From: Haloarcula sp. CBA1129
Lineage (GTDB): Archaea > Halobacteriota > Halobacteria > Halobacteriales > Haloarculaceae
Direction: 5' to 3'
Assembly: GCF_008729015.1 (NCBI RefSeq)
Contig: NZ_RKSM01000001.1
Location: 434,001-498,000, forward strand
DNA length: 64,000 nucleotides
The position numbers and the translations under genes were made by a program. Under the pieces are notes generated by a model that was not told where the DNA came from, made no database searches, and was given only the letters and a program-made list of their open reading frames with translations. How positions within the stretch are numbered: position 1 is the first letter of the stretch; each line of letters starts with the position of its first letter. This document shows positions 1-64,000 of the stretch, piece by piece.

Positions 1-2595
1 GACACTCACGTTCGTGTAGCCCTCGTCGGTGCCCCACTCGCCGTACCCCGTGGTTGAGTAGGGAACGGTCATCTCGAAGTTCCCGTTCTGATCGGTCTGG
101 GTCCGTTGGCGGTAGATGAACGTCTTGTTCGTGGCCGGGTTGCGCATCTCCACGGCGGTCCGGACTGTCGTGTTCGCCGGTCCAGTCCCTTCAATCGTCG
201 CACCGGGAACGCGCTCGAATATCTTCGTCCAGGCGGAATGCTGGTATTGTGGGCTGTTCGGGAACGCCTCGGTCTCACTGGAACCGACCAGACGGTAGTG
301 TTCCATCGCCGGAACCCGCTCGGTGGGAGCATCACCGTAGCCACCGAGTTGCGAGGTCGCGTCCTGCTCGACGTACTGGCGGGCCTGCTCTACGCTCTGG
401 AACTGGCGGATGACCTGTCCCTGCTGTTGGCCCTCCGGCTCCTGTTCGTTCGTCGGCGCACCGCGGTACTGCGCGCCCTGTTGTGTCTGCTTGTTCTCCC
501 AGTCGACGACAATCGGTTGCGGCGCCGCAGCGCTGCCGTGGAACCGGTACAGCCGGGTGACCATCGTCTCGTAGTAGGCCTGTTGCTGGAACGTCACCTG
601 ACGGACACCGCCTTGAGACTGGATGTACAGCCGACTGTAGAAATCACTGGTCTGCACCCCGTCGACGAAGGCTGACGGGGCGAAGAACTTGCCACCGAGA
701 TTTCCGTTGGTCTCGGCCATCTTCCAGTCGACAGCCACGTACCGCGTCTTCGCGTCATCCTCGTCTGTGTTGTCGAGGATCTCGTTCGCCTGCGTTTCGT
801 TCTGTGCGATCAGGAACGGTGCAACCGTTTCGGTGCCCTGTTGGAACGGGTTGGCGTTCGGAACACGCTCGGCTCTAGTTGTAATCCAGTGTCCGTAGTC
901 CCACCACGACAAAACACCGTACTGTCCATCATGGTAGTCGAAGTCCTCTTGTTCCTCATAGGTACCATAGTAATCAAGCGTCGCCTCGCCGCCAGAGCCG
1001 TAGGCCCCTTCGGCGGGTGTGTTCGATTCCATCCACTGCAGGCTCTCATCCCAACCCTGGATACCCGGCCCGGGACCGGTTGAGCCGGCCTCAACTGGCG
1101 TTGTACCGAAGGCGAACAGCGGGACAACAATGACAAGAAGTACCGTGAAGATAGTTAGAACCTGATAGTATTCGATCCCATCGTCGGCGCTGAAATCGAA
1201 CCAGACGATAAATCGACCGACGACCATCCCTGACAGCACTGCAATCGGCGCGACGAGATAGTACGCGAACCGCCGCTGGGTGAACGTAGCCAACAGGATG
1301 AACAGTGCCCAAACGACGATGAGTAGCTCTTCTGCGGGTGCATCGTCAGAGAGGAACTGCTTTCCGAGCAGGATGAGGCCGCCGATTCCTGCGACGATGA
1401 CAGCGAACCCGTGCTGGTCAAACAAGACGCCAGCGTTCCGCAGCGGCGAGGCTTCGCCGACGGTGTTGGCCGTTTCGCTGGTTGTGAGACCGATTACCCG
1501 CATCACGTTGTTTGTGAAGAAGCTCCACAGATCGGGGGTCAATACTGCCATTAGAATCGCTCCGAGAGCGAGTATCGCAAACACGACCGCCGGATACACG
1601 TACCGGCCGTATTCACGCTGCTCCATGAACCGGGCCAGCCATGCCATGAACACGCAGCCGAGGCCAACAGCCAACGCCAGCCCTGGCTGTAGCAGCGATT
1701 GCTCGGTGGCTGTGATATCTAGTACGTTAACTCTAGATGCACTCAACACAGCGGCAGTCATCATCGTGATTGCGCCCGCGATGGCCGTGTGTTCCGGGCT
1801 GCTGTCGTGAACGTACTCCAGACACAATCGGAGCAGGAAGAAGGCACCGAGTATGCCGAGGAGGAGTACACCAGGAGCCCAAGTCCAGAGATACAGCGCA
1901 ATCGCCACACCAGCCAGCACGGACCAACTGATAGTGTCTCGCAATGCACTGATATCTCGCTCGACGAACTGCTCGTAGATGGGCTTGTCCCGCGCGGCGA
2001 CGCTGACAGCCACCATGACACCGAGGACCCCAAGTACTTGGAAGAGCGCTTCAGCGACGTGGTGGTCGGAGAACCCGACGCGACTCCGCTGTAACAGTCC
2101 ACCAGTCGAGAATGCGAGCACAGTCACCGCGGTCACGCCGCCGATGCGGCCGCCGAGTCGCTTGCCAACGAAGTACGTTGGAATCGCAACGACCGTCCCG
2201 AACACGGCCGGTGCGAACAGGACTGTCATCGCGACCGTCTGGTCGCTAGGGGAACCCAGACCGACAATCAGGGCAGCTGTCGCGATGATCTGATCGAACA
2301 GCGTCCCGAACTGCCCATTTGTGGTCCCGTACGGGAAATAGGTCCACGGGTCGAACGGCATCGTCGAGGGCCAGTTCTGGACCACGTACTGGGTTGAACG
2401 GTAGTGATACCAAGCGTCGTTCCCGCTGAAGAGGACTTCACCGTCAACAATGAAGTTCTGCCAACTCCGGACGCGATTCCACAGCATGAACCCGAGCAGT
2501 ACCAGGAGGACCGGAACGTGGTACCAGCGCTCGGCCCACTCTAGGGCGGACTCGAGTTCGGGGTTGTCGTCAAGATAGCCCCGTGATTGACTCAT
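1..2595 (-). CDS. aglB: AglB, archaeal oligosaccharyltransferase (STT3 family), 3' end outside window
   Basis: Transfers the lipid-linked glycan from dolichol phosphate to Asn of N-x-S/T sequons on the outer face of the membrane. The visible 865 residues begin MSQSRGYLDD and show a single N-terminal helix, a first acidic motif GNDAWYHYR (Asp60), a second D-H-H segment (FSDHHVAE), many hydrophobic helices, and the family signature WWDYGHW at residues 564-570 (bases 886-906). A Gln/Pro-rich extracellular stretch follows and the frame stays open to base 1, so the C-terminus lies beyond the window. The start is the ATG at 2595, placed about 27 bases after an A/T-rich box. It is transcribed divergently from an AglG-like glycosyltransferase, the same adjacency I recall in Haloferax volcanii. 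Identity is very secure. Confidence 0.96.
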   Translation of the reverse strand, partial: MSQSRGYLDDNPELESALEWAERWYHVPVLLVLLGFMLWNRVRSWQNFIVDGEVLFSGNDAWYHYRSTQYVVQNWPSTMPFDPWTYFPYGTTNGQFGTLFDQIIATAALIVGLGSPSDQTVAMTVLFAPAVFGTVVAIPTYFVGKRLGGRIGGVTAVTVLAFSTGGLLQRSRVGFSDHHVAEALFQVLGVLGVMVAVSVAARDKPIYEQFVERDISALRDTISWSVLAGVAIALYLWTWAPGVLLLGILGAFFLLRLCLEYVHDSSPEHTAIAGAITMMTAAVLSASRVNVLDITATEQSLLQPGLALAVGLGCVFMAWLARFMEQREYGRYVYPAVVFAILALGAILMAVLTPDLWSFFTNNVMRVIGLTTSETANTVGEASPLRNAGVLFDQHGFAVIVAGIGGLILLGKQFLSDDAPAEELLIVVWALFILLATFTQRRFAYYLVAPIAVLSGMVVGRFIVWFDFSADDGIEYYQVLTIFTVLLVIVVPLFAFGTTPVEAGSTGPGPGIQGWDESLQWMESNTPAEGAYGSGGEATLDYYGTYEEQEDFDYHDGQYGVLSWWDYGHWITTRAERVPNANPFQQGTETVAPFLIAQNETQANEILDNTDEDDAKTRYVAVDWKMAETNGNLGGKFFAPSAFVDGVQTSDFYSRLYIQSQGGVRQVTFQQQAYYETMVTRLYRFHGSAAAPQPIVVDWENKQTQQGAQYRGAPTNEQEPEGQQQGQVIRQFQSVEQARQYVEQDATSQLGGYGDAPTERVPAMEHYRLVGSSETEAFPNSPQYQHSAWTKIFERVPGATIEGTGPANTTVRTAVEMRNPATNKTFIYRQRTQTDQNGNFEMTVPYSTTGYGEWGTDEGYTNVSV

Positions 2596-2652
2596 TGCAC
2601 GGAAAAACTGCCAAGGCGCGCATAAGCCTTTTGACCTCTATGCGAGCGCAGG
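2596..2652. promoter_or_regulatory. Compact divergent promoter between aglB and the GT2 gene
   Basis: Only 57 bases separate two divergent starts. An A/T-rich patch around 2619-2633 (cataagccttttg) lies about 27 bases upstream of both ATGs, the distance expected for TATA boxes of leaderless haloarchaeal transcripts. The two promoters must overlap physically. Read from the sequence by eye; not tested. Confidence 0.5.
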
Positions 2653-3627
2653 ATGGAAACGCCTAACAGCACCGGTGGCACACCACCGACCATGCGAGTC
2701 TCGGTCGTGCTCTGTACGCACACGATGGAGCGATACGATGACTGTCGAGCGGCGGCCGAGAGCGTCTTAGCCCAGACCTACGACGACGTGGAACTCGTAT
2801 TGGTCTCGGATGGTAACCGGGACGTGTACGAACAGTACAACTCCGACTTCGGCGACCGGGAAGCGGTCCTGACGCACTGTAACGACGAGAACGTCGGGCT
2901 GCTGGAGAGTCGGAACAACGGGGCCGAAGTAGCGACCGGGGACGTCGTCGCGTTCATCGATGACGACGCTATCGCCGACGAGGGGTGGGTCGAGGCGTTA
3001 GTCGCTGCCTACGAACAACACGACGCGCTCGCGGCTGGCGGCCGCATGACCCCGGCGTGGGTCGCCGGCAAGCCCAGTTTTCTGCCAGCGGAGTTCTACT
3101 GGCTCATCGGTGTCACACACCGCGGGTTCGGACCGAACGGCGACCCCGACGAACCCGGCGTCGTCCGCAACACGTTCGGCTCGAACATCTCTTTCGACCG
3201 GAACGTGTTTCTCGAACTGGGTGGCTTTGACGACGATATCGGCGGTCGGCAGGGCGACAAGAACCTTCAGGGCGGCGAGACGGAACTCTGTGCACGCCTG
3301 CGAAGTGAGTACGATGAGGGCGTGTACTACACCCCGGACGCCCTCGTCGCCCACAAGATATTCCACTACCGGACCGACCCCGGCTGGCTCATCGACCGCG
3401 CGTTCTGGCAGGGGTACTCCAAGCGCGGGATGGAAGTGTTCGTTCCTGAATCGACAGGTGCAGAATCGGATTTCCTCGGCGACCTCCTGTTTCAGTTTGC
3501 CCCCAAAAGGATCGGGCGTGTCACCCGCTCGCCGTCGGTCGGCGGCGTGCTACAGCTCGTGTTCCTGTTTGTGCTGACCGCCTTCGTCGGGTTTGGGTAC
3601 CTCTATGGGATGACGGTCTGGGGGTAA
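2653..3627 (+). CDS. aglG: Family 2 glycosyltransferase, AglG-like (glucuronosyl-type transfer to dolichyl-P-hexose)
   Basis: A 324-residue GT2 enzyme with a cytosolic GT-A domain and one C-terminal membrane helix (about 295-320). The nucleotide-sugar fold is seen as VSVVLCTHTMERY, VLVSDGN, and the metal-binding acidic motif AFIDDDA around residue 98. In Haloferax, AglG adds the second sugar, a hexuronic acid, to the dolichol-linked precursor and lies beside aglB, as here. The ATG at 2653 is used because a TATA-like box precedes it by about 27 bases; an internal ATG at 2692 (MRVSVVLC) would remove a 13-residue extension. The next gene begins three bases after the stop, so the two are co-transcribed. 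The exact sugar and acceptor are inference. Confidence 0.7.
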   Translation: METPNSTGGTPPTMRVSVVLCTHTMERYDDCRAAAESVLAQTYDDVELVLVSDGNRDVYEQYNSDFGDREAVLTHCNDENVGLLESRNNGAEVATGDVVAFIDDDAIADEGWVEALVAAYEQHDALAAGGRMTPAWVAGKPSFLPAEFYWLIGVTHRGFGPNGDPDEPGVVRNTFGSNISFDRNVFLELGGFDDDIGGRQGDKNLQGGETELCARLRSEYDEGVYYTPDALVAHKIFHYRTDPGWLIDRAFWQGYSKRGMEVFVPESTGAESDFLGDLLFQFAPKRIGRVTRSPSVGGVLQLVFLFVLTAFVGFGYLYGMTVWG

Positions 3628-3630
3628 TAG

Positions 3631-4824
3631 ATGACGGAACCAAAACGTCGCGAAGAGGCTGACGTGGATGCACAGGGAACGGACCTTCCGAGCGTCTGTG
3701 TCGTGACCCATCCGCTTGCCGCCGCCGGTGAGAACGCCACGCGGAGTCTACTGGATATCCTATCGGCTGTGACATCGGTCGCGCTCGTGACGGCTGACCT
3801 GCCGGCTGACTCCGAGATTCGTGACCGGCACGAACTCGTCGAACTCACACAGAAAGGCGCGGGTGACTCCGTCGTCACCGCCGCGTTCCGGTTCCTGCTG
3901 AACCAACTTCGGATGTGCCGCGTCATCGCCGACCGCGACGAAGACGTAGTGCTGTTTTTCGGCGCAACATCGTACCTATTACCTATTATCGCCGCTCGGC
4001 TGCTCGGTAAAACAGTTCTTGTCGAACCCCGCGGCGACGTACCGCTGACACTCCGGCTGAACTGGGAACAGCAGTTGCCAGACTGGGTGGCTGCCGGACT
4101 GGCCGGCGCCGTCCGGAGACTTGAGCGAGCTGGCTTCGCCACAGCCCACGGCGTCATCACCTACACACCGGAGATGGCTCGCCAGCTGGACCTGTATCCG
4201 GAATCCCCTACTGTGTATCCAACGGGCGCGCGATACGTCCGGACGGACGAATTTTGCGTCCAGCGACCCTACACTGACCGTGGCCGCGTTGTCGGATTCC
4301 TCGGGCGACTCGACGAAGAGAAGGGCGTGCGAGAGCTGGCAGCAGTTGCCAAGCAGCTTCCCGACGACATCACCTTCCGGTTTGTCGGGGACGGTGACCT
4401 CCGAGAGTGGCTGGAACGGGAACTCGCCAAAGAGATCGAGGCTGGCCGGGTGGAACTGACCGGTTGGGTCGACCACCACAAGGTTCCTCGCGCCCTGAAC
4501 GACCTTGACCTCCTGATCCTGCCCTCTCAGCCGACCGAAGGACTCCCGACGACTATTCTGGAGGCGCTGGCTTGCGGAACGCCGGTATACGCCAGCCCGG
4601 TCTCGGGTGTCCCGGACGTGGTCAGGGACGGAGAGACCGGCTTCACCATCGACTCGCGCGAGCCCACAGCACTGGCGGCGGGTATCAAGAGGATCCTCAA
4701 CAGAGACGATCTGGCAGCAATCAGCGAGAACGGACGTACCCTGATCGAATGCGAGTACAGTTTCGACGCGGCCTGTGAGCGATACCGCAGTATCCTTCGT
4801 TCCGTCACTGGCTACTCGTCGTAA
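3631..4824 (+). CDS. Family 4 glycosyltransferase (GT-B fold)
   Basis: A 397-residue retaining glycosyltransferase, presumably adding a sugar during lipid-linked glycan assembly on the cytoplasmic side. The C-terminal nucleotide-sugar domain is clear: VVGFLGRLDEEKGV, then FRFVGDGDLREWLE, and the E-x7-E type motif in LPSQPTEGLPTTILEALACGTPVYAS. No signal peptide or membrane helix is evident. It follows the AglG-like gene by three bases, so it is the second gene of that operon. Its stop overlaps by 13 bases the stop of a convergent sulfatase-like gene. Donor and acceptor cannot be read from sequence. Confidence 0.85.
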   Translation: MTEPKRREEADVDAQGTDLPSVCVVTHPLAAAGENATRSLLDILSAVTSVALVTADLPADSEIRDRHELVELTQKGAGDSVVTAAFRFLLNQLRMCRVIADRDEDVVLFFGATSYLLPIIAARLLGKTVLVEPRGDVPLTLRLNWEQQLPDWVAAGLAGAVRRLERAGFATAHGVITYTPEMARQLDLYPESPTVYPTGARYVRTDEFCVQRPYTDRGRVVGFLGRLDEEKGVRELAAVAKQLPDDITFRFVGDGDLREWLERELAKEIEAGRVELTGWVDHHKVPRALNDLDLLILPSQPTEGLPTTILEALACGTPVYASPVSGVPDVVRDGETGFTIDSREPTALAAGIKRILNRDDLAAISENGRTLIECEYSFDAACERYRSILRSVTGYSS

Positions 4825-6167
4825 CCCAACCGACGGAGCCGTTCCTTGACGTTCTCGTCCATATCCGGGCGCTCGACGTCGTCCGCCTCTGTCGCCCGGA
4901 CGAGTTGCCGGTGGTCATCGAGTCGTTTGCGAAGCCGCCGCTCCTGAGATGGGTGGTCCTCGATGACGTTTACCTGTTCTTCAGGGTCCGCTGTCAGGTC
5001 GTACAGTTCGTCGTCTGTGTCGTCCTCGTGGGCAATAAGCTTCCACTCTGGCTCTCGGACGCGGATGTGCTCGTACCCGTCGCTGTCGCGGTAACCGCCC
5101 AGAATCTCGCTGCGATCCCACTCTCCGTCGAAGGCGAGTCGCCGGAGGCTCTGTCCAAACCAGTTGTCCGGAATATCGAGTCCAGCGGTGTCGACGAGCG
5201 TACAGGGCAGGTCAGTCAGCCCGACTAGCTCATCGTAGCTCCCTGTATCGTCCCAGCCGTTAATCAGGAGCGGGACGTGGTTCTTCACGTCAAGCAGGCG
5301 AGCACCGCCGAAGTAACCGTGCTCGAGGAAGTGATCGCCGTGGTCCGCCGTCAATGCCATCACGTAGTCGTCTCCCCACGTCGACTTGACGGCGTCCATG
5401 AGGCGACCGACCTCCGCGTCGTTGAACCGTATCTCCGCATCATAGAGATCAATGAACGTCTGGTGCTCTTCCGCTGTCACTGCCTCAGGCTCTTCGATGA
5501 ACTTTCTACGAAGCTGGATCGAGTCGTTGTCGGACACCGGCTCGTCCCGGAACTCCAGCTGGTATTCCTCGGGCGGGAGGAAGGGATGGTGGACGTCCAT
5601 GTAGTGTGCCCAGACGAACGTCGGCGTCTCATCGTCGCTATCCTCGATGAACTGAATCGCCCGGTCAGTAATTTCATCGGCCGGGACGTGATAGGACCCG
5701 ACGTTGATGCCCTGTGAGGACTCGAGGAAGTCGTAGCCCCGCCTCAGGAGGGAGAGCAGCGTGCCGTCGAGGTTCGTCTTGGCCCACTTGCGGAGCTTCG
5801 AGGTAGTCGACTCGTCGGGCGCCGAGTCGTAGAACTCGTCCCAACCCCGGTCGTAGCCGAACTTCCCGGAGACGTAGAGGTTCGAGTGAAACCCACCGGT
5901 GCGGTAGCCGGCGTCGTCGAACACCTCGGATATAAGGGTCTGTTCCTCGGAAATTCGCTCGTGACCGCCATACATCATCGGCGTCACGCCCGAGAGGATG
6001 CCGGGAAATGAAAAACGGGTGCCGCCGACATGGGAGAAGGCGTTCAGGAACGTGCTGCTTTCTTCGGCGTACGCGTCGATATGTGGCGTGGTATCTCGTT
6101 CGTACCCGTGATACCCCACGTGGTCCGCTCGTAGCGAATCGATAGTAACGAGGAGGACGTTGTTCAT
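4812..6167 (-). CDS. Alkaline phosphatase-superfamily (sulfatase-like) protein 1, Thr at nucleophile position
   Basis: A 451-residue soluble protein with the sulfatase fold: metal ligand Asp10 in VTIDSLRADH, a HYMDVHHPFLPP segment, and the second metal cluster TADHGDHF (Asp275, His276). Compared with the sulfatase signature C-x-P-x-R, the aligned stretch GGTRFSFPGILSG has Thr50 at the Cys position and Phe at the Arg position, so formylglycine formation is not expected. Thr nucleophiles are known in phosphoethanolamine transferases and LtaS of this superfamily. There is no signal peptide, so a cytosolic role is inferred. It lies 35 bases after the flippase; a TATA-like taattaag near 6190 may add an internal promoter. 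The protein ends ERLRRLGYDE, a tail shared with four neighbours. Confidence 0.85.
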   Translation of the reverse strand: MNNVLLVTIDSLRADHVGYHGYERDTTPHIDAYAEESSTFLNAFSHVGGTRFSFPGILSGVTPMMYGGHERISEEQTLISEVFDDAGYRTGGFHSNLYVSGKFGYDRGWDEFYDSAPDESTTSKLRKWAKTNLDGTLLSLLRRGYDFLESSQGINVGSYHVPADEITDRAIQFIEDSDDETPTFVWAHYMDVHHPFLPPEEYQLEFRDEPVSDNDSIQLRRKFIEEPEAVTAEEHQTFIDLYDAEIRFNDAEVGRLMDAVKSTWGDDYVMALTADHGDHFLEHGYFGGARLLDVKNHVPLLINGWDDTGSYDELVGLTDLPCTLVDTAGLDIPDNWFGQSLRRLAFDGEWDRSEILGGYRDSDGYEHIRVREPEWKLIAHEDDTDDELYDLTADPEEQVNVIEDHPSQERRLRKRLDDHRQLVRATEADDVERPDMDENVKERLRRLGYDE

Positions 6168-6202
6168 GGTACTGCGTCCGCCAGTGGCATAATTAAGGAT
6201 TG

Positions 6203-7645
6203 CTATAGTATCGTTTCCGGCATAAGCAACTGGGCCTTCGAGCGAACCCGGGCTGAGATGACTATGAGGACGACAGCGTAGACGACCCCGCCGAAGCCGG
6301 CGAGCAGCAGCGTACCCAGCCGCCCGGGGGGCATCAGCATGGCGACGGGAGAGACTGCGGCGGCCATCAGCGCGGCAGCGGCGATTTGAGTGCTGAGTGT
6401 CCGGTACGGGATCCGGATAGATCCGACGATGTTTCCAAGTACCCAGTAACCGATTAGCGCCCGAAGCAGCGACGATAACGCGGTGGCGATTGCCGCACCC
6501 GTCCAGCTGAGCTGCCAGATGAGAACTGCATTCAGGATCGCGTTAGAGACAATGAAAACCATGTTTACACGGAATGCTGCGTCGGGCCTGTCGACCCCGT
6601 TGATAACGTTTGTGAACTGGGAAGCGAACGCGTCGGCAAGATACGCCGCGATGAGGATGAGCAACACCGTCGCACCTTGTTCGAACTCCGGTCGGTAGAA
6701 CCGGAGAACTCGGTCACCGATGACAGCCGCGCCGACAAGCCCCGGAATGACGAGGATACCGCTAAACGCCAGTGCCTCGTCGAGGTAGTGGACGATACGG
6801 TCGTAGCCGTCCTCCGTGCTCAGGTCGCTGACCTCGGGAAAAAGCGTCTGGCTGATCGAAGAACTCGCGATGGCAAGCATCGACGCGACACCCCACGCCG
6901 CCTCGTAGATGCCGATGAGAGATGCACTAACGAAAAAGGAGAGAAATATAGTGTCGAGCCAGCCGAATACCCGGCCTCGGAGCGCTCCCATCCACGCATA
7001 CTTGGCGTAGTCGACGAGGCTCCGGAGCTGGTCGACAGTGGGCAGCGCCGGCTCCCGCTCGCTCAGCAGGAAAGCAGCCACGGCGGCGACGGCAAGTGAC
7101 AAAGCGTGGCCCAGCGCGATGCCGGCCACGCCCATCGCTGCTAGGAGCGCCCCGATCTGTAGAGCGGTCCGTGTCACGCGTTCGCCGGCCTTGAGCCAAC
7201 CCGTCGCAGCGACTCGTTTCTGACCTTGCAAGCTGCCCTGTGCCGTCCGATATGCTACCGTTGCGACCAGCATGATCACGATTTCCACGTCGTAATCGAT
7301 GAGGACCCGCATCAGCTCGCGGTTGCGGGAAACAATCCCCCCGAGGAGTTCGCCGGCCGCCAAGACGAGGACGCCGAGCACGGCAGTCGCAACCGCGTTG
7401 AGCAGGATACCGCCGCCGATGAATCCAGCCGGACTGTCCCCCTCGCTAATCCGCTTTTTCATCGCGTTCGAAACAGCGTTGCCCGGGATCACTAGCCAAA
7501 AGAAGCCCAGTGAGACGATGACAGAATACCGTCCAAGCCCGTCTGCACCCAGAACAACAGCTATGAGCCATGTTGCCGCGAAACCGGCCAGCGTGACAAC
7601 GACCTGTGAGACAAAGTGCGAGAAGGCGGTTTTCCCAAGCTTCAT
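6203..7645 (-). CDS. Polysaccharide flippase (MATE/Wzx superfamily, AglR-like)
   Basis: A 480-residue integral membrane protein with about 12-14 hydrophobic helices and no soluble domain. The N-terminus (GKTAFSHFVSQVVVTLAGFAATWLIA) and the pattern of paired helices match the oligosaccharide flippase family. It probably moves the dolichol-linked glycan to the outer face for AglB. Its ATG overlaps the TGA of the upstream sulfatase-like gene (ATGA), so the two are translationally coupled; a second sulfatase-like gene follows 35 bases downstream. Haloferax AglR is a member of the same superfamily with a comparable job; direct orthology is not claimed. Confidence 0.82.
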   Translation of the reverse strand: MKLGKTAFSHFVSQVVVTLAGFAATWLIAVVLGADGLGRYSVIVSLGFFWLVIPGNAVSNAMKKRISEGDSPAGFIGGGILLNAVATAVLGVLVLAAGELLGGIVSRNRELMRVLIDYDVEIVIMLVATVAYRTAQGSLQGQKRVAATGWLKAGERVTRTALQIGALLAAMGVAGIALGHALSLAVAAVAAFLLSEREPALPTVDQLRSLVDYAKYAWMGALRGRVFGWLDTIFLSFFVSASLIGIYEAAWGVASMLAIASSSISQTLFPEVSDLSTEDGYDRIVHYLDEALAFSGILVIPGLVGAAVIGDRVLRFYRPEFEQGATVLLILIAAYLADAFASQFTNVINGVDRPDAAFRVNMVFIVSNAILNAVLIWQLSWTGAAIATALSSLLRALIGYWVLGNIVGSIRIPYRTLSTQIAAAALMAAAVSPVAMLMPPGRLGTLLLAGFGGVVYAVVLIVISARVRSKAQLLMPETIL

Positions 7646-9027
7646 TCCATGTAGCCCAAGTCGCGGAGCTGGCGTTGGACCGCTCCGGAAAACTCCTCCT
7701 GCTGTCCCCCCGAAACCGGCTGGCCGTTCGCCTCAACCCAGTCGGCGAGGTCGGACTGTAGCGACTCGGCCACTTCGGGGTACGTCTCGCGCACGTCGGT
7801 CTCCTCATCGGATAAATCAAACAATTCCGAACCCTCTGCACTCTCCTGATAGCGCCACCCTTCTGTCCGGAGCGCACTCAGCGTCCCGGTGTGGAGCGCC
7901 GAGTAGTCGAAGTCGGGGTTGTGGGTGAGCAGTTCCTCGTAGGTGTTCGGGCCCCGCTGAGAGACGGCGAACTCACGGCCCTCTTCACGAAGGTCGACTC
8001 CAATTGTATCCGATCCGTCCACGCCGGCGACTTCGAGCAATGTTCGCATCACGTCGCTGTGCTGGATGATGTCCCCGTTGTTGACGGTCAGCGGCTCGTC
8101 AAGTCCGCTGATGACAAGCGGGACGCGGGTGACGGCGTCGTTCAGGACGTAGCTGTGCGAGAGCAATCCCCACTCGCCGAACAGTTCGCCGTGGTCGCCA
8201 GTCACCACGACGATAGTGTCGCCAAGATCGAGCGAACGTAAATGCGAGACGAGCCGGCCTACCATTTCGTCTGTGTAGGCAATCTCCGCGTCGTACATCG
8301 CTCGCAGAGCAGCCCACTCTTGGTCGGTCAACTCGCAGCCGTTTGCGATAATTTCATCGAGGTCGTAGTGAATATCGAGCGCCAGTTCGGCGGCCTCCCG
8401 CCCGGACATCTCGAGGTCATCAGTGAAGGTATCGAGGTACTTCCCCGGTGGATAATAGGGTCGGTGGGGTTCGTTGTAATGGAGATAGAAAAAGAACGGC
8501 TTGGATTCGGATTCGAAGCCACCCAGCCATCGCTTCGCGACGCCGTTCATCAACAGTGGTGACGCGTGTTTTGACGTGTCCGTTGTCAGCCCGGCTGAGT
8601 GGTTCCGGATGTTCCAGAGGTACGAGGCGAGGGTCTTTGCACCGGCCCGATGAATCGTTGAAGATGCGAGCCACTGAAACCTATCGAAGCCACGATCAAG
8701 ATTGGTTGCTGAGCTGAGGTAGGAATTGCGCGACAGGCAAGCCGTCCGGTAGCCGGCATCGCGGAATCGCTCCGCGATCGTCGTAATACTGTCTGGAACC
8801 GCGTTCCCCTCAATCCCGATGTTCGTGTGGGTTGGAGCGTAACCCGTCAAGATTGCACCGCTAGAAGGAAGCGTAGATTTACCGTGGGCGATGCACGTAT
8901 CGAATCCGTGGCCTGAGGCGGCTAGGTCGGCCATCTCCGGGGTCGTGTCGCGCTCGTACCCTCCGATTGTCGTGTGATCCGACCGGAGGCTGTCAAGAGT
9001 GATCCAGACGATATTCGGCGTCGACAT
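7642..9027 (-). CDS. Alkaline phosphatase-superfamily (sulfatase-like) protein 2, Thr at nucleophile position
   Basis: A 461-residue soluble protein of the sulfatase fold. Asp12 sits in WITLDSLRSDH, HYNEPHRPYYPP follows in mid-protein, and VVVTGDHGELFGEWG supplies the second metal site. The active-site loop reads GKSTLPSSGAILTG: Thr52 replaces the sulfatase Cys and Ser replaces the Arg. The frame is open upstream to 9324, but the fold begins only at the ATG at 9027, and an A/T-rich box (9058-9070) lies in front of it. It shares GYERDTTP with the sulfatase-like gene at 4812-6167 and ends QLRDLGYME. It is first in an operon with the flippase (ATGA overlap), so it probably acts on the glycan or its carrier before flipping. 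Confidence 0.84.
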   Translation of the reverse strand: MSTPNIVWITLDSLRSDHTTIGGYERDTTPEMADLAASGHGFDTCIAHGKSTLPSSGAILTGYAPTHTNIGIEGNAVPDSITTIAERFRDAGYRTACLSRNSYLSSATNLDRGFDRFQWLASSTIHRAGAKTLASYLWNIRNHSAGLTTDTSKHASPLLMNGVAKRWLGGFESESKPFFFYLHYNEPHRPYYPPGKYLDTFTDDLEMSGREAAELALDIHYDLDEIIANGCELTDQEWAALRAMYDAEIAYTDEMVGRLVSHLRSLDLGDTIVVVTGDHGELFGEWGLLSHSYVLNDAVTRVPLVISGLDEPLTVNNGDIIQHSDVMRTLLEVAGVDGSDTIGVDLREEGREFAVSQRGPNTYEELLTHNPDFDYSALHTGTLSALRTEGWRYQESAEGSELFDLSDEETDVRETYPEVAESLQSDLADWVEANGQPVSGGQQEEFSGAVQRQLRDLGYME

Positions 9028-9123
9028 ACGGTGTAGTTTTTCATGACTAGCCCTCGAGTAATTTATATTCCGGTTCCAGATGGAGACGGATGATTTATCA
9101 CGAACGGTGGGATACCCGGACGC
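9028..9123. promoter_or_regulatory. Divergent promoter region between two sulfatase-like genes
   Basis: This 96-base spacer has two A/T-rich patches: taatttatattcc at about 9058-9070, which suits the minus-strand gene with a short leader, and gatttatcac at about 9091-9100, about 27 bases ahead of the plus-strand ATG at 9124. Two separate promoters are inferred. Confidence 0.5.
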
Positions 9124-9996
9124 ATGCCCGAAAGCCCAACGGCTGACACCAGCGCCAGCGAGCAGCTCTCCTATCGGCTCAGGAAGTGGCTGCTCCAGCG
9201 GGCTACCTCGATGGCCGACGCTGACCAGCATCAGCGAATCGCGGAGGGTGACTGGGATGTCCTGCTCGTCCTTGACGCCTGTCGGCTCGACACCTGTCGG
9301 GACGCTGTCGACTGGCCTGTCCAAGAAGTGACCACGCCAGCCAGCTGTACCCCGGACTGGCTCGCGGCTGCTGCAGATCGCGACCTGTTCGCCGGGAAGA
9401 CAGTCCTGACCGCAAATCCGCAGTATAAAAAGTTTGAGTTTGGGGCCGACTCACTGGAACACTTTTGGCAGAGCCACTGGGATGAACGACGCCAGACCGT
9501 GCTGCCCGAACCAGTCCTCGATAGAGTTACAGAGCACGTCAGTGGGGACTCGCCACCAGTCATCGCACACCTTCAGCAACCTCACTGGCCCTACGTCGCA
9601 CGGATTGACGATGAATGGGAGCTCGCATACCCCGACCTCGGGCCGTGGATGGACGGCGACGAGGAGATAGCTGGAATGCAGGTGGCGATGGCCCGCGGGA
9701 AGATCGATGTTGAACTGGCCCAGAGTGCCTATCGCGCCTCGGTTCGGAGCATCTGGCGGACGCTACTTCCGGCTATCGAATCGTGGGTTACCGACGGTCA
9801 CACCGTCGTCATCACCGCTGACCATGGGGAGGTTTTCGGCCGACTCGCCGACGCAACGATGTACGAACACCCTTGTAAGGTTGGGATCCGACCGCTGACG
9901 GCCGTCCCATGGGTCGAGTTCGATCCTTCTCAGCCTGAGGCGGTTGATGACGGGACTGTCCAAGACCGCTTGGAAGCGCTGGGCTATGCCGAGTAG
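9124..9996 (+). CDS. Alkaline phosphatase-superfamily protein 3, short form
   Basis: A 290-residue protein with a compact alkaline-phosphatase/sulfatase core. The first metal ligand is Asp51 in LLVLDACRLD and the second cluster is VVITADHGEVFG. The likely active-site loop is PASCTPDW (residues 73-79). It contains C-T-P but the Arg of C-x-P-x-R is Trp, so it should not be read as a formylglycine sulfatase; Ser74 or Thr76 may be the nucleophile. A HLQQPHWPYV segment corresponds to the substrate-side loop of its neighbours. No signal peptide. It ends QDRLEALGYAE, the tail shared by all five superfamily members here. First gene of a plus-strand series of three such genes plus a GT4. Confidence 0.75.
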   Translation: MPESPTADTSASEQLSYRLRKWLLQRATSMADADQHQRIAEGDWDVLLVLDACRLDTCRDAVDWPVQEVTTPASCTPDWLAAAADRDLFAGKTVLTANPQYKKFEFGADSLEHFWQSHWDERRQTVLPEPVLDRVTEHVSGDSPPVIAHLQQPHWPYVARIDDEWELAYPDLGPWMDGDEEIAGMQVAMARGKIDVELAQSAYRASVRSIWRTLLPAIESWVTDGHTVVITADHGEVFGRLADATMYEHPCKVGIRPLTAVPWVEFDPSQPEAVDDGTVQDRLEALGYAE

Positions 9997-10044
9997 CCGA
10001 AGTAGACAAGTATTAAACGGACGCGTAGCCGAGATGAAATAATC

Positions 10045-11013
10045 ATGGTGCTGGTCGTCATAGGTATCGACGCGCTGGACCCGGAGCTAGTAGACCCCGC
10101 GGACCATCCAAACCTCACGCTCGACAGCTACCGGGCCATAGAGACGATAGACAGCGTCGAGGGGGAGCCAAGTACCCACGAGCTATGGCCGACGATTATC
10201 ACTGGGCTCACCCCCAAAGAGCACGGGCTTGTGCTTGACGATGGCGTGGCCTGGGAGAACCCACTTTTGCGGTACGGCAGCGCTGCCGCGAAGTATCTGC
10301 TGCCTGACGGCCTCCAGACCAGAATCGGTGCGTGGCTCCTCAACAACACCGGCGAGGATGCCTTCCGTGTGCCAGCGACCTACTACGAGACAGAAGGGCT
10401 CTCGACGGTCTTCGATGGGTACGAGGCGGCAACAATCGGTATCCCGAACTACGTCGTCGATCCGGAGACCGAGGACCGGGAGCACAGCCTCCGGCGGAAT
10501 CTAGGGGACCTGTTTGAACGCGATGGGAGCGCCCCGGGCGGACACACCTCAGCCGACCCTGCAACATTCTACGAGCAGTGTCTGGAGATGTCGATGGTTC
10601 GTCTTGCCCGGGCACGCAGAGCACTCCGAGGCGGTCGGCAAGAACTCGTATTCGCTTACACGAGCGGACTTGACCTCATCGGCCACGTCTCCTACGACCA
10701 CCCGAAACTCCAGCGGCAGGCCTACGACGAACTCGACGAGTTCGTTGGTGAGCTGGTTGAGGACCTCCGCAAGGAGGACGAACTTTTGCTGGTGAGCGAC
10801 CACGGGCTTCAGGACGGCGTCCACACCCATGAGGCAATGGTCGCAGCCACATCGCCGCGTCTCGTCGAGGATATCGGGAGTGTCCTCGACGTTCGAGGAG
10901 CCATTGAGACCGAACTGGATCGGCACGACCACAGTGGCTCCGGCGGCGAGTCGCTCTCGATGGGCGACAACGACGCGGTGATGTCCCAACTTGAAAACCT
11001 CGGCTACATGTAG
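10045..11013 (+). CDS. Alkaline phosphatase-superfamily protein 4 (phosphodiesterase/nucleotide pyrophosphatase-like)
   Basis: A 322-residue soluble protein that resembles the type I phosphodiesterase branch more than arylsulfatases. Asp9 in VIGIDALDP is the first metal ligand. The loop STHELWPTIITGLTPKEHG carries Thr44 at the nucleophile position, and LLVSDHGLQDGVHTHE gives the later metal cluster. It ends SQLENLGYM. A tattaaa box at 10011-10017 about 30 bases before the ATG suggests its own promoter, so it can be expressed apart from the gene 48 bases upstream. The substrate is unknown; its placement among glycosyltransferases points to glycan or glycolipid processing. Confidence 0.74.
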   Translation: MVLVVIGIDALDPELVDPADHPNLTLDSYRAIETIDSVEGEPSTHELWPTIITGLTPKEHGLVLDDGVAWENPLLRYGSAAAKYLLPDGLQTRIGAWLLNNTGEDAFRVPATYYETEGLSTVFDGYEAATIGIPNYVVDPETEDREHSLRRNLGDLFERDGSAPGGHTSADPATFYEQCLEMSMVRLARARRALRGGRQELVFAYTSGLDLIGHVSYDHPKLQRQAYDELDEFVGELVEDLRKEDELLLVSDHGLQDGVHTHEAMVAATSPRLVEDIGSVLDVRGAIETELDRHDHSGSGGESLSMGDNDAVMSQLENLGYM

Positions 11014-11028
11014 ACCGTCGTAGTGGGA

Positions 11029-11034
11029 TTTATA
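11029..11034 (+). promoter_or_regulatory. TATA-like box for the sulfatase-like gene at 11059
   Basis: TTTATA lies 25-30 bases before the ATG at 11059, the spacing typical of a leaderless haloarchaeal transcript. It supports that ATG over an in-frame TTG at 11053. Confidence 0.5.
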
Positions 11035-11058
11035 CTGGTGACGTGATTCCCGTTGAGT

Positions 11059-12393
11059 ATGACCAGCATTGCCCTCGTCGTACTGGACACCCTCCGAAAG
11101 GACGCCTTCGACAGACACTTCGAGTGGCTTCCGGGAACCACCTTCGAGCACGCATATGCGCCGGGTCACTACACCGTTCCGTCACATGCTTCGCTGTTTA
11201 CCGGGCTCTATCCGATCGAGACCGGCACGAACGCTAATTCCCACCAGTTCACCCCGCCCCACCCCCCATTGGCCCGTCGACTTCAGGCGGAGGGGCTGGA
11301 TACCCACGCTTTCAGTGCAAACGTCCAGATCTCCCGGCAGTTCGGCTGGGACAGAGGATTCGACAGCTACAGCGGCTCTTGGAACTCAAAACATGCCAAC
11401 GCGGTCGACGACATTTTCGAGTGGAATGCGTTCATCCGGGAACACCGCGACGAGGGACCACAGCGCTATCTCAAAGCACTGTGGGCGTGTGTCTCCGGTG
11501 ACTGCGACACGGTCCCGAGTCTCAAACACGGGCTGGAGATCAAATACCGGACACACACTGTGTCTGACTCCGGGGCACAGGAGGCGCTCTCGCACGTTCG
11601 CGGCACCAACTTCGCGGACGACGCCTTCCTCTTCATGAACCTGATGGAGGCCCACGGGCCGTACAGACCGCCTGAAGAGCACCGTACGGTAGAGTTTGAG
11701 GAGATGCCCGGGTTTGCAGAGTCCGTCCAGGAGGAGCCGGTCGACGAGGAGTATGCAGAGACCATCCGGCAGGCCTACCGCGACTCGGTGCGGTATCTAT
11801 CCGAGAGGTATGAGGAGATATTCACGGAACTCAGCAACAAGTTCGACTACGTGATCACGCTAGCCGACCACGGGGAAAACCTCGGCGAGAAGGGAATCTG
11901 GGGTCACGGGCTGGGCCTCTACCCAGAACTGACTCATGTCCCGCTGTCAATCTGGGGAATGGACGGCGAGGAGACGCGCGATGAGGTTGTCAGCCTCATC
12001 GATGTCCACCGGACGATACTGGCGATGGTCGGTATCGGGGACAGCGAGTATGAGGGTCGCGGGCGGGACCTCCGGTCGCCTGTGAATCATGAGCCGCAGT
12101 TGACGGAGTACCTCGGCCTGAACATGTGGCGCGAACGGAAGCTGGAAGCGGCCGGACAATCCAGCGAGTTCTCGACGTACGACCGGAAGCTGTACGGCAT
12201 CGCTACGGCCGAAAACTACTACGGGTACGAAGACTTTGACGGGGAGTTCGTCGAATCCGGGTCGAGCACTCTCGAAACTCCCCGCGACCGGATGGACGAA
12301 CTGGTCGACGACCTCGATTATCTGGAGGGCACCGGTGATGTCGATGTCTCGGACTCGGTAATGGAGAGTCTCGAGGACTTGGGCTACGCCTGA
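11059..12393 (+). CDS. Alkaline phosphatase-superfamily (sulfatase-like) protein 5, T-x-P-S-H loop
   Basis: A 444-residue soluble protein starting MTSIALVVLD. Asp10 is the first metal ligand and TLADHGENLGE carries the second cluster. The active-site loop aligns residue for residue with the sulfatase signature: HAYAPGHYTVPSHASLFTG has Thr39 for the Cys and His43 for the Arg. NLMEAHGPYRPP matches the HxPY loop of its neighbours. It ends MESLEDLGYA. The loop argues for Thr-based phospho- or sulfo-group chemistry rather than formylglycine hydrolysis. A TATA-like box at 11029-11034 supports the start at 11059. The GT4 gene follows after 42 bases. Confidence 0.84.
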   Translation: MTSIALVVLDTLRKDAFDRHFEWLPGTTFEHAYAPGHYTVPSHASLFTGLYPIETGTNANSHQFTPPHPPLARRLQAEGLDTHAFSANVQISRQFGWDRGFDSYSGSWNSKHANAVDDIFEWNAFIREHRDEGPQRYLKALWACVSGDCDTVPSLKHGLEIKYRTHTVSDSGAQEALSHVRGTNFADDAFLFMNLMEAHGPYRPPEEHRTVEFEEMPGFAESVQEEPVDEEYAETIRQAYRDSVRYLSERYEEIFTELSNKFDYVITLADHGENLGEKGIWGHGLGLYPELTHVPLSIWGMDGEETRDEVVSLIDVHRTILAMVGIGDSEYEGRGRDLRSPVNHEPQLTEYLGLNMWRERKLEAAGQSSEFSTYDRKLYGIATAENYYGYEDFDGEFVESGSSTLETPRDRMDELVDDLDYLEGTGDVDVSDSVMESLEDLGYA

Positions 12394-12435
12394 GGTCGCA
12401 ACCGTTTTCACCGGCCTCAGTGAAGGCTAGTCACC

Positions 12436-13533
12436 GTGGCTTCGTTGGATATCTGCTTCGTGGTGAACGCGGTCGGCGAAGGGAGTATCCCGGCGGAGAT
12501 TGCGACGGCAGTGACACGACATACTGACCACACCGTCGACATCTTGACTTGGTTCGGCTCGGGACAGTTCGCTGGCAAGGAGCTATTGGATGTCCGGTCC
12601 CTCAACGCGCCGGACACAGCGCTTGGTATAGATTCGGCGACGTACCGCCGCGCTGCGAGCATTCTCTCCGAGTACGACCTGATTCAGGCCCACCACAACC
12701 ACTCTGCGGCCTTCACGAAGATCATCGCACGTCAGGTCGATGTGCCGGTCGTTTCCCGTGAGGGAAATACTCGCGATGGGTTCACCCGGAAGGGGCGGAT
12801 AGCCAACGGTATCACTAATCCGCTTGCCACACGTGTCGTCTGTATCTCCGATAGCGTCTACCGATCGTTCACCCGCTGGGAGCGGGCGATACTTCGCAAA
12901 GAAAAGGTTCGGCGAATCCCGAACGGCGTCCACTTAGACCGCATAGATGAGACTGCACCCGCACTACCGAACGGCGCCAACTTCACGGACGGCGCTTTCC
13001 TCGTTGGCAACGCAGCCATGCTACACGAACAGAAAGCCCAAGACACGTTAATCCGGGCTGTCGCAAGGCTGAATGAGCGGGCGGACCGACCCGTGGAACT
13101 CGCTATCTGCGGCGACGGACCCGAACGATCACGTCTGGAATCCCTTGCCGAGACACTCGGCATTCCATCGCGGGTCCACTTCGCTGGTCTGGTTGAGCGT
13201 CGGGCCGTCTACGCAATGGCAAAAGCAGCTGATGCCTTCGCGATGCCGTCCCGCTGGGAAGGGTTCTGCTCAGCCGTCGCTGAGGCGCTGGCTGCGGAAA
13301 CCGCAACGGTTCTCTCGGATATCGACACGTTTAGAGAGCTGTACGATGGCGCGGCGCTGTATCATGAGGTTGATGATGTCGATGGCCTCACGAACTGTCT
13401 GGGTCTGTTGCTGTCGGACGAATCACGTCGCGAGTCACTATCACGAGCAGGGCGCGACTTGGTCGAAGAAAAGTATACTATCAAAGCTATCGCTGGGCAG
13501 TACGGCGCACTGTACGACGACATTGCCGGGTAG
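12436..13533 (+). CDS. Family 4 glycosyltransferase (GT-B fold)
   Basis: A 365-residue enzyme with the GT4 layout: an N-terminal acceptor domain (HHNHSAAFTKIIARQVDVPVVS) and a C-terminal nucleotide-sugar domain with VGNAAMLHEQKAQDTLIRA, LAICGDGPERSRLE and the E-x7-E motif SRWEGFCSAVAEALAAE. The start is GTG at 12436; no in-frame ATG lies close by. It has no membrane helix, so it works at the cytoplasmic face. It closes the plus-strand run of three superfamily phosphatase/sulfatase-like genes, and ends two bases before the convergent TrmB gene. The donor sugar is not predictable. Confidence 0.82.
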   Translation: MASLDICFVVNAVGEGSIPAEIATAVTRHTDHTVDILTWFGSGQFAGKELLDVRSLNAPDTALGIDSATYRRAASILSEYDLIQAHHNHSAAFTKIIARQVDVPVVSREGNTRDGFTRKGRIANGITNPLATRVVCISDSVYRSFTRWERAILRKEKVRRIPNGVHLDRIDETAPALPNGANFTDGAFLVGNAAMLHEQKAQDTLIRAVARLNERADRPVELAICGDGPERSRLESLAETLGIPSRVHFAGLVERRAVYAMAKAADAFAMPSRWEGFCSAVAEALAAETATVLSDIDTFRELYDGAALYHEVDDVDGLTNCLGLLLSDESRRESLSRAGRDLVEEKYTIKAIAGQYGALYDDIAG

Positions 13534-13535
13534 TC

Positions 13536-14378
13536 TCAGTTTGGCTGCCGAACACTCTCATACTCCCAGATCAGATCGAAGTACCGCTTCATCCCGGCGA
13601 CGAATGACCCGTTGTCTGTAATCGCGGCTTGGCGCATGTGGTTGGGAACGTCCGGTTCCTCGACCAGCAGAATCGCCTCGCCGCTGTCGTAGTCCATGCT
13701 CGGGTCGACGAGCGTGCCGCGCCAAGGGAGTTTCTCTGTGCTGAACCGCAGGTCGATTGCGGGATATTCCTCTTTCAGCCGGTCGACGATGTCGGCCTGG
13801 ACAGCAGCCTTCTTCGCTGGGAGTGCATCGGGATGCAAGAAGAGCACGCTGACATCGATGCCACGGTCGAGGGCGTCTTCGAGGGCGCGCTCGACGCTGT
13901 CGAGGTAGGCAAAACTGTTGGTGATAACTCGTAGCGTCTCGTCGGCGTCGTCGTACAGCCGTCTAGTTTCGCGTTCGCTCGGTTCGCCCACGTCGACGAC
14001 GTGGAACAGTTCGGCCGTCGGCGAGATGTCTTCGCTGGCGCGTTCGAATTGCGGTTCATACTCGGCGAGGAAGACATCGCGGTAGGAATCGATGTCTGCG
14101 GAGAACGACTCGTATGATTGCCTGCGGTTTTCGACGGCCCGTTCGAGAATTTTGCTGGGGGATTTCGGCTGGTACTCCTTGGGCCGACCGGGAATTACCT
14201 TGATGAAGCCGCGGTCGGACAGCGACTCCAGCACGCCGTAGACGCGAGCCTTCGGGATGCCGCTCGCTTCCGCGAGATTCGGAGCCGTCGTTCGGCCGAG
14301 CGAGAGCAACTGTTCCAGTGCCGTCGCCTCGTATTCGGTGAGCCCAACTAAGTCGAACACGTCCGCGGGGTCGCTCAT
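13536..14378 (-). CDS. TrmB-family transcriptional regulator
   Basis: A 280-residue regulator. Residues about 10-80 form a winged helix typical of TrmB (LTEYEATALEQLLSLGRTTAPNLAEASGIPKARVYGVLESL). A linker and a C-terminal domain (LRVITNSFAYLDSVERALEDALDRGIDVSVLFL) of the phospholipase-D-like effector type seen in haloarchaeal TrmB proteins follow. TrmB proteins usually bind sugars and control sugar uptake or metabolism. The position between two glycosyltransferase genes suggests glycosylation control, which is inference. A TATA-like ttttata at about 14399-14405 lies 21-27 bases before the ATG at 14378. Divergent from a tiny CxC protein and AglJ. Confidence 0.85.
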   Translation of the reverse strand: MSDPADVFDLVGLTEYEATALEQLLSLGRTTAPNLAEASGIPKARVYGVLESLSDRGFIKVIPGRPKEYQPKSPSKILERAVENRRQSYESFSADIDSYRDVFLAEYEPQFERASEDISPTAELFHVVDVGEPSERETRRLYDDADETLRVITNSFAYLDSVERALEDALDRGIDVSVLFLHPDALPAKKAAVQADIVDRLKEEYPAIDLRFSTEKLPWRGTLVDPSMDYDSGEAILLVEEPDVPNHMRQAAITDNGSFVAGMKRYFDLIWEYESVRQPN

Positions 14379-14451
14379 ACACGCTCATGAGCAGGAGGGG
14401 TATAAAACGCGTCGCCCGCCGCCCAAATCTATTAGTGGGTGGCGGCGAGTA

Positions 14452-14472
14452 GTTACTCGCAGAGTGAGTAAC
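14452..14472. promoter_or_regulatory. Inverted repeat abutting the start of the small CxC gene
   Basis: GTTACTC (14452-14458) and GAGTAAC (14466-14472) form 7-base arms around a 7-base spacer, ending right before the ATG at 14473. An overlapping palindrome GAGTA-GT-TACTC spans 14447-14458. It could be an operator (TrmB is divergent) or an mRNA hairpin at the start codon. Confidence 0.45.
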
Positions 14473-14580
14473 ATGACTACGTCATCCCAGACTGAGGAAG
14501 ACGATCACATGGCAGACATCGAAGACGGCTGTGGCTGTGCGGAGGTCTGGGAGCACATGAGCGAGCAGCGCAACGACTGA
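14473..14580 (+). CDS. Small acidic CxC protein (35 aa), unknown function
   Basis: A 35-residue open frame beginning MTTSSQTEEDDHMADIEDG and continuing CGCAEVWEHMSEQRND. It is strongly acidic and holds two Cys in C-G-C plus two His, which could hold a metal only as part of a dimer or a larger complex. Codon use is haloarchaeal, and a start-adjacent inverted repeat suggests regulation. An in-frame ATG at residue 12 gives a 24-residue alternative. I do not know a function; its place between TrmB and the AglJ-like gene may be incidental. Confidence 0.6.
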   Translation: MTTSSQTEEDDHMADIEDGCGCAEVWEHMSEQRND

Positions 14581-14727
14581 GACAGTTTGTTGTCGGCTAG
14601 TCCCGGCTGTCATCAGCTAGTCCCCCAGTCACCGCTGCTTCACCGACGACCGGCGGGAAGCTGGAACGAACATCCGCCCGCGGCCAGACCCGCATTTATT
14701 TGCCTTCGCGTGGCTGACGTTGAGTCG

Positions 14728-15774
14728 ATGGCCGACCGAGACGACGTCTGTATACTGTTGCCGACATTCAACGAGGCTGAGACTATCGAGTCGGTCGTGT
14801 CCGGGTTCCGTGAGCAGGGCTTCGACAACGTCCTCGTCATCGACGGCGGGTCGACCGATAAGACACAGGAAGTCGCCGAATCAGCCGGTGCACGGGTCGT
14901 CGAACAGTCCGGCTCGGGGAAGGGGCAGGCCGTCAGAGAGGCGGTGGCGCGCCACATCGAGCAGCCGTACGTCCTGATGGCTGACGGCGACGCGACATAT
15001 CGGCCCGACGAGGCAGACCGGTTGCTCGAACCGCTGCTCTCGGGACAGGCCGCACACGTCATCGGAAACCGCTTTGCGGATATGCAGCCCGGCGCGATGA
15101 CGAAACTCAACCAGATCGGCAACCGTATCATCAATAGTGCCTTCGAAACGATCCACGGACGGGACCTCACTGATATCCTCTCGGGGTATCGTGCGTTTAC
15201 GCGGCAGTCGTTCCAGCGGAGTTCGCTGACGGCGTCGGGCTTCGGTATCGAGACCGAGATGGCTGTCGAGTGTGTCAAACACAACATCTCGACGGCGGTG
15301 GTGCCGATCACCTATCTGCCCCGGCCCGACGAGTCCGATACGAACCTCCGCCCGTTCCGGGACGGCGCAACGATTATCCTGACGCTGTACCAGATGGCAA
15401 AGACCAACAATCCGCTCTTTTACTTCGGGAGCGTCGGCCTCGGGAGCACTGTGGTCGGGTTCCTGCTCGGAGCGTACGTGGCCTACGACTGGGTTGTCAA
15501 CAGCATCTCACACGAGGTGATAGCCGTTATCGGCTCGTTCGCTATTCTGCTGGGGATCCAACTTCTCATGTTCGGTGTCCTCTCAGATATGCTCGTGGCG
15601 GTGAACCGCGAGCAGACGCGCCGGTTGGAGGACATCGCTGTCCAACTCACACACGAGAGCCCCAATCAGCCGGCGGATGTGTTCGATGACCAGCAGACCG
15701 GCGACGCGGAAGGCACCGAGGAGAGCGACAGCGGGACAGAGCCGGCGGTATCTCCGCGTCAGCCCGACAAATAG
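14728..15774 (+). CDS. aglJ: AglJ-like dolichyl-phosphate hexosyltransferase (GT2, DPM1-like with C-terminal membrane helices)
   Basis: A 348-residue enzyme that should charge dolichol phosphate with the first sugar of the N-glycan. The DPM1-type GT-A domain shows ILLPTFNEAETIESVV, VLVIDGGSTDKT and the acidic motif LMADGDATY. GNRFADMQPGAMTKLNQIGNRI and DILSGYRAFTR follow, all typical of haloarchaeal AglJ. Two hydrophobic helices lie near 230-255 and 265-290, then a polar acidic tail. The ATG at 14728 is preferred: catttattt at about 14692-14700 sits 28-36 bases ahead, while the longer open frame from 14587 lacks recognisable sequence. It ends one base before the convergent small gene. Confidence 0.78.
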   Translation: MADRDDVCILLPTFNEAETIESVVSGFREQGFDNVLVIDGGSTDKTQEVAESAGARVVEQSGSGKGQAVREAVARHIEQPYVLMADGDATYRPDEADRLLEPLLSGQAAHVIGNRFADMQPGAMTKLNQIGNRIINSAFETIHGRDLTDILSGYRAFTRQSFQRSSLTASGFGIETEMAVECVKHNISTAVVPITYLPRPDESDTNLRPFRDGATIILTLYQMAKTNNPLFYFGSVGLGSTVVGFLLGAYVAYDWVVNSISHEVIAVIGSFAILLGIQLLMFGVLSDMLVAVNREQTRRLEDIAVQLTHESPNQPADVFDDQQTGDAEGTEESDSGTEPAVSPRQPDK

Positions 15775-15775
15775 C

Positions 15776-16102
15776 TCAGAACGGGACCAACGCGCGCAGC
15801 TGGGAGAGAAGACTGTTTCTGGTGGCTTCCCGTTTCCGTTCGAAGATCGGATGGAGGTCGTTGAGTAGCTCCTGTTCGTTGTCGAACTCCGTGGCGTTCG
15901 TCTCCTCAAGCGCCTCGGCGACGGTCATCGAGTGGCCCGACGCGTCGAAGGGTACTGCGATGTGGCCGGCGGCGTCCCGGACCTCTCTCGTGGTCGCGGG
16001 ATACTCGATGTCCACGTCCGACAGGCGGGCGTCGAGTGCCGCGATACCGAACTCGATGACGTCTGGCTCGTCGCTGTTATCGGCTGGTGGCCGTACTCCC
16101 AT
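15776..16102 (-). CDS. Conserved haloarchaeal small protein (DUF5789-like)
   Basis: A 108-residue acidic soluble protein. The stretch IEYPATTREVRDAAGHIAVPFDASGHSMTVAEALEE resembles the haloarchaeal DUF5789 type, in which a helical segment surrounds a 'YPAT...EV' motif; this assignment is from memory. No catalytic residues or membrane segments are seen. It converges on the AglJ-like gene and is followed upstream by an HxlR gene on the same strand. Function unknown. Confidence 0.65.
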   Translation of the reverse strand: MGVRPPADNSDEPDVIEFGIAALDARLSDVDIEYPATTREVRDAAGHIAVPFDASGHSMTVAEALEETNATEFDNEQELLNDLHPIFERKREATRNSLLSQLRALVPF

Positions 16103-16147
16103 TGGTAAAGCGATGGGGCCGGGGGATAGAAAAGTCTGCGTTGTCGG

Positions 16148-16498
16148 TTAGCTCTGGCAGCCGGCCAGCCACTCCTCGGCCCAGTCCTCGATCTCGTCGA
16201 ACACCGGACAGAGCGATTCCCCCTTGGGGGTGAGCTGGTAGTACGTCGCGACCGGGGCGTCCTCTTCTAGGCGACGGTCGACGAAGTCCATCTCCTGAAG
16301 GTCATCGAGGACCCGCGAGAGGGTTCGAGAGCTGGCGTCGGTGGCGCGTTTGAGCTCGTTGAACCGCTGTTCGCCGTTCTGGAGTTCGTGGAGCACGACT
16401 AGTCGCCAGCGCGACCCGATCTGTTCCAGCGATTCGATGACGGCACACGGCCCGCTCTCTTCCTCTTCCTCAGCGGCAGTGAATACTTCAGATGACAT
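16148..16498 (-). CDS. HxlR-family winged-helix transcriptional regulator
   Basis: A 116-residue regulator. After an acidic N-terminus it shows the HxlR core: CAVIESLEQIGSRWRLVVLHELQNGEQRFNELKRATDASSRTLSRVLDDLQEMDFVDRR, then a wing and YYQLTPKGESLCPVFDEIEDWAEEW. HxlR proteins bind as dimers and often respond to redox or electrophile stress through Cys; Cys18 and Cys114 are present here. It is divergent from a DoxX gene, a pairing often seen in haloarchaea, and a palindrome lies between them. Confidence 0.88.
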   Translation of the reverse strand: MSSEVFTAAEEEEESGPCAVIESLEQIGSRWRLVVLHELQNGEQRFNELKRATDASSRTLSRVLDDLQEMDFVDRRLEEDAPVATYYQLTPKGESLCPVFDEIEDWAEEWLAGCQS

Positions 16499-16540
16499 CG
16501 ATGCTACCTAGTATCTCTGTTGTCCGGGAACGTACAAATA

Positions 16541-16556
16541 GGTTCGGATGCGAACC
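16541..16556. promoter_or_regulatory. Palindrome, candidate HxlR operator
   Basis: GGTTCG-GATG-CGAACC is a perfect 6-base inverted repeat with a 4-base spacer. It lies 42 bases upstream of the HxlR ATG and 10 bases before a 22-codon open frame leading into doxX. The position over a divergent promoter fits a dimeric repressor site. Confidence 0.5.
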
Positions 16557-16566
16557 AAGTAACGTA

Positions 16567-16635
16567 ATGAAACTACCAATCGCGGTTCGACAGTCACGTA
16601 GCGAAACTCCCACTGCTCCGGAGGTGAGCGCCTGA
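16567..16635 (+). CDS. Putative 22-aa leader peptide coupled to the DoxX gene
   Basis: An ATG at 16567 opens a 22-codon frame (MKLPIAVRQSRSETPTAPEV then SA). Its TGA shares the A with the ATG of doxX (TGATG), and a Shine-Dalgarno-like ggaggtga lies inside its end. This layout suggests translational coupling. It may simply be part of the doxX 5' leader; no homology is known to me. Confidence 0.35.
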   Translation: MKLPIAVRQSRSETPTAPEVSA

Positions 16636-17054
16636 TGGCGTTTGAGTCCGCCGGGGCGGCCGAACTGTTCCTGCTGGGGCGGCTCCTGTTCGGTGGGGTT
16701 CTCGCTTTCATGGGTCTGAACCACTTCCAGAGCGCCGAGCAGATGACTCCCTACGCGGAGGCAAAGGGACTTCCGGCACCCGCGGCATCAGTTTACGGGA
16801 GCGGCGGGCTGCTCCTCGTCAGCGGCGTCCTCCTCATCCTCGGCGCGTACCCCGTCATCGCGGCCGGGGCGCTGGCGACGTTCCTCATCGCTTCCGCCGT
16901 CATGATGCATAATTTCTGGGCCGTCCCGGACGACCAGATACAGGACGAGATGACGCAGTTCCTCAAGAACGTCGCCCTCGCCGGCGGCGCGATAGCGTTG
17001 CTGGCGGTGGCCGGCACATCGTGGCCGTACAGCGTCGGTATGGCCCTGTTCTGA
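16635..17054 (+). CDS. DoxX-family membrane protein
   Basis: A 139-residue protein with four predicted helices, matching the DoxX/DoxD family (LLGRLLFGGVLAFMGLNHFQSAEQMTPYAEAKGLPAP). Members include the quinone-linked thiosulfate oxidoreductase subunit and small oxidoreductase-associated membrane proteins; the exact role here is unknown. The start ATG at 16635 has ggaggtga 9 bases upstream, one of the clearer ribosome sites in this window. Divergent from an HxlR regulator with a palindrome between, so induction by a redox or electrophile signal is a fair inference. Confidence 0.85.
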   Translation: MAFESAGAAELFLLGRLLFGGVLAFMGLNHFQSAEQMTPYAEAKGLPAPAASVYGSGGLLLVSGVLLILGAYPVIAAGALATFLIASAVMMHNFWAVPDDQIQDEMTQFLKNVALAGGAIALLAVAGTSWPYSVGMALF

Positions 17055-17168
17055 GGCGACGGAGCCGCTGGCACGGTTGCCTGACTCCGGTCCGCTCCCG
17101 GCTTGTCACTGTTCGGGAGTGACACCTGCCGCCATCCATAAGCCGTCGCGTACCCGAACTGTGCGTGA

Positions 17169-18827
17169 ATGATGCAGTCGCTGCCGACGCCGGTCATTCC
17201 CGCGTGGCTCCCGTGGCAGGAAGCGGTTGTGCTTGCCGTGGTGCTTGCTGTCCTCATTGCTGCCCGTCGCTTCTCGGACGTACGGCTTGGGGACAAGATG
17301 CGGGCACGGCTCCTTCTCGGGGTCCCGTGGGGGACCTTGCTGACAATGGCCGGCGTCGCGGCGGTGTACCTGTTCCTGCAGGGCGCGTGGTGGCACCCGC
17401 GGAACCCGCTTGTCACACCGTTCCGGACGTGGTCGTACTTCTATCCGTTCGGGATGCTCACCGGTGCGTTCACCCACGGCAGTCAGGGGCATCTCACGGG
17501 CAATCTCATGGGGACACTGGTGTACGGAACGGTCGCGGAGTACGTCTGGGGGCATTACCCTCGTAAGCGGGGCGTCCAGACCTTCACAGCTCTGCAGACG
17601 AATCCGCTCGCCCGGATTCTGGCCGTTCCAGTCGCCATGTTCACTGTCGGCGTGTTCTCCGCGGTGTTCGCCATCGGGCCGATAGTGGGCTTTTCCGGCG
17701 TCGTGTTTGCCATCGCTGGATTCGCGCTTGTGACGCGGCCGACGCTGTTTCTCGGTGCGCTGCTTGGCTCCCGCGTGCTCGATCTCCTGTTATCGGCACT
17801 CCGCTACCCTGTATCGACGGCGTCAGGCCAGACCCGGTTCGTGACGCCATGGTGGTCCAGTATCGCTATTCAGGGCCATGCTCTCGGCATTCTGGCCGGT
17901 GTCATCGTCGCTCTCGCGCTCCTCTGGAACCGGGACGAACGCCCCGACACGCTTCGGGTGTTCTTTGCGACGCTTGTGTTCGCCGTCGCACAGGGGCTGT
18001 GGGCGGTGTATCTCCCCCTCGGCGGCGGCCGGTTTCGGCTGTTCCGCTGGGTCGGGACGGCGCTGGTGTTCGTTCTGGCGCTCACCGTCGCGGCGGCGAC
18101 CGTCGGCTCCGACCGCTCGTTCCGACTGGGAGTCGACCGGCGACCGGCGTCGCTCGCAGTGGTCATCCTACTCGTCGCCCTCAGCGCACTGAGTTTCGCT
18201 GCCATCCCGACGAATCTCGTTGACCTGCAAGCGGACCAGCTCCCCGAAGACGGTATTGAGGTCAGAGACTACGTGGTGACCTACGACGAGAACGTCCCGA
18301 ACGCATACTTCGAGAGCATCTGGGTCCCAACGCAGAGAGAGGGGACAAGCGTCAACGCCAGTGGCGTCATCGTCGCCAGCGCAGAGCGGGAGATCTGGAT
18401 CGCCGCCGTCCAGCCCGGCCGGCTCGCGGTCAACGGGCAGGAGCGGGTCACGGTCGGCGGGCCGACTTGGCGCGAGTCGGTGTCCGCGAAACGGACGGAC
18501 TGGTCGGTGCTCGGCAATGCTAGCGTCTACCGGGTCCAGCTCAGGCGCGAGGGGGGCCAGCCCCGAACGGCCTACACTTCCGAGCCGTCGACGGCGGACG
18601 TGATACTGGACGGACGGAACGTGACGGTGGCGGCCCGGCAGAACGGGTTCGATGTGGTCGTAACACGGGGGAACGAAACGGTCGGGCAGGCACCGCTTCC
18701 GGCGAACATGACGCGGACGCGGGTCGGCGGGCTGACCTTCGAGCGGAACCGCTCGCGGCTGTACGCGCGGACCGACGGCACCCGCGTCAAGGTCGCGGAG
18801 CGCCGCCAGCAAGCGGCGCGGAGCTAG
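17169..18827 (+). CDS. Rhomboid-family intramembrane serine protease with C-terminal extension
   Basis: A 552-residue membrane protein. The rhomboid core is complete: the H-x3-N motif HLTGN (His108, Asn112), the Ser of GFSG (Ser176) and the catalytic His of GHALG (His237), each in a hydrophobic helix. Further helices follow to about residue 360. The last ~190 residues form a polar, beta-rich extracellular-looking domain (EIWIAAVQPGRLAVNGQERV), which is longer than a simple rhomboid needs. It should cleave transmembrane substrates in the bilayer; the substrate is unknown. Its stop overlaps the stop of the convergent methyltransferase gene. Confidence 0.9.
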   Translation: MMQSLPTPVIPAWLPWQEAVVLAVVLAVLIAARRFSDVRLGDKMRARLLLGVPWGTLLTMAGVAAVYLFLQGAWWHPRNPLVTPFRTWSYFYPFGMLTGAFTHGSQGHLTGNLMGTLVYGTVAEYVWGHYPRKRGVQTFTALQTNPLARILAVPVAMFTVGVFSAVFAIGPIVGFSGVVFAIAGFALVTRPTLFLGALLGSRVLDLLLSALRYPVSTASGQTRFVTPWWSSIAIQGHALGILAGVIVALALLWNRDERPDTLRVFFATLVFAVAQGLWAVYLPLGGGRFRLFRWVGTALVFVLALTVAAATVGSDRSFRLGVDRRPASLAVVILLVALSALSFAAIPTNLVDLQADQLPEDGIEVRDYVVTYDENVPNAYFESIWVPTQREGTSVNASGVIVASAEREIWIAAVQPGRLAVNGQERVTVGGPTWRESVSAKRTDWSVLGNASVYRVQLRREGGQPRTAYTSEPSTADVILDGRNVTVAARQNGFDVVVTRGNETVGQAPLPANMTRTRVGGLTFERNRSRLYARTDGTRVKVAERRQQAARS

Positions 18828-19450
18828 GTCCAGTCGATCCGGTACACTTCCGCGGTAATGGCCTGTCGGTCCGACTCGTGGAACTCGAACTGTCGCGGCA
18901 GGTCGAACTCCGTCTCGAAGGCGTGAGTCACCTCGCCGCCGTTATCGGCGGCGAAGGACTCGACGAACGCTTGGCTGCCCTCGTTGTGAATCGAGTACGA
19001 GACGCCCGCGATGGCTGCGGCGGTTTCGAGGAACCGACGGTCGGCGTGTTCGTTGTCCGACTGCGCGCCGAACGGGGGGTTCATCACAACGGTGGTCTCG
19101 TCGGCGGAGGGACACAGTGGGGCCGTGGTGGCATCTGCTCGAACCCACGACACTGGCGTCGTCGACCCGACTTTCCGCTCGTTTTCGCGCGCCGTCGACA
19201 GCGGCGCGGGGTCGATATCTAGCCCGACAACCCGCGCGGGCGACCGCAGCGCTGCACCCAGCGCCAACATACCGGTTCCACAGCCGAGGTCGACGACCGT
19301 CCGTCCCTGAATGTCGTTCTGGAGGTCCGCGGTGTGGACGAGATGCGCCGCCAGATCCGGCGGTGTCCGGTACTGTTCGAGACTGGCCCGTGGATTGTCG
19401 AACCCGGCGACGACGGCGAGTTGCTGGGCGAGCGCACTCTTTGTCGGCAT
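18824..19450 (-). CDS. METTL5-like class I methyltransferase (NPPF type, probable RNA or DNA N6-adenine)
   Basis: A 208-residue SAM-dependent methyltransferase. Motif I is VVDLGCGTGMLALGA, the acidic loop VVGLDIDPAPL binds SAM ribose, and motif IV is NPPFG, which in this family marks N6-adenine methylation. The N-terminus FDNPRASLEQYRTPPDLAAHL is typical of METTL5-like archaeal proteins, whose eukaryotic relative modifies 18S rRNA. I take the ATG at 19450 (MPTKSALAQQ); a TTG at 19477 extends it by nine residues. Convergent with the rhomboid gene. Confidence 0.85.
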   Translation of the reverse strand: MPTKSALAQQLAVVAGFDNPRASLEQYRTPPDLAAHLVHTADLQNDIQGRTVVDLGCGTGMLALGAALRSPARVVGLDIDPAPLSTARENERKVGSTTPVSWVRADATTAPLCPSADETTVVMNPPFGAQSDNEHADRRFLETAAAIAGVSYSIHNEGSQAFVESFAADNGGEVTHAFETEFDLPRQFEFHESDRQAITAEVYRIDWT

Positions 19451-19500
19451 TACCTGAGATACGTCAAGATCATTCAAAAACGTTTGGAAATGCTCAGTAG

Positions 19501-21060
19501 TTATTCTAGTGGGAGTTCGACGACGAACTCGCTGCCGCCGAGGTCACTGTTCTCGACCCAGATATCGCCGCCGTAGCTGTCGACCATCACCGACACGAAG
19601 TAGAGCCCGAACCCGGTCCCCGTCGACTCGGTTCCACGCTCCCCTTTCTCGAAGATCGCCTCGCGCTCCCCGGGCGGTATCCCGGGGCCATCGTCCGCGA
19701 TGCGAAGGTGAACCATTGAGCCGACGCGTTCCGTCGTCACCTCGACTGTGGTGCCTGAACCGCCGTGCTCGACGGCATTGGTCAGGATGTTCCCGATAAC
19801 ATCGTCGAGGAGGTCGTCAGCCACAACTTCGATGCCGTCAGGGACGTCTGTTTTGAGCGTACACTCCGTGTCCATGGAGGCCGCCTTTCTCGTCGCCCCC
19901 TCGACGACCGGCCCCAGTTCGATCGTCTCTGCCTTGGTCAGCCCGTCGTCCGACATCGTGCTCAGGACGCTCCGGACCTTCTGTGTGAGGTCGACGATGT
20001 CCCGGCTCCAGTCCAAGATCGTCTCGGCGTAGGTTTCCTGTGTCCCGGACAGTGCGTCTGCAAGCGTTTCTGCCCGTGCCTCGATGACGTTCATCCCGTT
20101 GAGAATGTCGTGTCTGAGAATGCTGTTGAAAAACTCCATCTGCTCTTCGCGGCGCTTGAGGTCCGTGATGTCCGTCCCCTCGACAATTATTTTTTCCACA
20201 GTGCCGTCGACAGCGACCGGTCTCGCCACAACTGACGTTGAGATACGCTGGCCATCTGCGCCGATATGCTCGGCCTCGAACCTGACCATCTCTCCGGTAC
20301 CTGCCCGCTCGACAGCATCCTGACAACGGCGCGCTACCGCCTCATCGTGGTTCCACCACGGAGCCTCCCAGAACGGTTCCCCGAAGACGGTTTCATCATC
20401 AACGTCGATGAACCCGAGCGCCCTTTCGTTTGCCCTGATAAGGTTCCCGTCGGCGTCGAGAATCCCGATGAACGTCTCCGGTGAATTAAATGTCGCCTCC
20501 AGTAGCCGCTGGCTCCGCTCGCGTGTATCGACGGCCAGTTCGCGCTCTATCTCCGCCTCGACCCACTGCATGAGATGGTTGAACAGCGTTTGCTGCCAGT
20601 CTGAGAGCTCCGCAATCGCCTCATCGTCGTTGACGAAACACAGCGTTCCGTACTCTGCTCCGTTCGCCTGCAACGGAGCACCGATGTACGCCTCCAGTTC
20701 AAACCGCTCGTACGCGGGGTCGGTCACCATTGACTCGCTGGCGTCTGCGATGACGTGAATCCCGGAGCCGTCGAGGGTGTGTCTGCAGTACGTCTCCGAA
20801 AGCGGTGTCTTGGCACCGGCGGCGATTGTTTCAGAGAGGCCGCTGCTGGCGACGATTTCGTGTTCGTCGCCGGAGACGACTGTGATATGGCCGTTCGGAA
20901 ACCCAAGATGTTCCCGGCCGACAGCTAGGACTGGCTCGACGCGCTCCCGGAACGACTCTCCGCTGGCCGCCATCGCCGCGGTGAGATCCTGCATAGCCGC
21001 GAGATAGCGATCCTGCTCCGTTGAGTCGCTACCCTCGACACCGTCCAGCGGGTCATCCAT
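19501..21060 (-). CDS. GAF-PAS sensor histidine kinase
   Basis: A 519-residue soluble kinase. Residues about 30-165 form a GAF domain (LSETYCRHTLDGSGIHVIADA, IGAPLQANGAEYGTLCFVND), about 180-300 a PAS domain (FIGILDADGNLIRANERALGF). The phospho-acceptor is His317 in LRHDILNG, followed by an ATPase with NILTNAVEH, DDGPGIP and GTGFGLYFV. It has no membrane helix, so it senses a cytosolic signal. It is last in a four-gene signalling series on this strand; the spacer to the gene before it is 96 bases and holds a GGGGAGGT ribosome site. Confidence 0.92.
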   Translation of the reverse strand: MDDPLDGVEGSDSTEQDRYLAAMQDLTAAMAASGESFRERVEPVLAVGREHLGFPNGHITVVSGDEHEIVASSGLSETIAAGAKTPLSETYCRHTLDGSGIHVIADASESMVTDPAYERFELEAYIGAPLQANGAEYGTLCFVNDDEAIAELSDWQQTLFNHLMQWVEAEIERELAVDTRERSQRLLEATFNSPETFIGILDADGNLIRANERALGFIDVDDETVFGEPFWEAPWWNHDEAVARRCQDAVERAGTGEMVRFEAEHIGADGQRISTSVVARPVAVDGTVEKIIVEGTDITDLKRREEQMEFFNSILRHDILNGMNVIEARAETLADALSGTQETYAETILDWSRDIVDLTQKVRSVLSTMSDDGLTKAETIELGPVVEGATRKAASMDTECTLKTDVPDGIEVVADDLLDDVIGNILTNAVEHGGSGTTVEVTTERVGSMVHLRIADDGPGIPPGEREAIFEKGERGTESTGTGFGLYFVSVMVDSYGGDIWVENSDLGGSEFVVELPLE

Positions 21061-21156
21061 AGCTGGTAACTCGACCTCCCCGGAGTTGAAGATTCGGCCC
21101 CGTTTCTCAGGAGGTGAAATGCGATTGACCGATGGCGGCGCGACAGTTGGCCACCC

Positions 21157-22230
21157 CTACAACGTCGCGTGCGGGAGCTCGACATAAAAGGCAACTCCAC
21201 CGAACTCGCTGTCCTCGACCCAGACGTCGCCGCCGTAGCTCCGAACCATCGTGTCCACGAAGTACAGCCCGAAGCCCGTGCCGCCGGACTCGGAGCCCTT
21301 CTCGCCACGCTCGAAGATGCGCCGGGCCTCACTGTCCGGAATCCCGGCCCCGTCATCCGCGATACAGACGGTCACGACACCCTCCTCGACCGTCGTCGTC
21401 ACGTCGATAGTCACGTCCGCTCCGCCGTGTTCGACCGCGTTGAGAAAGAGGTTCCCGAACACGTCATCAAGCAGTTCGTCGGCGACGACAGTGACCGACT
21501 GTGGCTCGATGGTGACGGTACAGTCGTCGCTGACCGAGCGGGCGCGGTCCGCCGCCTCAGTGAGGACGGTCTGTAGCTCACGGTGCTCGTGGTCACGACT
21601 GCCCTCGTCAGTGACCGTCTCCAGTACCGACCGGACCTTCTCGGTGAGTTCGATGAGGTCGTCGCTCCACTGGACGACCGTCGAGGCGTACTCGCGCTCC
21701 TCACTGTCGAGCGTGTCCTCAAGGAGTTCCCCTCGCGCCCGGATGACGTTCATCCCGTTGAGGATGTCGTGTTGCAGGATGCTGTTGAAGAGGTCCATCT
21801 GGTCGGTCTGGCGCTGAATGGCACGCTGCTGGCGACTCCTGACGACTGCGTACCGGAGCGCTCTCACCAGTCGGTCACCGTCCAGATCCGCTTTCGGAAG
21901 GTAGTCCTGTGCGCCGCGGTTGATCGCTTCGATAGCCATCTCTTGGTCCTGCATCCCCGTGAGAACGATAATCGGGACAGCCTCCACCATTTCGGTGGCC
22001 CGGTCGAGTGTCGCAAGTCCTGTCGACTCTGGCAGTCCGAGATCCAGCAGCAACACGTCGTAGGCCGCCCCGGAATGGTCGCTGACCGGTGCCAGCGAAT
22101 CGACGTGCGAGATTGTCACGTCGTCGACAAAATGTGCCACTGCCGGGGAGTTCAGGTGATGCTCGACGAGGCGGGCGTCACCCGGGTTGTCCTCGACGAG
22201 GAGCACGTCGAGATGCACCGTCTCGGCCAT
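21157..22230 (-). CDS. Receiver-histidine kinase hybrid
   Basis: A 357-residue protein with an N-terminal receiver (VLLVEDNPGDARLVEHHLN, DVLLLDLGLPES with the acceptor Asp, and IIVLTGM) joined to a kinase core. The phospho-acceptor is His154 in LQHDILNG, and the ATPase shows NLFLNAVEH, DDGAGIP and GTGFGLYFV. Both halves closely resemble the neighbouring kinase at 19501-21060, which suggests duplication. The gene begins two bases after the stop of the response regulator, so they are co-transcribed. It could relay phosphate from the upstream kinase. Confidence 0.92.
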   Translation of the reverse strand: MAETVHLDVLLVEDNPGDARLVEHHLNSPAVAHFVDDVTISHVDSLAPVSDHSGAAYDVLLLDLGLPESTGLATLDRATEMVEAVPIIVLTGMQDQEMAIEAINRGAQDYLPKADLDGDRLVRALRYAVVRSRQQRAIQRQTDQMDLFNSILQHDILNGMNVIRARGELLEDTLDSEEREYASTVVQWSDDLIELTEKVRSVLETVTDEGSRDHEHRELQTVLTEAADRARSVSDDCTVTIEPQSVTVVADELLDDVFGNLFLNAVEHGGADVTIDVTTTVEEGVVTVCIADDGAGIPDSEARRIFERGEKGSESGGTGFGLYFVDTMVRSYGGDVWVEDSEFGGVAFYVELPHATL

Positions 22231-22232
22231 CG

Positions 22233-22679
22233 TTATTTCGGCGGCCGCTTGACGACCGTGAGGAAGAACTCCTCGACGCTGCTCACGATGTCGACGAACC
22301 CGTCGAAATCGACTGGTTTCGTCAGGTGGGCGTTCGCGTGCAGGTCGTACGATTCGATGATGTCCTCTTCCGCTTCGGAACTGGTCAGCACGACGACCGG
22401 AATCCGTCGGAGCGACTCGTCGGCTTTCATCTCTTTGAGGACTTCCTGCCCTCCCTTACGGGGCATATTGAGGTCGAGCAACAACAGGTCGGGGCGGGGT
22501 GCGTCCGCGTACTCGCCTTCCTGCCGGAGGAATTTCAGCGCCTCGACGCCGTCGTTGACGACGTGGAGATTGTTCAGCACCTTCCCCTTCTCTAAGGCTT
22601 TCTCGGTCAGTCTGACGTCCCCGGGATTGTCCTCGGCCAGCAGAATCTCGACTGGCCGGCCCTCAGCGCTATCAGTCAT
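22233..22679 (-). CDS. Stand-alone response regulator (receiver domain)
   Basis: A 148-residue single receiver domain: LLAEDNPGDVRLTEKAL, acceptor Asp in DLLLLDLNMPRKGG, VVVLTSS and the conserved Lys in HLTKPVDFDGF. There is no output domain, as is common in haloarchaea and in phosphorelays. The family (Rcp1-like) often pairs with PAS-GAF kinases. Its start overlaps the end of the kinase gene by 8 bases (ATGACTGA). The frame is open farther upstream, but that stretch is the kinase in another frame. Confidence 0.92.
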   Translation of the reverse strand: MTDSAEGRPVEILLAEDNPGDVRLTEKALEKGKVLNNLHVVNDGVEALKFLRQEGEYADAPRPDLLLLDLNMPRKGGQEVLKEMKADESLRRIPVVVLTSSEAEEDIIESYDLHANAHLTKPVDFDGFVDIVSSVEEFFLTVVKRPPK

Positions 22680-24602
22680 CGCGATTCGCCCCCGTCGCCG
22701 CGGGCAATGTAAATTTGAACGTCGCCCCGCTGTCCGACGGTTCGACCCAGATGCGCCCGTCGTGGCGCAGGACGATCCGCTGGCAGACAGCCAAGCCGAT
22801 ACCGGTACCCTCCGTATCGTGCACGCCGCCCCGGTGGAAGATGTCGAACACCTCCTCGCGGTCCGCCGCCGGTATCCCCGGTCCGTTGTCCGAGACGGTG
22901 AACACGACGTCGTCACCGTCCCTGTCGGCGCTGATCTCGATACGGGGTTCGATGCCGGCTTCGGTAGCGTACTGGATGGCGTTTTCCAGAAGGTTCTGGA
23001 ACACCTGCCCGACCTGATTCGGGTCAGCGTCGACGGGCGGTAGTGTCTCCATCGTGACAGTGGCGTCCGCTTCTTCGATTCGCATCTGCAGGGCATCCAG
23101 CGTCCGATTGAGGACTCCCTCCGGGTCTATCTCCTCGAAATCGCTGGCGTTCGTTTCGACCCGCGAGTACCGGAGCAAGGCATCGACCATCTCCTGCATC
23201 CGCCGAGCGCCGTCGACGGCGAAAGCCATGTACTCGGCGGCCTCTTCATCGAGGTCGTCGCCGTATTCGCTGTCCAGCAGGTCGACGTAGCTTGAGACCA
23301 TCCGGAGCGGCTCCTGCAGGTCGTGGGACGCGATGTAGGCGAACTGCTGGAGCGCCTCGTTCGAGCGCTCCAGTTCCGTCTGCTTCGATTTGAGCCGTGT
23401 CTCTCGCTCGATTCGCTCCAGCGCGGCAGCCGCTGTGCTCGCAAGAATCTCCAGCAGGAACCGCTCGTCACCGTCGAACGAGGACACCGTCTCGGAGCCG
23501 ATACACAGCATCCCCCGGTCATCGAGCGGGAGACAGAGGAGCGTCCGCATCGGCATTGCCGGCGCTGACGGACTCGATAGCTCCTGATAGTCCTCGATAA
23601 CGGCTGGCTCGCCAGCGTGGAAAATACGGTGCTCGTCGCTGTCTGGACCCATCGCTGGAGGTCTGTAGGCGTTTCCACACCGGCGAAGTCAGTCGCTGCC
23701 GCCGTCGCACCGATGGGATAGAGCGTGTCGTCGCTGCTGTCGTATGCCCAGATTGCGGCGAGCGGTTGGTCGACGATACGCTGTGCGATCTGTACGACCG
23801 TGTCCGCAGCCGCCGTCTCCGTGCGGCTGTACAGCAGTTCGTTCGTCGCGTCACTGAGTGCCTCGACACGCTCCTCGCGGCGCTTGAGAGCAGTGATATC
23901 TCTGGCAACACTGACCACCTGCTTGAGCTGTCCGCTGTCGTCGAACACCGGCCGATACCACGTCTCGAAAACGAAGTCATCGACTGTCTGGGTCACACGG
24001 AGCTCTTCGCCGTCGAGAGCCTGTTCGACAGCAGCGATGATGTCCGGATACTCGGCGTACGTCTCGAACACCGACGTCCCTTCGAGCTCGCCGGGCGCTA
24101 TCCCGAGGCCTTCGAGCCCCTTTCCGGCCGAGTACGTGAAGGTGCCGTCCGGGTCGAGCGTGAACACCACGACAGGGAGGTTTCCGATAAGCGTCTGGAG
24201 TTGTTCGCTCTGCTCGGCGTGTTTCTGTTCCCGCTCACGGACGTCGGTCACATCGTGAATGAACGCCACAACACGGGTCGTGTCATCGATGACTGCTCGC
24301 TTGAGCGTGACCTCGACCAGCCTGTCAGTGCCGTCGGGTCCCGTTATCGCCCACTCGACCTGCGCTGTCCCTGACTCGGCCGCCTCGGCTATCAGACCGT
24401 TCGCGTCCGCCGTAGAGAACCCCTCTGGACTGAACTCGCCGACGTGCCGCCCGACGATGTCGTGTGGATCGCACCCCAGCAACGCCCCCGCTGCTTGGTT
24501 GGCTCGGACGACAGTCCCGGTATCGGCGTCGTGGATCATAATCGGGTCCGGGTTCGCCTCGAAAACATCCCGATAAATGACGCCGTCCTCGGTAGAAGCC
24601 AT
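22672..24602 (-). pseudogene. PAS-PAS-GAF histidine kinase split by a frameshift in the GAF domain
   Basis: Two overlapping frames make one kinase. From the ATG at 24602, PAS domains (FEANPDPIMIHDADTG, VVFTLDPDGTFTYSAGKG) lead into a GAF domain (DQPLAAIWAYDSSDDTLYPIG). In this frame the sequence turns non-homologous after about TPTDLQRW near 23655. The other frame resumes with MGPDSDEHRIFHAGEPAVIE near 23652 and finishes the GAF domain, HisKA (ASHDLQEPLRMVSSYV) and ATPase (NLLENAIQY, DNGPGIP, GTGIGLAVC). The offset equals loss of one base (or gain of two). Either the gene is inactive, it yields two polypeptides, or the assembly has an error. It lies 60 bases after dph2. Confidence 0.82.
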
Positions 24603-24642
24603 ACCGGAATTCGATTTGCACGGTACAAGACTGTGTCCCCGC

Positions 24643-24662
24643 CGTTCTCAGCTGTGAGAACG
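24643..24662 (-). other. Perfect hairpin directly after dph2
   Basis: CGTTCTCA-GCTG-TGAGAACG forms an 8-base stem with a 4-base loop immediately next to the dph2 stop codon. No T-run follows on the minus strand, so it is not a standard terminator. It may be an attenuating or processing structure between dph2 and the kinase, or an operator for the kinase. Confidence 0.5.
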
Positions 24663-25709
24663 TTACCAAGTACCGTGGAAGGTGTCGAACTCCAGAGAGT
24701 CGAGGGGTTTCTCGCCGATAGCAATCTCGTACTCGCCGGGCGTGAGCATCGGCTTTTTGAACTGCGGCCCGTCGTCGGTGGTGATGCGCGGACAGCCCGT
24801 GTTGACGTAGGCGTCCATCCCGAAGTTCGTCAGCCGGTCCGGCGTCACCTCGTCCATCGTGATGAGGTAGGCGTTCTCGTTGTTCTCGACGATCTCTTCG
24901 GCCTGATCCCAGCGGCCCTGCCCGATCTTGGTACAGAAGATGACGCCCCACGTCTCGGCGTCCATCGCTCGGTGGACCGCGCCGTAGCGCTGTTTCATGA
25001 ACTTCTCCGTGTCCGCGACGGTGACGACGTTGTTGACCGGGTCGGCGATGACGACGTGCTTCTCGGGGTGTTCCATCGCCAGCCCGAGCGGGTGGAACTT
25101 CCCGCCGCCGACGTACAGCATCTGGTCGGCGTCAACGTCGGCGCTGGCGTAGTTACAGCCCAGCACCTGCCCCTCGTGGGTGAGCCGCTCGTCGCCGCGA
25201 CGCGTGTGGACGTTATAGCCGCGTTCCTCAAGCCACTCGCGCATCTCGCCGAACTTGTTCATGTGCTGGGCCGTCGTCACCAGCCCCACATCGGGGTCCT
25301 CCTCCGGGTCCGAAAGCTGTTCCTCACGGGCCTGTTCCATGATGGGAAAGACGTCGACGTTCGAGAACAGCGGCACGTAGATGATCTTGTCAGACTCTTT
25401 CATCGGCGAGTGCCCGAAGTGGACGAACACGTCCGTCCGGCGCATCATGTAGGTGTCGAGGTCGCAGGCCCCATAGCAGGGCTGGCCCGAGAGCAGCACC
25501 GTCACGTCGTCGGGGAGGTTCTCGCGGAGGTCGTCGGCCACGGCCGGACCGCGGCGTTTCAGCCCCTCGGGGAACTGCAGTCCTACCTTTTCGGCGTCCC
25601 GTTCCTCGACGGCTTCGACGATTCGGTCGAGTTCGTAGTCCCACTCTCGGTCGTGCTTGAGCGACAGTCCGGTGTTCCGGAGGTCGCCGTCAGTCCGCTC
25701 TTGACTCAT
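24663..25709 (-). CDS. dph2: Dph2, diphthamide biosynthesis 4Fe-4S enzyme
   Basis: Catalyses the first step of diphthamide synthesis, transfer of the 3-amino-3-carboxypropyl group of SAM to a His of elongation factor aEF2, by a noncanonical radical mechanism. This 348-residue protein keeps the three cluster-binding Cys: in GQPCYGACD (Cys78 with Cys82 nearby), LGCNYA (Cys185) and NTGCPRI (Cys306). Other family blocks are VGLQFPEGLKR and HFGHSP. The start at 25709 gives a normal length. Downstream, 60 bases hold a hairpin before the kinase gene. Confidence 0.95.
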   Translation of the reverse strand: MSQERTDGDLRNTGLSLKHDREWDYELDRIVEAVEERDAEKVGLQFPEGLKRRGPAVADDLRENLPDDVTVLLSGQPCYGACDLDTYMMRRTDVFVHFGHSPMKESDKIIYVPLFSNVDVFPIMEQAREEQLSDPEEDPDVGLVTTAQHMNKFGEMREWLEERGYNVHTRRGDERLTHEGQVLGCNYASADVDADQMLYVGGGKFHPLGLAMEHPEKHVVIADPVNNVVTVADTEKFMKQRYGAVHRAMDAETWGVIFCTKIGQGRWDQAEEIVENNENAYLITMDEVTPDRLTNFGMDAYVNTGCPRITTDDGPQFKKPMLTPGEYEIAIGEKPLDSLEFDTFHGTW

Positions 25710-25763
25710 TGCAACCCTGTATCCGTTCGAGCGGCATAACCCCCGTGTTTCGGTGAGCGGGGA

Positions 25764-27080
25764 TCACTCCATAATCTCGGCGAGCCGTCGCTCGACCCGC
25801 TCGACGTTTTCTTCTAGGTCACGGGCCATCTGGTGCTGGGTCTCGTTGGCGTCAGCCACTTCATCGATAGATTCGGAAACCTCGGCGGCACGCTGGGCGA
25901 TTTCGTCGATCATGCTGGCGATTTCTTCAGCGCTTGCGGCCTGATCGTCCGTCGCCGCCGCAACCTCACCGATGCCCTGTTCTGTCTCCGAGGTCGCGTC
26001 GAGGATGGCCTGCTGGTTGTCTAGCACCGTCTCCAGATCAGAGAGGGCCTGCTGGATTGCGTCCGTCGTTTCCTCGACGTTTTCGGCGGTGTCGTCGGCC
26101 ATCTCGCGGACCTCCCCGACGATGCGCTCTACCTCGTCGGCGTGCTGCTTGGACTCGTCGGCCAGTTCCTTGATCTCGTCGGCGACGACCGCGAACCCGT
26201 CGCTGTCGCTGTTGCTTCGCGCGGCTTCGATGTTCGCGTTCAGTGCCAGCATGTTCGTCTGGTCCGCGATGTCGTTGATGACCTCGACGAACTCGTCGAT
26301 CTCCTCGATGTGGCCCCGGAGTTCCGTCGAGTCCGACGCGACCTGTTCGGCGGACTCCGTCGCATCCTCGACGCGTTCGATGGTTTCCTCTGCTGTCTCG
26401 ACGGACTCCTCGGCGAGTTCTCTGGCCTCGCCGCTCTGGCTGCTCACTTCCTCGGCGCTGGAGGCGATTTCCTCGACGGTCGCGCTGAACCCGGAGACCT
26501 CGGACTGAACCTCATCAAGATTGTCGGACTGCTCGCCGGCCATCTGCTTGATGTCGTCGGACTGCTCGGTGACGGCCGCGGCGGAGTCGCTGATCTCGCC
26601 GACCGCCGACTCGACATCCGTTGCCATCTGTGACTGGAGGTTCTGGAGCGCCGCACGCTGTTCGACGATATCGCTGAAATCGATCAGTAGCTCCAGCGCA
26701 CCGATAGCGTCCCCACTGGGACCCATGAGCGGGATAGCAACCGCTCGCGCGTGCGCCATCGTCCCGTCCGGCCGCTCGGCCGAGCGGAACTCGTTTTCGC
26801 GGACTGGCTCCCCCGTTCTGATGACCTCTTGGGCGAGCGTCTCATCTTGGCCTTCCGTACCGAACACGTCGTAGGCGTTCATCCCAACCGCCTCGCTCGC
26901 TGGGAGCCCGAGCATACCTGCGACCGTCTCGTTCCAGTGCGTGATGTCGCCGTCCGAGTCGACCACGAATGCTGCTTCCGGTAAATCCTCGATAAGGGAC
27001 TCGAACGTGTGGAGCCAGAACTCCTCGCCGTTGTCCATAGATTCTGGTAGCAGATCGTTTCCAGCAGCTGTTTTTGGCAT
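25764..27080 (-). CDS. Soluble methyl-accepting transducer with PAS domain
   Basis: A 438-residue cytosolic chemotaxis transducer with no membrane helix. Residues about 25-135 are a PAS domain (LPEAAFVVDSDGDITHWNETVAGMLGL). The rest is a long acidic coiled coil with the conserved tip INDIADQTNMLALNANIEAAR, which contacts CheA and CheW, and Glu-rich flanks that fit methylation sites. It likely senses redox, light or a small molecule through PAS. A TATA-like ggtatatt lies 21-32 bases before the ATG at 27080, and a palindrome sits further upstream. Confidence 0.93.
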   Translation of the reverse strand: MPKTAAGNDLLPESMDNGEEFWLHTFESLIEDLPEAAFVVDSDGDITHWNETVAGMLGLPASEAVGMNAYDVFGTEGQDETLAQEVIRTGEPVRENEFRSAERPDGTMAHARAVAIPLMGPSGDAIGALELLIDFSDIVEQRAALQNLQSQMATDVESAVGEISDSAAAVTEQSDDIKQMAGEQSDNLDEVQSEVSGFSATVEEIASSAEEVSSQSGEARELAEESVETAEETIERVEDATESAEQVASDSTELRGHIEEIDEFVEVINDIADQTNMLALNANIEAARSNSDSDGFAVVADEIKELADESKQHADEVERIVGEVREMADDTAENVEETTDAIQQALSDLETVLDNQQAILDATSETEQGIGEVAAATDDQAASAEEIASMIDEIAQRAAEVSESIDEVADANETQHQMARDLEENVERVERRLAEIME

Positions 27081-27126
27081 TGTAAAGCCTATTCCAGAAC
27101 CGAATATACCGTTTTCGACCGATTAT

Positions 27127-27143
27127 ATCAGTTGATAACTGAT
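27127..27143. promoter_or_regulatory. Palindrome upstream of the soluble transducer gene
   Basis: ATCAGTT-GAT-AACTGAT has perfect 7-base arms and a 3-base spacer. It lies about 47 bases upstream of the transducer ATG and some 15 bases beyond its TATA-like box, a place suited to an activator. No matching site was noticed elsewhere in the window. Confidence 0.4.
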
Positions 27144-27372
27144 TTAAACTGGCCATGTCGCAAGCGAAGCTACGTACCCATCAGCATAGCGATGCCCAGT
27201 AAAAGACAAAGACTGTACAAACACGGACGCAAGACACACCGTTGCACGCCTGCCAGTCCGAGATAGTCGATGGAAGAATAGACACAGTCAGAGTCATGTC
27301 TGCTCTCCCCGTCTGACCCAGAACAACCCGGTTTCGGCAGGCCTATACCGCCCGAGTCCATACATTACGTCG

Positions 27373-27771
27373 ATGAGCATCGAGACTGATACCGCCGCTG
27401 ATATCGACGGTGACCACGTCGAAGCGCTCGCTACAGAGTTCGGCGAAGCAATCGCCGAGCTACCGGTGTACCAGCGATTCAAGGAGACGAAAGACGCCGT
27501 CGAGAACCACGACGAGGCACAGGCGGCCATTCAGGAGTTCGAGCAGATCCGTGAGGAGTTCATGCTCGCCCGTCAGACGGGCAACGCCTCGCAGGAAGAC
27601 CTCCGGAAGGTCCAGCAAAAGCAGGAGGAACTCCACGACATCCCGGTAATGAGCGACTACCTAGAGGCCCAGAACGAACTCGAACTGCGCCTGCAGGAGC
27701 TCAACGAAATCGTCTCCGAGGAACTGGCCGTCGACTTCGGGCAGAAAGCCGGCGGTTGCTGCGAGGACTGA
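27373..27771 (+). CDS. YlbF/YmcA-family protein
   Basis: A 132-residue acidic helical protein with the YlbF pattern: ATEFGEAIAELPVYQRFKETKDAVENHDEAQAAIQEFEQIREEF and DIPVMSDYLEAQNELELRLQELNEIV. Bacterial relatives form the Y complex (YlbF-YmcA-YaaT) that affects mRNA processing and carries iron-sulfur clusters. Here the C-terminus ends GGCCED, two adjacent Cys that could take part in metal binding. Archaeal function is unknown. Start chosen as the first ATG of the recognised domain. Convergent with a UspA gene. Confidence 0.85.
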   Translation: MSIETDTAADIDGDHVEALATEFGEAIAELPVYQRFKETKDAVENHDEAQAAIQEFEQIREEFMLARQTGNASQEDLRKVQQKQEELHDIPVMSDYLEAQNELELRLQELNEIVSEELAVDFGQKAGGCCED

Positions 27772-27777
27772 CCACCG

Positions 27778-27786
27778 GTATTTTTC
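27778..27786 (+). terminator. T-rich stop signal after the YlbF-like gene
   Basis: A short T-run (tattttt) lies a few bases after the stop at 27771, between convergent genes. Oligo-T runs terminate archaeal transcription; there is no hairpin here. Confidence 0.3.
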
Positions 27787-27918
27787 GCGGTCACGGTTCG
27801 CACTGACTCCGGAGCCGCCGGTCAAGAGCGCCGACGCCGTCGACAGCCGTCATCCGTCAGTGGCACCGTGCTGTCGACAGTTAGCGTCGGTCAGCGATAC
27901 ACGCAATCGACTGGGCAG

Positions 27919-28368
27919 TTACTCCTCCACTTCGGTTTTCACCACGACCGCCGGTCGCTCGGTCAGTCGAAGCACCTTGTCGGTGATGCTGCCCAAGAGA
28001 CTCCGGTACTCCGCCGGCCGCCGCTTCGTCCCGAGCACGAGCAGATCGACGTCCGCCTCGTCAGCGGTTTCGATGATGGATTCGGCCGGCCGTCCGTGTT
28101 TCAGGGTCGTCGTTACGTCGACGCCGGACGCCTCCGCGTCGGCCTGTATCCGGGCCAGCGTCTCCTGACCCGTCTCTTCGAGGCCGTGCTCCGGCCCTTC
28201 CGATTCGTCGACGTACTCGTCGCCGCTGTAGGCCGTGTACACGTCTTCATCGACGACATACAGGACGTGGAGGTCCGCACCGTGTTCTGCTGCGAGGGCA
28301 ATCGCGTGGGATTCGGCATTGGTCGACGCTTCTGTCCCATCCGAGGCGAGGAGGATGTGATCGTACAT
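27919..28368 (-). CDS. UspA-family universal stress protein
   Basis: A 149-residue single Usp domain: HILLASDGTEASTNAESHAIALA, LHVLYVVDED, DLLVLGTKRRPAEYRSLLGSITDKVLRLTERPAVVV. The nucleotide loop is close to G-x2-G-x9-G-S but the second Gly is Arg (GTKR), so ATP binding may be altered. Such proteins act in the cytosol under stress and exist in many copies in haloarchaea. Transcribed alone and convergent with the YlbF-like gene. Confidence 0.92.
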   Translation of the reverse strand: MYDHILLASDGTEASTNAESHAIALAAEHGADLHVLYVVDEDVYTAYSGDEYVDESEGPEHGLEETGQETLARIQADAEASGVDVTTTLKHGRPAESIIETADEADVDLLVLGTKRRPAEYRSLLGSITDKVLRLTERPAVVVKTEVEE

Positions 28369-28481
28369 ACAGGTGGTCTTTCACCCAACTGGGAAATAAA
28401 CTGGGGGCCTCGTTCTCAAACATCGGGAGACGACCCAGCGTCTTCGAAACATCTTAGCGACCGGGCGTGGCATCTCCCGCC

Positions 28482-29315
28482 ATGACAGTCGAATCCGATT
28501 GGGACGACTGGCTCCCGCGTGCGGTGGAGTCGGCGACGCCTGACGGACTGGCGATCTGGTATCTGGGCTGTAACGGCTTCATCGTGAAATCGAGCGGCGG
28601 GACGACCGTCTTCATCGACCCGTACCTCGGCACGGGCGACCCGCCGCGGACCGTGCGGATGGTCCCGGTGCCGTTCAACCCCGACGACATCACCGAGTGT
28701 GACGCGATTCTGGGCACCCACGAACACACTGACCACGTCCACGGGCCGTCCCAAGCCCCGATTCTCGCCGGTACGGGTGCGGACTACTACACCACTGACA
28801 GCGGGCACGATGTCATCCGGGAGGAGGCATGGCTTGAGAACTACGGCGTCACCGACGACCAACTCCACGAAGTCACGGAGGGCGAGACGCTCGAAATCGG
28901 TGACCTGACGGTCCACGTCGAACCGGCCAACGACCCCGACGCCGAGCATCCGGTGTCGTACGTGTTCGAACACGAATCCGGCACGTTCTTCCACGGCGGC
29001 GACGCCCGCCCCGGTGAGTTCGAATCTGTCGGCGAGCGCTACGATATCGATGTCGGCGTCCTCGCATTCGGGACGGTCGGGATGATCGACGACAAGGAGA
29101 CCGGCGAGCCCACCCGAACGCAGTGGTACAACGACGAGAACATGATTATCGAAGCCACAAACGAACTCCAACTGGACACCCTCGTCCCGACCCACTGGGA
29201 CATGTGGAAGGGGATGACGACGGAGCCGACCGTGCTGCACAACCACGCCAACAGCTTCACGCATCCCTCGACGCTTTCAATTGTTGAAATCGGCGACCGG
29301 TACGATCTCGACTGA
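28482..29315 (+). CDS. Metallo-beta-lactamase-fold hydrolase (UlaG/lactonase-like)
   Basis: A 277-residue soluble metal-dependent hydrolase. The H-x-H-x-D-H motif is THEHTDHVHG (His80, His82, Asp84, His85), preceded by VFIDPYLG and followed by FFHGGDARPGEF and TLVPTHWDMWKGM, the usual UlaG-like blocks. The substrate is unknown; relatives include L-ascorbate-6-phosphate lactonase. I use the ATG at 28482; a GTG at 28467 adds five residues. It is divergent from uspA. Confidence 0.88.
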   Translation: MTVESDWDDWLPRAVESATPDGLAIWYLGCNGFIVKSSGGTTVFIDPYLGTGDPPRTVRMVPVPFNPDDITECDAILGTHEHTDHVHGPSQAPILAGTGADYYTTDSGHDVIREEAWLENYGVTDDQLHEVTEGETLEIGDLTVHVEPANDPDAEHPVSYVFEHESGTFFHGGDARPGEFESVGERYDIDVGVLAFGTVGMIDDKETGEPTRTQWYNDENMIIEATNELQLDTLVPTHWDMWKGMTTEPTVLHNHANSFTHPSTLSIVEIGDRYDLD

Positions 29316-29445
29316 AAACAGCCTGCCAGTGCCGCATGGACGGACCGTCCGCCCTTCACTGCTCACGCCCTGTTCTTGTTACTGAAGTTACCTACCTATA
29401 TTATATTAACCTCTACAGTGTAGAAAAAAGGCGTAAATGTTGGTC

Positions 29446-29457
29446 AGGTACGTACCT
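29446..29457. promoter_or_regulatory. 12-base palindrome next to the TATA box of the coiled-coil gene
   Basis: AGGTACGTACCT is a perfect palindrome immediately before tttaata (about 29458-29464), which lies 23-30 bases ahead of the ATG at 29487. This is the BRE position, so binding here could block or recruit TFB. The flanking spacer is markedly A/T-rich. Confidence 0.45.
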
Positions 29458-29486
29458 TTAATACTATTGCTGAGACCATACAGACC

Positions 29487-30584
29487 ATGAGCAATTCGCA
29501 AGCCTACGACGAAGTCACTGTCGCCGCAGATGGCGTGACAGTGACCAAGCGGTTCGAGGCGGACGAGTTCCCTGTCCCCGCGATAGCGTTCAATCTCACT
29601 TCGCGACGGTCCGTTCCGGTGACAGTCAGACTAGTCGACACCGTTCCGGGAGACGTCGCAGTCGAGGATCTGGGCTTCCACCCCGAGTACGGCAGTGAGT
29701 ACTGGGACATCAACGAAAACCGGATCGCCTTCGAGAAAGAACTCGAACCTGAGGCCGACTACACGACCGTCTACGGTATCCGTGCGACGGGAACCGACGA
29801 TGTCGAGAAGTTCCTGACAGAACCCGAAATCGAGAGTGTGGACCCGCCTCTGGACGAAGACGAGGAAGACCTCGTCGGTGGGGGCGACGAGGCTGTTCGA
29901 GACGTCATTGCCGGCGACGCCGACAGCGTTCCCGGCCTCGAAGAGGATGACGACGAGGATATCGAGACGCTGGACCTCTCGGACCCGAACAACCCGGACT
30001 CAGGCGTCGAAGCCCCGGAGGAGAGCAACGCCGCACCGGCAGATTCCGAGGTGCAATCCGGCGCGGTCGTCGCGACGATGGCACAGGAAATCCGCGATCA
30101 GAACGTCTCGCCCGAAGACGTGAAGCTCCTCAAGCGTGCGCTTGACGCCGTCTCCGAGGACGATAGCGACGCCGGCGGCGTCAACGACGCCCGGATCCAA
30201 CGTATCCAGAGCGACGTCGCGGATCTCCGTGCGTACACCGATGCGCTCGAAGAATTCCTCGAAGAGAACGGGACCGGCGAGGACATGATTGAGGAGTTCG
30301 GCGAGCGGCTCGACTCCTTCGAAACGGCTCTAGAGAACTTCCAAGACGAGGTCCAGTCGGCGACGGAGACAGCCACGTCTGCCTCCGAGCAGGTCGACGA
30401 CCTCTCCGAGGAAGTCGAGAGCGTCGAAGGGCAGCTTGACGACCTCGAAGACGACATCAAAACCGTCCGCGAGGAGATCGACGATGGCGAACTCGCTGAC
30501 CGGATCGACGAAACCGAATCGGAGATCGAGGAGCTCAAAGAGTGGCGCGAACAGCTCTCGTCGGTCATTGGCGGCGGCGACTAA
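29487..30584 (+). CDS. Coiled-coil acidic protein with N-terminal beta domain, unknown
   Basis: A 365-residue protein that I do not recognise. Residues 1-110 look like a beta-sandwich (VTVTKRFEADEFPVPAIAFNL, VPVTVRLVDTVPGDV, YTTVYGIRATG). Residues 120-180 are a very acidic disordered linker. Residues 205-355 are mostly heptad-rich coiled coil (DLRAYTDALEEFLEENG, EQVDDLSEEVESVEGQLDDL). No signal peptide or membrane helix. It may form filaments or assemble as a scaffold, but that is inference. A palindrome abuts its TATA box, and the next gene follows after 39 bases. Confidence 0.78.
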   Translation: MSNSQAYDEVTVAADGVTVTKRFEADEFPVPAIAFNLTSRRSVPVTVRLVDTVPGDVAVEDLGFHPEYGSEYWDINENRIAFEKELEPEADYTTVYGIRATGTDDVEKFLTEPEIESVDPPLDEDEEDLVGGGDEAVRDVIAGDADSVPGLEEDDDEDIETLDLSDPNNPDSGVEAPEESNAAPADSEVQSGAVVATMAQEIRDQNVSPEDVKLLKRALDAVSEDDSDAGGVNDARIQRIQSDVADLRAYTDALEEFLEENGTGEDMIEEFGERLDSFETALENFQDEVQSATETATSASEQVDDLSEEVESVEGQLDDLEDDIKTVREEIDDGELADRIDETESEIEELKEWREQLSSVIGGGD

Positions 30585-30623
30585 CCGAACTCGTTTTACC
30601 GATCCCCCGTCTGTGCCTGCATA

Positions 30624-31520
30624 ATGACGACGACGAGAGTGGCCGTTCCGCGCAAGGGCCGGCCCCTCGAAGCAGTGCTGGAGCGACTCGCCGGACGCAC
30701 GGAGACGACCGACTTGGCCGACGACATCATCTCGACGCTCCGCTACGAGAAGGCCGTCACCAAGGGGAGTCAGGACGCGGTCGCCGATGTGTACCATCGC
30801 ATCAGCGACTACTCCTCACTCGATGAGCCGCACAAGCCGGAGTACACGCTGTTACGGGACGACCGCGACGGGATGCCCCGACGGATTGTCTTCGACAGCG
30901 TCACCGTTCCGACCGAACACGGTGATGTCCAGCTAGTCGGCCGCGAGGAGCCGTTCCGGGCGCTCCGAACTCACGAATTCGCACTCGGGTTCGACAGCGC
31001 TGACCTCGTTCTCGAAGAGGTCGTCCAGCTTCGGGACGAACCACTGACCGCCATTCACGAGATCAACGACCGCATCGACCCGCTGGATACGGACGTACGG
31101 GTCGTGACCGGGCTGGGCGATACGGTGTACCACACGCTGCTGGCGACGCCGGAGGTCATGGACTCACAGGACGGGCCACTCGACCGGGGTTTCGTCACCA
31201 ACTACGAGGGCGAGCTCTGTATCTCACCGCGCTACGAACGGCTTGTCGAAGCGGTGCTCGGAACGAGCGCGCTCGATGGGATTTCATTCACATATCCCAC
31301 AGAGGGTGGCGAAGAGGAGGAAGACATCGCTGCGACCGGCTTGGGCGTCTACCTCACTGTCACGGGCTCGACCGCACGCGACCACGGCCTCGAACTCGGC
31401 GAGCGGCTGTTCCCGAGCGAGACTGTGCTTCTCGAAAACGCCCACGAGCGCACAGAGACCACGAAGCGGGTCGCCAGTCTGTTCGAGGAGCCCGAAGAAA
31501 CGGCACTGCAGTCGGTCTGA
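30624..31520 (+). CDS. Uncharacterised protein downstream of the coiled-coil gene
   Basis: A 298-residue acidic soluble protein. The first residues (TTTRVAVPRKGRPLEAVLERLAG) resemble the start of HisG ATP phosphoribosyltransferase, and there are two later alpha/beta stretches (HGDVQLVGREEPFRALRTHEF, FVTNYEGELCISPRYERLVEAV), but I cannot confirm that fold. Length is close to long-form HisG, yet the catalytic HisG motifs are not evident. It sits 39 bases after the coiled-coil gene, likely one operon, and ends 12 bases before the convergent nosY. Confidence 0.75.
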   Translation: MTTTRVAVPRKGRPLEAVLERLAGRTETTDLADDIISTLRYEKAVTKGSQDAVADVYHRISDYSSLDEPHKPEYTLLRDDRDGMPRRIVFDSVTVPTEHGDVQLVGREEPFRALRTHEFALGFDSADLVLEEVVQLRDEPLTAIHEINDRIDPLDTDVRVVTGLGDTVYHTLLATPEVMDSQDGPLDRGFVTNYEGELCISPRYERLVEAVLGTSALDGISFTYPTEGGEEEEDIAATGLGVYLTVTGSTARDHGLELGERLFPSETVLLENAHERTETTKRVASLFEEPEETALQSV

Positions 31521-31532
31521 AACGCGTTCTTT

Positions 31533-32477
31533 TCAGAGGCGTCGCCGCTGGATGAGTTTCGTCGCGATGCCGACAGGCACGACGACCCACGCCGCGAGCG
31601 CCGCAGCGACCATCGGCGCGGTCAGGCCGGCCTGTGCTAGCACGCTGCCGAAGCCACCGGCGACCACGTCCACCTGCGACAGCGCGAGCACGCGGAAGCA
31701 GTCGACGGGATTGAGCAGTATCGCCGCAGCGATAGCGCCGGATCCGAGGTCGAACCCCGCGACGGCCCCCAGCGCGACTAGGTCGTGCAACAGCGCGACC
31801 CACAGCCAGATAGCCAGCGCGGCACCGAGTGCATGCGTTTTCGTCCGTGCGACCGTCGAGACCAGCACCGCCACGCCGAGCATCGCACAGGCGGTCAGCA
31901 CCGCGGCGAGGGCGACGGCCGCGTACGGGCCGACGCTGGCGAGACCGATGTGGCGAACGGTCAACAGCGCGCCGGGGACGAAACCGAGCAACATCGCGCC
32001 GGACAGCACCGCCGCCCGGCCGATGGCAGTTCCCACGACGACGCGTCCTTTCGTGACCGGCAGGGCGAGCAGGAGTTCGAGCGAACCGCGCTCGTCGGCC
32101 CCGACGATGGCGTCGTAGCCGACCGCCAGCGCCGTCAGCGGCACGAGGTAGACACCGAGCTCCGCGATGGTCGCGATCACCGCGTCGAAGCGGCCCGGGC
32201 CGACCGAACTCGCACCGAACTGGACCACCGCGGCAGTAAAGAGGCCGAACAGCAGCGCCACGCCGAGCGCCCATCGGCTTCGGACCGCGAGCCGGTACTC
32301 CCGGCGAGCGATAGTGAGCAGGCTGCTGTCGGCCAGCCGGGCGAGTGCGGAGTCGTCGGTCGCGGTTGTAGTCGCGTTCTCCTCGGTTCCGCCGTCGTGC
32401 AACCGGGTGGCCGGAGCGTCGACCGCGACGACGCCGCCGTCGGGGGCCGGGTCCGTTGAGGATTCCCCGTCGCTCAT
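31533..32477 (-). CDS. nosY: NosY, ABC-2 type permease of the nos operon
   Basis: The 314-residue membrane partner of NosF. After a polar N-terminus of about 55 residues it shows REYRLAVRSRWALGVALLFGL and six hydrophobic helices, with DERGSLELLLALPVTKGRVVVG as the conserved cytoplasmic loop of ABC-2 permeases of the NosY kind. NosDFY are thought to deliver sulfur or help build the tetranuclear CuZ centre of N2O reductase. Its start overlaps nosF by four bases (ATGA). It is the last gene of the operon. Confidence 0.92.
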   Translation of the reverse strand: MSDGESSTDPAPDGGVVAVDAPATRLHDGGTEENATTTATDDSALARLADSSLLTIARREYRLAVRSRWALGVALLFGLFTAAVVQFGASSVGPGRFDAVIATIAELGVYLVPLTALAVGYDAIVGADERGSLELLLALPVTKGRVVVGTAIGRAAVLSGAMLLGFVPGALLTVRHIGLASVGPYAAVALAAVLTACAMLGVAVLVSTVARTKTHALGAALAIWLWVALLHDLVALGAVAGFDLGSGAIAAAILLNPVDCFRVLALSQVDVVAGGFGSVLAQAGLTAPMVAAALAAWVVVPVGIATKLIQRRRL

Positions 32478-33475
32478 GCCGGCTCACCTCCCGAGTCCTC
32501 GGTCGCTGCCTCCGCAGGCGTTTTGCTGTCTGGGCTGGGGCGTTCGTCGCCGTCGTCCGTCCCGACTGCCTCGTAGAATGCAGCCTCAAGACCGGGTTCG
32601 CGGACCTCGAATCGGTCGATGTCGTAGGCCTCACCGACGGCGGTGAGCAGGTCGTAGGCGTCGGCTAGCGCGGTGGTTACGGTCAGGTCGACGCCCGCAC
32701 GGGCGACACTCGCCGCGGCCCCGTGTTCACGAAGTATCTTTGTTGCGTCCCTCACCGCCGACTCGGATGCCAGCGACAGCGACACCGTCACCTCGTCGGC
32801 GGCGGCACGGCGAAGCTCCTCCACTGGCCCCACAGTCGCCACCTGTCCGTCAGCGATGATGACTGCCTCCGAGCAGAGCCGCTGAATCTCCCCGAGTGCG
32901 TGCGAGGAGAAGACGATAGTCACGTCGGTCTCGGCCGCCAGTGCCTCCACAACCTCGTGGAATGCCCGGATGCCGTCGGGGTCGAGCCCGGCGGTCGGTT
33001 CGTCGAGTATCAGCACGGCCGGCTCGCCGACGAGTGCCGTGCCGAGTCCGAGCCGGCGGTTCATCCCGTTGGAGTAGCCGCCGACCCGGCGGTCTGCGGC
33101 GTCCGAGAGCCCGACAGTGTGCAGGATGCGCTCGATGTGGTGGTCCCGATTCTCGCGGGGCACCGAGCGCATCCGGGCGTGGAACCGGAGCACCTCGCGG
33201 CCGGTCAGACTCGGCGGGAAGCCGGCATGCTCGGGGAGATAGCGCACCCGTTCGCGAACGGTGGTCCCGTCCGTCGGGTCCGCGCCAGCGACGGAGACGC
33301 TGCCGTCGTCGGGTCGGTTCAATCCGGCGAGCAGCTTGAACAGCGTCGTTTTGCCGGCCCCGTTCGTGCCGAACACGCCGAGGGTTGCCCCTTGCTCGAC
33401 AGACAGACTCAGTCCGTCAAGCGCCTGCACGTCGCCGTAGGCTTTCGATACGTCGTCGACCTCAATCACGTTCAT
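32474..33475 (-). CDS. nosF: NosF, ABC ATPase of the nos operon
   Basis: A 333-residue ATPase: Walker A in GTNGAGKTT, Q-loop region YLPEHAGFPPSLTGREVLRFH, signature VGGYSNGMNRRLGLG, Walker B AVLILDEPTAGLDPDGI and the switch His in VFSSHALGEI. The acidic C-terminal tail is unusual in length. The start at 33475 (MNVIEVDDVSKAYG) is chosen because the fold begins there. Its first 14 bases overlap the end of nosD. Works with NosY and NosD in CuZ assembly. Confidence 0.93.
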   Translation of the reverse strand: MNVIEVDDVSKAYGDVQALDGLSLSVEQGATLGVFGTNGAGKTTLFKLLAGLNRPDDGSVSVAGADPTDGTTVRERVRYLPEHAGFPPSLTGREVLRFHARMRSVPRENRDHHIERILHTVGLSDAADRRVGGYSNGMNRRLGLGTALVGEPAVLILDEPTAGLDPDGIRAFHEVVEALAAETDVTIVFSSHALGEIQRLCSEAVIIADGQVATVGPVEELRRAAADEVTVSLSLASESAVRDATKILREHGAAASVARAGVDLTVTTALADAYDLLTAVGEAYDIDRFEVREPGLEAAFYEAVGTDDGDERPSPDSKTPAEAATEDSGGEPA

Positions 33476-34847
33476 AGTAGCTCCTCCAGTTCTCGTGGGG
33501 TGGTTCAGTGAGCGGACGGGCATCGACCACGCCGGGCGACTGGACGACCGGAACGGACGACTCGGCCAGCCGAACGGCGTCGAAGGCCGGACTGCTGGCG
33601 AACACTCGCGCGGCGGGCTTTTCCGCGGTCACCTGCTGGACGGTCCCGGCCGGCTGGTAGCGGGTGTCGCCGACGCCGTCGTCGTCGATATCGGTCGGGT
33701 TCGCCCGGGACCAGTAGTTCCCGACGCTTTCGTTCCAGTGGACCTGATCGCTCATGACCGCGAGTACCGGCCTGTCGTTGCGGATGAAACTGTTCTTCGT
33801 CACGGTCCCGTCGGTGCTGCCGGCGGCAATGTGGACGCCCACGTCGTTGCCGACGACGAGGTTACCGACGATGCGGTTGCTGACGGAGTTGTAGACGAAC
33901 AGCCCGTTCTCGTTGCCGACGAGGTGATTGTCCCTGATATCCGTGTCGTCGATGCTCTTGACGAGGATGCCGTGGCCGGACTGGCCGCTGTTGTTCACCG
34001 CGACGTTGCCCTCGATGACGAGGTGCTTCGACACCATCAGCGCGTATCCGACGTCGTTGTCGAAGGCGGTGTTGTCCCGCAGGTGCGAGTCGTCGGAGTA
34101 CATGTAGTGGACTCCATAGCGGAGCTCCCACATCGTGTTGGCACTGGCGTTGACGTCCTTGGCCCAGTTGAAGTAGAGTCCGTCACGGACCGTGGTGATC
34201 TCGTTGTTGCGGATGACGCTATCCTCGGTCTTCCAGATCTGGATGCCGTTGCCCCGCTTGGTCAACTGCGTTATCTCCTCGCGGCCGACGATGGTGTTGT
34301 TGCGGATGTCGGCATTGTCGACGCCGTCGAGCCAGATGCCGAACGTCATGTCGGTCACGCGGCTGTCGCGGACAGTGGCCCCGCTCGCGTTGACGAATAC
34401 CGCGGCGTCATTCGTCGCAGTGCTGTAGCCGCTGTTGCGGACCCAGAGGCCCGAGACGGTGACGCCCTGTGCTTCGATGGCGAGCACGTCGCCCTCGCCG
34501 TCGCCATGCAGCAGGGTCGACCCGGGGCCGTTCCCGGCCAGCGTGATGTTCGGCGTCGTGACGACGACAGTCTCGTTGAAACGGCCATCGAGCGTGACGG
34601 TGTCGCCGGGGTCGGCGGTATCGACCGCCGCCTGCGCGCTATCGTAGGTCTCGCCGTCGACCGTCGCGGTGCCGTCGGCCGACGGGGCGCTGAACGAGTC
34701 AGTGTCGGGCACGTCGGGGTCGAAGGCGAGGTCGTCGCTACCGGACGGGCCAGCGCTTGCCATCCCGACAGCGGCGACCGACAGCACGAGTAGAACCGCG
34801 GTGCCGGCGGCGAACACGCGCTCGAAATCGTGGGACAGTAGACTCAT
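33462..34847 (-). CDS. nosD: NosD, exported CuZ-assembly beta-helix protein
   Basis: A 461-residue protein with an N-terminal membrane or signal segment (FAAGTAVLLVLSVAAVGMASA) and a right-handed beta-helix built of repeated turns such as NSFIRNDRP, ADIRNNTIVG, SVIRNNEITT and THLRDNTAFD-like units. This is the NosD/CASH layout. NosD is the extracytoplasmic partner of NosFY in maturing the copper-sulfur centre of NosZ. It overlaps the membrane-protein gene before it by four bases, and nosF after it by 14. Confidence 0.94.
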   Translation of the reverse strand: MSLLSHDFERVFAAGTAVLLVLSVAAVGMASAGPSGSDDLAFDPDVPDTDSFSAPSADGTATVDGETYDSAQAAVDTADPGDTVTLDGRFNETVVVTTPNITLAGNGPGSTLLHGDGEGDVLAIEAQGVTVSGLWVRNSGYSTATNDAAVFVNASGATVRDSRVTDMTFGIWLDGVDNADIRNNTIVGREEITQLTKRGNGIQIWKTEDSVIRNNEITTVRDGLYFNWAKDVNASANTMWELRYGVHYMYSDDSHLRDNTAFDNDVGYALMVSKHLVIEGNVAVNNSGQSGHGILVKSIDDTDIRDNHLVGNENGLFVYNSVSNRIVGNLVVGNDVGVHIAAGSTDGTVTKNSFIRNDRPVLAVMSDQVHWNESVGNYWSRANPTDIDDDGVGDTRYQPAGTVQQVTAEKPAARVFASSPAFDAVRLAESSVPVVQSPGVVDARPLTEPPHENWRSYYERD

Positions 34848-35632
34848 GAGTGGTCGGTTTCGGTCGCGGTAGTCGTTGGGCGGTGCGGGGCGTCGTCCTC
34901 ATCGTCGGTCTCGTCATTGCGGCCGAGGCGGTCCCGAACGGTGTCTGGAAGGCCGCGCATCCCGTTCCAAACTCTGGCAGGGAGTTCGCCGAACGTCACG
35001 GACTGGTCGCGGTAGTAGTACGACACCGCGAGCAGTCCGACAGCCGTGGCGGCCATGTACGCGCCGAGGCCGAACCGTGAAACGCTGGTGATGTTGGCGA
35101 CCTGATACTGGCCCCACAGCGGCGGCGTGAAGCCGTCGACGCCCATCACCGGCGCACCCGGATCGAGCGTGTGTCCGGCCTGCCAGAGCCGGAACTGGAT
35201 GTCGACCAGCATCACGGTGAACACCAGTACTGTACCGCCGAACTGGTATCGCAGACCTCGCGTGAGCTTCTCGGCGGTCGGCGCGACAGCGACGAACACC
35301 GACAGCAGCGACACGGCGACGAACGCAAACGGCCCCAGCGACCACTCGGGGACGTCGATAGCCCGGTCGTTCACCGGGAAGTTCGGCTCTAACAGCACCG
35401 GGTCCGGGAAGTAAAAGCCGATGTAGTGGTTCAGCCGCGCCATCTCGGTGAAGTCGCCGGTCAGCCGCGGGTAGGCGTACAGGTTGACGTGCAGCGTCGT
35501 ACTGGGGTACTGCACGGCGTCAACGCTGATGTGCCACATCGGGAACGCGAGCGCCGCGACGAACAGCAGCGCCGCTACCGCGGGGAGACCCCGTCGTATC
35601 TCACGGAAGTCGTCGAGGGTGGGTCGTTGCAT
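34844..35632 (-). CDS. Membrane protein of the nos operon with LNHYIG motif
   Basis: A 262-residue protein with about five helices (AALLFVAALAFPMWHIS; WSLGPFAFVAVSLLSVFVAV; FGGTVLVFTVMLVDIQF; FGLGAYMAATAVGLLAVSYYY) and a polar acidic tail. The outward loop has RLNHYIGFYFPDP, a His/Tyr motif also seen in a poorly studied protein of other nos clusters. It may handle copper or electrons for NosZ; function is inferred from context only. It lies 30 bases after nosZ and overlaps nosD. Confidence 0.75.
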   Translation of the reverse strand: MQRPTLDDFREIRRGLPAVAALLFVAALAFPMWHISVDAVQYPSTTLHVNLYAYPRLTGDFTEMARLNHYIGFYFPDPVLLEPNFPVNDRAIDVPEWSLGPFAFVAVSLLSVFVAVAPTAEKLTRGLRYQFGGTVLVFTVMLVDIQFRLWQAGHTLDPGAPVMGVDGFTPPLWGQYQVANITSVSRFGLGAYMAATAVGLLAVSYYYRDQSVTFGELPARVWNGMRGLPDTVRDRLGRNDETDDEDDAPHRPTTTATETDHS

Positions 35633-35662
35633 GGCTGGACACCTCCGAAGTGGTTCGTGGCG

Positions 35663-37642
35663 CTACTCCTCCGCCGGTTCGACGATCATCCGGCTGCGCA
35701 TCTCAAGGTGCAGGGCGCTACAGAAGTACGTACAGTAGATCCAGTACACGCCGGGGTCATCAGCCGTGAACGTGACCTCGCGGGTGTCCTGTGGGGCCAC
35801 GGCGTAGTTGATGTCGTGCTCGGGGATGGCGACGCCGTGGATGATGTCCTGAACGCCCTCGATGTTGGTCGTCGACAGTTTCACCTCGTCGCCCGCCTGA
35901 ACCGTGAAGTCCGGCAGGCCGAACTCCGAGCGCTTGGTCGTCATCTTGACGTGGACGCTGTTCTCGCCCGTTCGCTCGACGCCGGAGTCCGCCTCCGTGA
36001 TGTACGTTTCTTCGTAGTCGTTCTTGTCGTACACCTTCTTTGCGTCTATCTTGTCCTTGTGGGCGAAGACGCAGTCGTGTGGCTCGGGATAGGCCGGGTG
36101 GTCCGCGACCAGTTCCATCTCTTTCTCGCCCTGCCCGATGTGGATGAGCTGATCGTTGTCGGGCATGATGGGGCCGACTGGGAGGAACCGGTCTTTCGAG
36201 AGTTTATTGAGGCTGACGAGCCACTCGCCGTCGGGATCGGTCGTCATCGCCTCCAGCGCCTGAATGTGGCCCGGGTTGTAGTGGACATCCTGCTTCTCCA
36301 TGATGGGGTCCTCGGACCCCTCGTCTGCTTCGACAGCCGCTTGGATGTCCCACTTGGCGACCTGTGAGTCAATGAACAACGACGTGTAAGCGTGTCCGTT
36401 CCCGTCGAAGGTGGTGTGTAGCGGACCGAGTCCGACACGGGGTCGTCCAGCGACGACCTCCTCGGGGTCGGCGGAATCAGCCAGTGCGTTCAGGTCGAGC
36501 ATCGTCACTGTCGGGGAGAGTTTCCCCGCGATGAAGGCGTAGTCGCCGTTCGGCCCGACCTCGACGCAGTGTGGACTCTTCGGCGTCGGGATGTATTTCA
36601 CGATAGGCCGGTCGCCCTGATTGAGCGAACTGCTCTGGGTGCCGTCGACGACGGGGATGCCGTTGACCTCCTCGTAGTTACCGTTCTCGACGGCCTGCTC
36701 GATGGCCGGAATGTCGAAGGCCTTGACGTTGTCTCGGTCGTCCTTCGTCATTCCCTGAATATCGGTGGCCTCCTCGCTGTTGTACGCTGAGGAGATGGCC
36801 CACCGACCCTCTTTGCCGGTGTCGACGATGTCGAGGTTGCCATCGACCTTGACTTGCCATTGGGTCTCCATCGACTCAGGGTCGACGGCGACGAACAACG
36901 ACGTGTAGTTGTCCGGGTTCTTCGCGTCGGTGCCATCGTTGGGGAGCGGCGCGCGGAACTCGCCGTTGCCCAGCACGTACTTCGTATCCGGCGAGAGGAT
37001 AGTACAGCCGTGGATGGCCTGCATGTTCGGCACGTCCGTGATGGCATCCGTCTCGAAGTACGTGAGGTTCACGCGGGCGATGCGGCCGTTGGCCTTGTCG
37101 TTGACGTACAGGTACTCGCCGTCGTAGTCGCCGTCCGTCTCCGAGAGGCTCGGGTGGTGGTTGTCACCCCAGCTGTAGCCGCCGCCCTCCTCCAGCATCT
37201 CTTTCGTGCCGTCGGTGTAGCCGTAGCCGGAGGCGCAGTCGGTGTTGAACACCGGGATGCGTGTCAGCTCGCGCATCGACGGGATACCGATGACTCGAAG
37301 CTCCCCCGAGTGGCCGCCCGACCAGAAGCCGTAGTACTCGTCGTGTTCGCCCGGTTCGACGGCGTGGCTCGCGCCACTGCCCGAAGGCGTCGACTGATTG
37401 GCCGCGCCGCCATCGCCGCCGGTCAGCGCCGAACAGCCGGCGACGGACCCCATCGCACCGGCGGCCACGCCGGCCTTCATGAAGTCCCGGCGGCCAAGCG
37501 AAAGGCCGGGTAGTCCCAGCGAGAGGTCGTCTTCTTCAGCCGTTTCGTCCGGGGACTCGACCTCTGCCAGCACTGAGTCGAGCGTTTCTTCGTACTCATC
37601 GAGAACTTCGTTCGGGTCGCGTGGGGTTTCGTTCTTGCTCAT
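35663..37642 (-). CDS. nosZ: NosZ, nitrous oxide reductase, Tat-exported with lipobox
   Basis: Reduces N2O to N2 outside the membrane. The 659-residue protein keeps the CuZ-type HHP cluster (SWGDNHHPSLSETDGDYDG) within a beta-propeller and the CuA site at the C-terminus: C-x3-C-x3-H-x2-M at Cys637, Cys641, His645 and Met648. A 50-residue leader precedes the twin-arginine motif GRRDFMKAG (Arg51-Arg52), and VAGC ends at Cys70, suggesting lipid anchoring. It begins one base after the halocyanin stop, so the two are co-expressed. Confidence 0.96.
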   Translation of the reverse strand: MSKNETPRDPNEVLDEYEETLDSVLAEVESPDETAEEDDLSLGLPGLSLGRRDFMKAGVAAGAMGSVAGCSALTGGDGGAANQSTPSGSGASHAVEPGEHDEYYGFWSGGHSGELRVIGIPSMRELTRIPVFNTDCASGYGYTDGTKEMLEEGGGYSWGDNHHPSLSETDGDYDGEYLYVNDKANGRIARVNLTYFETDAITDVPNMQAIHGCTILSPDTKYVLGNGEFRAPLPNDGTDAKNPDNYTSLFVAVDPESMETQWQVKVDGNLDIVDTGKEGRWAISSAYNSEEATDIQGMTKDDRDNVKAFDIPAIEQAVENGNYEEVNGIPVVDGTQSSSLNQGDRPIVKYIPTPKSPHCVEVGPNGDYAFIAGKLSPTVTMLDLNALADSADPEEVVAGRPRVGLGPLHTTFDGNGHAYTSLFIDSQVAKWDIQAAVEADEGSEDPIMEKQDVHYNPGHIQALEAMTTDPDGEWLVSLNKLSKDRFLPVGPIMPDNDQLIHIGQGEKEMELVADHPAYPEPHDCVFAHKDKIDAKKVYDKNDYEETYITEADSGVERTGENSVHVKMTTKRSEFGLPDFTVQAGDEVKLSTTNIEGVQDIIHGVAIPEHDINYAVAPQDTREVTFTADDPGVYWIYCTYFCSALHLEMRSRMIVEPAEE

Positions 37643-37643
37643 A

Positions 37644-38156
37644 TCAGACCACCTTGATTGTGCCGACCATCCCGTTCATCTCGTGGGGGATGCAGTAGTA
37701 CTCGTACGTCCCCGTCGTCTCAAGCGTGACCTCGTAGCTCTCGCCTTTCGGGACGTTGCCTTCCTGACCGTTACTGTAGCCGTCTTTTGCAGCCTGCTGG
37801 GAGTCGAACCCGCCAGAGGCGAAGTAATCCGCGCCATCGGGAATCTTGTCCTCGTAGGCCGTCACCGTGTGGCCGATGCTGCCGACGTTCTCGAACGTGA
37901 CCGTCGTCCCCGCTTCGACCTGAATTTTCTTCGGCTCGTATGCCAGTTCGTCCGTCATCTCGACGGTGCTTGTCTCGGTCCACTCGGACCCGCTCCCGCC
38001 GTCGCTGGACTCGGTGTCGCCGCCATCTGACCCGCCACCGCCGCTATCCGACTCGGCGTCACCGCTACTGTCGGACCCGCCGCCCGATGAACAGCCAGCT
38101 AGCGCGACTCCAGCCGCGACGCCCAGACCGCGTACGAATGTTCTACGCGTTTCCAT
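37644..38156 (-). CDS. Halocyanin-type blue copper lipoprotein, probable electron donor to NosZ
   Basis: A 170-residue Tat lipoprotein: RRTFVRG near the start, lipobox ALAGC (Cys22), and a 40-residue Gly/Ser/Asp linker. The cupredoxin domain has type 1 copper ligands His in SIGHTVTA, then Cys155, His158 and Met163 (C-x2-H-x4-M). Sitting first in the nos operon it is the obvious carrier of electrons to the CuA site, replacing a cytochrome c. A TATA-like tatatata (38192-38199) and an inverted repeat lie upstream. Confidence 0.92.
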   Translation of the reverse strand: METRRTFVRGLGVAAGVALAGCSSGGGSDSSGDAESDSGGGGSDGGDTESSDGGSGSEWTETSTVEMTDELAYEPKKIQVEAGTTVTFENVGSIGHTVTAYEDKIPDGADYFASGGFDSQQAAKDGYSNGQEGNVPKGESYEVTLETTGTYEYYCIPHEMNGMVGTIKVV

Positions 38157-38191
38157 GGTAGCTCACGGATGCAACTCGAAGACCAACCTGT

Positions 38192-38245
38192 ATATATAGG
38201 GAACCGGACTCTCAGCTCGCAGGAAGTGGGGCGAATATGTTCGCC
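38192..38245 (-). promoter_or_regulatory. nos operon promoter with inverted repeat
   Basis: The TATA-like box tatatata is at 38192-38199. GGCGAA-TATG-TTCGCC, a perfect 6-base inverted repeat, is at 38230-38245, about 30 bases further upstream. Haloarchaeal anaerobic regulators of the NarO type are reported to use a CGAAC-N4-GTTCG motif; the half-sites here are similar but the spacing is two bases shorter, so this is a candidate only. Confidence 0.5.
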
Positions 38246-38402
38246 GATAAATAGTGAATGGTGTCTGCTCGCGAACGTCGCCGCAGAATACAACGACTGT
38301 GCAATCGCCGCCACACTCCCTGAGTTGGGTGGTGGGTGGCGGCGTTAAGCGTACCGCGCTTCGGTAACGCCTATGACGGTCTGCTACAGGGGTCGCTTTC
38401 GT

Positions 38403-39128
38403 TCAACTGTCCACAGATTCCTGTAACCGCGCAAGACTGGTCAACACGGGGTACGTCCAGAGTTGCTCTTCGTACATATACGTGCAGAACTCGTGTGTCT
38501 CGAACCGGTGAACGCTAGAGTGGAGTTGGTCCTGCCGCTCCTGTAGAAGCGCAGTAACGTCGTTCTGGAACGTCTCGCGATACCACTCGGGCACGACTGT
38601 GCTGTCGAGCGTCTCGATAATCTCCTGTAGACTGCCACGGTACCCCTGCATCGACTCCCGTTCGATTTTGACGGCACGGTCCAGCGAGGTCCGTTCATCG
38701 ATGGCCTTCTCAGTCGCGGCCACCAGCGAGCGTTTGAGCGGCGGCGAAAACCCGACGTTCGTCTCAGGATGGAACAGCGCGGCGTAGTCCGACCCGAACT
38801 CGATGGCGACGTTCTCAACCAGCGATTCGTCGTACACTGACTCGTAGTGGTCGACAGCCAGCACTGTGTCGGCGTAGGCGTCCCGCAACGTTTCGACGTG
38901 GTCGGACGCGGACTGTCGACTTCGCGCACCGACGGGGGAGGAGGGCTGTTTGGCGGGGTCGACGGCACGCAGACGCTGTAGAAAGTCTTCGAGACCGTCT
39001 TGCTCGGCCGCGAGCTCTGTATGTTCCATGTCAAGCACAGTGAGGGCCGTCTCTATCGGCTCGAGAATGTGGTCTCGCCATGTGTGCAGGAACCACTGCG
39101 TGCCGTCCTGCGCAGGCGTCGTTGACAT
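38403..39128 (-). CDS. Helical haloarchaeal protein of unknown function
   Basis: A 241-residue soluble, mostly alpha-helical protein (HILEPIETALTVLDMEHTEL, HVETLRDAYADTVLAVDHYE, RAVKIERESMQGYRGSLQEI). It resembles a haloarchaeal uncharacterised family (perhaps DUF7260, from memory). No motif gives a function and there is no membrane segment. Transcribed alone on the same strand as the nos operon, and separated from it by about 245 bases. Confidence 0.7.
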   Translation of the reverse strand: MSTTPAQDGTQWFLHTWRDHILEPIETALTVLDMEHTELAAEQDGLEDFLQRLRAVDPAKQPSSPVGARSRQSASDHVETLRDAYADTVLAVDHYESVYDESLVENVAIEFGSDYAALFHPETNVGFSPPLKRSLVAATEKAIDERTSLDRAVKIERESMQGYRGSLQEIIETLDSTVVPEWYRETFQNDVTALLQERQDQLHSSVHRFETHEFCTYMYEEQLWTYPVLTSLARLQESVDS

Positions 39129-39658
39129 GCTAGTGTCTCGTTCAGTAACAACAATAAGTGTTTTAGTTACCGGTCAACACCCCCGTGTTCTGGACGGCTA
39201 TTTATATAGTCCCTCCGCGGTAGTCGCGTTATATCCGGGGTGCGTCGTGTGGTTTCGATCTATCGGCTGCGTTCAGTTCTCATACCATAGCATCTGATTG
39301 TGTGTCCCAAGCTTATCTGTTAGGCTCATTCAGATATGTGTACTATTTAGCGTTGTCTCGGGGAGAAAATCAGAATATTAGACTGGATATACAAGGCTTG
39401 GACTTGAATATAGAAATTCTACCTGAGATTAACTATTATATGTATGTACTAGTGGAATCTATCTGTAAACTTTGGCAGAGTATACTTTTAGTACCAGAAT
39501 AGGGACTTCGACCCGCTCTGGCTTCCAGTACTTCGGTAAACAAGTCGCCGGATGATCGTACTGTGTTAGGTATCACTCCCTGTCGCTCGGTAGCGCCCGA
39601 GCGGTCCTTATCGGCTACATCCGGGTTTTTAAATAATGACGGGAACTCTACTCGGGTA
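39129..39658. other. A/T-rich spacer with no supported gene; IclR promoter at its right end
   Basis: About 530 bases without a credible coding frame. From about 39330 to 39500 the sequence is unusually A/T-rich for this genome, with runs such as ttaactattatatgtatgtact. At the right end tttttaaata (39626-39635) is placed for a TATA box of the IclR gene. No terminal repeats or transposase traces were recognised. Confidence 0.5.
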
Positions 39659-40465
39659 ATGACCGACGACGCCGACACACAAAACACGGGCCGCCGGATA
39701 CAGTCCGTGGAGAACGCCTGCGAGATCATCGAAGCTGTCCAAGAGTCAAACAGCGCGACGTTGCAGGAGTTGAATGGGCGGATCGAGCTCTCACAGGGAA
39801 CGCTTCACACGTACCTTGCGACACTGACTGACTGTGGCTTCCTCACGAAGGACAACGACACATACCAACTCGGCTTTCGGTTCGTCACGATGGGCGAACA
39901 CGTCCGCAACGAGACGGAACTCTACACCGCTGGCCAAGAGGAAGTGGACAAACTGGCGGACCGGTCCGGCGAGTACGTCCATCTGGTCGTCGAAAACGAT
40001 GGGCGCGAAGTCGCCATCTACGAGCGGCGAGGCGAACACGCCGTCGGGATGGACTATCACCTCCAGTTGCGGGAGGCACCACAACACCTCCACGACAGCG
40101 CTTCGGGCAAGGCAATCCTCTCGCGTCTCCCGGACGAGCGTGTCGAGAAAATAATCGACCGGGAGGGTCTCTCACGACAGACACAGCACACGATTACGGA
40201 CCGAGAGACGCTCTGCGACGAGCTAGAGACCATCCAGGAGCGGGGGTACGCGACGAACGACGAGGAAGAGATCCGCGGCCTCCGGGCAGTCGGTGCGCCA
40301 ATTCTGGACAACGACGGGACCGTTGTCGGCGCGGTCAGTGTGACTGCACCGACCAGTCGCCTGAAAGGGAGTCGCTTCGACACCGAAATCCCCGAGATGG
40401 TCATGGAGGCAGCGAATCTCATCGAAGTCAATCTCGAAATGACTTCGTTCGACCGGAGCACCTAA
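39659..40465 (+). CDS. IclR-family transcriptional regulator
   Basis: A 268-residue regulator. The N-terminal winged helix is at about residues 10-75 (RIQSVENACEIIEAVQESNSATLQELNGRIELSQGTLHTYLATL). The effector domain includes GEYVHLVVENDGREVAIYE, HDSASGKAILSRLPDERVEKII and IRGLRAVGAPILDNDGTVVGAVSVTAP, the IclR ligand-binding signature. The ATG at 39659 follows a TATA-like box by about 25 bases; the open frame extends upstream without family sequence. It probably controls the amino-acid module that begins 730 bases downstream. Confidence 0.92.
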   Translation: MTDDADTQNTGRRIQSVENACEIIEAVQESNSATLQELNGRIELSQGTLHTYLATLTDCGFLTKDNDTYQLGFRFVTMGEHVRNETELYTAGQEEVDKLADRSGEYVHLVVENDGREVAIYERRGEHAVGMDYHLQLREAPQHLHDSASGKAILSRLPDERVEKIIDREGLSRQTQHTITDRETLCDELETIQERGYATNDEEEIRGLRAVGAPILDNDGTVVGAVSVTAPTSRLKGSRFDTEIPEMVMEAANLIEVNLEMTSFDRST

Positions 40466-41198
40466 CAGCAGGGCCTTCCACCCGTTGCTCTGTGTCGGCG
40501 ACGAACACTACCCGACGGCGTCGTCCAGCCGCCAACATTTGGATAGCTCAAATAACGGGTACGCTACTGTGACCGTGGTGCGGAGCGACTCTCCCGCTAC
40601 ATGAGCCACAATAACAGTCGTACCATCGTTAGTAAGGGACTGTAGATAGCGTATCAGGCCCGATAGTACGTCTGCAGGCTGTTTCCAGTAGGTACTGTGT
40701 GACTAATACCTGCCGCTGCTGGGATGTCCCGGGACGGTGCTCCGCTACGACAGCGCCGAGTCTATTTTTGAATTGGTCAAAGCGCTTGCTGGCTCGCCCT
40801 TCGGTACCATGACCGCGGCAAAGCGCGAATACGGGAACCTCTGTGCTATCAGGCGCGGCTTTCTTCGACGAGTGCCGCCTCTTTTCTATTGAGTATATCA
40901 AGCCAACCTTGTGCGATATCCCGCACATACACCGCTAATTTGGCCTATTATAGCTTATAGGCCCTCAACACAGGCATTCAATAATTTTTGCTATATTCAA
41001 ACGGATTGCCCCACGGACAGTCCCAAATATTTATTAACAATACCGGTATTGATGCCGATACACTGTCTCACTCCAGCCGTCGGATGCTGACAGTCAGTAC
41101 GGACACAGCGTGCTGAACCACTCAGCGTATTCGCCCCATTGGTCCCGAAGCGAGTGGGCGTACGCACCAGAACCAACAGCCGAATCCACCAACCAATC
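40466..41198. other. Long spacer with no supported gene, gdh promoter near its right end
   Basis: 733 bases without a credible gene. The left two thirds has a minus-strand frame at 40629-40928 that matches nothing I know and has poor haloarchaeal codon use. From 40970 the sequence turns A/T-rich (ataatttttgctatattcaa, then atatttattaac) and holds a TATA-like box and a palindrome. A long gdh leader of about 140 bases is implied. No tRNA or terminal repeat seen. Confidence 0.5.
41038..41051. promoter_or_regulatory. 14-base palindrome downstream of a TATA-like box before gdh
   Basis: CAATACCGGTATTG is a perfect palindrome placed right after atttatta (about 41029-41036), so it covers the expected transcription start. 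This is where a repressor such as the upstream IclR protein could act. Not found before the IclR gene itself. Confidence 0.5.
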
Positions 41199-42482
41199 AT
41201 GAGCACACAGAAGGAGCCATCAGAGCAAGCGCCAGACGAGGACGAATCGCCAATCGCGACTGCCCGCCGCCAGTTGGAGCAGGCGGCCGAACACCTCGAC
41301 CTCTCCGAGGGGCTGCTTGAGCAACTCCGCCATCCATCGAAAACCGTCGAGGTGTCTGTCCCGATCCGCCGAACCGACGGAAGCGTCGAGGTGTTCAGCG
41401 GTTATCGCGTCCAGCACTTCGAGGTCAGAGGACCGTATAAAGGAGGGATGCGCTATCATCCAAGCGTCTCCGCCGAGGAGTGTACGGCGCTGGCGATGTT
41501 GATGACGTGGAAGTGTGCGGTGATGGATCTCCCCTTCGGCGGCGCGAAGGGCGGCATTGTCGTCGATCCGTCGACGCTCAATCAACAGGAGACCGAGCAA
41601 CTCACCCGTCGGTTCGCCGAGGAGCTACGCGAAGTCGTCGGACCGACAAAAGACATCCCCGCACCCGATATGGGGACCGACGAGCAGACGGTCGCTTGGT
41701 TCATGGACGCGTATTCGATGCAGGAGGGCGAGACGGTCCCCGGAATTGTGACCGGCAAACCGACAGCAGTCGGCGGGACACACGGCCGCGAAGAGGCACC
41801 CGGCCGGAGCGTCGCTATCGTTGCCCGCGAAGCGCTCGACTACTACGACGGGAGCATCGAGGGGGCCACTGTGGCCGTACAGGGCTTTGGCGCTGTGGGC
41901 GCAAACGCCGCACGCCTCCTCGACTCTTGGGGCGCTTCTGTGGTCGCTGTCAGCGACGTCGACGGCGGCATTTACGACGAATCCGGACTCGATATCGAAT
42001 CGATTTCGGCCGACGGCGACGACCACGGTCAGTTAGGAGATGTCGACGCACCACGTCAGCTATCCAACGCCGAACTGCTGGAACTCGACGTCGATGTCCT
42101 CATTCCCGCAGCGGTCGGGAATGTCCTGACCAAGGAGAACGCTGCGGACGTACAGGCAAGCATCATTGTCGAAGGGGCAAACGGCCCCACAACAACAGCA
42201 GCCGATACGGTGTTCAAAGAGCGAAACATCCCCGTCATTCCGGACATCCTCGCCAACGCCGGCGGCGTCACCGCGAGCTACTTCGAGTGGCTCCAGCACA
42301 TCAACCGCCGGAGCTGGTCCCGCGAGGAGGTCAACGACGAACTGGAAGCCGAGATGCTCGACGCTTGGGACGCGCTTCGGACCGAAGTCGAGGACCGCGA
42401 TGTCACGTGGCGAACAGCTGCCTACATCGTCGCGCTCTCGCGAATCGGTGACGCTATGAACGCCCGCGGGCTATGGCCGTAG
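41199..42482 (+). CDS. gdh: Glutamate dehydrogenase
   Basis: A 427-residue hexameric-type glutamate dehydrogenase, converting glutamate to 2-oxoglutarate and ammonia with NAD(P). The substrate site is intact: [29 protein letters not shown] (Lys105, Lys117) and [13 protein letters not shown]. The Rossmann loop is [17 protein letters not shown], and [15 protein letters not shown] is the C-terminal signature. The ATG at 41199 gives the normal length. It begins a run with arginase (6 bases later) and an aminotransferase, which suggests use in amino acid breakdown. Confidence 0.94.
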
Positions 42483-42488
42483 TAACGA

Positions 42489-43436
42489 ATGTCGCTCCAG
42501 TCTACACACTCGCAAGACCACAGTCGTCCCGTGCCACCCGTTGCGGTGCTCGGTGTCCCGTTCGCTCTCGGTGCCGACCGACGCGGCGTCGACATGGGGC
42601 CGTCGGCGATTCGCTACGGTGGCCTCAGCGCCGCGCTTGATACGGCCGGTGTCGACTACACTGACGCTGGGGACCTGTCACTGCCGACGCTACGCTCTCA
42701 GCCGGCGACCCCCGACGACGGTGCGAAGTACCTCGACGCTATCGCGGAAATGACCGACACCCTTGCCGACCGGGTGGCAACCGAAATAGCCGACGGAAGC
42801 GTGCCGCTGGTGTTAGGTGGCGACCACTCTATCGCGATGGGAACTATGCGCGGTGCGGCCCAGACGGCCGAACTCGGCGTCGTCTGGTTCGACGCACACG
42901 GCGATTACAACACCCCGACGACTTCGCCCAGCGGCAACGTCCACGGCATGCCGCTCGCGGCCGCCCACGGCTACGGTGACTTCACCGAGAAGCCGTGGGC
43001 CACCGCCCCGAACGTCTCCGAGGAGAACACCGTCATCGTCGGAGCGCGGAGCCTCGACGCCGACGAGCGAGCGGTCCTTCGGGACAGCGAAATCTCCGTC
43101 TTTACGATGGCAGACATCGATAAACGGGGCATCGGACCCGTCACTGACGAGGCGCTCGACATCGCGACTGATGGCGTCGATGACATCCACGTCAGCCTCG
43201 ATCTCGACTGGCTCGACCCGGACGACGCCCCGGGAGTCGGGACACCGGTCCCGGGCGGCGTCACGTACCGGGAGGCACATACGGCGATGGAACGGGTCGC
43301 CGACCGCAACGCTGCCGAATCGGTGCTGCGCTCGCTCGATGTCGTCGAAGTCAATCCTATCCTCGACAAGCGCAATACAACGGGCGAACGGGCGGCCGAA
43401 CTCGCCGCCAGCGCGTTCGGCAAACGGATCCTGTAG
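42489..43436 (+). CDS. rocF: Arginase (ureohydrolase family)
   Basis: Splits arginine into ornithine and urea with a two-manganese site. The 315-residue protein shows GVDMGPSAIRYGGL, typical of arginase, and the Mn ligand blocks GGDHSIAMG, WFDAHGDYN and SLDLDWLDPDDAPG. NPILDKRNTTGERAAELAASA is the usual C-terminal block. Agmatinase or formimidoylglutamase are possible alternatives within the family, but the adjacent aminotransferase and glutamate dehydrogenase favour arginase. Six bases separate it from gdh. Confidence 0.85.
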   Translation: MSLQSTHSQDHSRPVPPVAVLGVPFALGADRRGVDMGPSAIRYGGLSAALDTAGVDYTDAGDLSLPTLRSQPATPDDGAKYLDAIAEMTDTLADRVATEIADGSVPLVLGGDHSIAMGTMRGAAQTAELGVVWFDAHGDYNTPTTSPSGNVHGMPLAAAHGYGDFTEKPWATAPNVSEENTVIVGARSLDADERAVLRDSEISVFTMADIDKRGIGPVTDEALDIATDGVDDIHVSLDLDWLDPDDAPGVGTPVPGGVTYREAHTAMERVADRNAAESVLRSLDVVEVNPILDKRNTTGERAAELAASAFGKRIL

Positions 43437-43530
43437 CCCGGGTTCGAACCACGGCACGTCCTCAGTTGTGTGGCCGCCACGCGGTGCCGGAACACAGTGA
43501 TTTATTACCAATGATTCCGATTGTGATAAC

Positions 43531-44853
43531 ATGGACCGCGATACTGCAGAGCCGCGTGTCGATAGCCTTCCCGGCCCACAGAGCAGCGAGTGGGTCGAGT
43601 ACCACCACGAGACTGCCGCGCCAAGTACGTACGTGTACGATTTCGTCTGGGACATCACTGAAGACGCAATCGGTCCGTTCTGTACAGACGCGGACGGCAA
43701 CGTCCTACTCGATTTCACCTGCCACGTCGCCGCGTCACCGCTTGGCTACAACAACCCGAAAGTGCTCGACCGCGCCGACGAGTTCGACATGGTCGACCCG
43801 CTGAAAATCGCCGGCCAAGATTTCTATATCAGCACCGGCGGTTCGCCCGATGAAACGTCGCTGCCGGGGCCCGCCCACCTGATGGATCGACTGACCGACA
43901 TTACCAGCCATTACGACTTCGACACCGTCTTCCTCTCGAACTCCGGGGCCGAGGCCGTCGAGAACGCGATGAAGGTCTGTTACGACAACTGCGAGACGCC
44001 GAAATACGGCATTACTTTCGACGGCGCGTTCCACGGACGGACCCTCGGGGCGCTTTCACTGAACCGTTCGAAGTCCGTCTATCGCCGGAAGTTCCCCGAG
44101 CTCAGCGGGATTCACGATGTGGAGTACTCCGAGGCCGGCGTCGAACGCCTCCGTTCGAAACTCGACGCAGACACCGGCCACATCCCGCCCGAGGAAGTCG
44201 CGTTCCTCATCTTGGAGCCGATACAGGGCGAAGGCGGCTATCGCGTCCCGAACCCCGAGTTCCTCTCGGCCGTCGACGACCTCTGCCGGGAACACGATAT
44301 CCCGATCATCGCCGACGAAATTCAGTCGGGAGTCGGCCGCACGGGTGAGATGTGGGCCGTCGACCACTACGACATCGAACCGGATGTCATCACGAGCGCG
44401 AAAGCGCTTCGGGTCGGCGCGACCGTCTCTCGGTCGGACATCTTCCCGTCTGAAACGTCGCGGCTCTCCTCGACGTGGGGGGCCGGCGACATCCTCGGCT
44501 CGATGCGCGGAGCCCTGACACTCGCCGCCATCGAGGATCACGACCTGCTTGACAACGCCGCCGAGAAGGGGACGTACTTCATGGACCGCCTCCGAGATAT
44601 CTCGGCGGACCGTCAGCTGGTCGAGGACGTTCGTGGTCTCGGTCTGATGACTGCTCTGGAGTTCGATACGGCTGACCGCCGTGACGCTGTGATGGAAACC
44701 GCACTCCAGCATGGCCTCCTCACGCTGGGCTGTGGCCAGAAGTCGCTCCGACTCCTCCCGCCGCTTGATGTCACCGAACGCGAGCTGGAACTCTGTCTCG
44801 ACATCCTCGATTCGGTGTTTACCGAGGTTGCAGGCGCTGTCGCGTCCGCCTGA
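43531..44853 (+). CDS. Class III aminotransferase, probable ornithine aminotransferase
   Basis: A 440-residue PLP enzyme: SNSGAEAVENAMKV, FHGRTLGALSLNRSK, EPIQGEGGYRVPNPEFL, IIADEIQSGVGRTGEMWA and the PLP Lys in TSAKALRVGATV. It resembles the archaeal branch that includes ornithine aminotransferases and broad-range racemases. After arginase, transfer of the delta-amino group of ornithine to 2-oxoglutarate is the fitting reaction, giving glutamate semialdehyde. A 94-base spacer precedes the ATG at 43531. Exact substrate is inference. Confidence 0.85.
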   Translation: MDRDTAEPRVDSLPGPQSSEWVEYHHETAAPSTYVYDFVWDITEDAIGPFCTDADGNVLLDFTCHVAASPLGYNNPKVLDRADEFDMVDPLKIAGQDFYISTGGSPDETSLPGPAHLMDRLTDITSHYDFDTVFLSNSGAEAVENAMKVCYDNCETPKYGITFDGAFHGRTLGALSLNRSKSVYRRKFPELSGIHDVEYSEAGVERLRSKLDADTGHIPPEEVAFLILEPIQGEGGYRVPNPEFLSAVDDLCREHDIPIIADEIQSGVGRTGEMWAVDHYDIEPDVITSAKALRVGATVSRSDIFPSETSRLSSTWGAGDILGSMRGALTLAAIEDHDLLDNAAEKGTYFMDRLRDISADRQLVEDVRGLGLMTALEFDTADRRDAVMETALQHGLLTLGCGQKSLRLLPPLDVTERELELCLDILDSVFTEVAGAVASA

Positions 44854-44912
44854 CCCTCGCTGCTTCTGCGGTAACCGAAATGTTAAAATATGACTGATTC
44901 GACTGTGGGACT

Positions 44913-45701
44913 ATGCCACGAGAGGCACGCGTAGACAGACGGAGGTATCTGCAGGCAATCGGTGGCACTGTCGCGACACTGTCAGTGGCCGGCTGCCAGT
45001 CAGGGAGCGGGGACTCACAGACGCTCACCGCTGCAACCGCGCCGGGCTTTCCGCCGTTTGAGATGAAACAGGACGGCGAACTCGTCGGCTTCGACGTCGA
45101 ACTGCTGGAAGCCGTTATCACGGCGACGGAGTACGAACTGGGCGGCTGGGAGGAACTGGAGTTCAAGTCGCTCATTCCGGCGCTGAACAACGGGAACGTC
45201 GATGTCGTCGCTGCGGGCATGACCATCAACGACGAACGCGACGAAGCGATCGACTTCTCCGACCCGTACTACAGTTCGAATCAGGCCATCGTCGTCCGGG
45301 AAAGCGGGTCGTTCTCACCGTCGTCGCTAGACGACCTCTCCGGATCGGCAGTCGGTGCACAGAAGGGAACGACTGGTGAATCCGTCATCAAGGACCAGCT
45401 CATCGAAGCGGGGACGATTCAAGAGTCGCAGTACAACGCGTACGGTAACTACGTGCTTGCTGTCGAAGATTTGCTGAACGAAAACGTCGACGTCATCATC
45501 ATCGACGTCCCCGTCGCGAACTCCTTCGTGGCAGATCGACCCATCGAGTCTGCGTTCGTCCACGAAACCGGCGAGCAGTTCGGGTTCGGCATTCAGTCCG
45601 GCAGCGACGAACTCGCGGGCGCGCTCAACAGTGGGTTGACCGCAGTTGAGGACGATGGGACGTACAAGGACCTGACCAAGAAGTGGTTCGGACAGAAGTG
45701 A
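44913..45701 (+). CDS. Polar amino acid ABC transporter, substrate-binding lipoprotein
   Basis: A 262-residue binding protein exported by Tat (DRRRYLQAIGG) and anchored by the lipobox VAGC (Cys28). The mature part has the family 3 amino acid-binding fold: TAPGFPPFEMKQDGELVGFDVELLEAV, DVVAAGMTINDERDEAIDFSDPYY, and SAVGAQKGTTGESV. The ligand is probably a basic amino acid such as arginine, inferred from the arginase gene. The permease gene starts four bases downstream. Confidence 0.92.
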   Translation: MPREARVDRRRYLQAIGGTVATLSVAGCQSGSGDSQTLTAATAPGFPPFEMKQDGELVGFDVELLEAVITATEYELGGWEELEFKSLIPALNNGNVDVVAAGMTINDERDEAIDFSDPYYSSNQAIVVRESGSFSPSSLDDLSGSAVGAQKGTTGESVIKDQLIEAGTIQESQYNAYGNYVLAVEDLLNENVDVIIIDVPVANSFVADRPIESAFVHETGEQFGFGIQSGSDELAGALNSGLTAVEDDGTYKDLTKKWFGQK

Positions 45702-45705
45702 GGCC

Positions 45706-46386
45706 ATGGCAGCAACCCTACTTCAGACCGCTGACTGGCTGTTCGTCGTCGACAATCTGGGCCTGTTGCTCGGCGGGACAGCTGTCACCATCGGGCTCAC
45801 TGTAGCCAGCATTCTTCTGGGATTCGTTGTCGGGTTCCCAGCGGGTGCAATAGAGGTGTACGGCTCGGACAGGGCCCGTCGACTGGTCGAACAGGTCGGG
45901 GTCGTCCTTCGCGGTACCCCGCTGTTGGTCATCATTATGATCCTGTACTTCGGCCTGTCCGTTTCCAGTAGCGCGTTCGTCACGGCGACCATCGCGCTCG
46001 GTCTCCGGAGCGCCGCCTATCAGTCACAGATATTCCGCGGTGCGCTCCAGAGCGTTGATGACGGACAACTGGAAGCGGCACGTGCCGTCGCGATGTCCCG
46101 TTTTGAAGCGATTCGGCACGTCGTCGTCCCACAGGCGCTCCGCCGGAGCGTTCCGGGATTCCAGAACGAGTTTACCATCGTCCTCAAGGACACGAGCATC
46201 GCTATCGTCATCGGTATCGGCGAACTGCTGACGACGGGCCAGAACCTCTACGAGGGCGGGCGGTCGACCGCGGCACTCGAGATATTCCTCGTCGTCAGCC
46301 TCGTTTACTTCGTGCTGACGTTTGCGACGAATCGATCACTCGACAGACTCAGCGACTACTACGCGGTACCGGAGGGAACGACATGA
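45706..46386 (+). CDS. Polar amino acid ABC transporter, permease 1
   Basis: A 226-residue HisMQ-type permease with about five helices and the EAA loop EAARAVAMSRFEAIRHVVVPQALRRSVPGF. VLRGTPLLVIIMILYFGL is the other family block. Its stop overlaps the ATPase start (ATGA). A second, larger permease gene follows the ATPase, so the importer may be a heterodimer. Confidence 0.92.
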   Translation: MAATLLQTADWLFVVDNLGLLLGGTAVTIGLTVASILLGFVVGFPAGAIEVYGSDRARRLVEQVGVVLRGTPLLVIIMILYFGLSVSSSAFVTATIALGLRSAAYQSQIFRGALQSVDDGQLEAARAVAMSRFEAIRHVVVPQALRRSVPGFQNEFTIVLKDTSIAIVIGIGELLTTGQNLYEGGRSTAALEIFLVVSLVYFVLTFATNRSLDRLSDYYAVPEGTT

Positions 46387-47135
46387 CACAGCCATTACTC
46401 TCAATTGACGACCTGCACAAGTCCTACGGGAGCGAAGAGGTACTGGAAGGCGTGGGCCTCGAGATGGAGCAGGGCGACGTGACCGTCCTCATCGGCCCCA
46501 GCGGCTCAGGTAAGTCCACGCTGCTCCGATGTGTGAACCGACTGACGGAGATCAACAGCGGCCGGATCGCCCTCGATGGGCAAGACGTGACTGGATCTGA
46601 CACCGATGTCAACGAGCTGCGAAAGCAGGTCGGCATGGTGTTTCAGGATTTCAACCTCTTTGCGCACCTGACGGCGCTCGAAAACGTCACGCTCGGCCCG
46701 AAAAAAGTACTCGGCATGGACGCTGCTGACGCCGAGGCAGCTGGACGGGACTACCTCGAACAGGTCGGATTACTGGAGCAAGCGGATTCCTATCCCGCTG
46801 AACTTTCCGGCGGGCAGAAACAGCGCGTCGGCATCGCGCGCGCACTCGCAATGGATCCAGAGCTGTTGCTGTTCGACGAGCCGACCAGTGCGCTTGATCC
46901 GGAACTCGTCGGCGAGGTCGTCGACGTGATGCGTGACCTCGCCGCCGAGGGCATCACGATGCTCGTGGTCAGTCACGAGATGGATTTCGCCCGGTCGGCG
47001 GCGTCGGACATCGTGTTCCTCGACGACGGTGACATCGTCGAACACGGTCCGCCGAAGCAATTGTTCCAGAACCCGACTGCGGACCGAACCGAACAGTTCC
47101 TGAGCAGACTGCACGCACACGAGGAGACGCCATGA
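46383..47135 (+). CDS. Polar amino acid ABC transporter, ATP-binding protein
   Basis: A 250-residue GlnQ/HisP-type ATPase: Walker A GPSGSGKST, MVFQDFNLFAHLTALENVTLGP, signature LSGGQKQRV, Walker B LLLFDEPTSALDPELV and the switch His in VVSHEMDFA. It overlaps its neighbours on both sides by four bases, so the unit is tightly coupled. Confidence 0.94.
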   Translation: MTQPLLSIDDLHKSYGSEEVLEGVGLEMEQGDVTVLIGPSGSGKSTLLRCVNRLTEINSGRIALDGQDVTGSDTDVNELRKQVGMVFQDFNLFAHLTALENVTLGPKKVLGMDAADAEAAGRDYLEQVGLLEQADSYPAELSGGQKQRVGIARALAMDPELLLFDEPTSALDPELVGEVVDVMRDLAAEGITMLVVSHEMDFARSAASDIVFLDDGDIVEHGPPKQLFQNPTADRTEQFLSRLHAHEETP

Positions 47136-48118
47136 GCACGGCTGAATCTACGACGTCACCGAACCCGGGGCTCCGCGACCGCGTCGGAACGGTCTTTACT
47201 GTTCGCCCGCTTACCGTGGGCCTGATGTTGTTCTGGGTCTGGGTTCTCGCTCGCTGGACCACCGATTTCGTCCTCGCAGGGACACTTGGCGTTGCCCGTG
47301 GCACACCGTTTATTCCGGCAGCCCCGATTCTGACAACAGCGGATACCGCCGCCTCGCTCGCCGCATCACTCGGTGTCGCCGGCGCGCCGCTGGTGTGGCT
47401 CGCTGACACGCTCCGGTTCGCCGCCGACGCGACGGCGTACCTGCCGGCGCTGGCACACGGTATCTGGACGACGGTTCTACTGACCGTTTTCAGTGTCTGT
47501 CTCGGGTTCACGCTGGCGCTCCCGCTCAGCGTCGTCCGCGTGTACGGGGGGCGGTGGGCCCGCTGGCTTGCCCTGTCGTACACGGAACTCATCCGCGGAA
47601 CGCCGCTGCTCGCCCAGTTGTTCGTGCTTTACTTCGCGACGTCACTGACGCAGGTTCTCAGAGGCGTTCCGGGAATCGGTGTCGGGTTCGTCCCGGCACA
47701 GGCGTTCTGGGTGGCCGTCATCAGTTTCACACTGAACAGCGCTGCCTACCAGTCCGAATACTTGCGTGCGTCACTGGAGTCAGTTGACGGCGGGCAGCTG
47801 ACCGCCGCACGCGCCATCGGGCTCTCGAAGCTCGAAGGGATACGGTACGTCGTCGTTCCACAGGGCCTCCGGCTTGCACTTCCCAGTTGGACGAACGAAC
47901 TCGTGTACCTCATCAAGTACTCCTCGCTGGCGAGCTTCATCACTGTGCAGGAACTGTACGGCAGGACGAGTACCATCGCTAACGAAACGTACCAGTACAC
48001 GGAACTCTTCGTACTGGTGGCGATACTGTACCTTGCTCTGGTTGTCTCGGCATCAGCATTGATGGACCGCGTCGAATCGCACACTGCAACCGCAGGTGTC
48101 GGACACACCAGACAATGA
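47132..48118 (+). CDS. Polar amino acid ABC transporter, permease 2 (extended)
   Basis: A 328-residue HisMQ-type permease with an N-terminal extension of about 110 residues that carries extra hydrophobic stretches (VGLMLFWVWVLARWTTDFVL, AASLGVAGAPLVWLADTLRF). The core has YTELIRGTPLLAQLFVLYF and the EAA loop TAARAIGLSKLEGIRYVVVPQGLRLALP. The enlarged N-terminus distinguishes it from permease 1. Followed after 42 bases by a Bat-like regulator. Confidence 0.92.
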   Translation: MSTAESTTSPNPGLRDRVGTVFTVRPLTVGLMLFWVWVLARWTTDFVLAGTLGVARGTPFIPAAPILTTADTAASLAASLGVAGAPLVWLADTLRFAADATAYLPALAHGIWTTVLLTVFSVCLGFTLALPLSVVRVYGGRWARWLALSYTELIRGTPLLAQLFVLYFATSLTQVLRGVPGIGVGFVPAQAFWVAVISFTLNSAAYQSEYLRASLESVDGGQLTAARAIGLSKLEGIRYVVVPQGLRLALPSWTNELVYLIKYSSLASFITVQELYGRTSTIANETYQYTELFVLVAILYLALVVSASALMDRVESHTATAGVGHTRQ

Positions 48119-48160
48119 CCACTCTCTTAGGGTCACCAATCAAATATTTCAGCACATTCC

Positions 48161-48877
48161 ATGAGTCAAACCGATAGCGCCGGAGCACGGCTAACACTCG
48201 ACCTGTGGCACCCGAACTGCTGGGCTATCGAAGCGACCGACCGCACCGATGGCGGCATTCTGGCACACACGGTGCAACAGACCGTACAGTCGCCGACAGC
48301 ATCGGTCAACGGCGTTTTTACAGCGTATGGACCGACAAAGTCGGCTGTCGAGGACTGCCTCGACGCAGTCCGTGCGTCATCCCACGCCGGAGAGATACAG
48401 GAACTTCAGGCACGTATCGGACACAAGCGTGAGGCGCCGGGAACCGTCGTCAGACAGTTCCTGCTAGAGTACGACCCGGACGAGCTGGTCTGCCCGACGC
48501 TCCTCCAACACGGGTTCGTCCACAGTGCGCCCGTTCGTATCGAAGACGGTCGCGAACGGTGGCAGGTGAGCTTCACCAGAGAGCGCCCCGAAATCCAGTC
48601 CGCACTCGATGCCGTCGAGGCTGACGCCGACGCTGACGTATCGGTCGAATCCATCGTCACACCGGTCAGCGATTCCGAACGGTCGGTGGGTGGGCTGCGA
48701 ACCGACTCACTGACGCCGGCCCAGCGACAAGCCTTCGAAGCGGCCCGCGAGGCAGGCTACTACCAGTGGCCGCGCGGAATCTCGGTTCGCGAGCTAGCCG
48801 ACCAGATGGACATCTCGAAGACCACGTTGCTCGAACATCTCCGAACGGCTGAGTCGAAACTTCTGGATCCCGAGTAG
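48161..48877 (+). CDS. Bat-like HTH regulator (HTH_10 family)
   Basis: A 238-residue regulator. The N-terminal 150 residues are an unnamed sensory domain (LDLWHPNCWAIEATDRTDGG). The C-terminal winged helix is the Bat type: LTPAQRQAFEAAREAGYYQWPRGISVRELADQMDISKTTLLEHLRTAESKL. The position right after the importer suggests control of that operon. A second regulator (IclR) stands at the other end of the module. Confidence 0.9.
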   Translation: MSQTDSAGARLTLDLWHPNCWAIEATDRTDGGILAHTVQQTVQSPTASVNGVFTAYGPTKSAVEDCLDAVRASSHAGEIQELQARIGHKREAPGTVVRQFLLEYDPDELVCPTLLQHGFVHSAPVRIEDGRERWQVSFTRERPEIQSALDAVEADADADVSVESIVTPVSDSERSVGGLRTDSLTPAQRQAFEAAREAGYYQWPRGISVRELADQMDISKTTLLEHLRTAESKLLDPE

Positions 48878-49223
48878 CCCTATCAGTGGCCCTTCTCCCG
48901 GGTACGGTCTACACTGTGACGCGTGTTAGCTTGGTGTCCGTAGTCTCTGGTGGCACATTCTTTTCAGCCCCCGATGGTGCACTGACGGAGCACCTTCGGC
49001 AAGCAGGTGACAGAGAACTGGTCAGTCGTGTACCACTGGACCGTCCTGTAGGGCCAGCCCGAGCATAGGCCCCTACTGCCCCCTATGTGGCCACCGCGAT
49101 TGTCCATTGAGAGAGTACAACTGATAAGCAGAACGCGGCCAGTTTTGTATAGCGGTATATGATTCACAGGTTCCGCAGCGACCATCTTGCATGCGGACCG
49201 AGAACCAAACAATAATACAGATA
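48878..49223. other. Spacer between convergent genes, nothing supported
   Basis: 346 bases between the Bat-like regulator and the integrase, which converge. No coding frame with family similarity, no tRNA and no strong inverted repeat were seen. The right half is A/T-richer (ttttgtatagcggtatatg). Confidence 0.5.
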
Positions 49224-50261
49224 TTACAGTAGCGAGTAGATTTCGGCCTCGTACACATCCCTGACTCGAGTCCCCCATTCGTGGGTGTACGTATCGATGA
49301 CGTCCTGTGCTACGTCACCTCTGAGGTACTTGACGACGCCGCGCTCACCGGTCCGGTCCCGGAGATGTGTCGTAAAGAAGTGCCGGAAGTAATGCGGCGT
49401 AACGTTCTCTTCGGCTCCCCCACCGTCCGTGTACCAGCCGAACTCGCGGGCGTGGGATTCGACGATGTGGTGGACCATGTTCGGTGTGAGACGCTCTCCC
49501 CAGCTGTCACTCGTCGACACAAACAGCGGCGCTGCCGGGGACTGCGTATCCGGTCGAATCGCGAGCCAGCGCCGCAATACGGATGCTAGCTCGGTGTCGA
49601 CTGGGATCGTCGTCTCCCGTTTGCGCTTATTCGACGCTGTCCGTTCTTCCCCATTACTGGCCTCGCCGCGAGTCGGTCCCGTCGCGACGAACAGCGAGTC
49701 TGGACGCCCGTCAAGCCCCGCTCGGACCGGGATATCCGGTCTAGGCCCGGGGGTTTCGAGGTTGAGATCCCGGATATCGAGGTTGCACAGTTCACCGGCT
49801 CGCATTCCGGTCTTCAGCAACGTCACTACGATAGCCCGTTCTAGCGGATGTGACACGCTGTCGACGAACGTACGCATCGACTGGAGGTCTATTTCGCGAC
49901 GGGTTGGGTCGGTGTTGATGGACTCGTCCATCTCTTCCATGACAAGTGTCATCGGGTTCGATTCGAAGACCCCTACCTGTGTCATGTACGCGAAAAAACG
50001 GTGCAGATAGGAGGCGTACGTTGCGACGGTACTTTCTTCGACGGTGCCACGGAGACTGTGCACGTATGCCATGCAGTCGCGGTGGGACGCCTCTTGGACG
50101 GGGAGCGACTGGTGTCCCTCCGCCAGATAGGATTCGAAGTCCCGAAGGACGCGTTCATAGAATGCGCGAGTCCGGTCGCTCTTTCCGTGATATGTGATGT
50201 CATCGAGGAAATATCCGATCGGATCCGATTCGGCGTCCGACGTAGCTGTATCCGTGCTCAT
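49224..50261 (-). CDS. Tyrosine recombinase/integrase (XerC/D-like)
   Basis: A 345-residue site-specific recombinase. Residues 10-110 form the SAM-like DNA-binding domain (RAFYERVLRDFESYLAEG). The catalytic domain has Arg154 (KTGMRAGELCNL), the H-x-x-R box TPHYFRHFF (His290, Arg293) and Tyr325 in DTYTHEWG. All needed residues are present, so it may be active. Its start overlaps the stop of the small protein upstream by four bases. No tRNA gene or obvious att pair is nearby. Confidence 0.92.
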   Translation of the reverse strand: MSTDTATSDAESDPIGYFLDDITYHGKSDRTRAFYERVLRDFESYLAEGHQSLPVQEASHRDCMAYVHSLRGTVEESTVATYASYLHRFFAYMTQVGVFESNPMTLVMEEMDESINTDPTRREIDLQSMRTFVDSVSHPLERAIVVTLLKTGMRAGELCNLDIRDLNLETPGPRPDIPVRAGLDGRPDSLFVATGPTRGEASNGEERTASNKRKRETTIPVDTELASVLRRWLAIRPDTQSPAAPLFVSTSDSWGERLTPNMVHHIVESHAREFGWYTDGGGAEENVTPHYFRHFFTTHLRDRTGERGVVKYLRGDVAQDVIDTYTHEWGTRVRDVYEAEIYSLL

Positions 50262-50671
50262 TCGTCGCGAACGTACCCCCCATGTCGCCCGCTGTACTGC
50301 ACTTCGTTGTTAGATTGCAGTTCCTGTAGCGCATCTTCGAGGCGCTCCTCGATATCGTCAGTCAGTTCGGCAAGCAGGTCGTCCCACTCGTAGTAGTCAC
50401 CATCCTCAAGGATTTCCTGCACCCTGTCTTTCAACCCGTCACCCCCGGGGGTAGCGTCCGAAGAACGGTGTTCCACACTATTGCTCTCACCGGCATCCGA
50501 TTCGGCTGTTTCGGCCGCTGCTGGCTCGAAGCCGCTTCGGCCCGCCTGTACCATTGCCCGGACAAACTCGCTCTGGCTCATATCCAGTTCCTCGGCGTGG
50601 GCCTGCCACTGTTCTTTCTGGTAGGCCGGAATGTACGTCCGAACCGTCGTTCGCTCACTGTCACTGGACAC
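50258..50671 (-). CDS. Ribbon-helix-helix-like small protein (DUF5805-like) coupled to the integrase
   Basis: A 137-residue acidic protein. The N-terminus TTVRTYIPAYQKEQWQAHAEELDMSQSEFVRAMVQAG has the pattern of a ribbon-helix-helix DNA-binding fold, and the C-terminus EERLEDALQELQSNNEVQYSGRHGGYV resembles a winged helix. A haloarchaeal family of this layout (DUF5805, from memory) travels with integrases. It probably acts as an accessory or directionality factor. An inverted repeat lies 65-80 bases before its start. Confidence 0.8.
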   Translation of the reverse strand: MSSDSERTTVRTYIPAYQKEQWQAHAEELDMSQSEFVRAMVQAGRSGFEPAAAETAESDAGESNSVEHRSSDATPGGDGLKDRVQEILEDGDYYEWDDLLAELTDDIEERLEDALQELQSNNEVQYSGRHGGYVRDE

Positions 50672-51015
50672 ATTTCACTCTCGGACGCCGGGGACTTCAA
50701 TGTAGTCCCATACTCAGGGATAAACACACTTATTTGGGTGTGTGACACCCTATTTCGCCCCAGTATGCCGCTATTATGGCAACCAAACAACATTATTGCG
50801 ACAGATGGGACTACAGCCACAAATATAAACACGGGGCCAAATTCACCAACTCTATCTGATTTGCCCGCCGTCCAACCGAATCCATGTGCAGTAGTACAGC
50901 CCGATGCGTGGTAGTCTGCATCCATACTGAGACCAAGCGAACAACCACGGTGGGTGAGTCTGAGACTATTCAGAGCCAGTTGGTCACTCGTCAGTGTCAA
51001 ACGAGGGATGAGATA
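50672..51015. other. Promoter side of the integrase operon, with an inverted repeat; no gene
   Basis: About 340 bases with no supported gene. GGGTGT-GTG-ACACCC at 50736-50750 is a perfect inverted repeat, and acacac (50725-50730) pairs with the same gtgtgt run, so two overlapping hairpins or sites are possible. The rest is A/T-richer than the neighbourhood. Candidate operator or recombination site for the integrase pair. Confidence 0.45.
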
Positions 51016-51025
51016 GTCTGACAGT

Positions 51026-51819
51026 CACTGTCTAGTTGACCGAGTTTGAGAAACGAGTCGGTCGTAGCGAGAAGTGTCCATGCCACTCGCAGACCTCCTC
51101 AGCGAGACGTTAGATGGGGACAGCCAAGACGTTGGGTGAACGAGCGCACCCCGACACCTGTCCAGCGATTTGGGGCGTGTCTCCATTCTGCGGGGCTGTC
51201 GATCAGGGAGACGCTGACAATCTTAGACCCGCTGGATGTCGAACGCTCTCATGGTGCGGTTTGGAACTGGGTTCATACGTTGTCTGAAGCACAGAATGAC
51301 CTGTCGACGGCGCAGTCGCCTCGGGCCGTGGTTGACGAGAAACAAACCGAGGTAGATGGCGAAAAGAAGTGGCTGTATGCCGCCGTCGACGCTGAGTCGA
51401 AGCTGTTGCTATATGTTGACGTGTTCAGCCGCCGCGGGACTGACTCCGCGGGGTTAACGAGAGCGATGCTCTCGTTCGCACATCAAAAATCTTCGATTTC
51501 TGAGGACGGCGTTCCTACATCGGCTCACTCAGAAACACGATGTCGTCGATTCAGTGCTTCTCGTTGATGCTGGCGGCTATCTGACTGCCCTCTCTCGCCA
51601 CGATTTGAGCGGTCGACTTGACTCTCGAATCCGGAACCACATCGAAAAGTGGTTCCAGACTGTGAGCATGTGAATCGACCGCTTTCACTCCTTTTGGAGG
51701 CAGTCAATCCAGCTCGAAACATGGCTACAACGCTTCAAACACCACCATAACCACGAACGACCGAACCAAGCCCTTGACGGAAAAACGCCAGCTGAGGAGA
51801 TCAAGAACTAGACAGTGCC
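51026..51819 (+). mobile_element. Decayed IS6-family insertion sequence
   Basis: About 794 bases bounded by inverted repeats CACTGTCTAGTT (51026-51037) and AACTAGACAGTG (51806-51817). The flanks carry the same sequence GTCTGACAGT (51016-51025 and 51820-51829), which contains an 8-base TCTGACAG, the duplication length of IS6. The size is typical of haloarchaeal IS6 elements. The transposase inside is broken, so transposition would need a helper. Confidence 0.8.
51080..51811 (+). pseudogene. Broken IS6-type transposase
   Basis: Transposase sequence runs through more than one frame. It begins MPLADLLSETLDGDSQDVG and meets a stop; another frame carries ERTPTPVQRFGACLHSAGLS, VERSHGAVWNWVHTLSEAQN, DEKQTEVDGEKKWLYAAVD and the catalytic-region block LYVDVFSRRGTD. 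A further frame has LLVDAGGYLTALSRHDL, an in-frame stop after WFQTVSM, then NHERPNQALDGKTPAEEI. At least two frameshifts and one stop have accumulated, so the gene is inactive. Confidence 0.82.
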
Positions 51820-51829
51820 GTCTGACAGT

Positions 51830-52612
51830 TCTGTGTACTGCTGTTCCCAAATAGTCGGTCCGTCCTCCGCAGGTTACATACCAGCATCTGCGACTTCTTC
51901 ACCGTTGGGTGCGTGCCACTTCTGGTACATGCCCAGTGGCGCGATCACCAGACAGGGCTGTCGCCGGCATCCTGACTTACTTGTCCACTTCTCGGTTGAT
52001 TCTCGCCACAGACCCACCGTAGCCAACCGAATAGGATGCTAGAAACGGTGCTCTCCGGTTCTGACCCAGACTGCAGTCGCCATAGCTGCTGAAGCTGGGA
52101 TTCTGTCACAGTACCAGCCCTGACACTCCTTGCTGTTCCGACACACAACTGCAAATCGCTTCGTTTGGCGCTATGAGCGAAATCACCGCCTCCTTTGGGT
52201 GAACGACGATGGTCTAGTCTCTCTGTGACTCGGTTGTGAAACACGGACAGCCGTTTGAAGCCTCTTATCGGGTGTTCCATCACGATTCTCGGGAAGCCGG
52301 TAGAGCCCCAGTACGATTCAGGCGATTTGTGTCTTGATGGCCGCTTGGCCCTGTACGCTGGTCTAGCTGGGTGGACTGCACGGACTTCTACCCCGTGGTT
52401 CAGTTCATCGTACCGCCTGCAAACAGATTGTGGCCCTTCCGGGCCTGTCACTCGCTTATGTACGTGCCACTGTGCCGATATGAGACGAATTCAGCATAGA
52501 CCACAAGCGCCACAGAATGCTGAGTCCAAAACCATACTACATTAGCGTGTCCAGACTGAAGCTAGCGACATGCGTCCTCGACGACACGCAGCCTCTCAGG
52601 CGGGTGGGCCCG
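51830..52612. other. Debris region with no intact gene
   Basis: About 780 bases after the IS6 remnant. Open frames on both strands (51945-52451 minus; 52255-52545 plus) have poor codon use and no family similarity I can name. Fragments such as HNRVTERLDHRR suggest remains of another transposase, but I cannot assign one. Likely a graveyard of insertions. Confidence 0.4.
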
Positions 52613-52735
52613 ATGGCTAACGACGCACTCGTCCTTCTGTTCATGATTGCGATCGTACTCGTGGTGATGGGTGTCACCCTTGTCGGCGGGTTCTACTTGG
52701 TCAAATACCTCGTCGAGCGTACGTTCAATTCGTAA
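52613..52735 (+). CDS. Small single-helix membrane protein (40 aa)
   Basis: A 40-residue frame: MANDALVLLFMIAIVLVVMG, then VTLVGGFYLVKYLVERTFNS. A single hydrophobic helix spans residues 5-30 and a short basic tail follows, so the C-terminus would face the cytoplasm. The ATG at 52613 is the first in a clean frame. No homologue known to me. It stands between debris and the transducer operon, which is convergent. Confidence 0.5.
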   Translation: MANDALVLLFMIAIVLVVMGVTLVGGFYLVKYLVERTFNS

Positions 52736-53084
52736 TCTCGGATCTCCCAGAGAGAGTTGACTGGCTGAAATTTGCGTGACTACTTCAGCTATACATTACT
52801 TGAAGTAATCTCTACACTTCATCCGTAGTGGCTCGCTTGGAGCGTATAAACTGTATATCGATATATAGAATTCGTGTTGGGCTCTTTATTCGGATCTGGG
52901 ATCAGGTACCCATACGCCAGACTGTAGACAGCCAAAAACGTCTGCGCCGGGCTATCCATCTCGTAGCAACGACAGTCTCTGCCAGCGGGCTCCTCGGACG
53001 TCAGCGCCGGGCCACCGTGGAAACAATAGCTGCCATCAGAAACGGCCCTGTAGAGGAGACGATTCGTTGTCCGGTTCCACGCTG
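52736..53084. other. Spacer with two palindromes, no gene
   Basis: 349 bases between convergent genes. ATTACTT-G-AAGTAAT (52795-52809) is a perfect 15-base inverted repeat, and TATATCGATATA (52854-52865) a 12-base palindrome. Neither is followed by a T-run. No coding frame is supported. Confidence 0.45.
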
Positions 53085-53510
53085 TCAGTCCTGATCTCCT
53101 CCGGTCGCCACTCCCAGAATCGTCGTCTCGGCGTCGAAATATGTCGGAGCATCGGTCTCGATTTCGAACTCCAGAACGGTCTCAAGGTCACCGGAGCCCT
53201 CGGCAAGTCGCTCGGCAAGATCCGTATATCCCGCAGCGAGCGTCCGGTATTCGTCGATTGCCGCCTGTTTCGCCTGCGCTCGCTCCTGCTTGGCCTCGAC
53301 CTCGGCGATAGTAGTTTCCGCATCACCGTCCGGGCGCTCGGAACTCTCGGTTACTGTCGCACGAGCGTTGGCAGTGTCTTGTTCGATCTCGTCGAGCAAA
53401 TCGGAGAGCTCCGCGCTGCGCTGGTCCAGATGACCGGCAAGAATCGCAGCTTGGGTTCGACAGTACTCGGCGAGTTCAGCCCGTGAGATATCGCCCACGT
53501 CGTCGCTCAT
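53085..53510 (-). CDS. Small coiled-coil protein downstream of the transducer
   Basis: A 141-residue acidic protein made of long helices (RAELAEYCRTQAAILAGHLDQRSAELSDLLDEIEQD; EVEAKQERAQAKQAAIDEYRTLAAGY) with a short beta-like end (TVLEFEIETDAPTYFDAETTILGVATG). I do not recognise a family. Because it follows the transducer by 56 bases on the same strand, it may be a signalling partner. Confidence 0.7.
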   Translation of the reverse strand: MSDDVGDISRAELAEYCRTQAAILAGHLDQRSAELSDLLDEIEQDTANARATVTESSERPDGDAETTIAEVEAKQERAQAKQAAIDEYRTLAAGYTDLAERLAEGSGDLETVLEFEIETDAPTYFDAETTILGVATGGDQD

Positions 53511-53566
53511 TGAACGCGATACGTCGCCAGCGCGAAAATCGGTTTCGGTGAACGCAGCGAAGCGAG

Positions 53567-55489
53567 CTACTCTTCTTCCTCTTCGCCGAGACTCTGTGAC
53601 GGACCGCCCGAGAAAACGAACTCGTGCTCGGCTTCGGTTTCGAAGCGATTCAGGATGTCACCGAGTGGCTTCGCGTAGCGTTTGAGCTGCTCGGCCCGCG
53701 ACGACACTTCGTTGAGCTCTGCGGCCTGCTCTTCGGCCGCCCCAGCGACGGTCTGGGTTTCGGCCATCATCTGGTCACTCGTTTCGGCGGCCGACTGTAG
53801 CGTCGTCGCTACCGTCCGGAACCGTTCAAGCGAGTCACCAAGCTCGATATCCGGATTATTGGCTTCCAGTTCTTCGAGCGTGTCCACGAGGGCATCGAGG
53901 TCTTCCGAGATAGTCGCAAGACGATCCTTCTGGTCGTAGGCGTCGTCGGAGATCTTCTGTGTCGATTCGGCGACCTGTTCGGATGCGTCACGGACGGACT
54001 CCGCACTGGACAGGACGACGTCCCCGGATTCCGCGACTTCGTCGGCGAAGCTATTGAGTTGGCCGATCGTCTTTTCGAGTTCGTCAACCATGCCGTTGAA
54101 TTCGCTGGCGATACGGTCCATCGACTCGTTCTCGCCATCGGTCGCCATTCGCTCGGTGAGGTTTCCAGCGGCTGTTTCCTCCATCACGTCGGAGAATTCT
54201 TCGGCCTTCTTTTGCAGGTATTTGTTGACTTCGAGGGCTTCGGCGCGGGAAACTTCTGCCTCTTTCTGTGCACGCTCGGCCTCGTTGATCTGCTGTTTGA
54301 GCGCGTCACGCATGTCAGCGAACCCGCTGTACAGACGGCCGATGTTGTCGATACGGCTGGTGGTGATCTCGACATCGAGGTTCCCCTGTCGCATCTGGTC
54401 CGTTTTTCGGGTCAGGCGGTCAATCGATGTCGCCGTGTTATACCCGAGTATCGCACCGACACCCGCGATGAGTAACACCATCAGTGCCGTGCCGATGAGT
54501 CCGTACTGCTGGACGTTCTGGACGAAGCCAAAGACCGCGGAGTTGGGCGCGTGCACGAGGACGACCCAGTCCGTCCCCTGTATTGGTGCATAGCCGACCG
54601 TGTAGCGCTCACTGAGCACGTCGGCCGCCGGCATGTCAGCGGTGACACCGGATTGCTGCTCCGACGACCGGAGGTCGTTCGCCTCGCTGATCGGTCCGGT
54701 GGCACGGCTGTTCTCGCTGTACGGCTGCAGCATATTCTCACCGACACCGCGGCTCCCGTCTCTGGGTTCGTCGATCATGACGACTGCCGATCCGTTGACG
54801 ACCTGCGTGAATCCGCCTTCGGCCCTGTTGTTCCCCTGAAGCGAGTTCGCGATTTCGTCAAGCGAGTATTCGATGAGGATGTACCGGTTCTGCGAGGCAT
54901 CGACAGGACTGACGAAGCCGACGACTGGGCCGGAGTTCGTCTGGTACACATCGGAGACGACGACATCGCTTGCCGCTTCGAAGTTCGCACCGGTAAACCA
55001 AGCCCTGCTCGTCGATTCCAGCGCTGAGCTAGTCAGCACCTGCGAGTTAGACGTGCTAGCGATGACTTGCGACTGGCTGGCACTCTGTTCGATCAGATGG
55101 ATGTCGGCAGCATCTGCGGACAAGGCGGCTTTCCGATTGTTGAGCTCGATATCAATATCGTCTGTCTCACTACTAGCCCAGACGTCGTCAGAAGAGACGA
55201 ACTGGGTTGATAGCCGGTTTCGGTCAACCCACTGTGACAAGATGTCCGCTTCCTGTGCGGCGGCGTTTTCGTAGTCACTCAGAACTTGCTGTTCCGTGTA
55301 GTTCCTGACCTGTTCAGTTGCGGCAAGGCCGATGAGCCCAACCGACAGCGCCATGATGAAGAGGACAATCCCGAATTTGAGTGCGAAGTTTCGCCGTATA
55401 ACGTCCGGAACGACTGTCGCTAAAATCCCACCGGAGGCGTTCGAATCGGTCTCTGAACTGTCTGGTATCTGTGTATTTCCTGAACTCAT
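53567..55489 (-). CDS. Membrane transducer with extracellular sensor and HAMP, lacking the MCP tip
   Basis: A 640-residue receptor. Helix 1 is at 35-57, an extracellular dCache-like sensor spans about 60-320 (YILIEYSLDEIANSLQG; YTVGYAPIQGTDWVVLVHAP), and helix 2 is at about 328-350. Two HAMP-like segments lie at 350-400 and 430-480, then a coiled coil to about 620. The normal hairpin tip (DQTN-LALNA-IEAARAGE) is absent; that region reads DALVDTLEELEANNPDIELGD. So it may not couple to CheA in the usual way. It starts two bases after the binding-protein gene, suggesting a receptor-ligand-binding pair like BasT-BasB of Halobacterium. Confidence 0.85.
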   Translation of the reverse strand: MSSGNTQIPDSSETDSNASGGILATVVPDVIRRNFALKFGIVLFIMALSVGLIGLAATEQVRNYTEQQVLSDYENAAAQEADILSQWVDRNRLSTQFVSSDDVWASSETDDIDIELNNRKAALSADAADIHLIEQSASQSQVIASTSNSQVLTSSALESTSRAWFTGANFEAASDVVVSDVYQTNSGPVVGFVSPVDASQNRYILIEYSLDEIANSLQGNNRAEGGFTQVVNGSAVVMIDEPRDGSRGVGENMLQPYSENSRATGPISEANDLRSSEQQSGVTADMPAADVLSERYTVGYAPIQGTDWVVLVHAPNSAVFGFVQNVQQYGLIGTALMVLLIAGVGAILGYNTATSIDRLTRKTDQMRQGNLDVEITTSRIDNIGRLYSGFADMRDALKQQINEAERAQKEAEVSRAEALEVNKYLQKKAEEFSDVMEETAAGNLTERMATDGENESMDRIASEFNGMVDELEKTIGQLNSFADEVAESGDVVLSSAESVRDASEQVAESTQKISDDAYDQKDRLATISEDLDALVDTLEELEANNPDIELGDSLERFRTVATTLQSAAETSDQMMAETQTVAGAAEEQAAELNEVSSRAEQLKRYAKPLGDILNRFETEAEHEFVFSGGPSQSLGEEEEE

Positions 55490-55491
55490 AA

Positions 55492-56862
55492 TTAGTTCCC
55501 TCCAAGCGAGCAGTTAGCCGCTGGGCCGCTGTCGCACGCGTACTGTACATCCGCTGGTTCCCCAACTAGGCCGTAGTAGGTGCCATAGGACTGCTGTACC
55601 TCTGGCTTTCCTTTCACAACTGGCACTCGGCGCATCGCCTGATGATCGCAAGCCCGGAGCGTCTGCGGTCCGAGCCCGGCGTCGTACTCATGTCCTTCGA
55701 GTTCTCCGATGACATCGAGCGGATTGAACGTTCCTGCCCGCTCGACTGCGCTGGCGTATTGAAGCGTTTGGGTATATGCAATATGCGCCGACCCCGATGG
55801 AATCGCCGATTTCGAGGACCCCGTCGTACTGCCGTACTCCTCACGGAACGCCTCTCGGAAGGTGTCAGACAGTGGCGAGTTGATTGCCGGGCTCCAAGCG
55901 ACGGTTCCGATAACACCGTCGATTGCACCGCCTGCAGCCTGAGCAACTTCTATCGAGGCCGACGGAAGGACGATATTTGACTCGGGGAACTTCTCACGGA
56001 ACGCTCTGAGTGCGTTTACTGCGTCAAGACCACGGAGTCCAAGCACAATTACGTCGAAGTCGACGGACTCGATATCTGCCGCATACTGGGAGTAGTCGCT
56101 TGTCCCGACCTGTGAACTGGTGTCCCAAACAGGTGCCCAACCGAGTTTCCCGAGGACGGCATCCATATCATCCCGAAGCGACTGTCCCCAGTTGTTGTCC
56201 TGGAAAAATTTGACGTACTCGACGTCGTCTCCGTACGCCTCGCTGAGGGCCGGGGCCAGCGCCTCGGCCGCCATGTGGCTGTTGAACATCTCGCGGAAGG
56301 AGTACCGGTTGCAGTCGATACCCGTCAGCGAGTTCGCGCTAGCCATCGTCGCCATATACACGACTTGGTTCTGTGCGGCCACCTCCTGAGTGGCCGCGCC
56401 AGTGTTACTGGACGTCCCTCCAGCGAGCATAATCACCTCTTCACTGTCAACAAGCCGCTGTGCGTTGCTTCGGGCGGTATCTGAATTGCCACCCGTGTCT
56501 TCGACAGCGAATTCGACATCCTTATTCAGAAGTCCGTCACCGTCCAGCGGTGAGTTGTACTTCTCGCTCATTACCCACCCCCCGCCGTTGTTAATGTGCT
56601 TGACCGCGAGTTTGAAACCTCGTAGCTCCTGCTTGCCGGCCGTTGAGTACGCCCCCGAGGAAGCGACGTTGAAACCGAACGTCACCGAATCCCCGGACAC
56701 TGGATAGTTTCCAACTGGAGTTGGGGTCGGCGTCTCGTCCCCAGCTGTTACACCCTCGCTGCCACCACAGCCTGCAAGCCCGGTCAGCCCGGCCGCACCA
56801 ATCGAACGGAGTAGGTTCCGCCTAAAGACCGACGGCCCACCACCATTTCTCCCTGAATCCAT
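55492..56862 (-). CDS. Branched-chain amino acid-type substrate-binding lipoprotein
   Basis: A 456-residue periplasmic-binding type I (LivJ-like) protein. Tat motif FRRNLLRSIG, lipobox GLAGC (Cys32) and a TPTPTP linker precede the binding fold (VTFGFNVASSGAYSTAGKQELRGFKLAVKHINNGGGW; VIMLAGGTSSNTGAA; FQDNNWGQSLRDDMDAVLGKLGW; SASIEVAQAAGGAIDGVIGTVAW). No permease or ATPase gene lies nearby, and a transducer follows two bases later, so sensing rather than transport is likely. The ligand is not predictable beyond small amino acid-like. Confidence 0.9.
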   Translation of the reverse strand: MDSGRNGGGPSVFRRNLLRSIGAAGLTGLAGCGGSEGVTAGDETPTPTPVGNYPVSGDSVTFGFNVASSGAYSTAGKQELRGFKLAVKHINNGGGWVMSEKYNSPLDGDGLLNKDVEFAVEDTGGNSDTARSNAQRLVDSEEVIMLAGGTSSNTGAATQEVAAQNQVVYMATMASANSLTGIDCNRYSFREMFNSHMAAEALAPALSEAYGDDVEYVKFFQDNNWGQSLRDDMDAVLGKLGWAPVWDTSSQVGTSDYSQYAADIESVDFDVIVLGLRGLDAVNALRAFREKFPESNIVLPSASIEVAQAAGGAIDGVIGTVAWSPAINSPLSDTFREAFREEYGSTTGSSKSAIPSGSAHIAYTQTLQYASAVERAGTFNPLDVIGELEGHEYDAGLGPQTLRACDHQAMRRVPVVKGKPEVQQSYGTYYGLVGEPADVQYACDSGPAANCSLGGN

Positions 56863-57029
56863 ACTGGCGTGTGTAAATTACTATTGCACATAAACTTTTG
56901 GAGAAGACTGAACGACCAATAATTCACCACCACGAAGTACCGTTCTACCAGCCAGTAGGGAGATATTAACAGCTCCGTCAGACGACCGGTTCTCCGGGAT
57001 TTATACCCAGCCAGTGAGCAACGTCGGCT

Positions 57030-57989
57030 ATGACGGAGTTAGTTACGTTCGGTGAGACAATGTTGCGGTTATCGCCACCTGCCGACGAGCGACTGGAGAC
57101 CGCAGACCAATACACCGTCAGGGCGGCTGGCGCGGAGTCAAACGTCGCAGTCGCTGCCCAACGGCTCGGACTCGATGCACTGTGGACCTCAAAACTCCCG
57201 GATTCTCCGGTCGGTCGCCGAGTTACAGGTGAACTCAAGCACCACGGCGTGTCGGTCGATGTTGCTTGGGACGACTCGGACAGCGCCCGACAGGGAACCT
57301 ACTACCTCGAACAGGGAAGTCCACCGCGGGGCAACGATGTTATTTACGATCGCCAAAGCGCCAGTGTCACAACCGCCACACCGACGGAGCTTCCGACAGA
57401 AGCCATCGCAGACGCCGCGGGATTCCACACTTCGGGTATCACACCGGCACTCTCTGAGACGCTCGAATCGACCACTGCTGATCTCCTCTCGCTCGCACAG
57501 GATGCGGACACGACCACGACCTTCGACCTGAACTATCGCTCGAAGCTCTGGACACCAGCCAAAGCCCGTTCAGTGCTGACCGAGCTATTCCCGTCCGTCG
57601 ACGTGCTCGTGGTCGCCGAACGCGACGCGAATGCCGTGTTGGACCGGACCGGTGACGCGGAAACGATTGCTCGGGACCTCGCGGCCGAGTACGGGTTCGA
57701 AGCGACAGTAATCACCCGTGGTAGCGACGGGGCGCTCGCGCTTGCTGACGGGACTGTAACGGAGCAATCGACGTTCGAGTCGACCGACGCGCATCCGGTC
57801 GGAACAGGCGACTCGTTTGTCGGCGGATTCCTCTCGCAGTATCTCTCCGGGGGCACCGTTGCAGACGGCCTTGCTTGGGGTGCCGCGACGGCCGCACTCA
57901 AACGGACGATTCCGGGCGATATTGCCGTCGTGTCGCCCGACGAAGTCCGCTCGATTCTCAGCGGCGACACGGAAGCGATTTCGCGGTAG
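57030..57989 (+). CDS. kdgK: 2-keto-3-deoxygluconate kinase (PfkB family)
   Basis: A 319-residue sugar kinase, making KDPG in the semi-phosphorylative Entner-Doudoroff route used by haloarchaea. The first PfkB motif is AAGAESNVAVAAQRLGLDALW, and the second is AHPVGTGDSFVGGFLSQYL with the catalytic base Asp261. FGETMLRLSPP at the start fits KdgK rather than ribokinase. A TATA-like ttata at about 57000-57005 lies 25-30 bases before the ATG. Pyruvate kinase and glucokinase follow on the same strand. Confidence 0.9.
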   Translation: MTELVTFGETMLRLSPPADERLETADQYTVRAAGAESNVAVAAQRLGLDALWTSKLPDSPVGRRVTGELKHHGVSVDVAWDDSDSARQGTYYLEQGSPPRGNDVIYDRQSASVTTATPTELPTEAIADAAGFHTSGITPALSETLESTTADLLSLAQDADTTTTFDLNYRSKLWTPAKARSVLTELFPSVDVLVVAERDANAVLDRTGDAETIARDLAAEYGFEATVITRGSDGALALADGTVTEQSTFESTDAHPVGTGDSFVGGFLSQYLSGGTVADGLAWGAATAALKRTIPGDIAVVSPDEVRSILSGDTEAISR

Positions 57990-58079
57990 CTACGGCGTCC
58001 AGCAAGCTTCTTATCCCTTCGCGGGGAACGGCAGGGTATGATTAACTATGAACGCTGTAAACTGTGGCTCCCCGGAGAC

Positions 58080-58085
58080 GGAGGT
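58080..58085 (+). promoter_or_regulatory. Shine-Dalgarno sequence fixing the pyruvate kinase start
   Basis: GGAGGT at 58080-58085 stands four bases before the ATG at 58090. It supports that ATG over an in-frame ATG at 58048, which would add 14 residues unlike any pyruvate kinase N-terminus. Confidence 0.6.
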
Positions 58086-58089
58086 CACA

Positions 58090-59880
58090 ATGCGTAGCGC
58101 AAAGATCGTTTGTACCCTCGGCCCCGCGTCGGACTCGGTCGACGACATCGCGTCACTTGCAAAGGCCGGTATGTCTGTTGCCAGACTGAACGCGAGTCAC
58201 GGCTCGCCGGAGCACCGCCGAGAGATGATTGATCGCATCCGTGAGGTAGACGAGGCGGTCGAGGAACCGGTCGCGGCAATGCTCGATATGCCCGGTCCGG
58301 AGGTCCGAACTGCGGAGATCGACGAACCGATTCAGCTGACAGAGGGCGCCACCATCCGGTACGTCGTCGGTGACGACGCGACGCCCGAAGAGGTCGGTCT
58401 CTCGCAGTCGATTACGGCAGTCGAACCGGGTGACCGGGTGTTGCTTGATGACGGCCGCATCGAGACGACTGTCGAGCGCGTCGAAGACGACACAGTGTTT
58501 GCGACCGTCGAGAACGGCGGCGAGCTGGCCGCCCGCAAGGGCGTCAACGTCCCCGGTGTCGAACTCGACCTGCCGACGATTACGGCAAACGACGAGCGAG
58601 AACTCGACGTGGCCGCCGAGAAGGAACCGGATTTCGTGGCCGCGTCGTTCGTCCGTGACGGCGAGGATATCTACGAGATCAGTCAGGCGCTCGAAGAGCG
58701 CGGCGTCGACATCCCGATCATCGCCAAGATCGAACGGGCCGGGGCCGTCGAGAACCTCGACTCAATCATCGACGAGGCCTACGGCGTGATGGTCGCCCGC
58801 GGCGACCTCGGCGTGGAGTGCCCGCTTGAGGACGTCCCGATCATTCAAAAGCGCATCATCCGCCGGTGTCACGAGGCCGGCGTCCCGGTCATCACAGCCA
58901 CCGAGATGCTCGACTCGATGGTTCACTCGCGGCGACCGACCCGCGCGGAGGCCTCAGACGTGGCAAACGCAGTGCTCGACGGCACCGACGCGGTGATGCT
59001 CTCCGGGGAAACGGCAATCGGTGACCATCCGGCCCGCGTCGTCGAGACGATGGACCGCATCATCCGCGATGTCGAGAGTAGCGATGAGTACGCCGAGTCA
59101 CGCGAACAGCGCGTGCCAAACGCCGGTGACACCCGGACGGACGCGCTCGCACGCTCCGGCCGGTTCCTCGCACGCGACATCGGAGCGTCGGCGATTGTCG
59201 CTGCCTCCGAATCCGGCTACACCGCCCTGAAATCGGCGAAGTACCGGCCGTCGATTCCCATTGTCGCGTCGACGCCGAGCGAGCGCGTCCGCCGGAAGCT
59301 CGCACTCTCATGGGGTATCACGCCGGTAACGACCGAATACACTACCGAAGGCGCCGATGCCGTCATCCAGACTGCAGTGCAGGCGGCTCTCGACACCGAG
59401 GCCGCGGACAGCGGTGACACGGTCGTCGTCCTCTCCGGGATGATGACCGAACTGGAGGGGATGAACACGGCGAACATGCTGAAAGTCCACGTTGCGGCCG
59501 AAACTGTCGCCAGCGGTCGGTCTATCGTCGATGGACTGGTAACCGGCCCTGTCCATCGGATTTCGACGGCCCCACCCCGCGAATCGCCCGGCGACCTCTC
59601 GAACGTTCCAGACGGGGCGATACTGGCAGTACCGGAAGGGTTCGACGGCGAGTTCGTCGGCGATACCAGCCGCATTGGGGGCATCATCGACGCCCACGAA
59701 GGCGTTACGAGCTACGCCGCGATTATCGCCCGCGAGCTTTCGATTCCGATGATATCGAACGCGGACCTGCCTGATGCTGTCTCTGACGGGTCGACCGTCA
59801 CACTGGATTCCGAGCGCGGCGTCGTCTACGAGGAGGCCGTTGGCCGAGAAGACATCTCGGGCAGAGAGCGAGACTACTGA
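58090..59880 (+). CDS. pyk: Pyruvate kinase with C-terminal phosphohistidine-type domain
   Basis: Makes ATP and pyruvate from phosphoenolpyruvate. Of 596 residues, the first 470 are the standard enzyme: KIVCTLGPASDSV, VARLNASHGSPEHRREMI, IPIIAKIERAGAVENLDSI, GVMVARGDLGVECPLEDVP, MLDSMVHSRRPTRAEASDVANAVLDGTDAVMLSGE. The last about 110 form an extra PEP-utiliser swivelling domain, as in some Bacillus-type pyruvate kinases. There the usual T-S-H phosphohistidine motif reads T-S-Y (Tyr542). It lies about 100 bases after kdgK. Confidence 0.95.
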   Translation: MRSAKIVCTLGPASDSVDDIASLAKAGMSVARLNASHGSPEHRREMIDRIREVDEAVEEPVAAMLDMPGPEVRTAEIDEPIQLTEGATIRYVVGDDATPEEVGLSQSITAVEPGDRVLLDDGRIETTVERVEDDTVFATVENGGELAARKGVNVPGVELDLPTITANDERELDVAAEKEPDFVAASFVRDGEDIYEISQALEERGVDIPIIAKIERAGAVENLDSIIDEAYGVMVARGDLGVECPLEDVPIIQKRIIRRCHEAGVPVITATEMLDSMVHSRRPTRAEASDVANAVLDGTDAVMLSGETAIGDHPARVVETMDRIIRDVESSDEYAESREQRVPNAGDTRTDALARSGRFLARDIGASAIVAASESGYTALKSAKYRPSIPIVASTPSERVRRKLALSWGITPVTTEYTTEGADAVIQTAVQAALDTEAADSGDTVVVLSGMMTELEGMNTANMLKVHVAAETVASGRSIVDGLVTGPVHRISTAPPRESPGDLSNVPDGAILAVPEGFDGEFVGDTSRIGGIIDAHEGVTSYAAIIARELSIPMISNADLPDAVSDGSTVTLDSERGVVYEEAVGREDISGRERDY

Positions 59881-59932
59881 TCGCAGTAGAATCTGTGTAG
59901 TTAAGTATCGGTGGGGCAACCCTTCGACCAGC

Positions 59933-60904
59933 ATGGGCGCTTACGCAGGGGTCGACCTCGGAGCGACACATATTCGGGCTGTTATTGGTGACGAGACAGG
60001 TTCGATAGTCGCGTCACATAAAACTGAGACACCGCGTGGACCGGCAGGTATCGCGGTCACGGAGGCAGTCCTCGACGCGATCCGGCAGGCGTGTGACGCC
60101 GCCGATATCGCCCCCACAGACGTGGTTGCCGCTGGTATCGGGTCCTTCGGTCCGATGGATCTGGCCGAAGGTGTCGTCGAGAACCCCGCGAACCTTCCTG
60201 ATACTATCGACCGGATCCCGCTGACCGGACCGGTCGAAAACCTCATCGGCAGCGAGCGGGTCTCGTTGCACAACGACGCTAACGCCGGCGTCATCGGCGA
60301 GCGGTTCTACTCGGACCGGAGCCCCGACGACATGGTGTATCTCACTATCTCCTCCGGGGTCGGCGCTGGGGTCGCTGTCGACGGGAACATCCTCTCAGGC
60401 TGGGACGGCAACGCTGGGGAAGTCGGCCACCTGACCATCGATCCACACGGCTTCATGACCTGTGGCTGTGGGCACGACGGCCACTGGGAAGCGTACTGCT
60501 CGGGCGAGAACATCCCGCGGTATGCCACACAACTGCACCGAGAAGACCCCGTCGAGACGGCGCTCCCAATCGAGACTGAAGAGTTCTCCGCGGCGGATAT
60601 TTTCGAATATGCCGGTGAAGACGAGTTCGCATCCCACGTTCTCGATCAGATCTGTCACTGGAACGCTATCGGCGTCGCAAATATCGTTCACGCGTACGCG
60701 CCCCTCGTCGTCTATGTCGGCGGGGCCGTCGCACTCAACAACCCCGAGCAGGTGCTAGAACCGATCCGAGAACGGCTTGACGACATGGTGATGTCGAACA
60801 TTCCAGACATCCAGTTGACGCAGTTCGGCGACGATGTCGTGGTTCGCGGCGCACTGGCGTCAGCGCTGACTGGTGGCACAGGCGATCCGTCACAGCGCGT
60901 TTGA
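59933..60904 (+). CDS. ROK-family glucokinase
   Basis: A 323-residue sugar kinase of the ROK type, probably glucokinase. ATP/sugar motifs are YAGVDLGATHIRAVIGD, LHNDANAGVIGERF (catalytic Asp115) and YLTISSGVGAGVAVDG. The zinc motif is close to G-H-x9-C-x-C-G-x2-G-C but the last Cys is His: His166, Cys177, Cys179, His184. Zinc could still bind through His. TATA-like gttaagtat at about 59899-59907 precedes the ATG by about 27 bases, so it has its own promoter. Confidence 0.88.
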   Translation: MGAYAGVDLGATHIRAVIGDETGSIVASHKTETPRGPAGIAVTEAVLDAIRQACDAADIAPTDVVAAGIGSFGPMDLAEGVVENPANLPDTIDRIPLTGPVENLIGSERVSLHNDANAGVIGERFYSDRSPDDMVYLTISSGVGAGVAVDGNILSGWDGNAGEVGHLTIDPHGFMTCGCGHDGHWEAYCSGENIPRYATQLHREDPVETALPIETEEFSAADIFEYAGEDEFASHVLDQICHWNAIGVANIVHAYAPLVVYVGGAVALNNPEQVLEPIRERLDDMVMSNIPDIQLTQFGDDVVVRGALASALTGGTGDPSQRV

Positions 60905-60933
60905 AACGCACCGACTTGGCCGCAGAACTCGGA

Positions 60934-62109
60934 CTACTGTTGCAGGTCGTACAGTCGCCGGAAGGCTGTCGGGGGGAACCGCGGTTCGACACGGCTCGGC
61001 GGGCGCCCCTGACCGTTGGTGGCCGTTGCCTCGACACGATTGACGACCCCGGACTCAGCCATCTCATAGAGGAACCGCTTGACGGTCCCGGGTGAGAGAT
61101 CGACTGATTGTGCCGACGCAATCGCCTCTGTCGTCGCCGTTACCGAGGAGCGTTCGCTCTCCGCTAAGTCGATGAGTTCTCTGAGGACGATCTGCCGGTT
61201 CGTCGGCAGGGAGAGGACGACGCCCAACGAAACGCAGGGGTCGGGCACTTCCGCGATAGCCGCGTCGACATTGGCCTGTGTGATGCGGCCCTGCCCCCGC
61301 TCCTCGGCCAACTCTGCAGCGATAAACAGCGCGGCAAGGGCGTCGTGGGCGTTGCCGTCCGCCCAGTCCGCGATATGCCGCGCTAGGCCGTGGCCGAGTC
61401 CCTGCTGGGCCAGTCCGTTCGATGTTCTGGTCATCAACACGTCGACGAGCATCTGCCGCTGATAGCGGTCGATGCTGATCGACTCGGCGGTGTATCGAGT
61501 CAGTTCAGTTGTCGACGGGTCATCGCGACCGATAGCGAGCCAGCTGACGTTGCTCGGTAAGCCAGCAAACAGGTCAACGAGGGTTGGAGCCTGAATGCTC
61601 TCCGGTTCGCTGATGTGGTCGACTGCAATGACGATGCCCGTGCGCTGCTCTCGTACCAGCTCGTGGAGTCGTGACTTGAGCGTCTCCGTCCCGATCCCGT
61701 GTTCCGGCACCGAGTCGTCCACAAGCGAGTCCAGCACCGCATGGTAGAACGCGAACTCGCTCGCAGTTTCTCGGGCGTTCACGTAGACAAACGACGGAGA
61801 GGTCGGTGGCTGTGCACGGGTCGTCGTGTGGATGATCGCCTGTTGTTCCGTCGGAAGCTGTTCTAAATTGGCGAAAAGCGCCGTAATAACTGCGGACTTC
61901 CCTGAACCACGGGGGCCGTACACGTACGCGTTCGGCGGAAGCTGCCCATCGAACACCGGATCGAGGTGGTCGAGGAGTCGCTCAAGCACCGGACCACGGT
62001 CAGCCGGCTCCTCTATGTGGACGACCGGTGAGATTGACTCGTAATCCTGAATGAGCCGTGGCTCCCCGTTCCGGCGTTGTCGACGTTTGATTCTCGCTTC
62101 GATGTCCAT
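60934..62109 (-). CDS. Orc1/Cdc6-family AAA+ ATPase with altered Walker B
   Basis: A 391-residue ATPase of the initiator type. Walker A is YGPRGSGKS (65-72). Walker B reads IVIAVDHIS, with His165 in place of the usual Glu. Sensor-type and lid segments follow (LAIGRDDPSTTEL; LARHIADWADGNAHDALAALFIAAELAEERGQGRITQANVDAAI), and a C-terminal winged helix (LRELIDLAESERSSVTATTEAIASA; GTVKRFLYEMAESGVVNRV). Haloarchaea carry many such paralogues, some not initiators. No origin repeats are visible around it. It sits 59 bases after the glycerol membrane-protein gene on the same strand. Confidence 0.88.
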   Translation of the reverse strand: MDIEARIKRRQRRNGEPRLIQDYESISPVVHIEEPADRGPVLERLLDHLDPVFDGQLPPNAYVYGPRGSGKSAVITALFANLEQLPTEQQAIIHTTTRAQPPTSPSFVYVNARETASEFAFYHAVLDSLVDDSVPEHGIGTETLKSRLHELVREQRTGIVIAVDHISEPESIQAPTLVDLFAGLPSNVSWLAIGRDDPSTTELTRYTAESISIDRYQRQMLVDVLMTRTSNGLAQQGLGHGLARHIADWADGNAHDALAALFIAAELAEERGQGRITQANVDAAIAEVPDPCVSLGVVLSLPTNRQIVLRELIDLAESERSSVTATTEAIASAQSVDLSPGTVKRFLYEMAESGVVNRVEATATNGQGRPPSRVEPRFPPTAFRRLYDLQQ

Positions 62110-62168
62110 GCTTGGAAATTAAATCGTTAGTATGTCTGATTGGACGAGTAAATAAAAAGGCGTGTGGC

Positions 62169-63260
62169 TTACGGCAGGGGGACAGCTGCAGATGTCGTGA
62201 ATACTCCAGCCAGTGCCAGAATGCCAAGGATGAGGGTCGTCGTGATGATGGAGGCGGCTGGCGGGTCGAAGTGCGTGTCGGAGTGCGCATAGAAGATGCG
62301 CTGGTACACTTCACCGAGCAGTGCACCTAGGATGCCGAAGAACGCACCCAGACCGAGCGCGACCAGCACACTCGCTCCGTCTGTCATCGCCATACTAGCG
62401 ACGAACGTGGCTGGGAGCGTCATGTGGTGTGTGACCGGGAACTTCTCCACGCCGAGGTTCAGGAACAGCAGACTCGCTGCTGAGATACCGAACGGCAGGA
62501 AGAGACTCCCGGTTTTGGCGAAGATGTACGCGCCAAGGATGCCGGTGATGAGTCCGAGCATTGCGACGTGTGTCCACTTGTACTGGTGTGGCAGCCACGG
62601 CTCGACAGCCGGTCGCTCGGCAGCCATGGCTCCGCCATCCGTTGCGACTTCTTCACTGCTGCTCGACCGCATTTTTCCGCTCTCGAACGGCGACATATCG
62701 AGCAGACCGCTTCCGCGGGCACGGCCGATGACCGGGTACCCAAAGACCAGACGGGCGATAACGGCCGTCAGGATGACGCCTGCTGCAGGCGGATCAATGG
62801 GAACACCGAGTCCACCGGACGTCTGCCGGATTGCCATACCTAGGACACCGAATACCCCACCGACTGCAAGGACGTCCGGTCGGGTACCAAGGGCGTAGGC
62901 GATGTCCTTTGCCGGGTGGTAGTCACCGTCGTCCGGCTCGTACATCCCGTCGTACTTCGCAGCGTACGCGGCTGCTGCCACACCACCAGCGAAGGCGACG
63001 TGTGGCCCGAACACGGGACCGAAGGCCAGTGGGCCGACAATTCCGGCACCGTACCCACCGGCGGCACCCGAGATAACGTCAGGAGAACCACCGACGAACG
63101 ACTCCGAGACGACGTTGCCAGCCTCTCCGATAAGGACCATGAAGCCGGTGAAACAGAACGCTGGGAGTGCACCGATAGAGGCCCCGAATGCTCCGCCTGC
63201 AAACGCCGCGATAGCGAGGACGAGCATATCGACCGCCGTGAGTCCGAATGCGATCGCCAT
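62169..63260 (-). CDS. Membrane protein of the glycerol operon, putative glycerol uptake protein
   Basis: A 363-residue integral membrane protein with about nine hydrophobic helices rich in Gly and Ala, and one cytosolic loop (SPFESGKMRSSSSEEVATDGG). It contains GASIGALPAFCFTGFMVLIGEAG and THHMTLPATFVASMAM, with no resemblance to aquaporin GlpF. It follows glpK by three bases, so a role in glycerol entry is inferred; a similar gene adjoins glpK in Haloferax, from memory. The exact activity is unproven. Confidence 0.75.
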   Translation of the reverse strand: MAIAFGLTAVDMLVLAIAAFAGGAFGASIGALPAFCFTGFMVLIGEAGNVVSESFVGGSPDVISGAAGGYGAGIVGPLAFGPVFGPHVAFAGGVAAAAYAAKYDGMYEPDDGDYHPAKDIAYALGTRPDVLAVGGVFGVLGMAIRQTSGGLGVPIDPPAAGVILTAVIARLVFGYPVIGRARGSGLLDMSPFESGKMRSSSSEEVATDGGAMAAERPAVEPWLPHQYKWTHVAMLGLITGILGAYIFAKTGSLFLPFGISAASLLFLNLGVEKFPVTHHMTLPATFVASMAMTDGASVLVALGLGAFFGILGALLGEVYQRIFYAHSDTHFDPPAASIITTTLILGILALAGVFTTSAAVPLP

Positions 63261-63263
63261 CTG

Positions 63264-64000
63264 TTATTCCTCCTGTGCCCAGTCGCGGGACCGGTCGACG
63301 GCGTCGTCCCAGCGGGCGTACATCTTGTCTGCATCCTCGGCGTCCATCTCCGGCGAGAACTCCTTGTCGACTTGCCAGTTGTCCCGGAGTTCGTCGACAG
63401 TATCCCAGTACCCGACGGCGAGACCGGCCGCGTAGGCCGACCCAAGGGCGGTGGTCTCGTCGACCTGTGGGCGGGCGATGTCCGTCTGGATGATGTCCGA
63501 CTGGAGCTGACAGAGGAAGTTGTTCTTGACGGCACCGCCGTCGACTCGTAGCGTCGTCATCTCGACACCGGAGTCTTCCTCCATCGCTTCCGCGAGGTCG
63601 CGGGTCTGGTACGCGATGGATTCCAGAGTCGCACGGACGATGTGTTCTTTTCGCGTTCCGCGAGTCATCCCGACAATCGTCCCGCGGGCACGGCCGTCCC
63701 AGTGCGGAGCGCCGAGGCCCGTGAAGGCCGGCACCATATAGACACCGTCGGTCGATTCGACCGAGCGGGCCAGTTCCGCCGTCTGGGCGGCGTTGTTGAT
63801 GAGGTCGACGTCTTCGAGCCATTCGATGGCCGCGCCGGCGATGAAGATGGAACCTTCGAGCGCGTACTGGACTGGCTCGCCGGACATCTGGAAGCCGACG
63901 GTCGTCAGGAGGCCGTTATCCGAGGCGACTGCTTCGGAACCGGTGTTCATCAGGTAGAACGCGCCGGTGCCGTAGGTGTTTTTCGCGTCGCCCTTGTCGA
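63264..64000 (-). CDS. glpK: Glycerol kinase, C-terminal part (5' end outside window)
   Basis: Phosphorylates glycerol to sn-glycerol 3-phosphate. The 245 visible residues carry the FGGY-kinase C-terminal half: [75 protein letters not shown] and [17 protein letters not shown]. All agree with glycerol kinase rather than xylulokinase. Haloarchaea use it to grow on glycerol released by Dunaliella. The frame continues past base 64000. Confidence 0.95.

Follow-up and report, generated by a model that had tools for sequence, protein, structure and literature searches.

What do five sulfatase-fold proteins do in the N-glycosylation locus of a haloarchaeon? The locus lies in a stretch of 64,000 nucleotides from Haloarcula sp. 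CBA1129 (the window, from whose first letter all positions are counted) and is a Haloarcula-type aglB-aglG...aglJ cluster with the following genes.

1-2595, minus strand: aglB, oligosaccharyltransferase, of which only the 5' part lies inside the window and the rest continues beyond its edge (TIGR04154 archaeo_STT3, E 1e-269, 897 bits against a cut-off of 450)
2653-3627, plus strand: aglG, glucosyl-DolP glucuronosyltransferase (NF041394, 493 bits against a cut-off of 440)
3631-4824, plus strand: GT4 glycosyltransferase (PF00534/PF13692)
4812-6167, minus strand: P0001 (AP1), sulfatase-fold protein, 451 aa (PF00884, 9e-37, and SGSH_C)
6203-7645, minus strand: Wzx/MurJ-type flippase (PF01943/PF03023)
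7642-9027, minus strand: P0002 (AP2), 461 aa (PF00884, 4e-42; alignment A3)
9124-9996, plus strand: P0003 (AP3), predicted minimal AP domain, 290 aa (model and profile comparison)
10045-11013, plus strand: P0004 (AP4), phosphodiesterase/NPP-type AP protein, 322 aa (PF01663, 2.5e-14)
11059-12393, plus strand: P0005 (AP5), 444 aa (PF00884, 1e-21)
12436-13533, plus strand: GT4 glycosyltransferase (PF00534)
13536-14378, minus strand: TrmB-family sugar-sensing regulator (PF01978, 5.9e-20)
14587-15774, plus strand: aglJ, first-sugar DolP glycosyltransferase (TIGR04182, 461 bits against a cut-off of 325)

aglJ probably starts further downstream than the TTG at 14587, and an in-frame TTG at 11053 is an alternative possible start of P0005. 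The gene order is largely conserved in Haloarcula amylolytica, Haloarcula mannanilytica and Haloarcula vallismortis, so the arrangement is not due to chance. The first-pass annotation had described five genes of the alkaline phosphatase (AP) superfamily interleaved with a flippase and GT4 genes. All five reading frames are open, their assignment is borne out by Pfam for P0001, P0002, P0004 and P0005 and by profile and model for P0003, and the flippase, both GT4 genes, aglG, aglB and aglJ were all located.

Among the five proteins, P0001 is the nearest to arylsulfatases: its model (pLDDT 84) has its best structural match among sulfatases (SpAS2, Z 41.8) and retains their overall fold, including the C-terminal subdomain, and the protein is tentatively regarded as Agl31-like. 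P0003 has no Pfam match at all and, judging from its model (pLDDT 88, pTM 0.85), is a bare AP-superfamily domain; the closest solved structure is EptA (Z 16.2), and the profile of its family, which occurs in 122 of the 146 haloarchaeal genomes searched, matches alignment A3 in hhalign at 99.2% (E 1e-19). P0004 reaches 54.1 bits with PF01663 (family cut-off 23), and the PDB matches of P0005 include EptC and EptA, with an alignment that covers the zinc-site His. By alignment, this His (DHG-E...H) is present in P0002, P0003 (H249, invariant) and P0005 and is Gly in P0001. P-loop (PAPS) sulfotransferase domains (PF00685, PF13469) have no match in any of the five.

Formylglycine allows a sulfatase to release sulfate to water, and Thr is the nucleophile of LtaS and the phosphoethanolamine transferases. 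All five proteins have Thr at the sulfatase Cys/formylglycine position, encoded, by alignment, at the following codons.

6018-6020, minus strand: T50 of P0001
8872-8874, minus strand: T52 of P0002
9349-9351, plus strand: T76 of P0003
10174-10176, plus strand: T44 of P0004
11173-11175, plus strand: T39 of P0005

The Thr of P0001, P0002, P0004 and P0005 was located from the conserved (S/T)-G by counting residues backwards, and T76 of P0003 (in S-C-T-P-D-W; family pattern S-x-[AG]-S-x-[TS]-x-[ED]-[WF]) falls on T50 of P0001 in the hhalign profile alignment. In the alignment T50 lies opposite the nucleophile of 7oz8, and in the model it opens helix 50-59, as T76 likewise stands at a helix start; the orientation of Thr toward the metals is judged from the alignment and this helix position. 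The site residue in alignment A3 is Thr in 17 of 20 sequences, Ser in 3 and Cys in none, and a new finding is that Thr for Cys holds across the aligned haloarchaeal relatives, with an occasional Ser but no Cys. In the five proteins the Arg at position 5 of the sulfatase motif is replaced by F, S, W or H or has no counterpart, P0005 reading T-x-P-x-H, and the Gly-Lys-x-His signature is also absent, with FHSNL of P0001 opposite IGKMH of 7oz8 and F-x-x-N as the A3 consensus. An earlier count of four Thr proteins thus rises to five with P0003, and the earlier observation that none keeps the Arg stands. On these residues, with no Cys or Ser, no Arg and no Gly-Lys-x-His, the reading as formylglycine sulfatases was rejected.

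A simple hydropathy scan of the five proteins reveals neither a signal peptide nor a TM segment: the maximal 19-residue hydropathy is at most 1.32, against 2.55 in the flippase, and the catalytic domain begins within the first 3-45 residues, in agreement with the cytosolic location proposed before. An amphipathic membrane helix at the N-terminus of P0003 was considered and rejected, because its hydrophobic moment (at most 0.30) is unconvincing.

Halobacterium has AP proteins of this kind in VNG1056C/Agl30 and VNG1057C/Agl31, glycan sulfotransferases according to work of 2025 that mentions neither their active site nor the sulfate donor (PMC11980604). Their deletion lowers the di-sulfated glycan by >50-fold to 250-fold, and their expression in Hfx. 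volcanii leads to sulfation of the host glycan (PMC11980604). They were compared here through primer-encoded peptides only, so orthology with the five AP proteins rests on these peptides. In one frame a VNG1057C primer encodes TTSKLR, the very sequence of residues 121-126 of P0001, and one VNG1063H primer frame reads VHYFQPH, near the P0003-family signature HYxQPH, so that VNG1063H appears from these peptides to belong to the family of P0003. The printed start primer of Hbt. salinarum Agl30/31 has no match in the genome contigs or in 392 genomes of the order, and nothing convincing in 26 genomes taken as Halobacterium's family, where the sole match with three mismatches (L015) was treated as chance.

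The reading preferred here, with a probability of roughly 0.6, is that the five AP proteins are cytosolic Thr-nucleophile sulfotransferases that sulfate the DolP-linked, uronic-acid-containing glycan of the aglB-aglG-aglJ cluster. The fold, the Thr at the catalytic position, the lost Arg and Gly-Lys-x-His, the missing export signal, the location in an agl cluster and the conserved C-terminal tail are direct findings; sulfotransfer was demonstrated elsewhere, for Agl30 and Agl31. The Thr, in place of formylglycine, would receive the sulfuryl group of an activated donor, be it PAPS, APS or another compound, presumably as a covalent Thr-O-sulfo intermediate, and pass it to sugar hydroxyls of the DolP-linked glycan ahead of export by the flippase. 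Being a plain alkoxide sulfate ester, the intermediate would be stable until the sugar acceptor attacks, which fits a transferase. Several paralogues may modify several positions or sugars, and their common LGY tail may dock them on one shared partner of sulfate activation.

The first-pass annotation had proposed a cytosolic, non-sulfatase set for sulfo- or phospho-modification beside N-glycosylation genes, and this part is well supported, because the relatives Agl30/31 sulfate the N-glycan (PMC11980604). A five-enzyme module acting on the dolichol-linked N-glycan is not established for all five: P0004 comes from a different subfamily (PF01663), deletion of VNG1063H leaves N-glycan sulfation unaffected, which also counts against the preferred reading (PMC11980604), and sulfated DolP-GlcA from the equivalent Har. 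hispanica cluster feeds exopolysaccharide. That the AP proteins of the cluster mainly sulfate exopolysaccharide, and not the S-layer N-glycan, is a possibility, if on the unlikely side: in Har. hispanica the DolP-GlcA/DolP-GlcA-SO3 made by AepG (HAH_1206), a product of the equivalent cluster, serves exopolysaccharide rather than N-glycans (PMC9943897), and several further tailed AP genes of Haloarcula sp. CBA1129 sit in polysaccharide clusters; however, no aepG lies between aglB and aglJ here, aglB, aglG and aglJ are present, and Agl30/31 target the N-glycan.

Transfer of phosphoglycerol, phosphoethanolamine or a phosphosugar to the glycan, as by LtaS, EptA and GacH but on the cytosolic side, seems improbable, even though such enzymes use a Thr nucleophile, EptC and EptA are among the best PDB matches of P0005, P0004 belongs to PF01663, and a single nominal shift of +80 Da alone cannot tell phosphate from sulfate. 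The best solved matches of P0003 (EptA/MCR, Z 15-16) are phosphoethanolamine transferases, which move phospho groups, and this counts against the sulfo reading. EptA and LtaS, however, are anchored in the membrane with the catalytic domain outside, and the five AP proteins have no anchor. The balance leans to sulfo over phospho because Agl30/31 yield sulfation (PMC11980604), Har. hispanica produces a DolP-linked sulfated hexuronic acid, DolP-HexA-SO3 (PMC9943897), and gene neighbours of tailed relatives are of sulfate type (CysD-like, CysP-like). A role as sulfatases or other hydrolases in trimming or editing the glycan, which is what the annotation implies, is very improbable: the arylsulfatase models and sulfatase structures that best match P0001 favour it, but the residues for such hydrolysis are missing, the proteins are cytosolic, and deletion of the relatives causes loss, not gain, of sulfate (PMC11980604).

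The tail, with the consensus VxxRLxxLGYx, ends all five proteins.

4815-4850, minus strand: tail of P0001, VKERLRRLGYDE
C-terminus, minus strand: tail of P0002, VQRQLRDLGYME
9958-9993, plus strand: tail of P0003, VQDRLEALGYAE
C-terminus, plus strand: tail of P0004, after a Ser/Gly/Asp linker, AVMSQLENLGYM
C-terminus, plus strand: tail of P0005, SVMESLEDLGYA

Primers of the Halobacterium study encode HLEDLGYL (1056C), LEELGYT (1057C) and KELGYIE (1063H). The strict form L-x-x-[LM]GY-x(1-3) ends 106 of 756 distinct ORFs (87 AP, 16 CysD-like, 2 AP fragments and 1 NUDIX), a base drawn from the loci and two genome-wide pattern scans, in which some ORFs are mechanical and not real genes. Total matches in the genome-wide scans do not exceed a reversed-pattern control, so the informative point is the identity of the genes that carry the tail. 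Another new finding is that the tail, for which no literature was found, marks these AP proteins and almost nothing else among the examined ORFs, apart from the CysD-like protein.

The haloarchaeal CysD-like protein (P0016) resembles sulfate adenylyltransferase subunit 2. A CysD-like gene shares one Halopiger plasmid cluster with a CysP-like permease and six tailed AP genes, the permease being seen in Halopiger only and absent near the chromosomal copies read, and in Natrinema pellirubrum a CysD-like gene accompanies aglF/aglM and one tailed AP gene. A new observation is that Haloarcula sp. CBA1129 has no detectable Sat, CysN or APS kinase: ATP sulfurylase (PF01747) has no match in the genome, the APS kinase candidate is FtsY, and the best CysN match, below the cut-off, is probably EF-1A. 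With no PAPS-making enzyme found, the sulfate donor is unexplained, which counts against the preferred reading. A tentative and rather doubtful extension is a haloarchaeal sulfation system of its own, in which the CysD-like protein would activate sulfate unaided by CysN or APS kinase, and the LxxLGY docking tail would hand activated sulfate, possibly APS, to numerous Thr-nucleophile AP-fold sulfotransferases from at least three subfamilies, with five members in the window. The chance is not far below even that the tail instead simply caps a helix at the end of the AP fold, is unrelated to sulfate activation, and resembles that of the CysD-like protein through chance plus the ancestral GYF end of CysD, since E. 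coli CysD already ends in KKRQGYF and LGY also occurs on bacterial AP proteins. C-terminally tagged Agl30/31 remained functional (PMC11980604), a free tail thus being no strict requirement, and in a Chloroflexi cluster tailed AP proteins adjoin an ordinary P-loop sulfotransferase; both count against the preferred reading. Helix capping sits poorly, however, with the unpacked tail of the P0001 model (low confidence, pLDDT 40-46), the variable linkers that precede the tail on three different AP subfamilies, and the near absence of L-x-x-L-G-Y from other ORFs.

If the sulfotransferase reading is true, many archaeal 'sulfatases' would add sulfate, and annotation would be reversed in most haloarchaeal genomes. 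The sulfation reported for Agl30/31 in 2025 would be explained at the active site by Thr in place of formylglycine, the widespread Pfam-less family of P0003 could be named as a minimal AP domain, and the common tail would offer a handle on haloarchaeal sulfate activation, for which the search of this genome turned up no known enzyme.

Like Agl30, Agl31 and VNG1063H, the five proteins belong to the AP superfamily, occur as several paralogues in an aglB-anchored cluster, are not annotated for formylglycine and carry the LGY tail (read from primers in Halobacterium). They differ in number (five genes here, three there), in including an NPP-type member, in lacking the TM segment predicted in Agl30 and in the host glycan. 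With EptA/MCR phosphoethanolamine and LtaS/GacH phosphoglycerol transferases they share the Thr nucleophile, the AP core and the transferase logic, whereas those enzymes are membrane-anchored, extracytoplasmic and phospho-moving. Type I formylglycine sulfatases (S1 family) have the same fold, and in P0001 also the same C-terminal subdomain, but the catalytic Cys/Ser, the Arg, Gly-Lys-x-His and export are lost here. P0004 scores above the cut-off of the nucleotide pyrophosphatase/phosphodiesterase family (PF01663), which T-x-P-x-H of P0005 also recalls; unlike that family, the AP protein here is short, tailed and inside a glycosylation cluster. P0016, finally, resembles CysD in its PP-loop and C-terminus (E. 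coli ...SMELKKRQGYF, P0016 ...LMERLRDLGYM) but scores under the CysD cut-offs, has no CysN partner that could be found, and ends in the LxxLGY form, as the AP proteins do.

The five genes of the alkaline phosphatase/sulfatase (AP) superfamily that lie between aglB and aglJ are not sulfatases and most likely encode sulfate-adding enzymes. All five ORFs were found where the first-pass annotation had placed them:

4812-6167, minus strand, AP1 (P0001)
7642-9027, minus strand, AP2 (P0002)
9124-9996, plus strand, AP3 (P0003)
10045-11013, plus strand, AP4 (P0004)
11059-12393, plus strand, AP5 (P0005)

The order is aglB(-), aglG(+), GT4(+), AP1(-), flippase(-), AP2(-), AP3(+), AP4(+), AP5(+), GT4(+), TrmB(-) and aglJ(+), and it is mostly conserved in Haloarcula amylolytica, mannanilytica and vallismortis; P0001, encoded in a 64-kb window (C1 434001-498000) of a 4.05-Mb Haloarcula-type genome, has 96-97% identity in H. 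amylolytica and vallismortis. The TrmB-family gene at 13536-14378, which separates the AP/GT4 run from aglJ, encodes a regulator that is a candidate for controlling the cluster. Whereas the Har. hispanica cluster HAH_1202-HAH_1214 includes the DolP-GlcA synthase gene aepG (PMC9943897), no aepG was seen among the genes from aglB to aglJ (window 1-15774). The large minus-strand ORFs downstream of the cluster (19501-27080) possibly encode sensor or response-regulator proteins. Copies of one transposase-like gene (L025 14847-15956, L026 17-1126 and L027 6916-8025) adjoin several of the clusters in this genome that contain polysaccharide and AP genes.

Four of the proteins had been said to carry Thr where sulfatases have Cys. 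Counting back from (S/T)-G in the active-site loop upholds this for AP1, AP2, AP4 and AP5, together with the loss of the sulfatase Arg in these four, and yet the count was too low. P0003 T76 falls on P0001 T50 in profile comparison with a sulfatase-like set (99.2%, E 1e-19), and both residues start a helix in the predicted models; thus, all five AP proteins have Thr. In a PF00884-type alignment, the site residue is Thr in 17 of 20 sequences, Ser in 3 and Cys in none. The Gly-Lys-x-His sulfatase signature is lost, as is the Arg, which is consistent with an altered donor.

In sulfatases, formylglycine allows breakdown of the sulfo-enzyme to water, and formylglycine-to-Ser variants stall as sulfo-enzymes, from which a Thr enzyme would be expected to hold sulfate until attack by an acceptor. 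The Thr would attack the sulfur of an activated donor to form a Thr-O-sulfo enzyme, and a sugar hydroxyl would then accept the sulfo group.

By sequence, P0003 (290 aa) has no counterpart among Pfam and NCBIfam models or among solved chains. Modelled together with 25 relatives from other haloarchaea (pLDDT 88, pTM 0.85), it best matches solved phosphoethanolamine transferases with a Thr nucleophile (EptA/EptC/MCR, Z 15-16), followed by sulfatases (Z 13-14). No Pfam model covers this AP family of haloarchaea, of which L082 8593-9606 is another member; it gives 1 to 11 matches per genome, most of them labelled "hypothetical protein" or "LTA synthase family protein". The C-terminal tail of the family, preceded by a linker varying in length and sequence, keeps L, L, G and Y invariant in 26/26 sequences with identity down to 25%.

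All five AP proteins, despite different subfamilies and lengths of 290 to 461 aa, terminate in V-x3-L-x2-LGY-x(1-2), a tail found on 12 of the 13 PF00884 proteins of the genome and unpacked in the P0001 model (pLDDT 40-46). The strict tail occurs in 106 of 756 distinct haloarchaeal ORFs of at least 150 aa (87 AP, 16 CysD-like, 2 truncated AP ends and 1 NUDIX), loci picked by the tail pattern itself being excluded; because the remaining loci were picked through AP or CysD-like matches, these totals are not genome frequencies, and the informative part is the rarity in other ORFs, 1 in roughly 650. Two genome-wide pattern scans of the Haloarcula genome agree with this: apart from AP proteins, the plausible tail-bearing gene products were the CysD-like protein, a putative aIF6 and a small protein of the ribbon-helix-helix type. 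The tail occurs in bacteria as well: a polysaccharide cluster of a Chloroflexi MAG (L021 2342-10610) encodes, besides a P-loop sulfotransferase ending QMGYS, a pair of AP proteins with the ends LRALGYVD and LRDLGYIE.

The Halobacterium salinarum aglB cluster contains three AP-superfamily genes, of which VNG1056C (Agl30) and VNG1057C (Agl31) were shown by deletion and heterologous expression to act as sulfotransferases on the N-linked tetrasaccharide, with no comparable effect of VNG1063H (PMC11980604). The text of that paper has no mention of PAPS, phosphosulfate, active site, nucleophile, threonine or cysteine. Peptides translated from its printed primers give the tails HLEDLGYL for VNG1056C, LEELGYT for VNG1057C and KELGYIE for VNG1063H. 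TTSKLR in one VNG1057C primer frame is identical to P0001 121-126, a match that is suggestive only because this region is variable, and VHYFQPH in a VNG1063H frame resembles the P0003-family signature VHYMQPH. The LGY tail may dock to a common hub, although tagged Agl30/31 were active (PMC11980604). Har. hispanica makes a sulfated hexuronic acid linked to DolP, and no sulfating enzyme was seen named in the passages covered of that work (PMC9943897).

The tail is shared with a protein encoded outside the window, and a compact cluster in Halopiger xanaduensis combines the two kinds of gene:

G000 (this genome) C1:552615-553676 (loci L033, L081, L084), CysD-like PP-loop protein P0016, PF01507
L181 (plasmid pHALXA01) 10014-27585, CysP-like permease, CysD-like gene, six LGY-tailed AP genes, GT4s and flippase

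Besides the tRNA-thiolation enzyme NcsA, P0016 alone gives a good PF01507 match in the Haloarcula genome, and 141 of 146 haloarchaeal genomes contain its family. P0016 is similar to CysD, a subunit of sulfate adenylyltransferase (E 5e-22, below cut-off), as well as to CysD of known structure (1zun), and its tail ...RAQDKEDLMERLRDLGYM (DLMERLRDLGYM) is near-invariant in 29 relatives. In the Haloarcula genome, ATP sulfurylase (Sat) and APS kinase were not found, and CysN had no match above cut-off; the one APS kinase match is FtsY. Tandem second CysD-like copies occur in several haloarchaea (L104 2933-3886 adjoining 850-2499; genomes G050, G029 and G057).

On pHALXA01, the CysD-like gene adjoins a transporter of the PiT family, which among NCBIfam models matches the CysP sulfate permease best, within the run of GT4, flippase and tailed AP genes, which also has one AP gene without a tail. 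On Natrinema pNATPE01, the CysD-like gene is next to aglM and aglF, and a distance of 17 kb separates it from a tailed AP gene; three further plasmid copies have no AP neighbours. One relative in the bacterium Desulfolutivibrio ends LRCLGYL, and a second one there has two sulfotransferase genes at a distance of 3-12 kb.

No paper in the literature searched deals with the Thr active site and how widely it occurs, with the P0003 family, or with a tail that AP and CysD-like proteins have in common. E. coli CysD ends ...DRDQAGSMELKKRQGYF; therefore, the Gly-Tyr end is common to CysD and P0016, whereas the LxxLGY form of P0016 resembles the AP tails. AP-superfamily glycan sulfotransferases as a kind have been known since 2025, but the explanation from the active site and the breadth of its occurrence appear to be new, as do the minimal P0003 family and the tail that the CysD-like protein shares.
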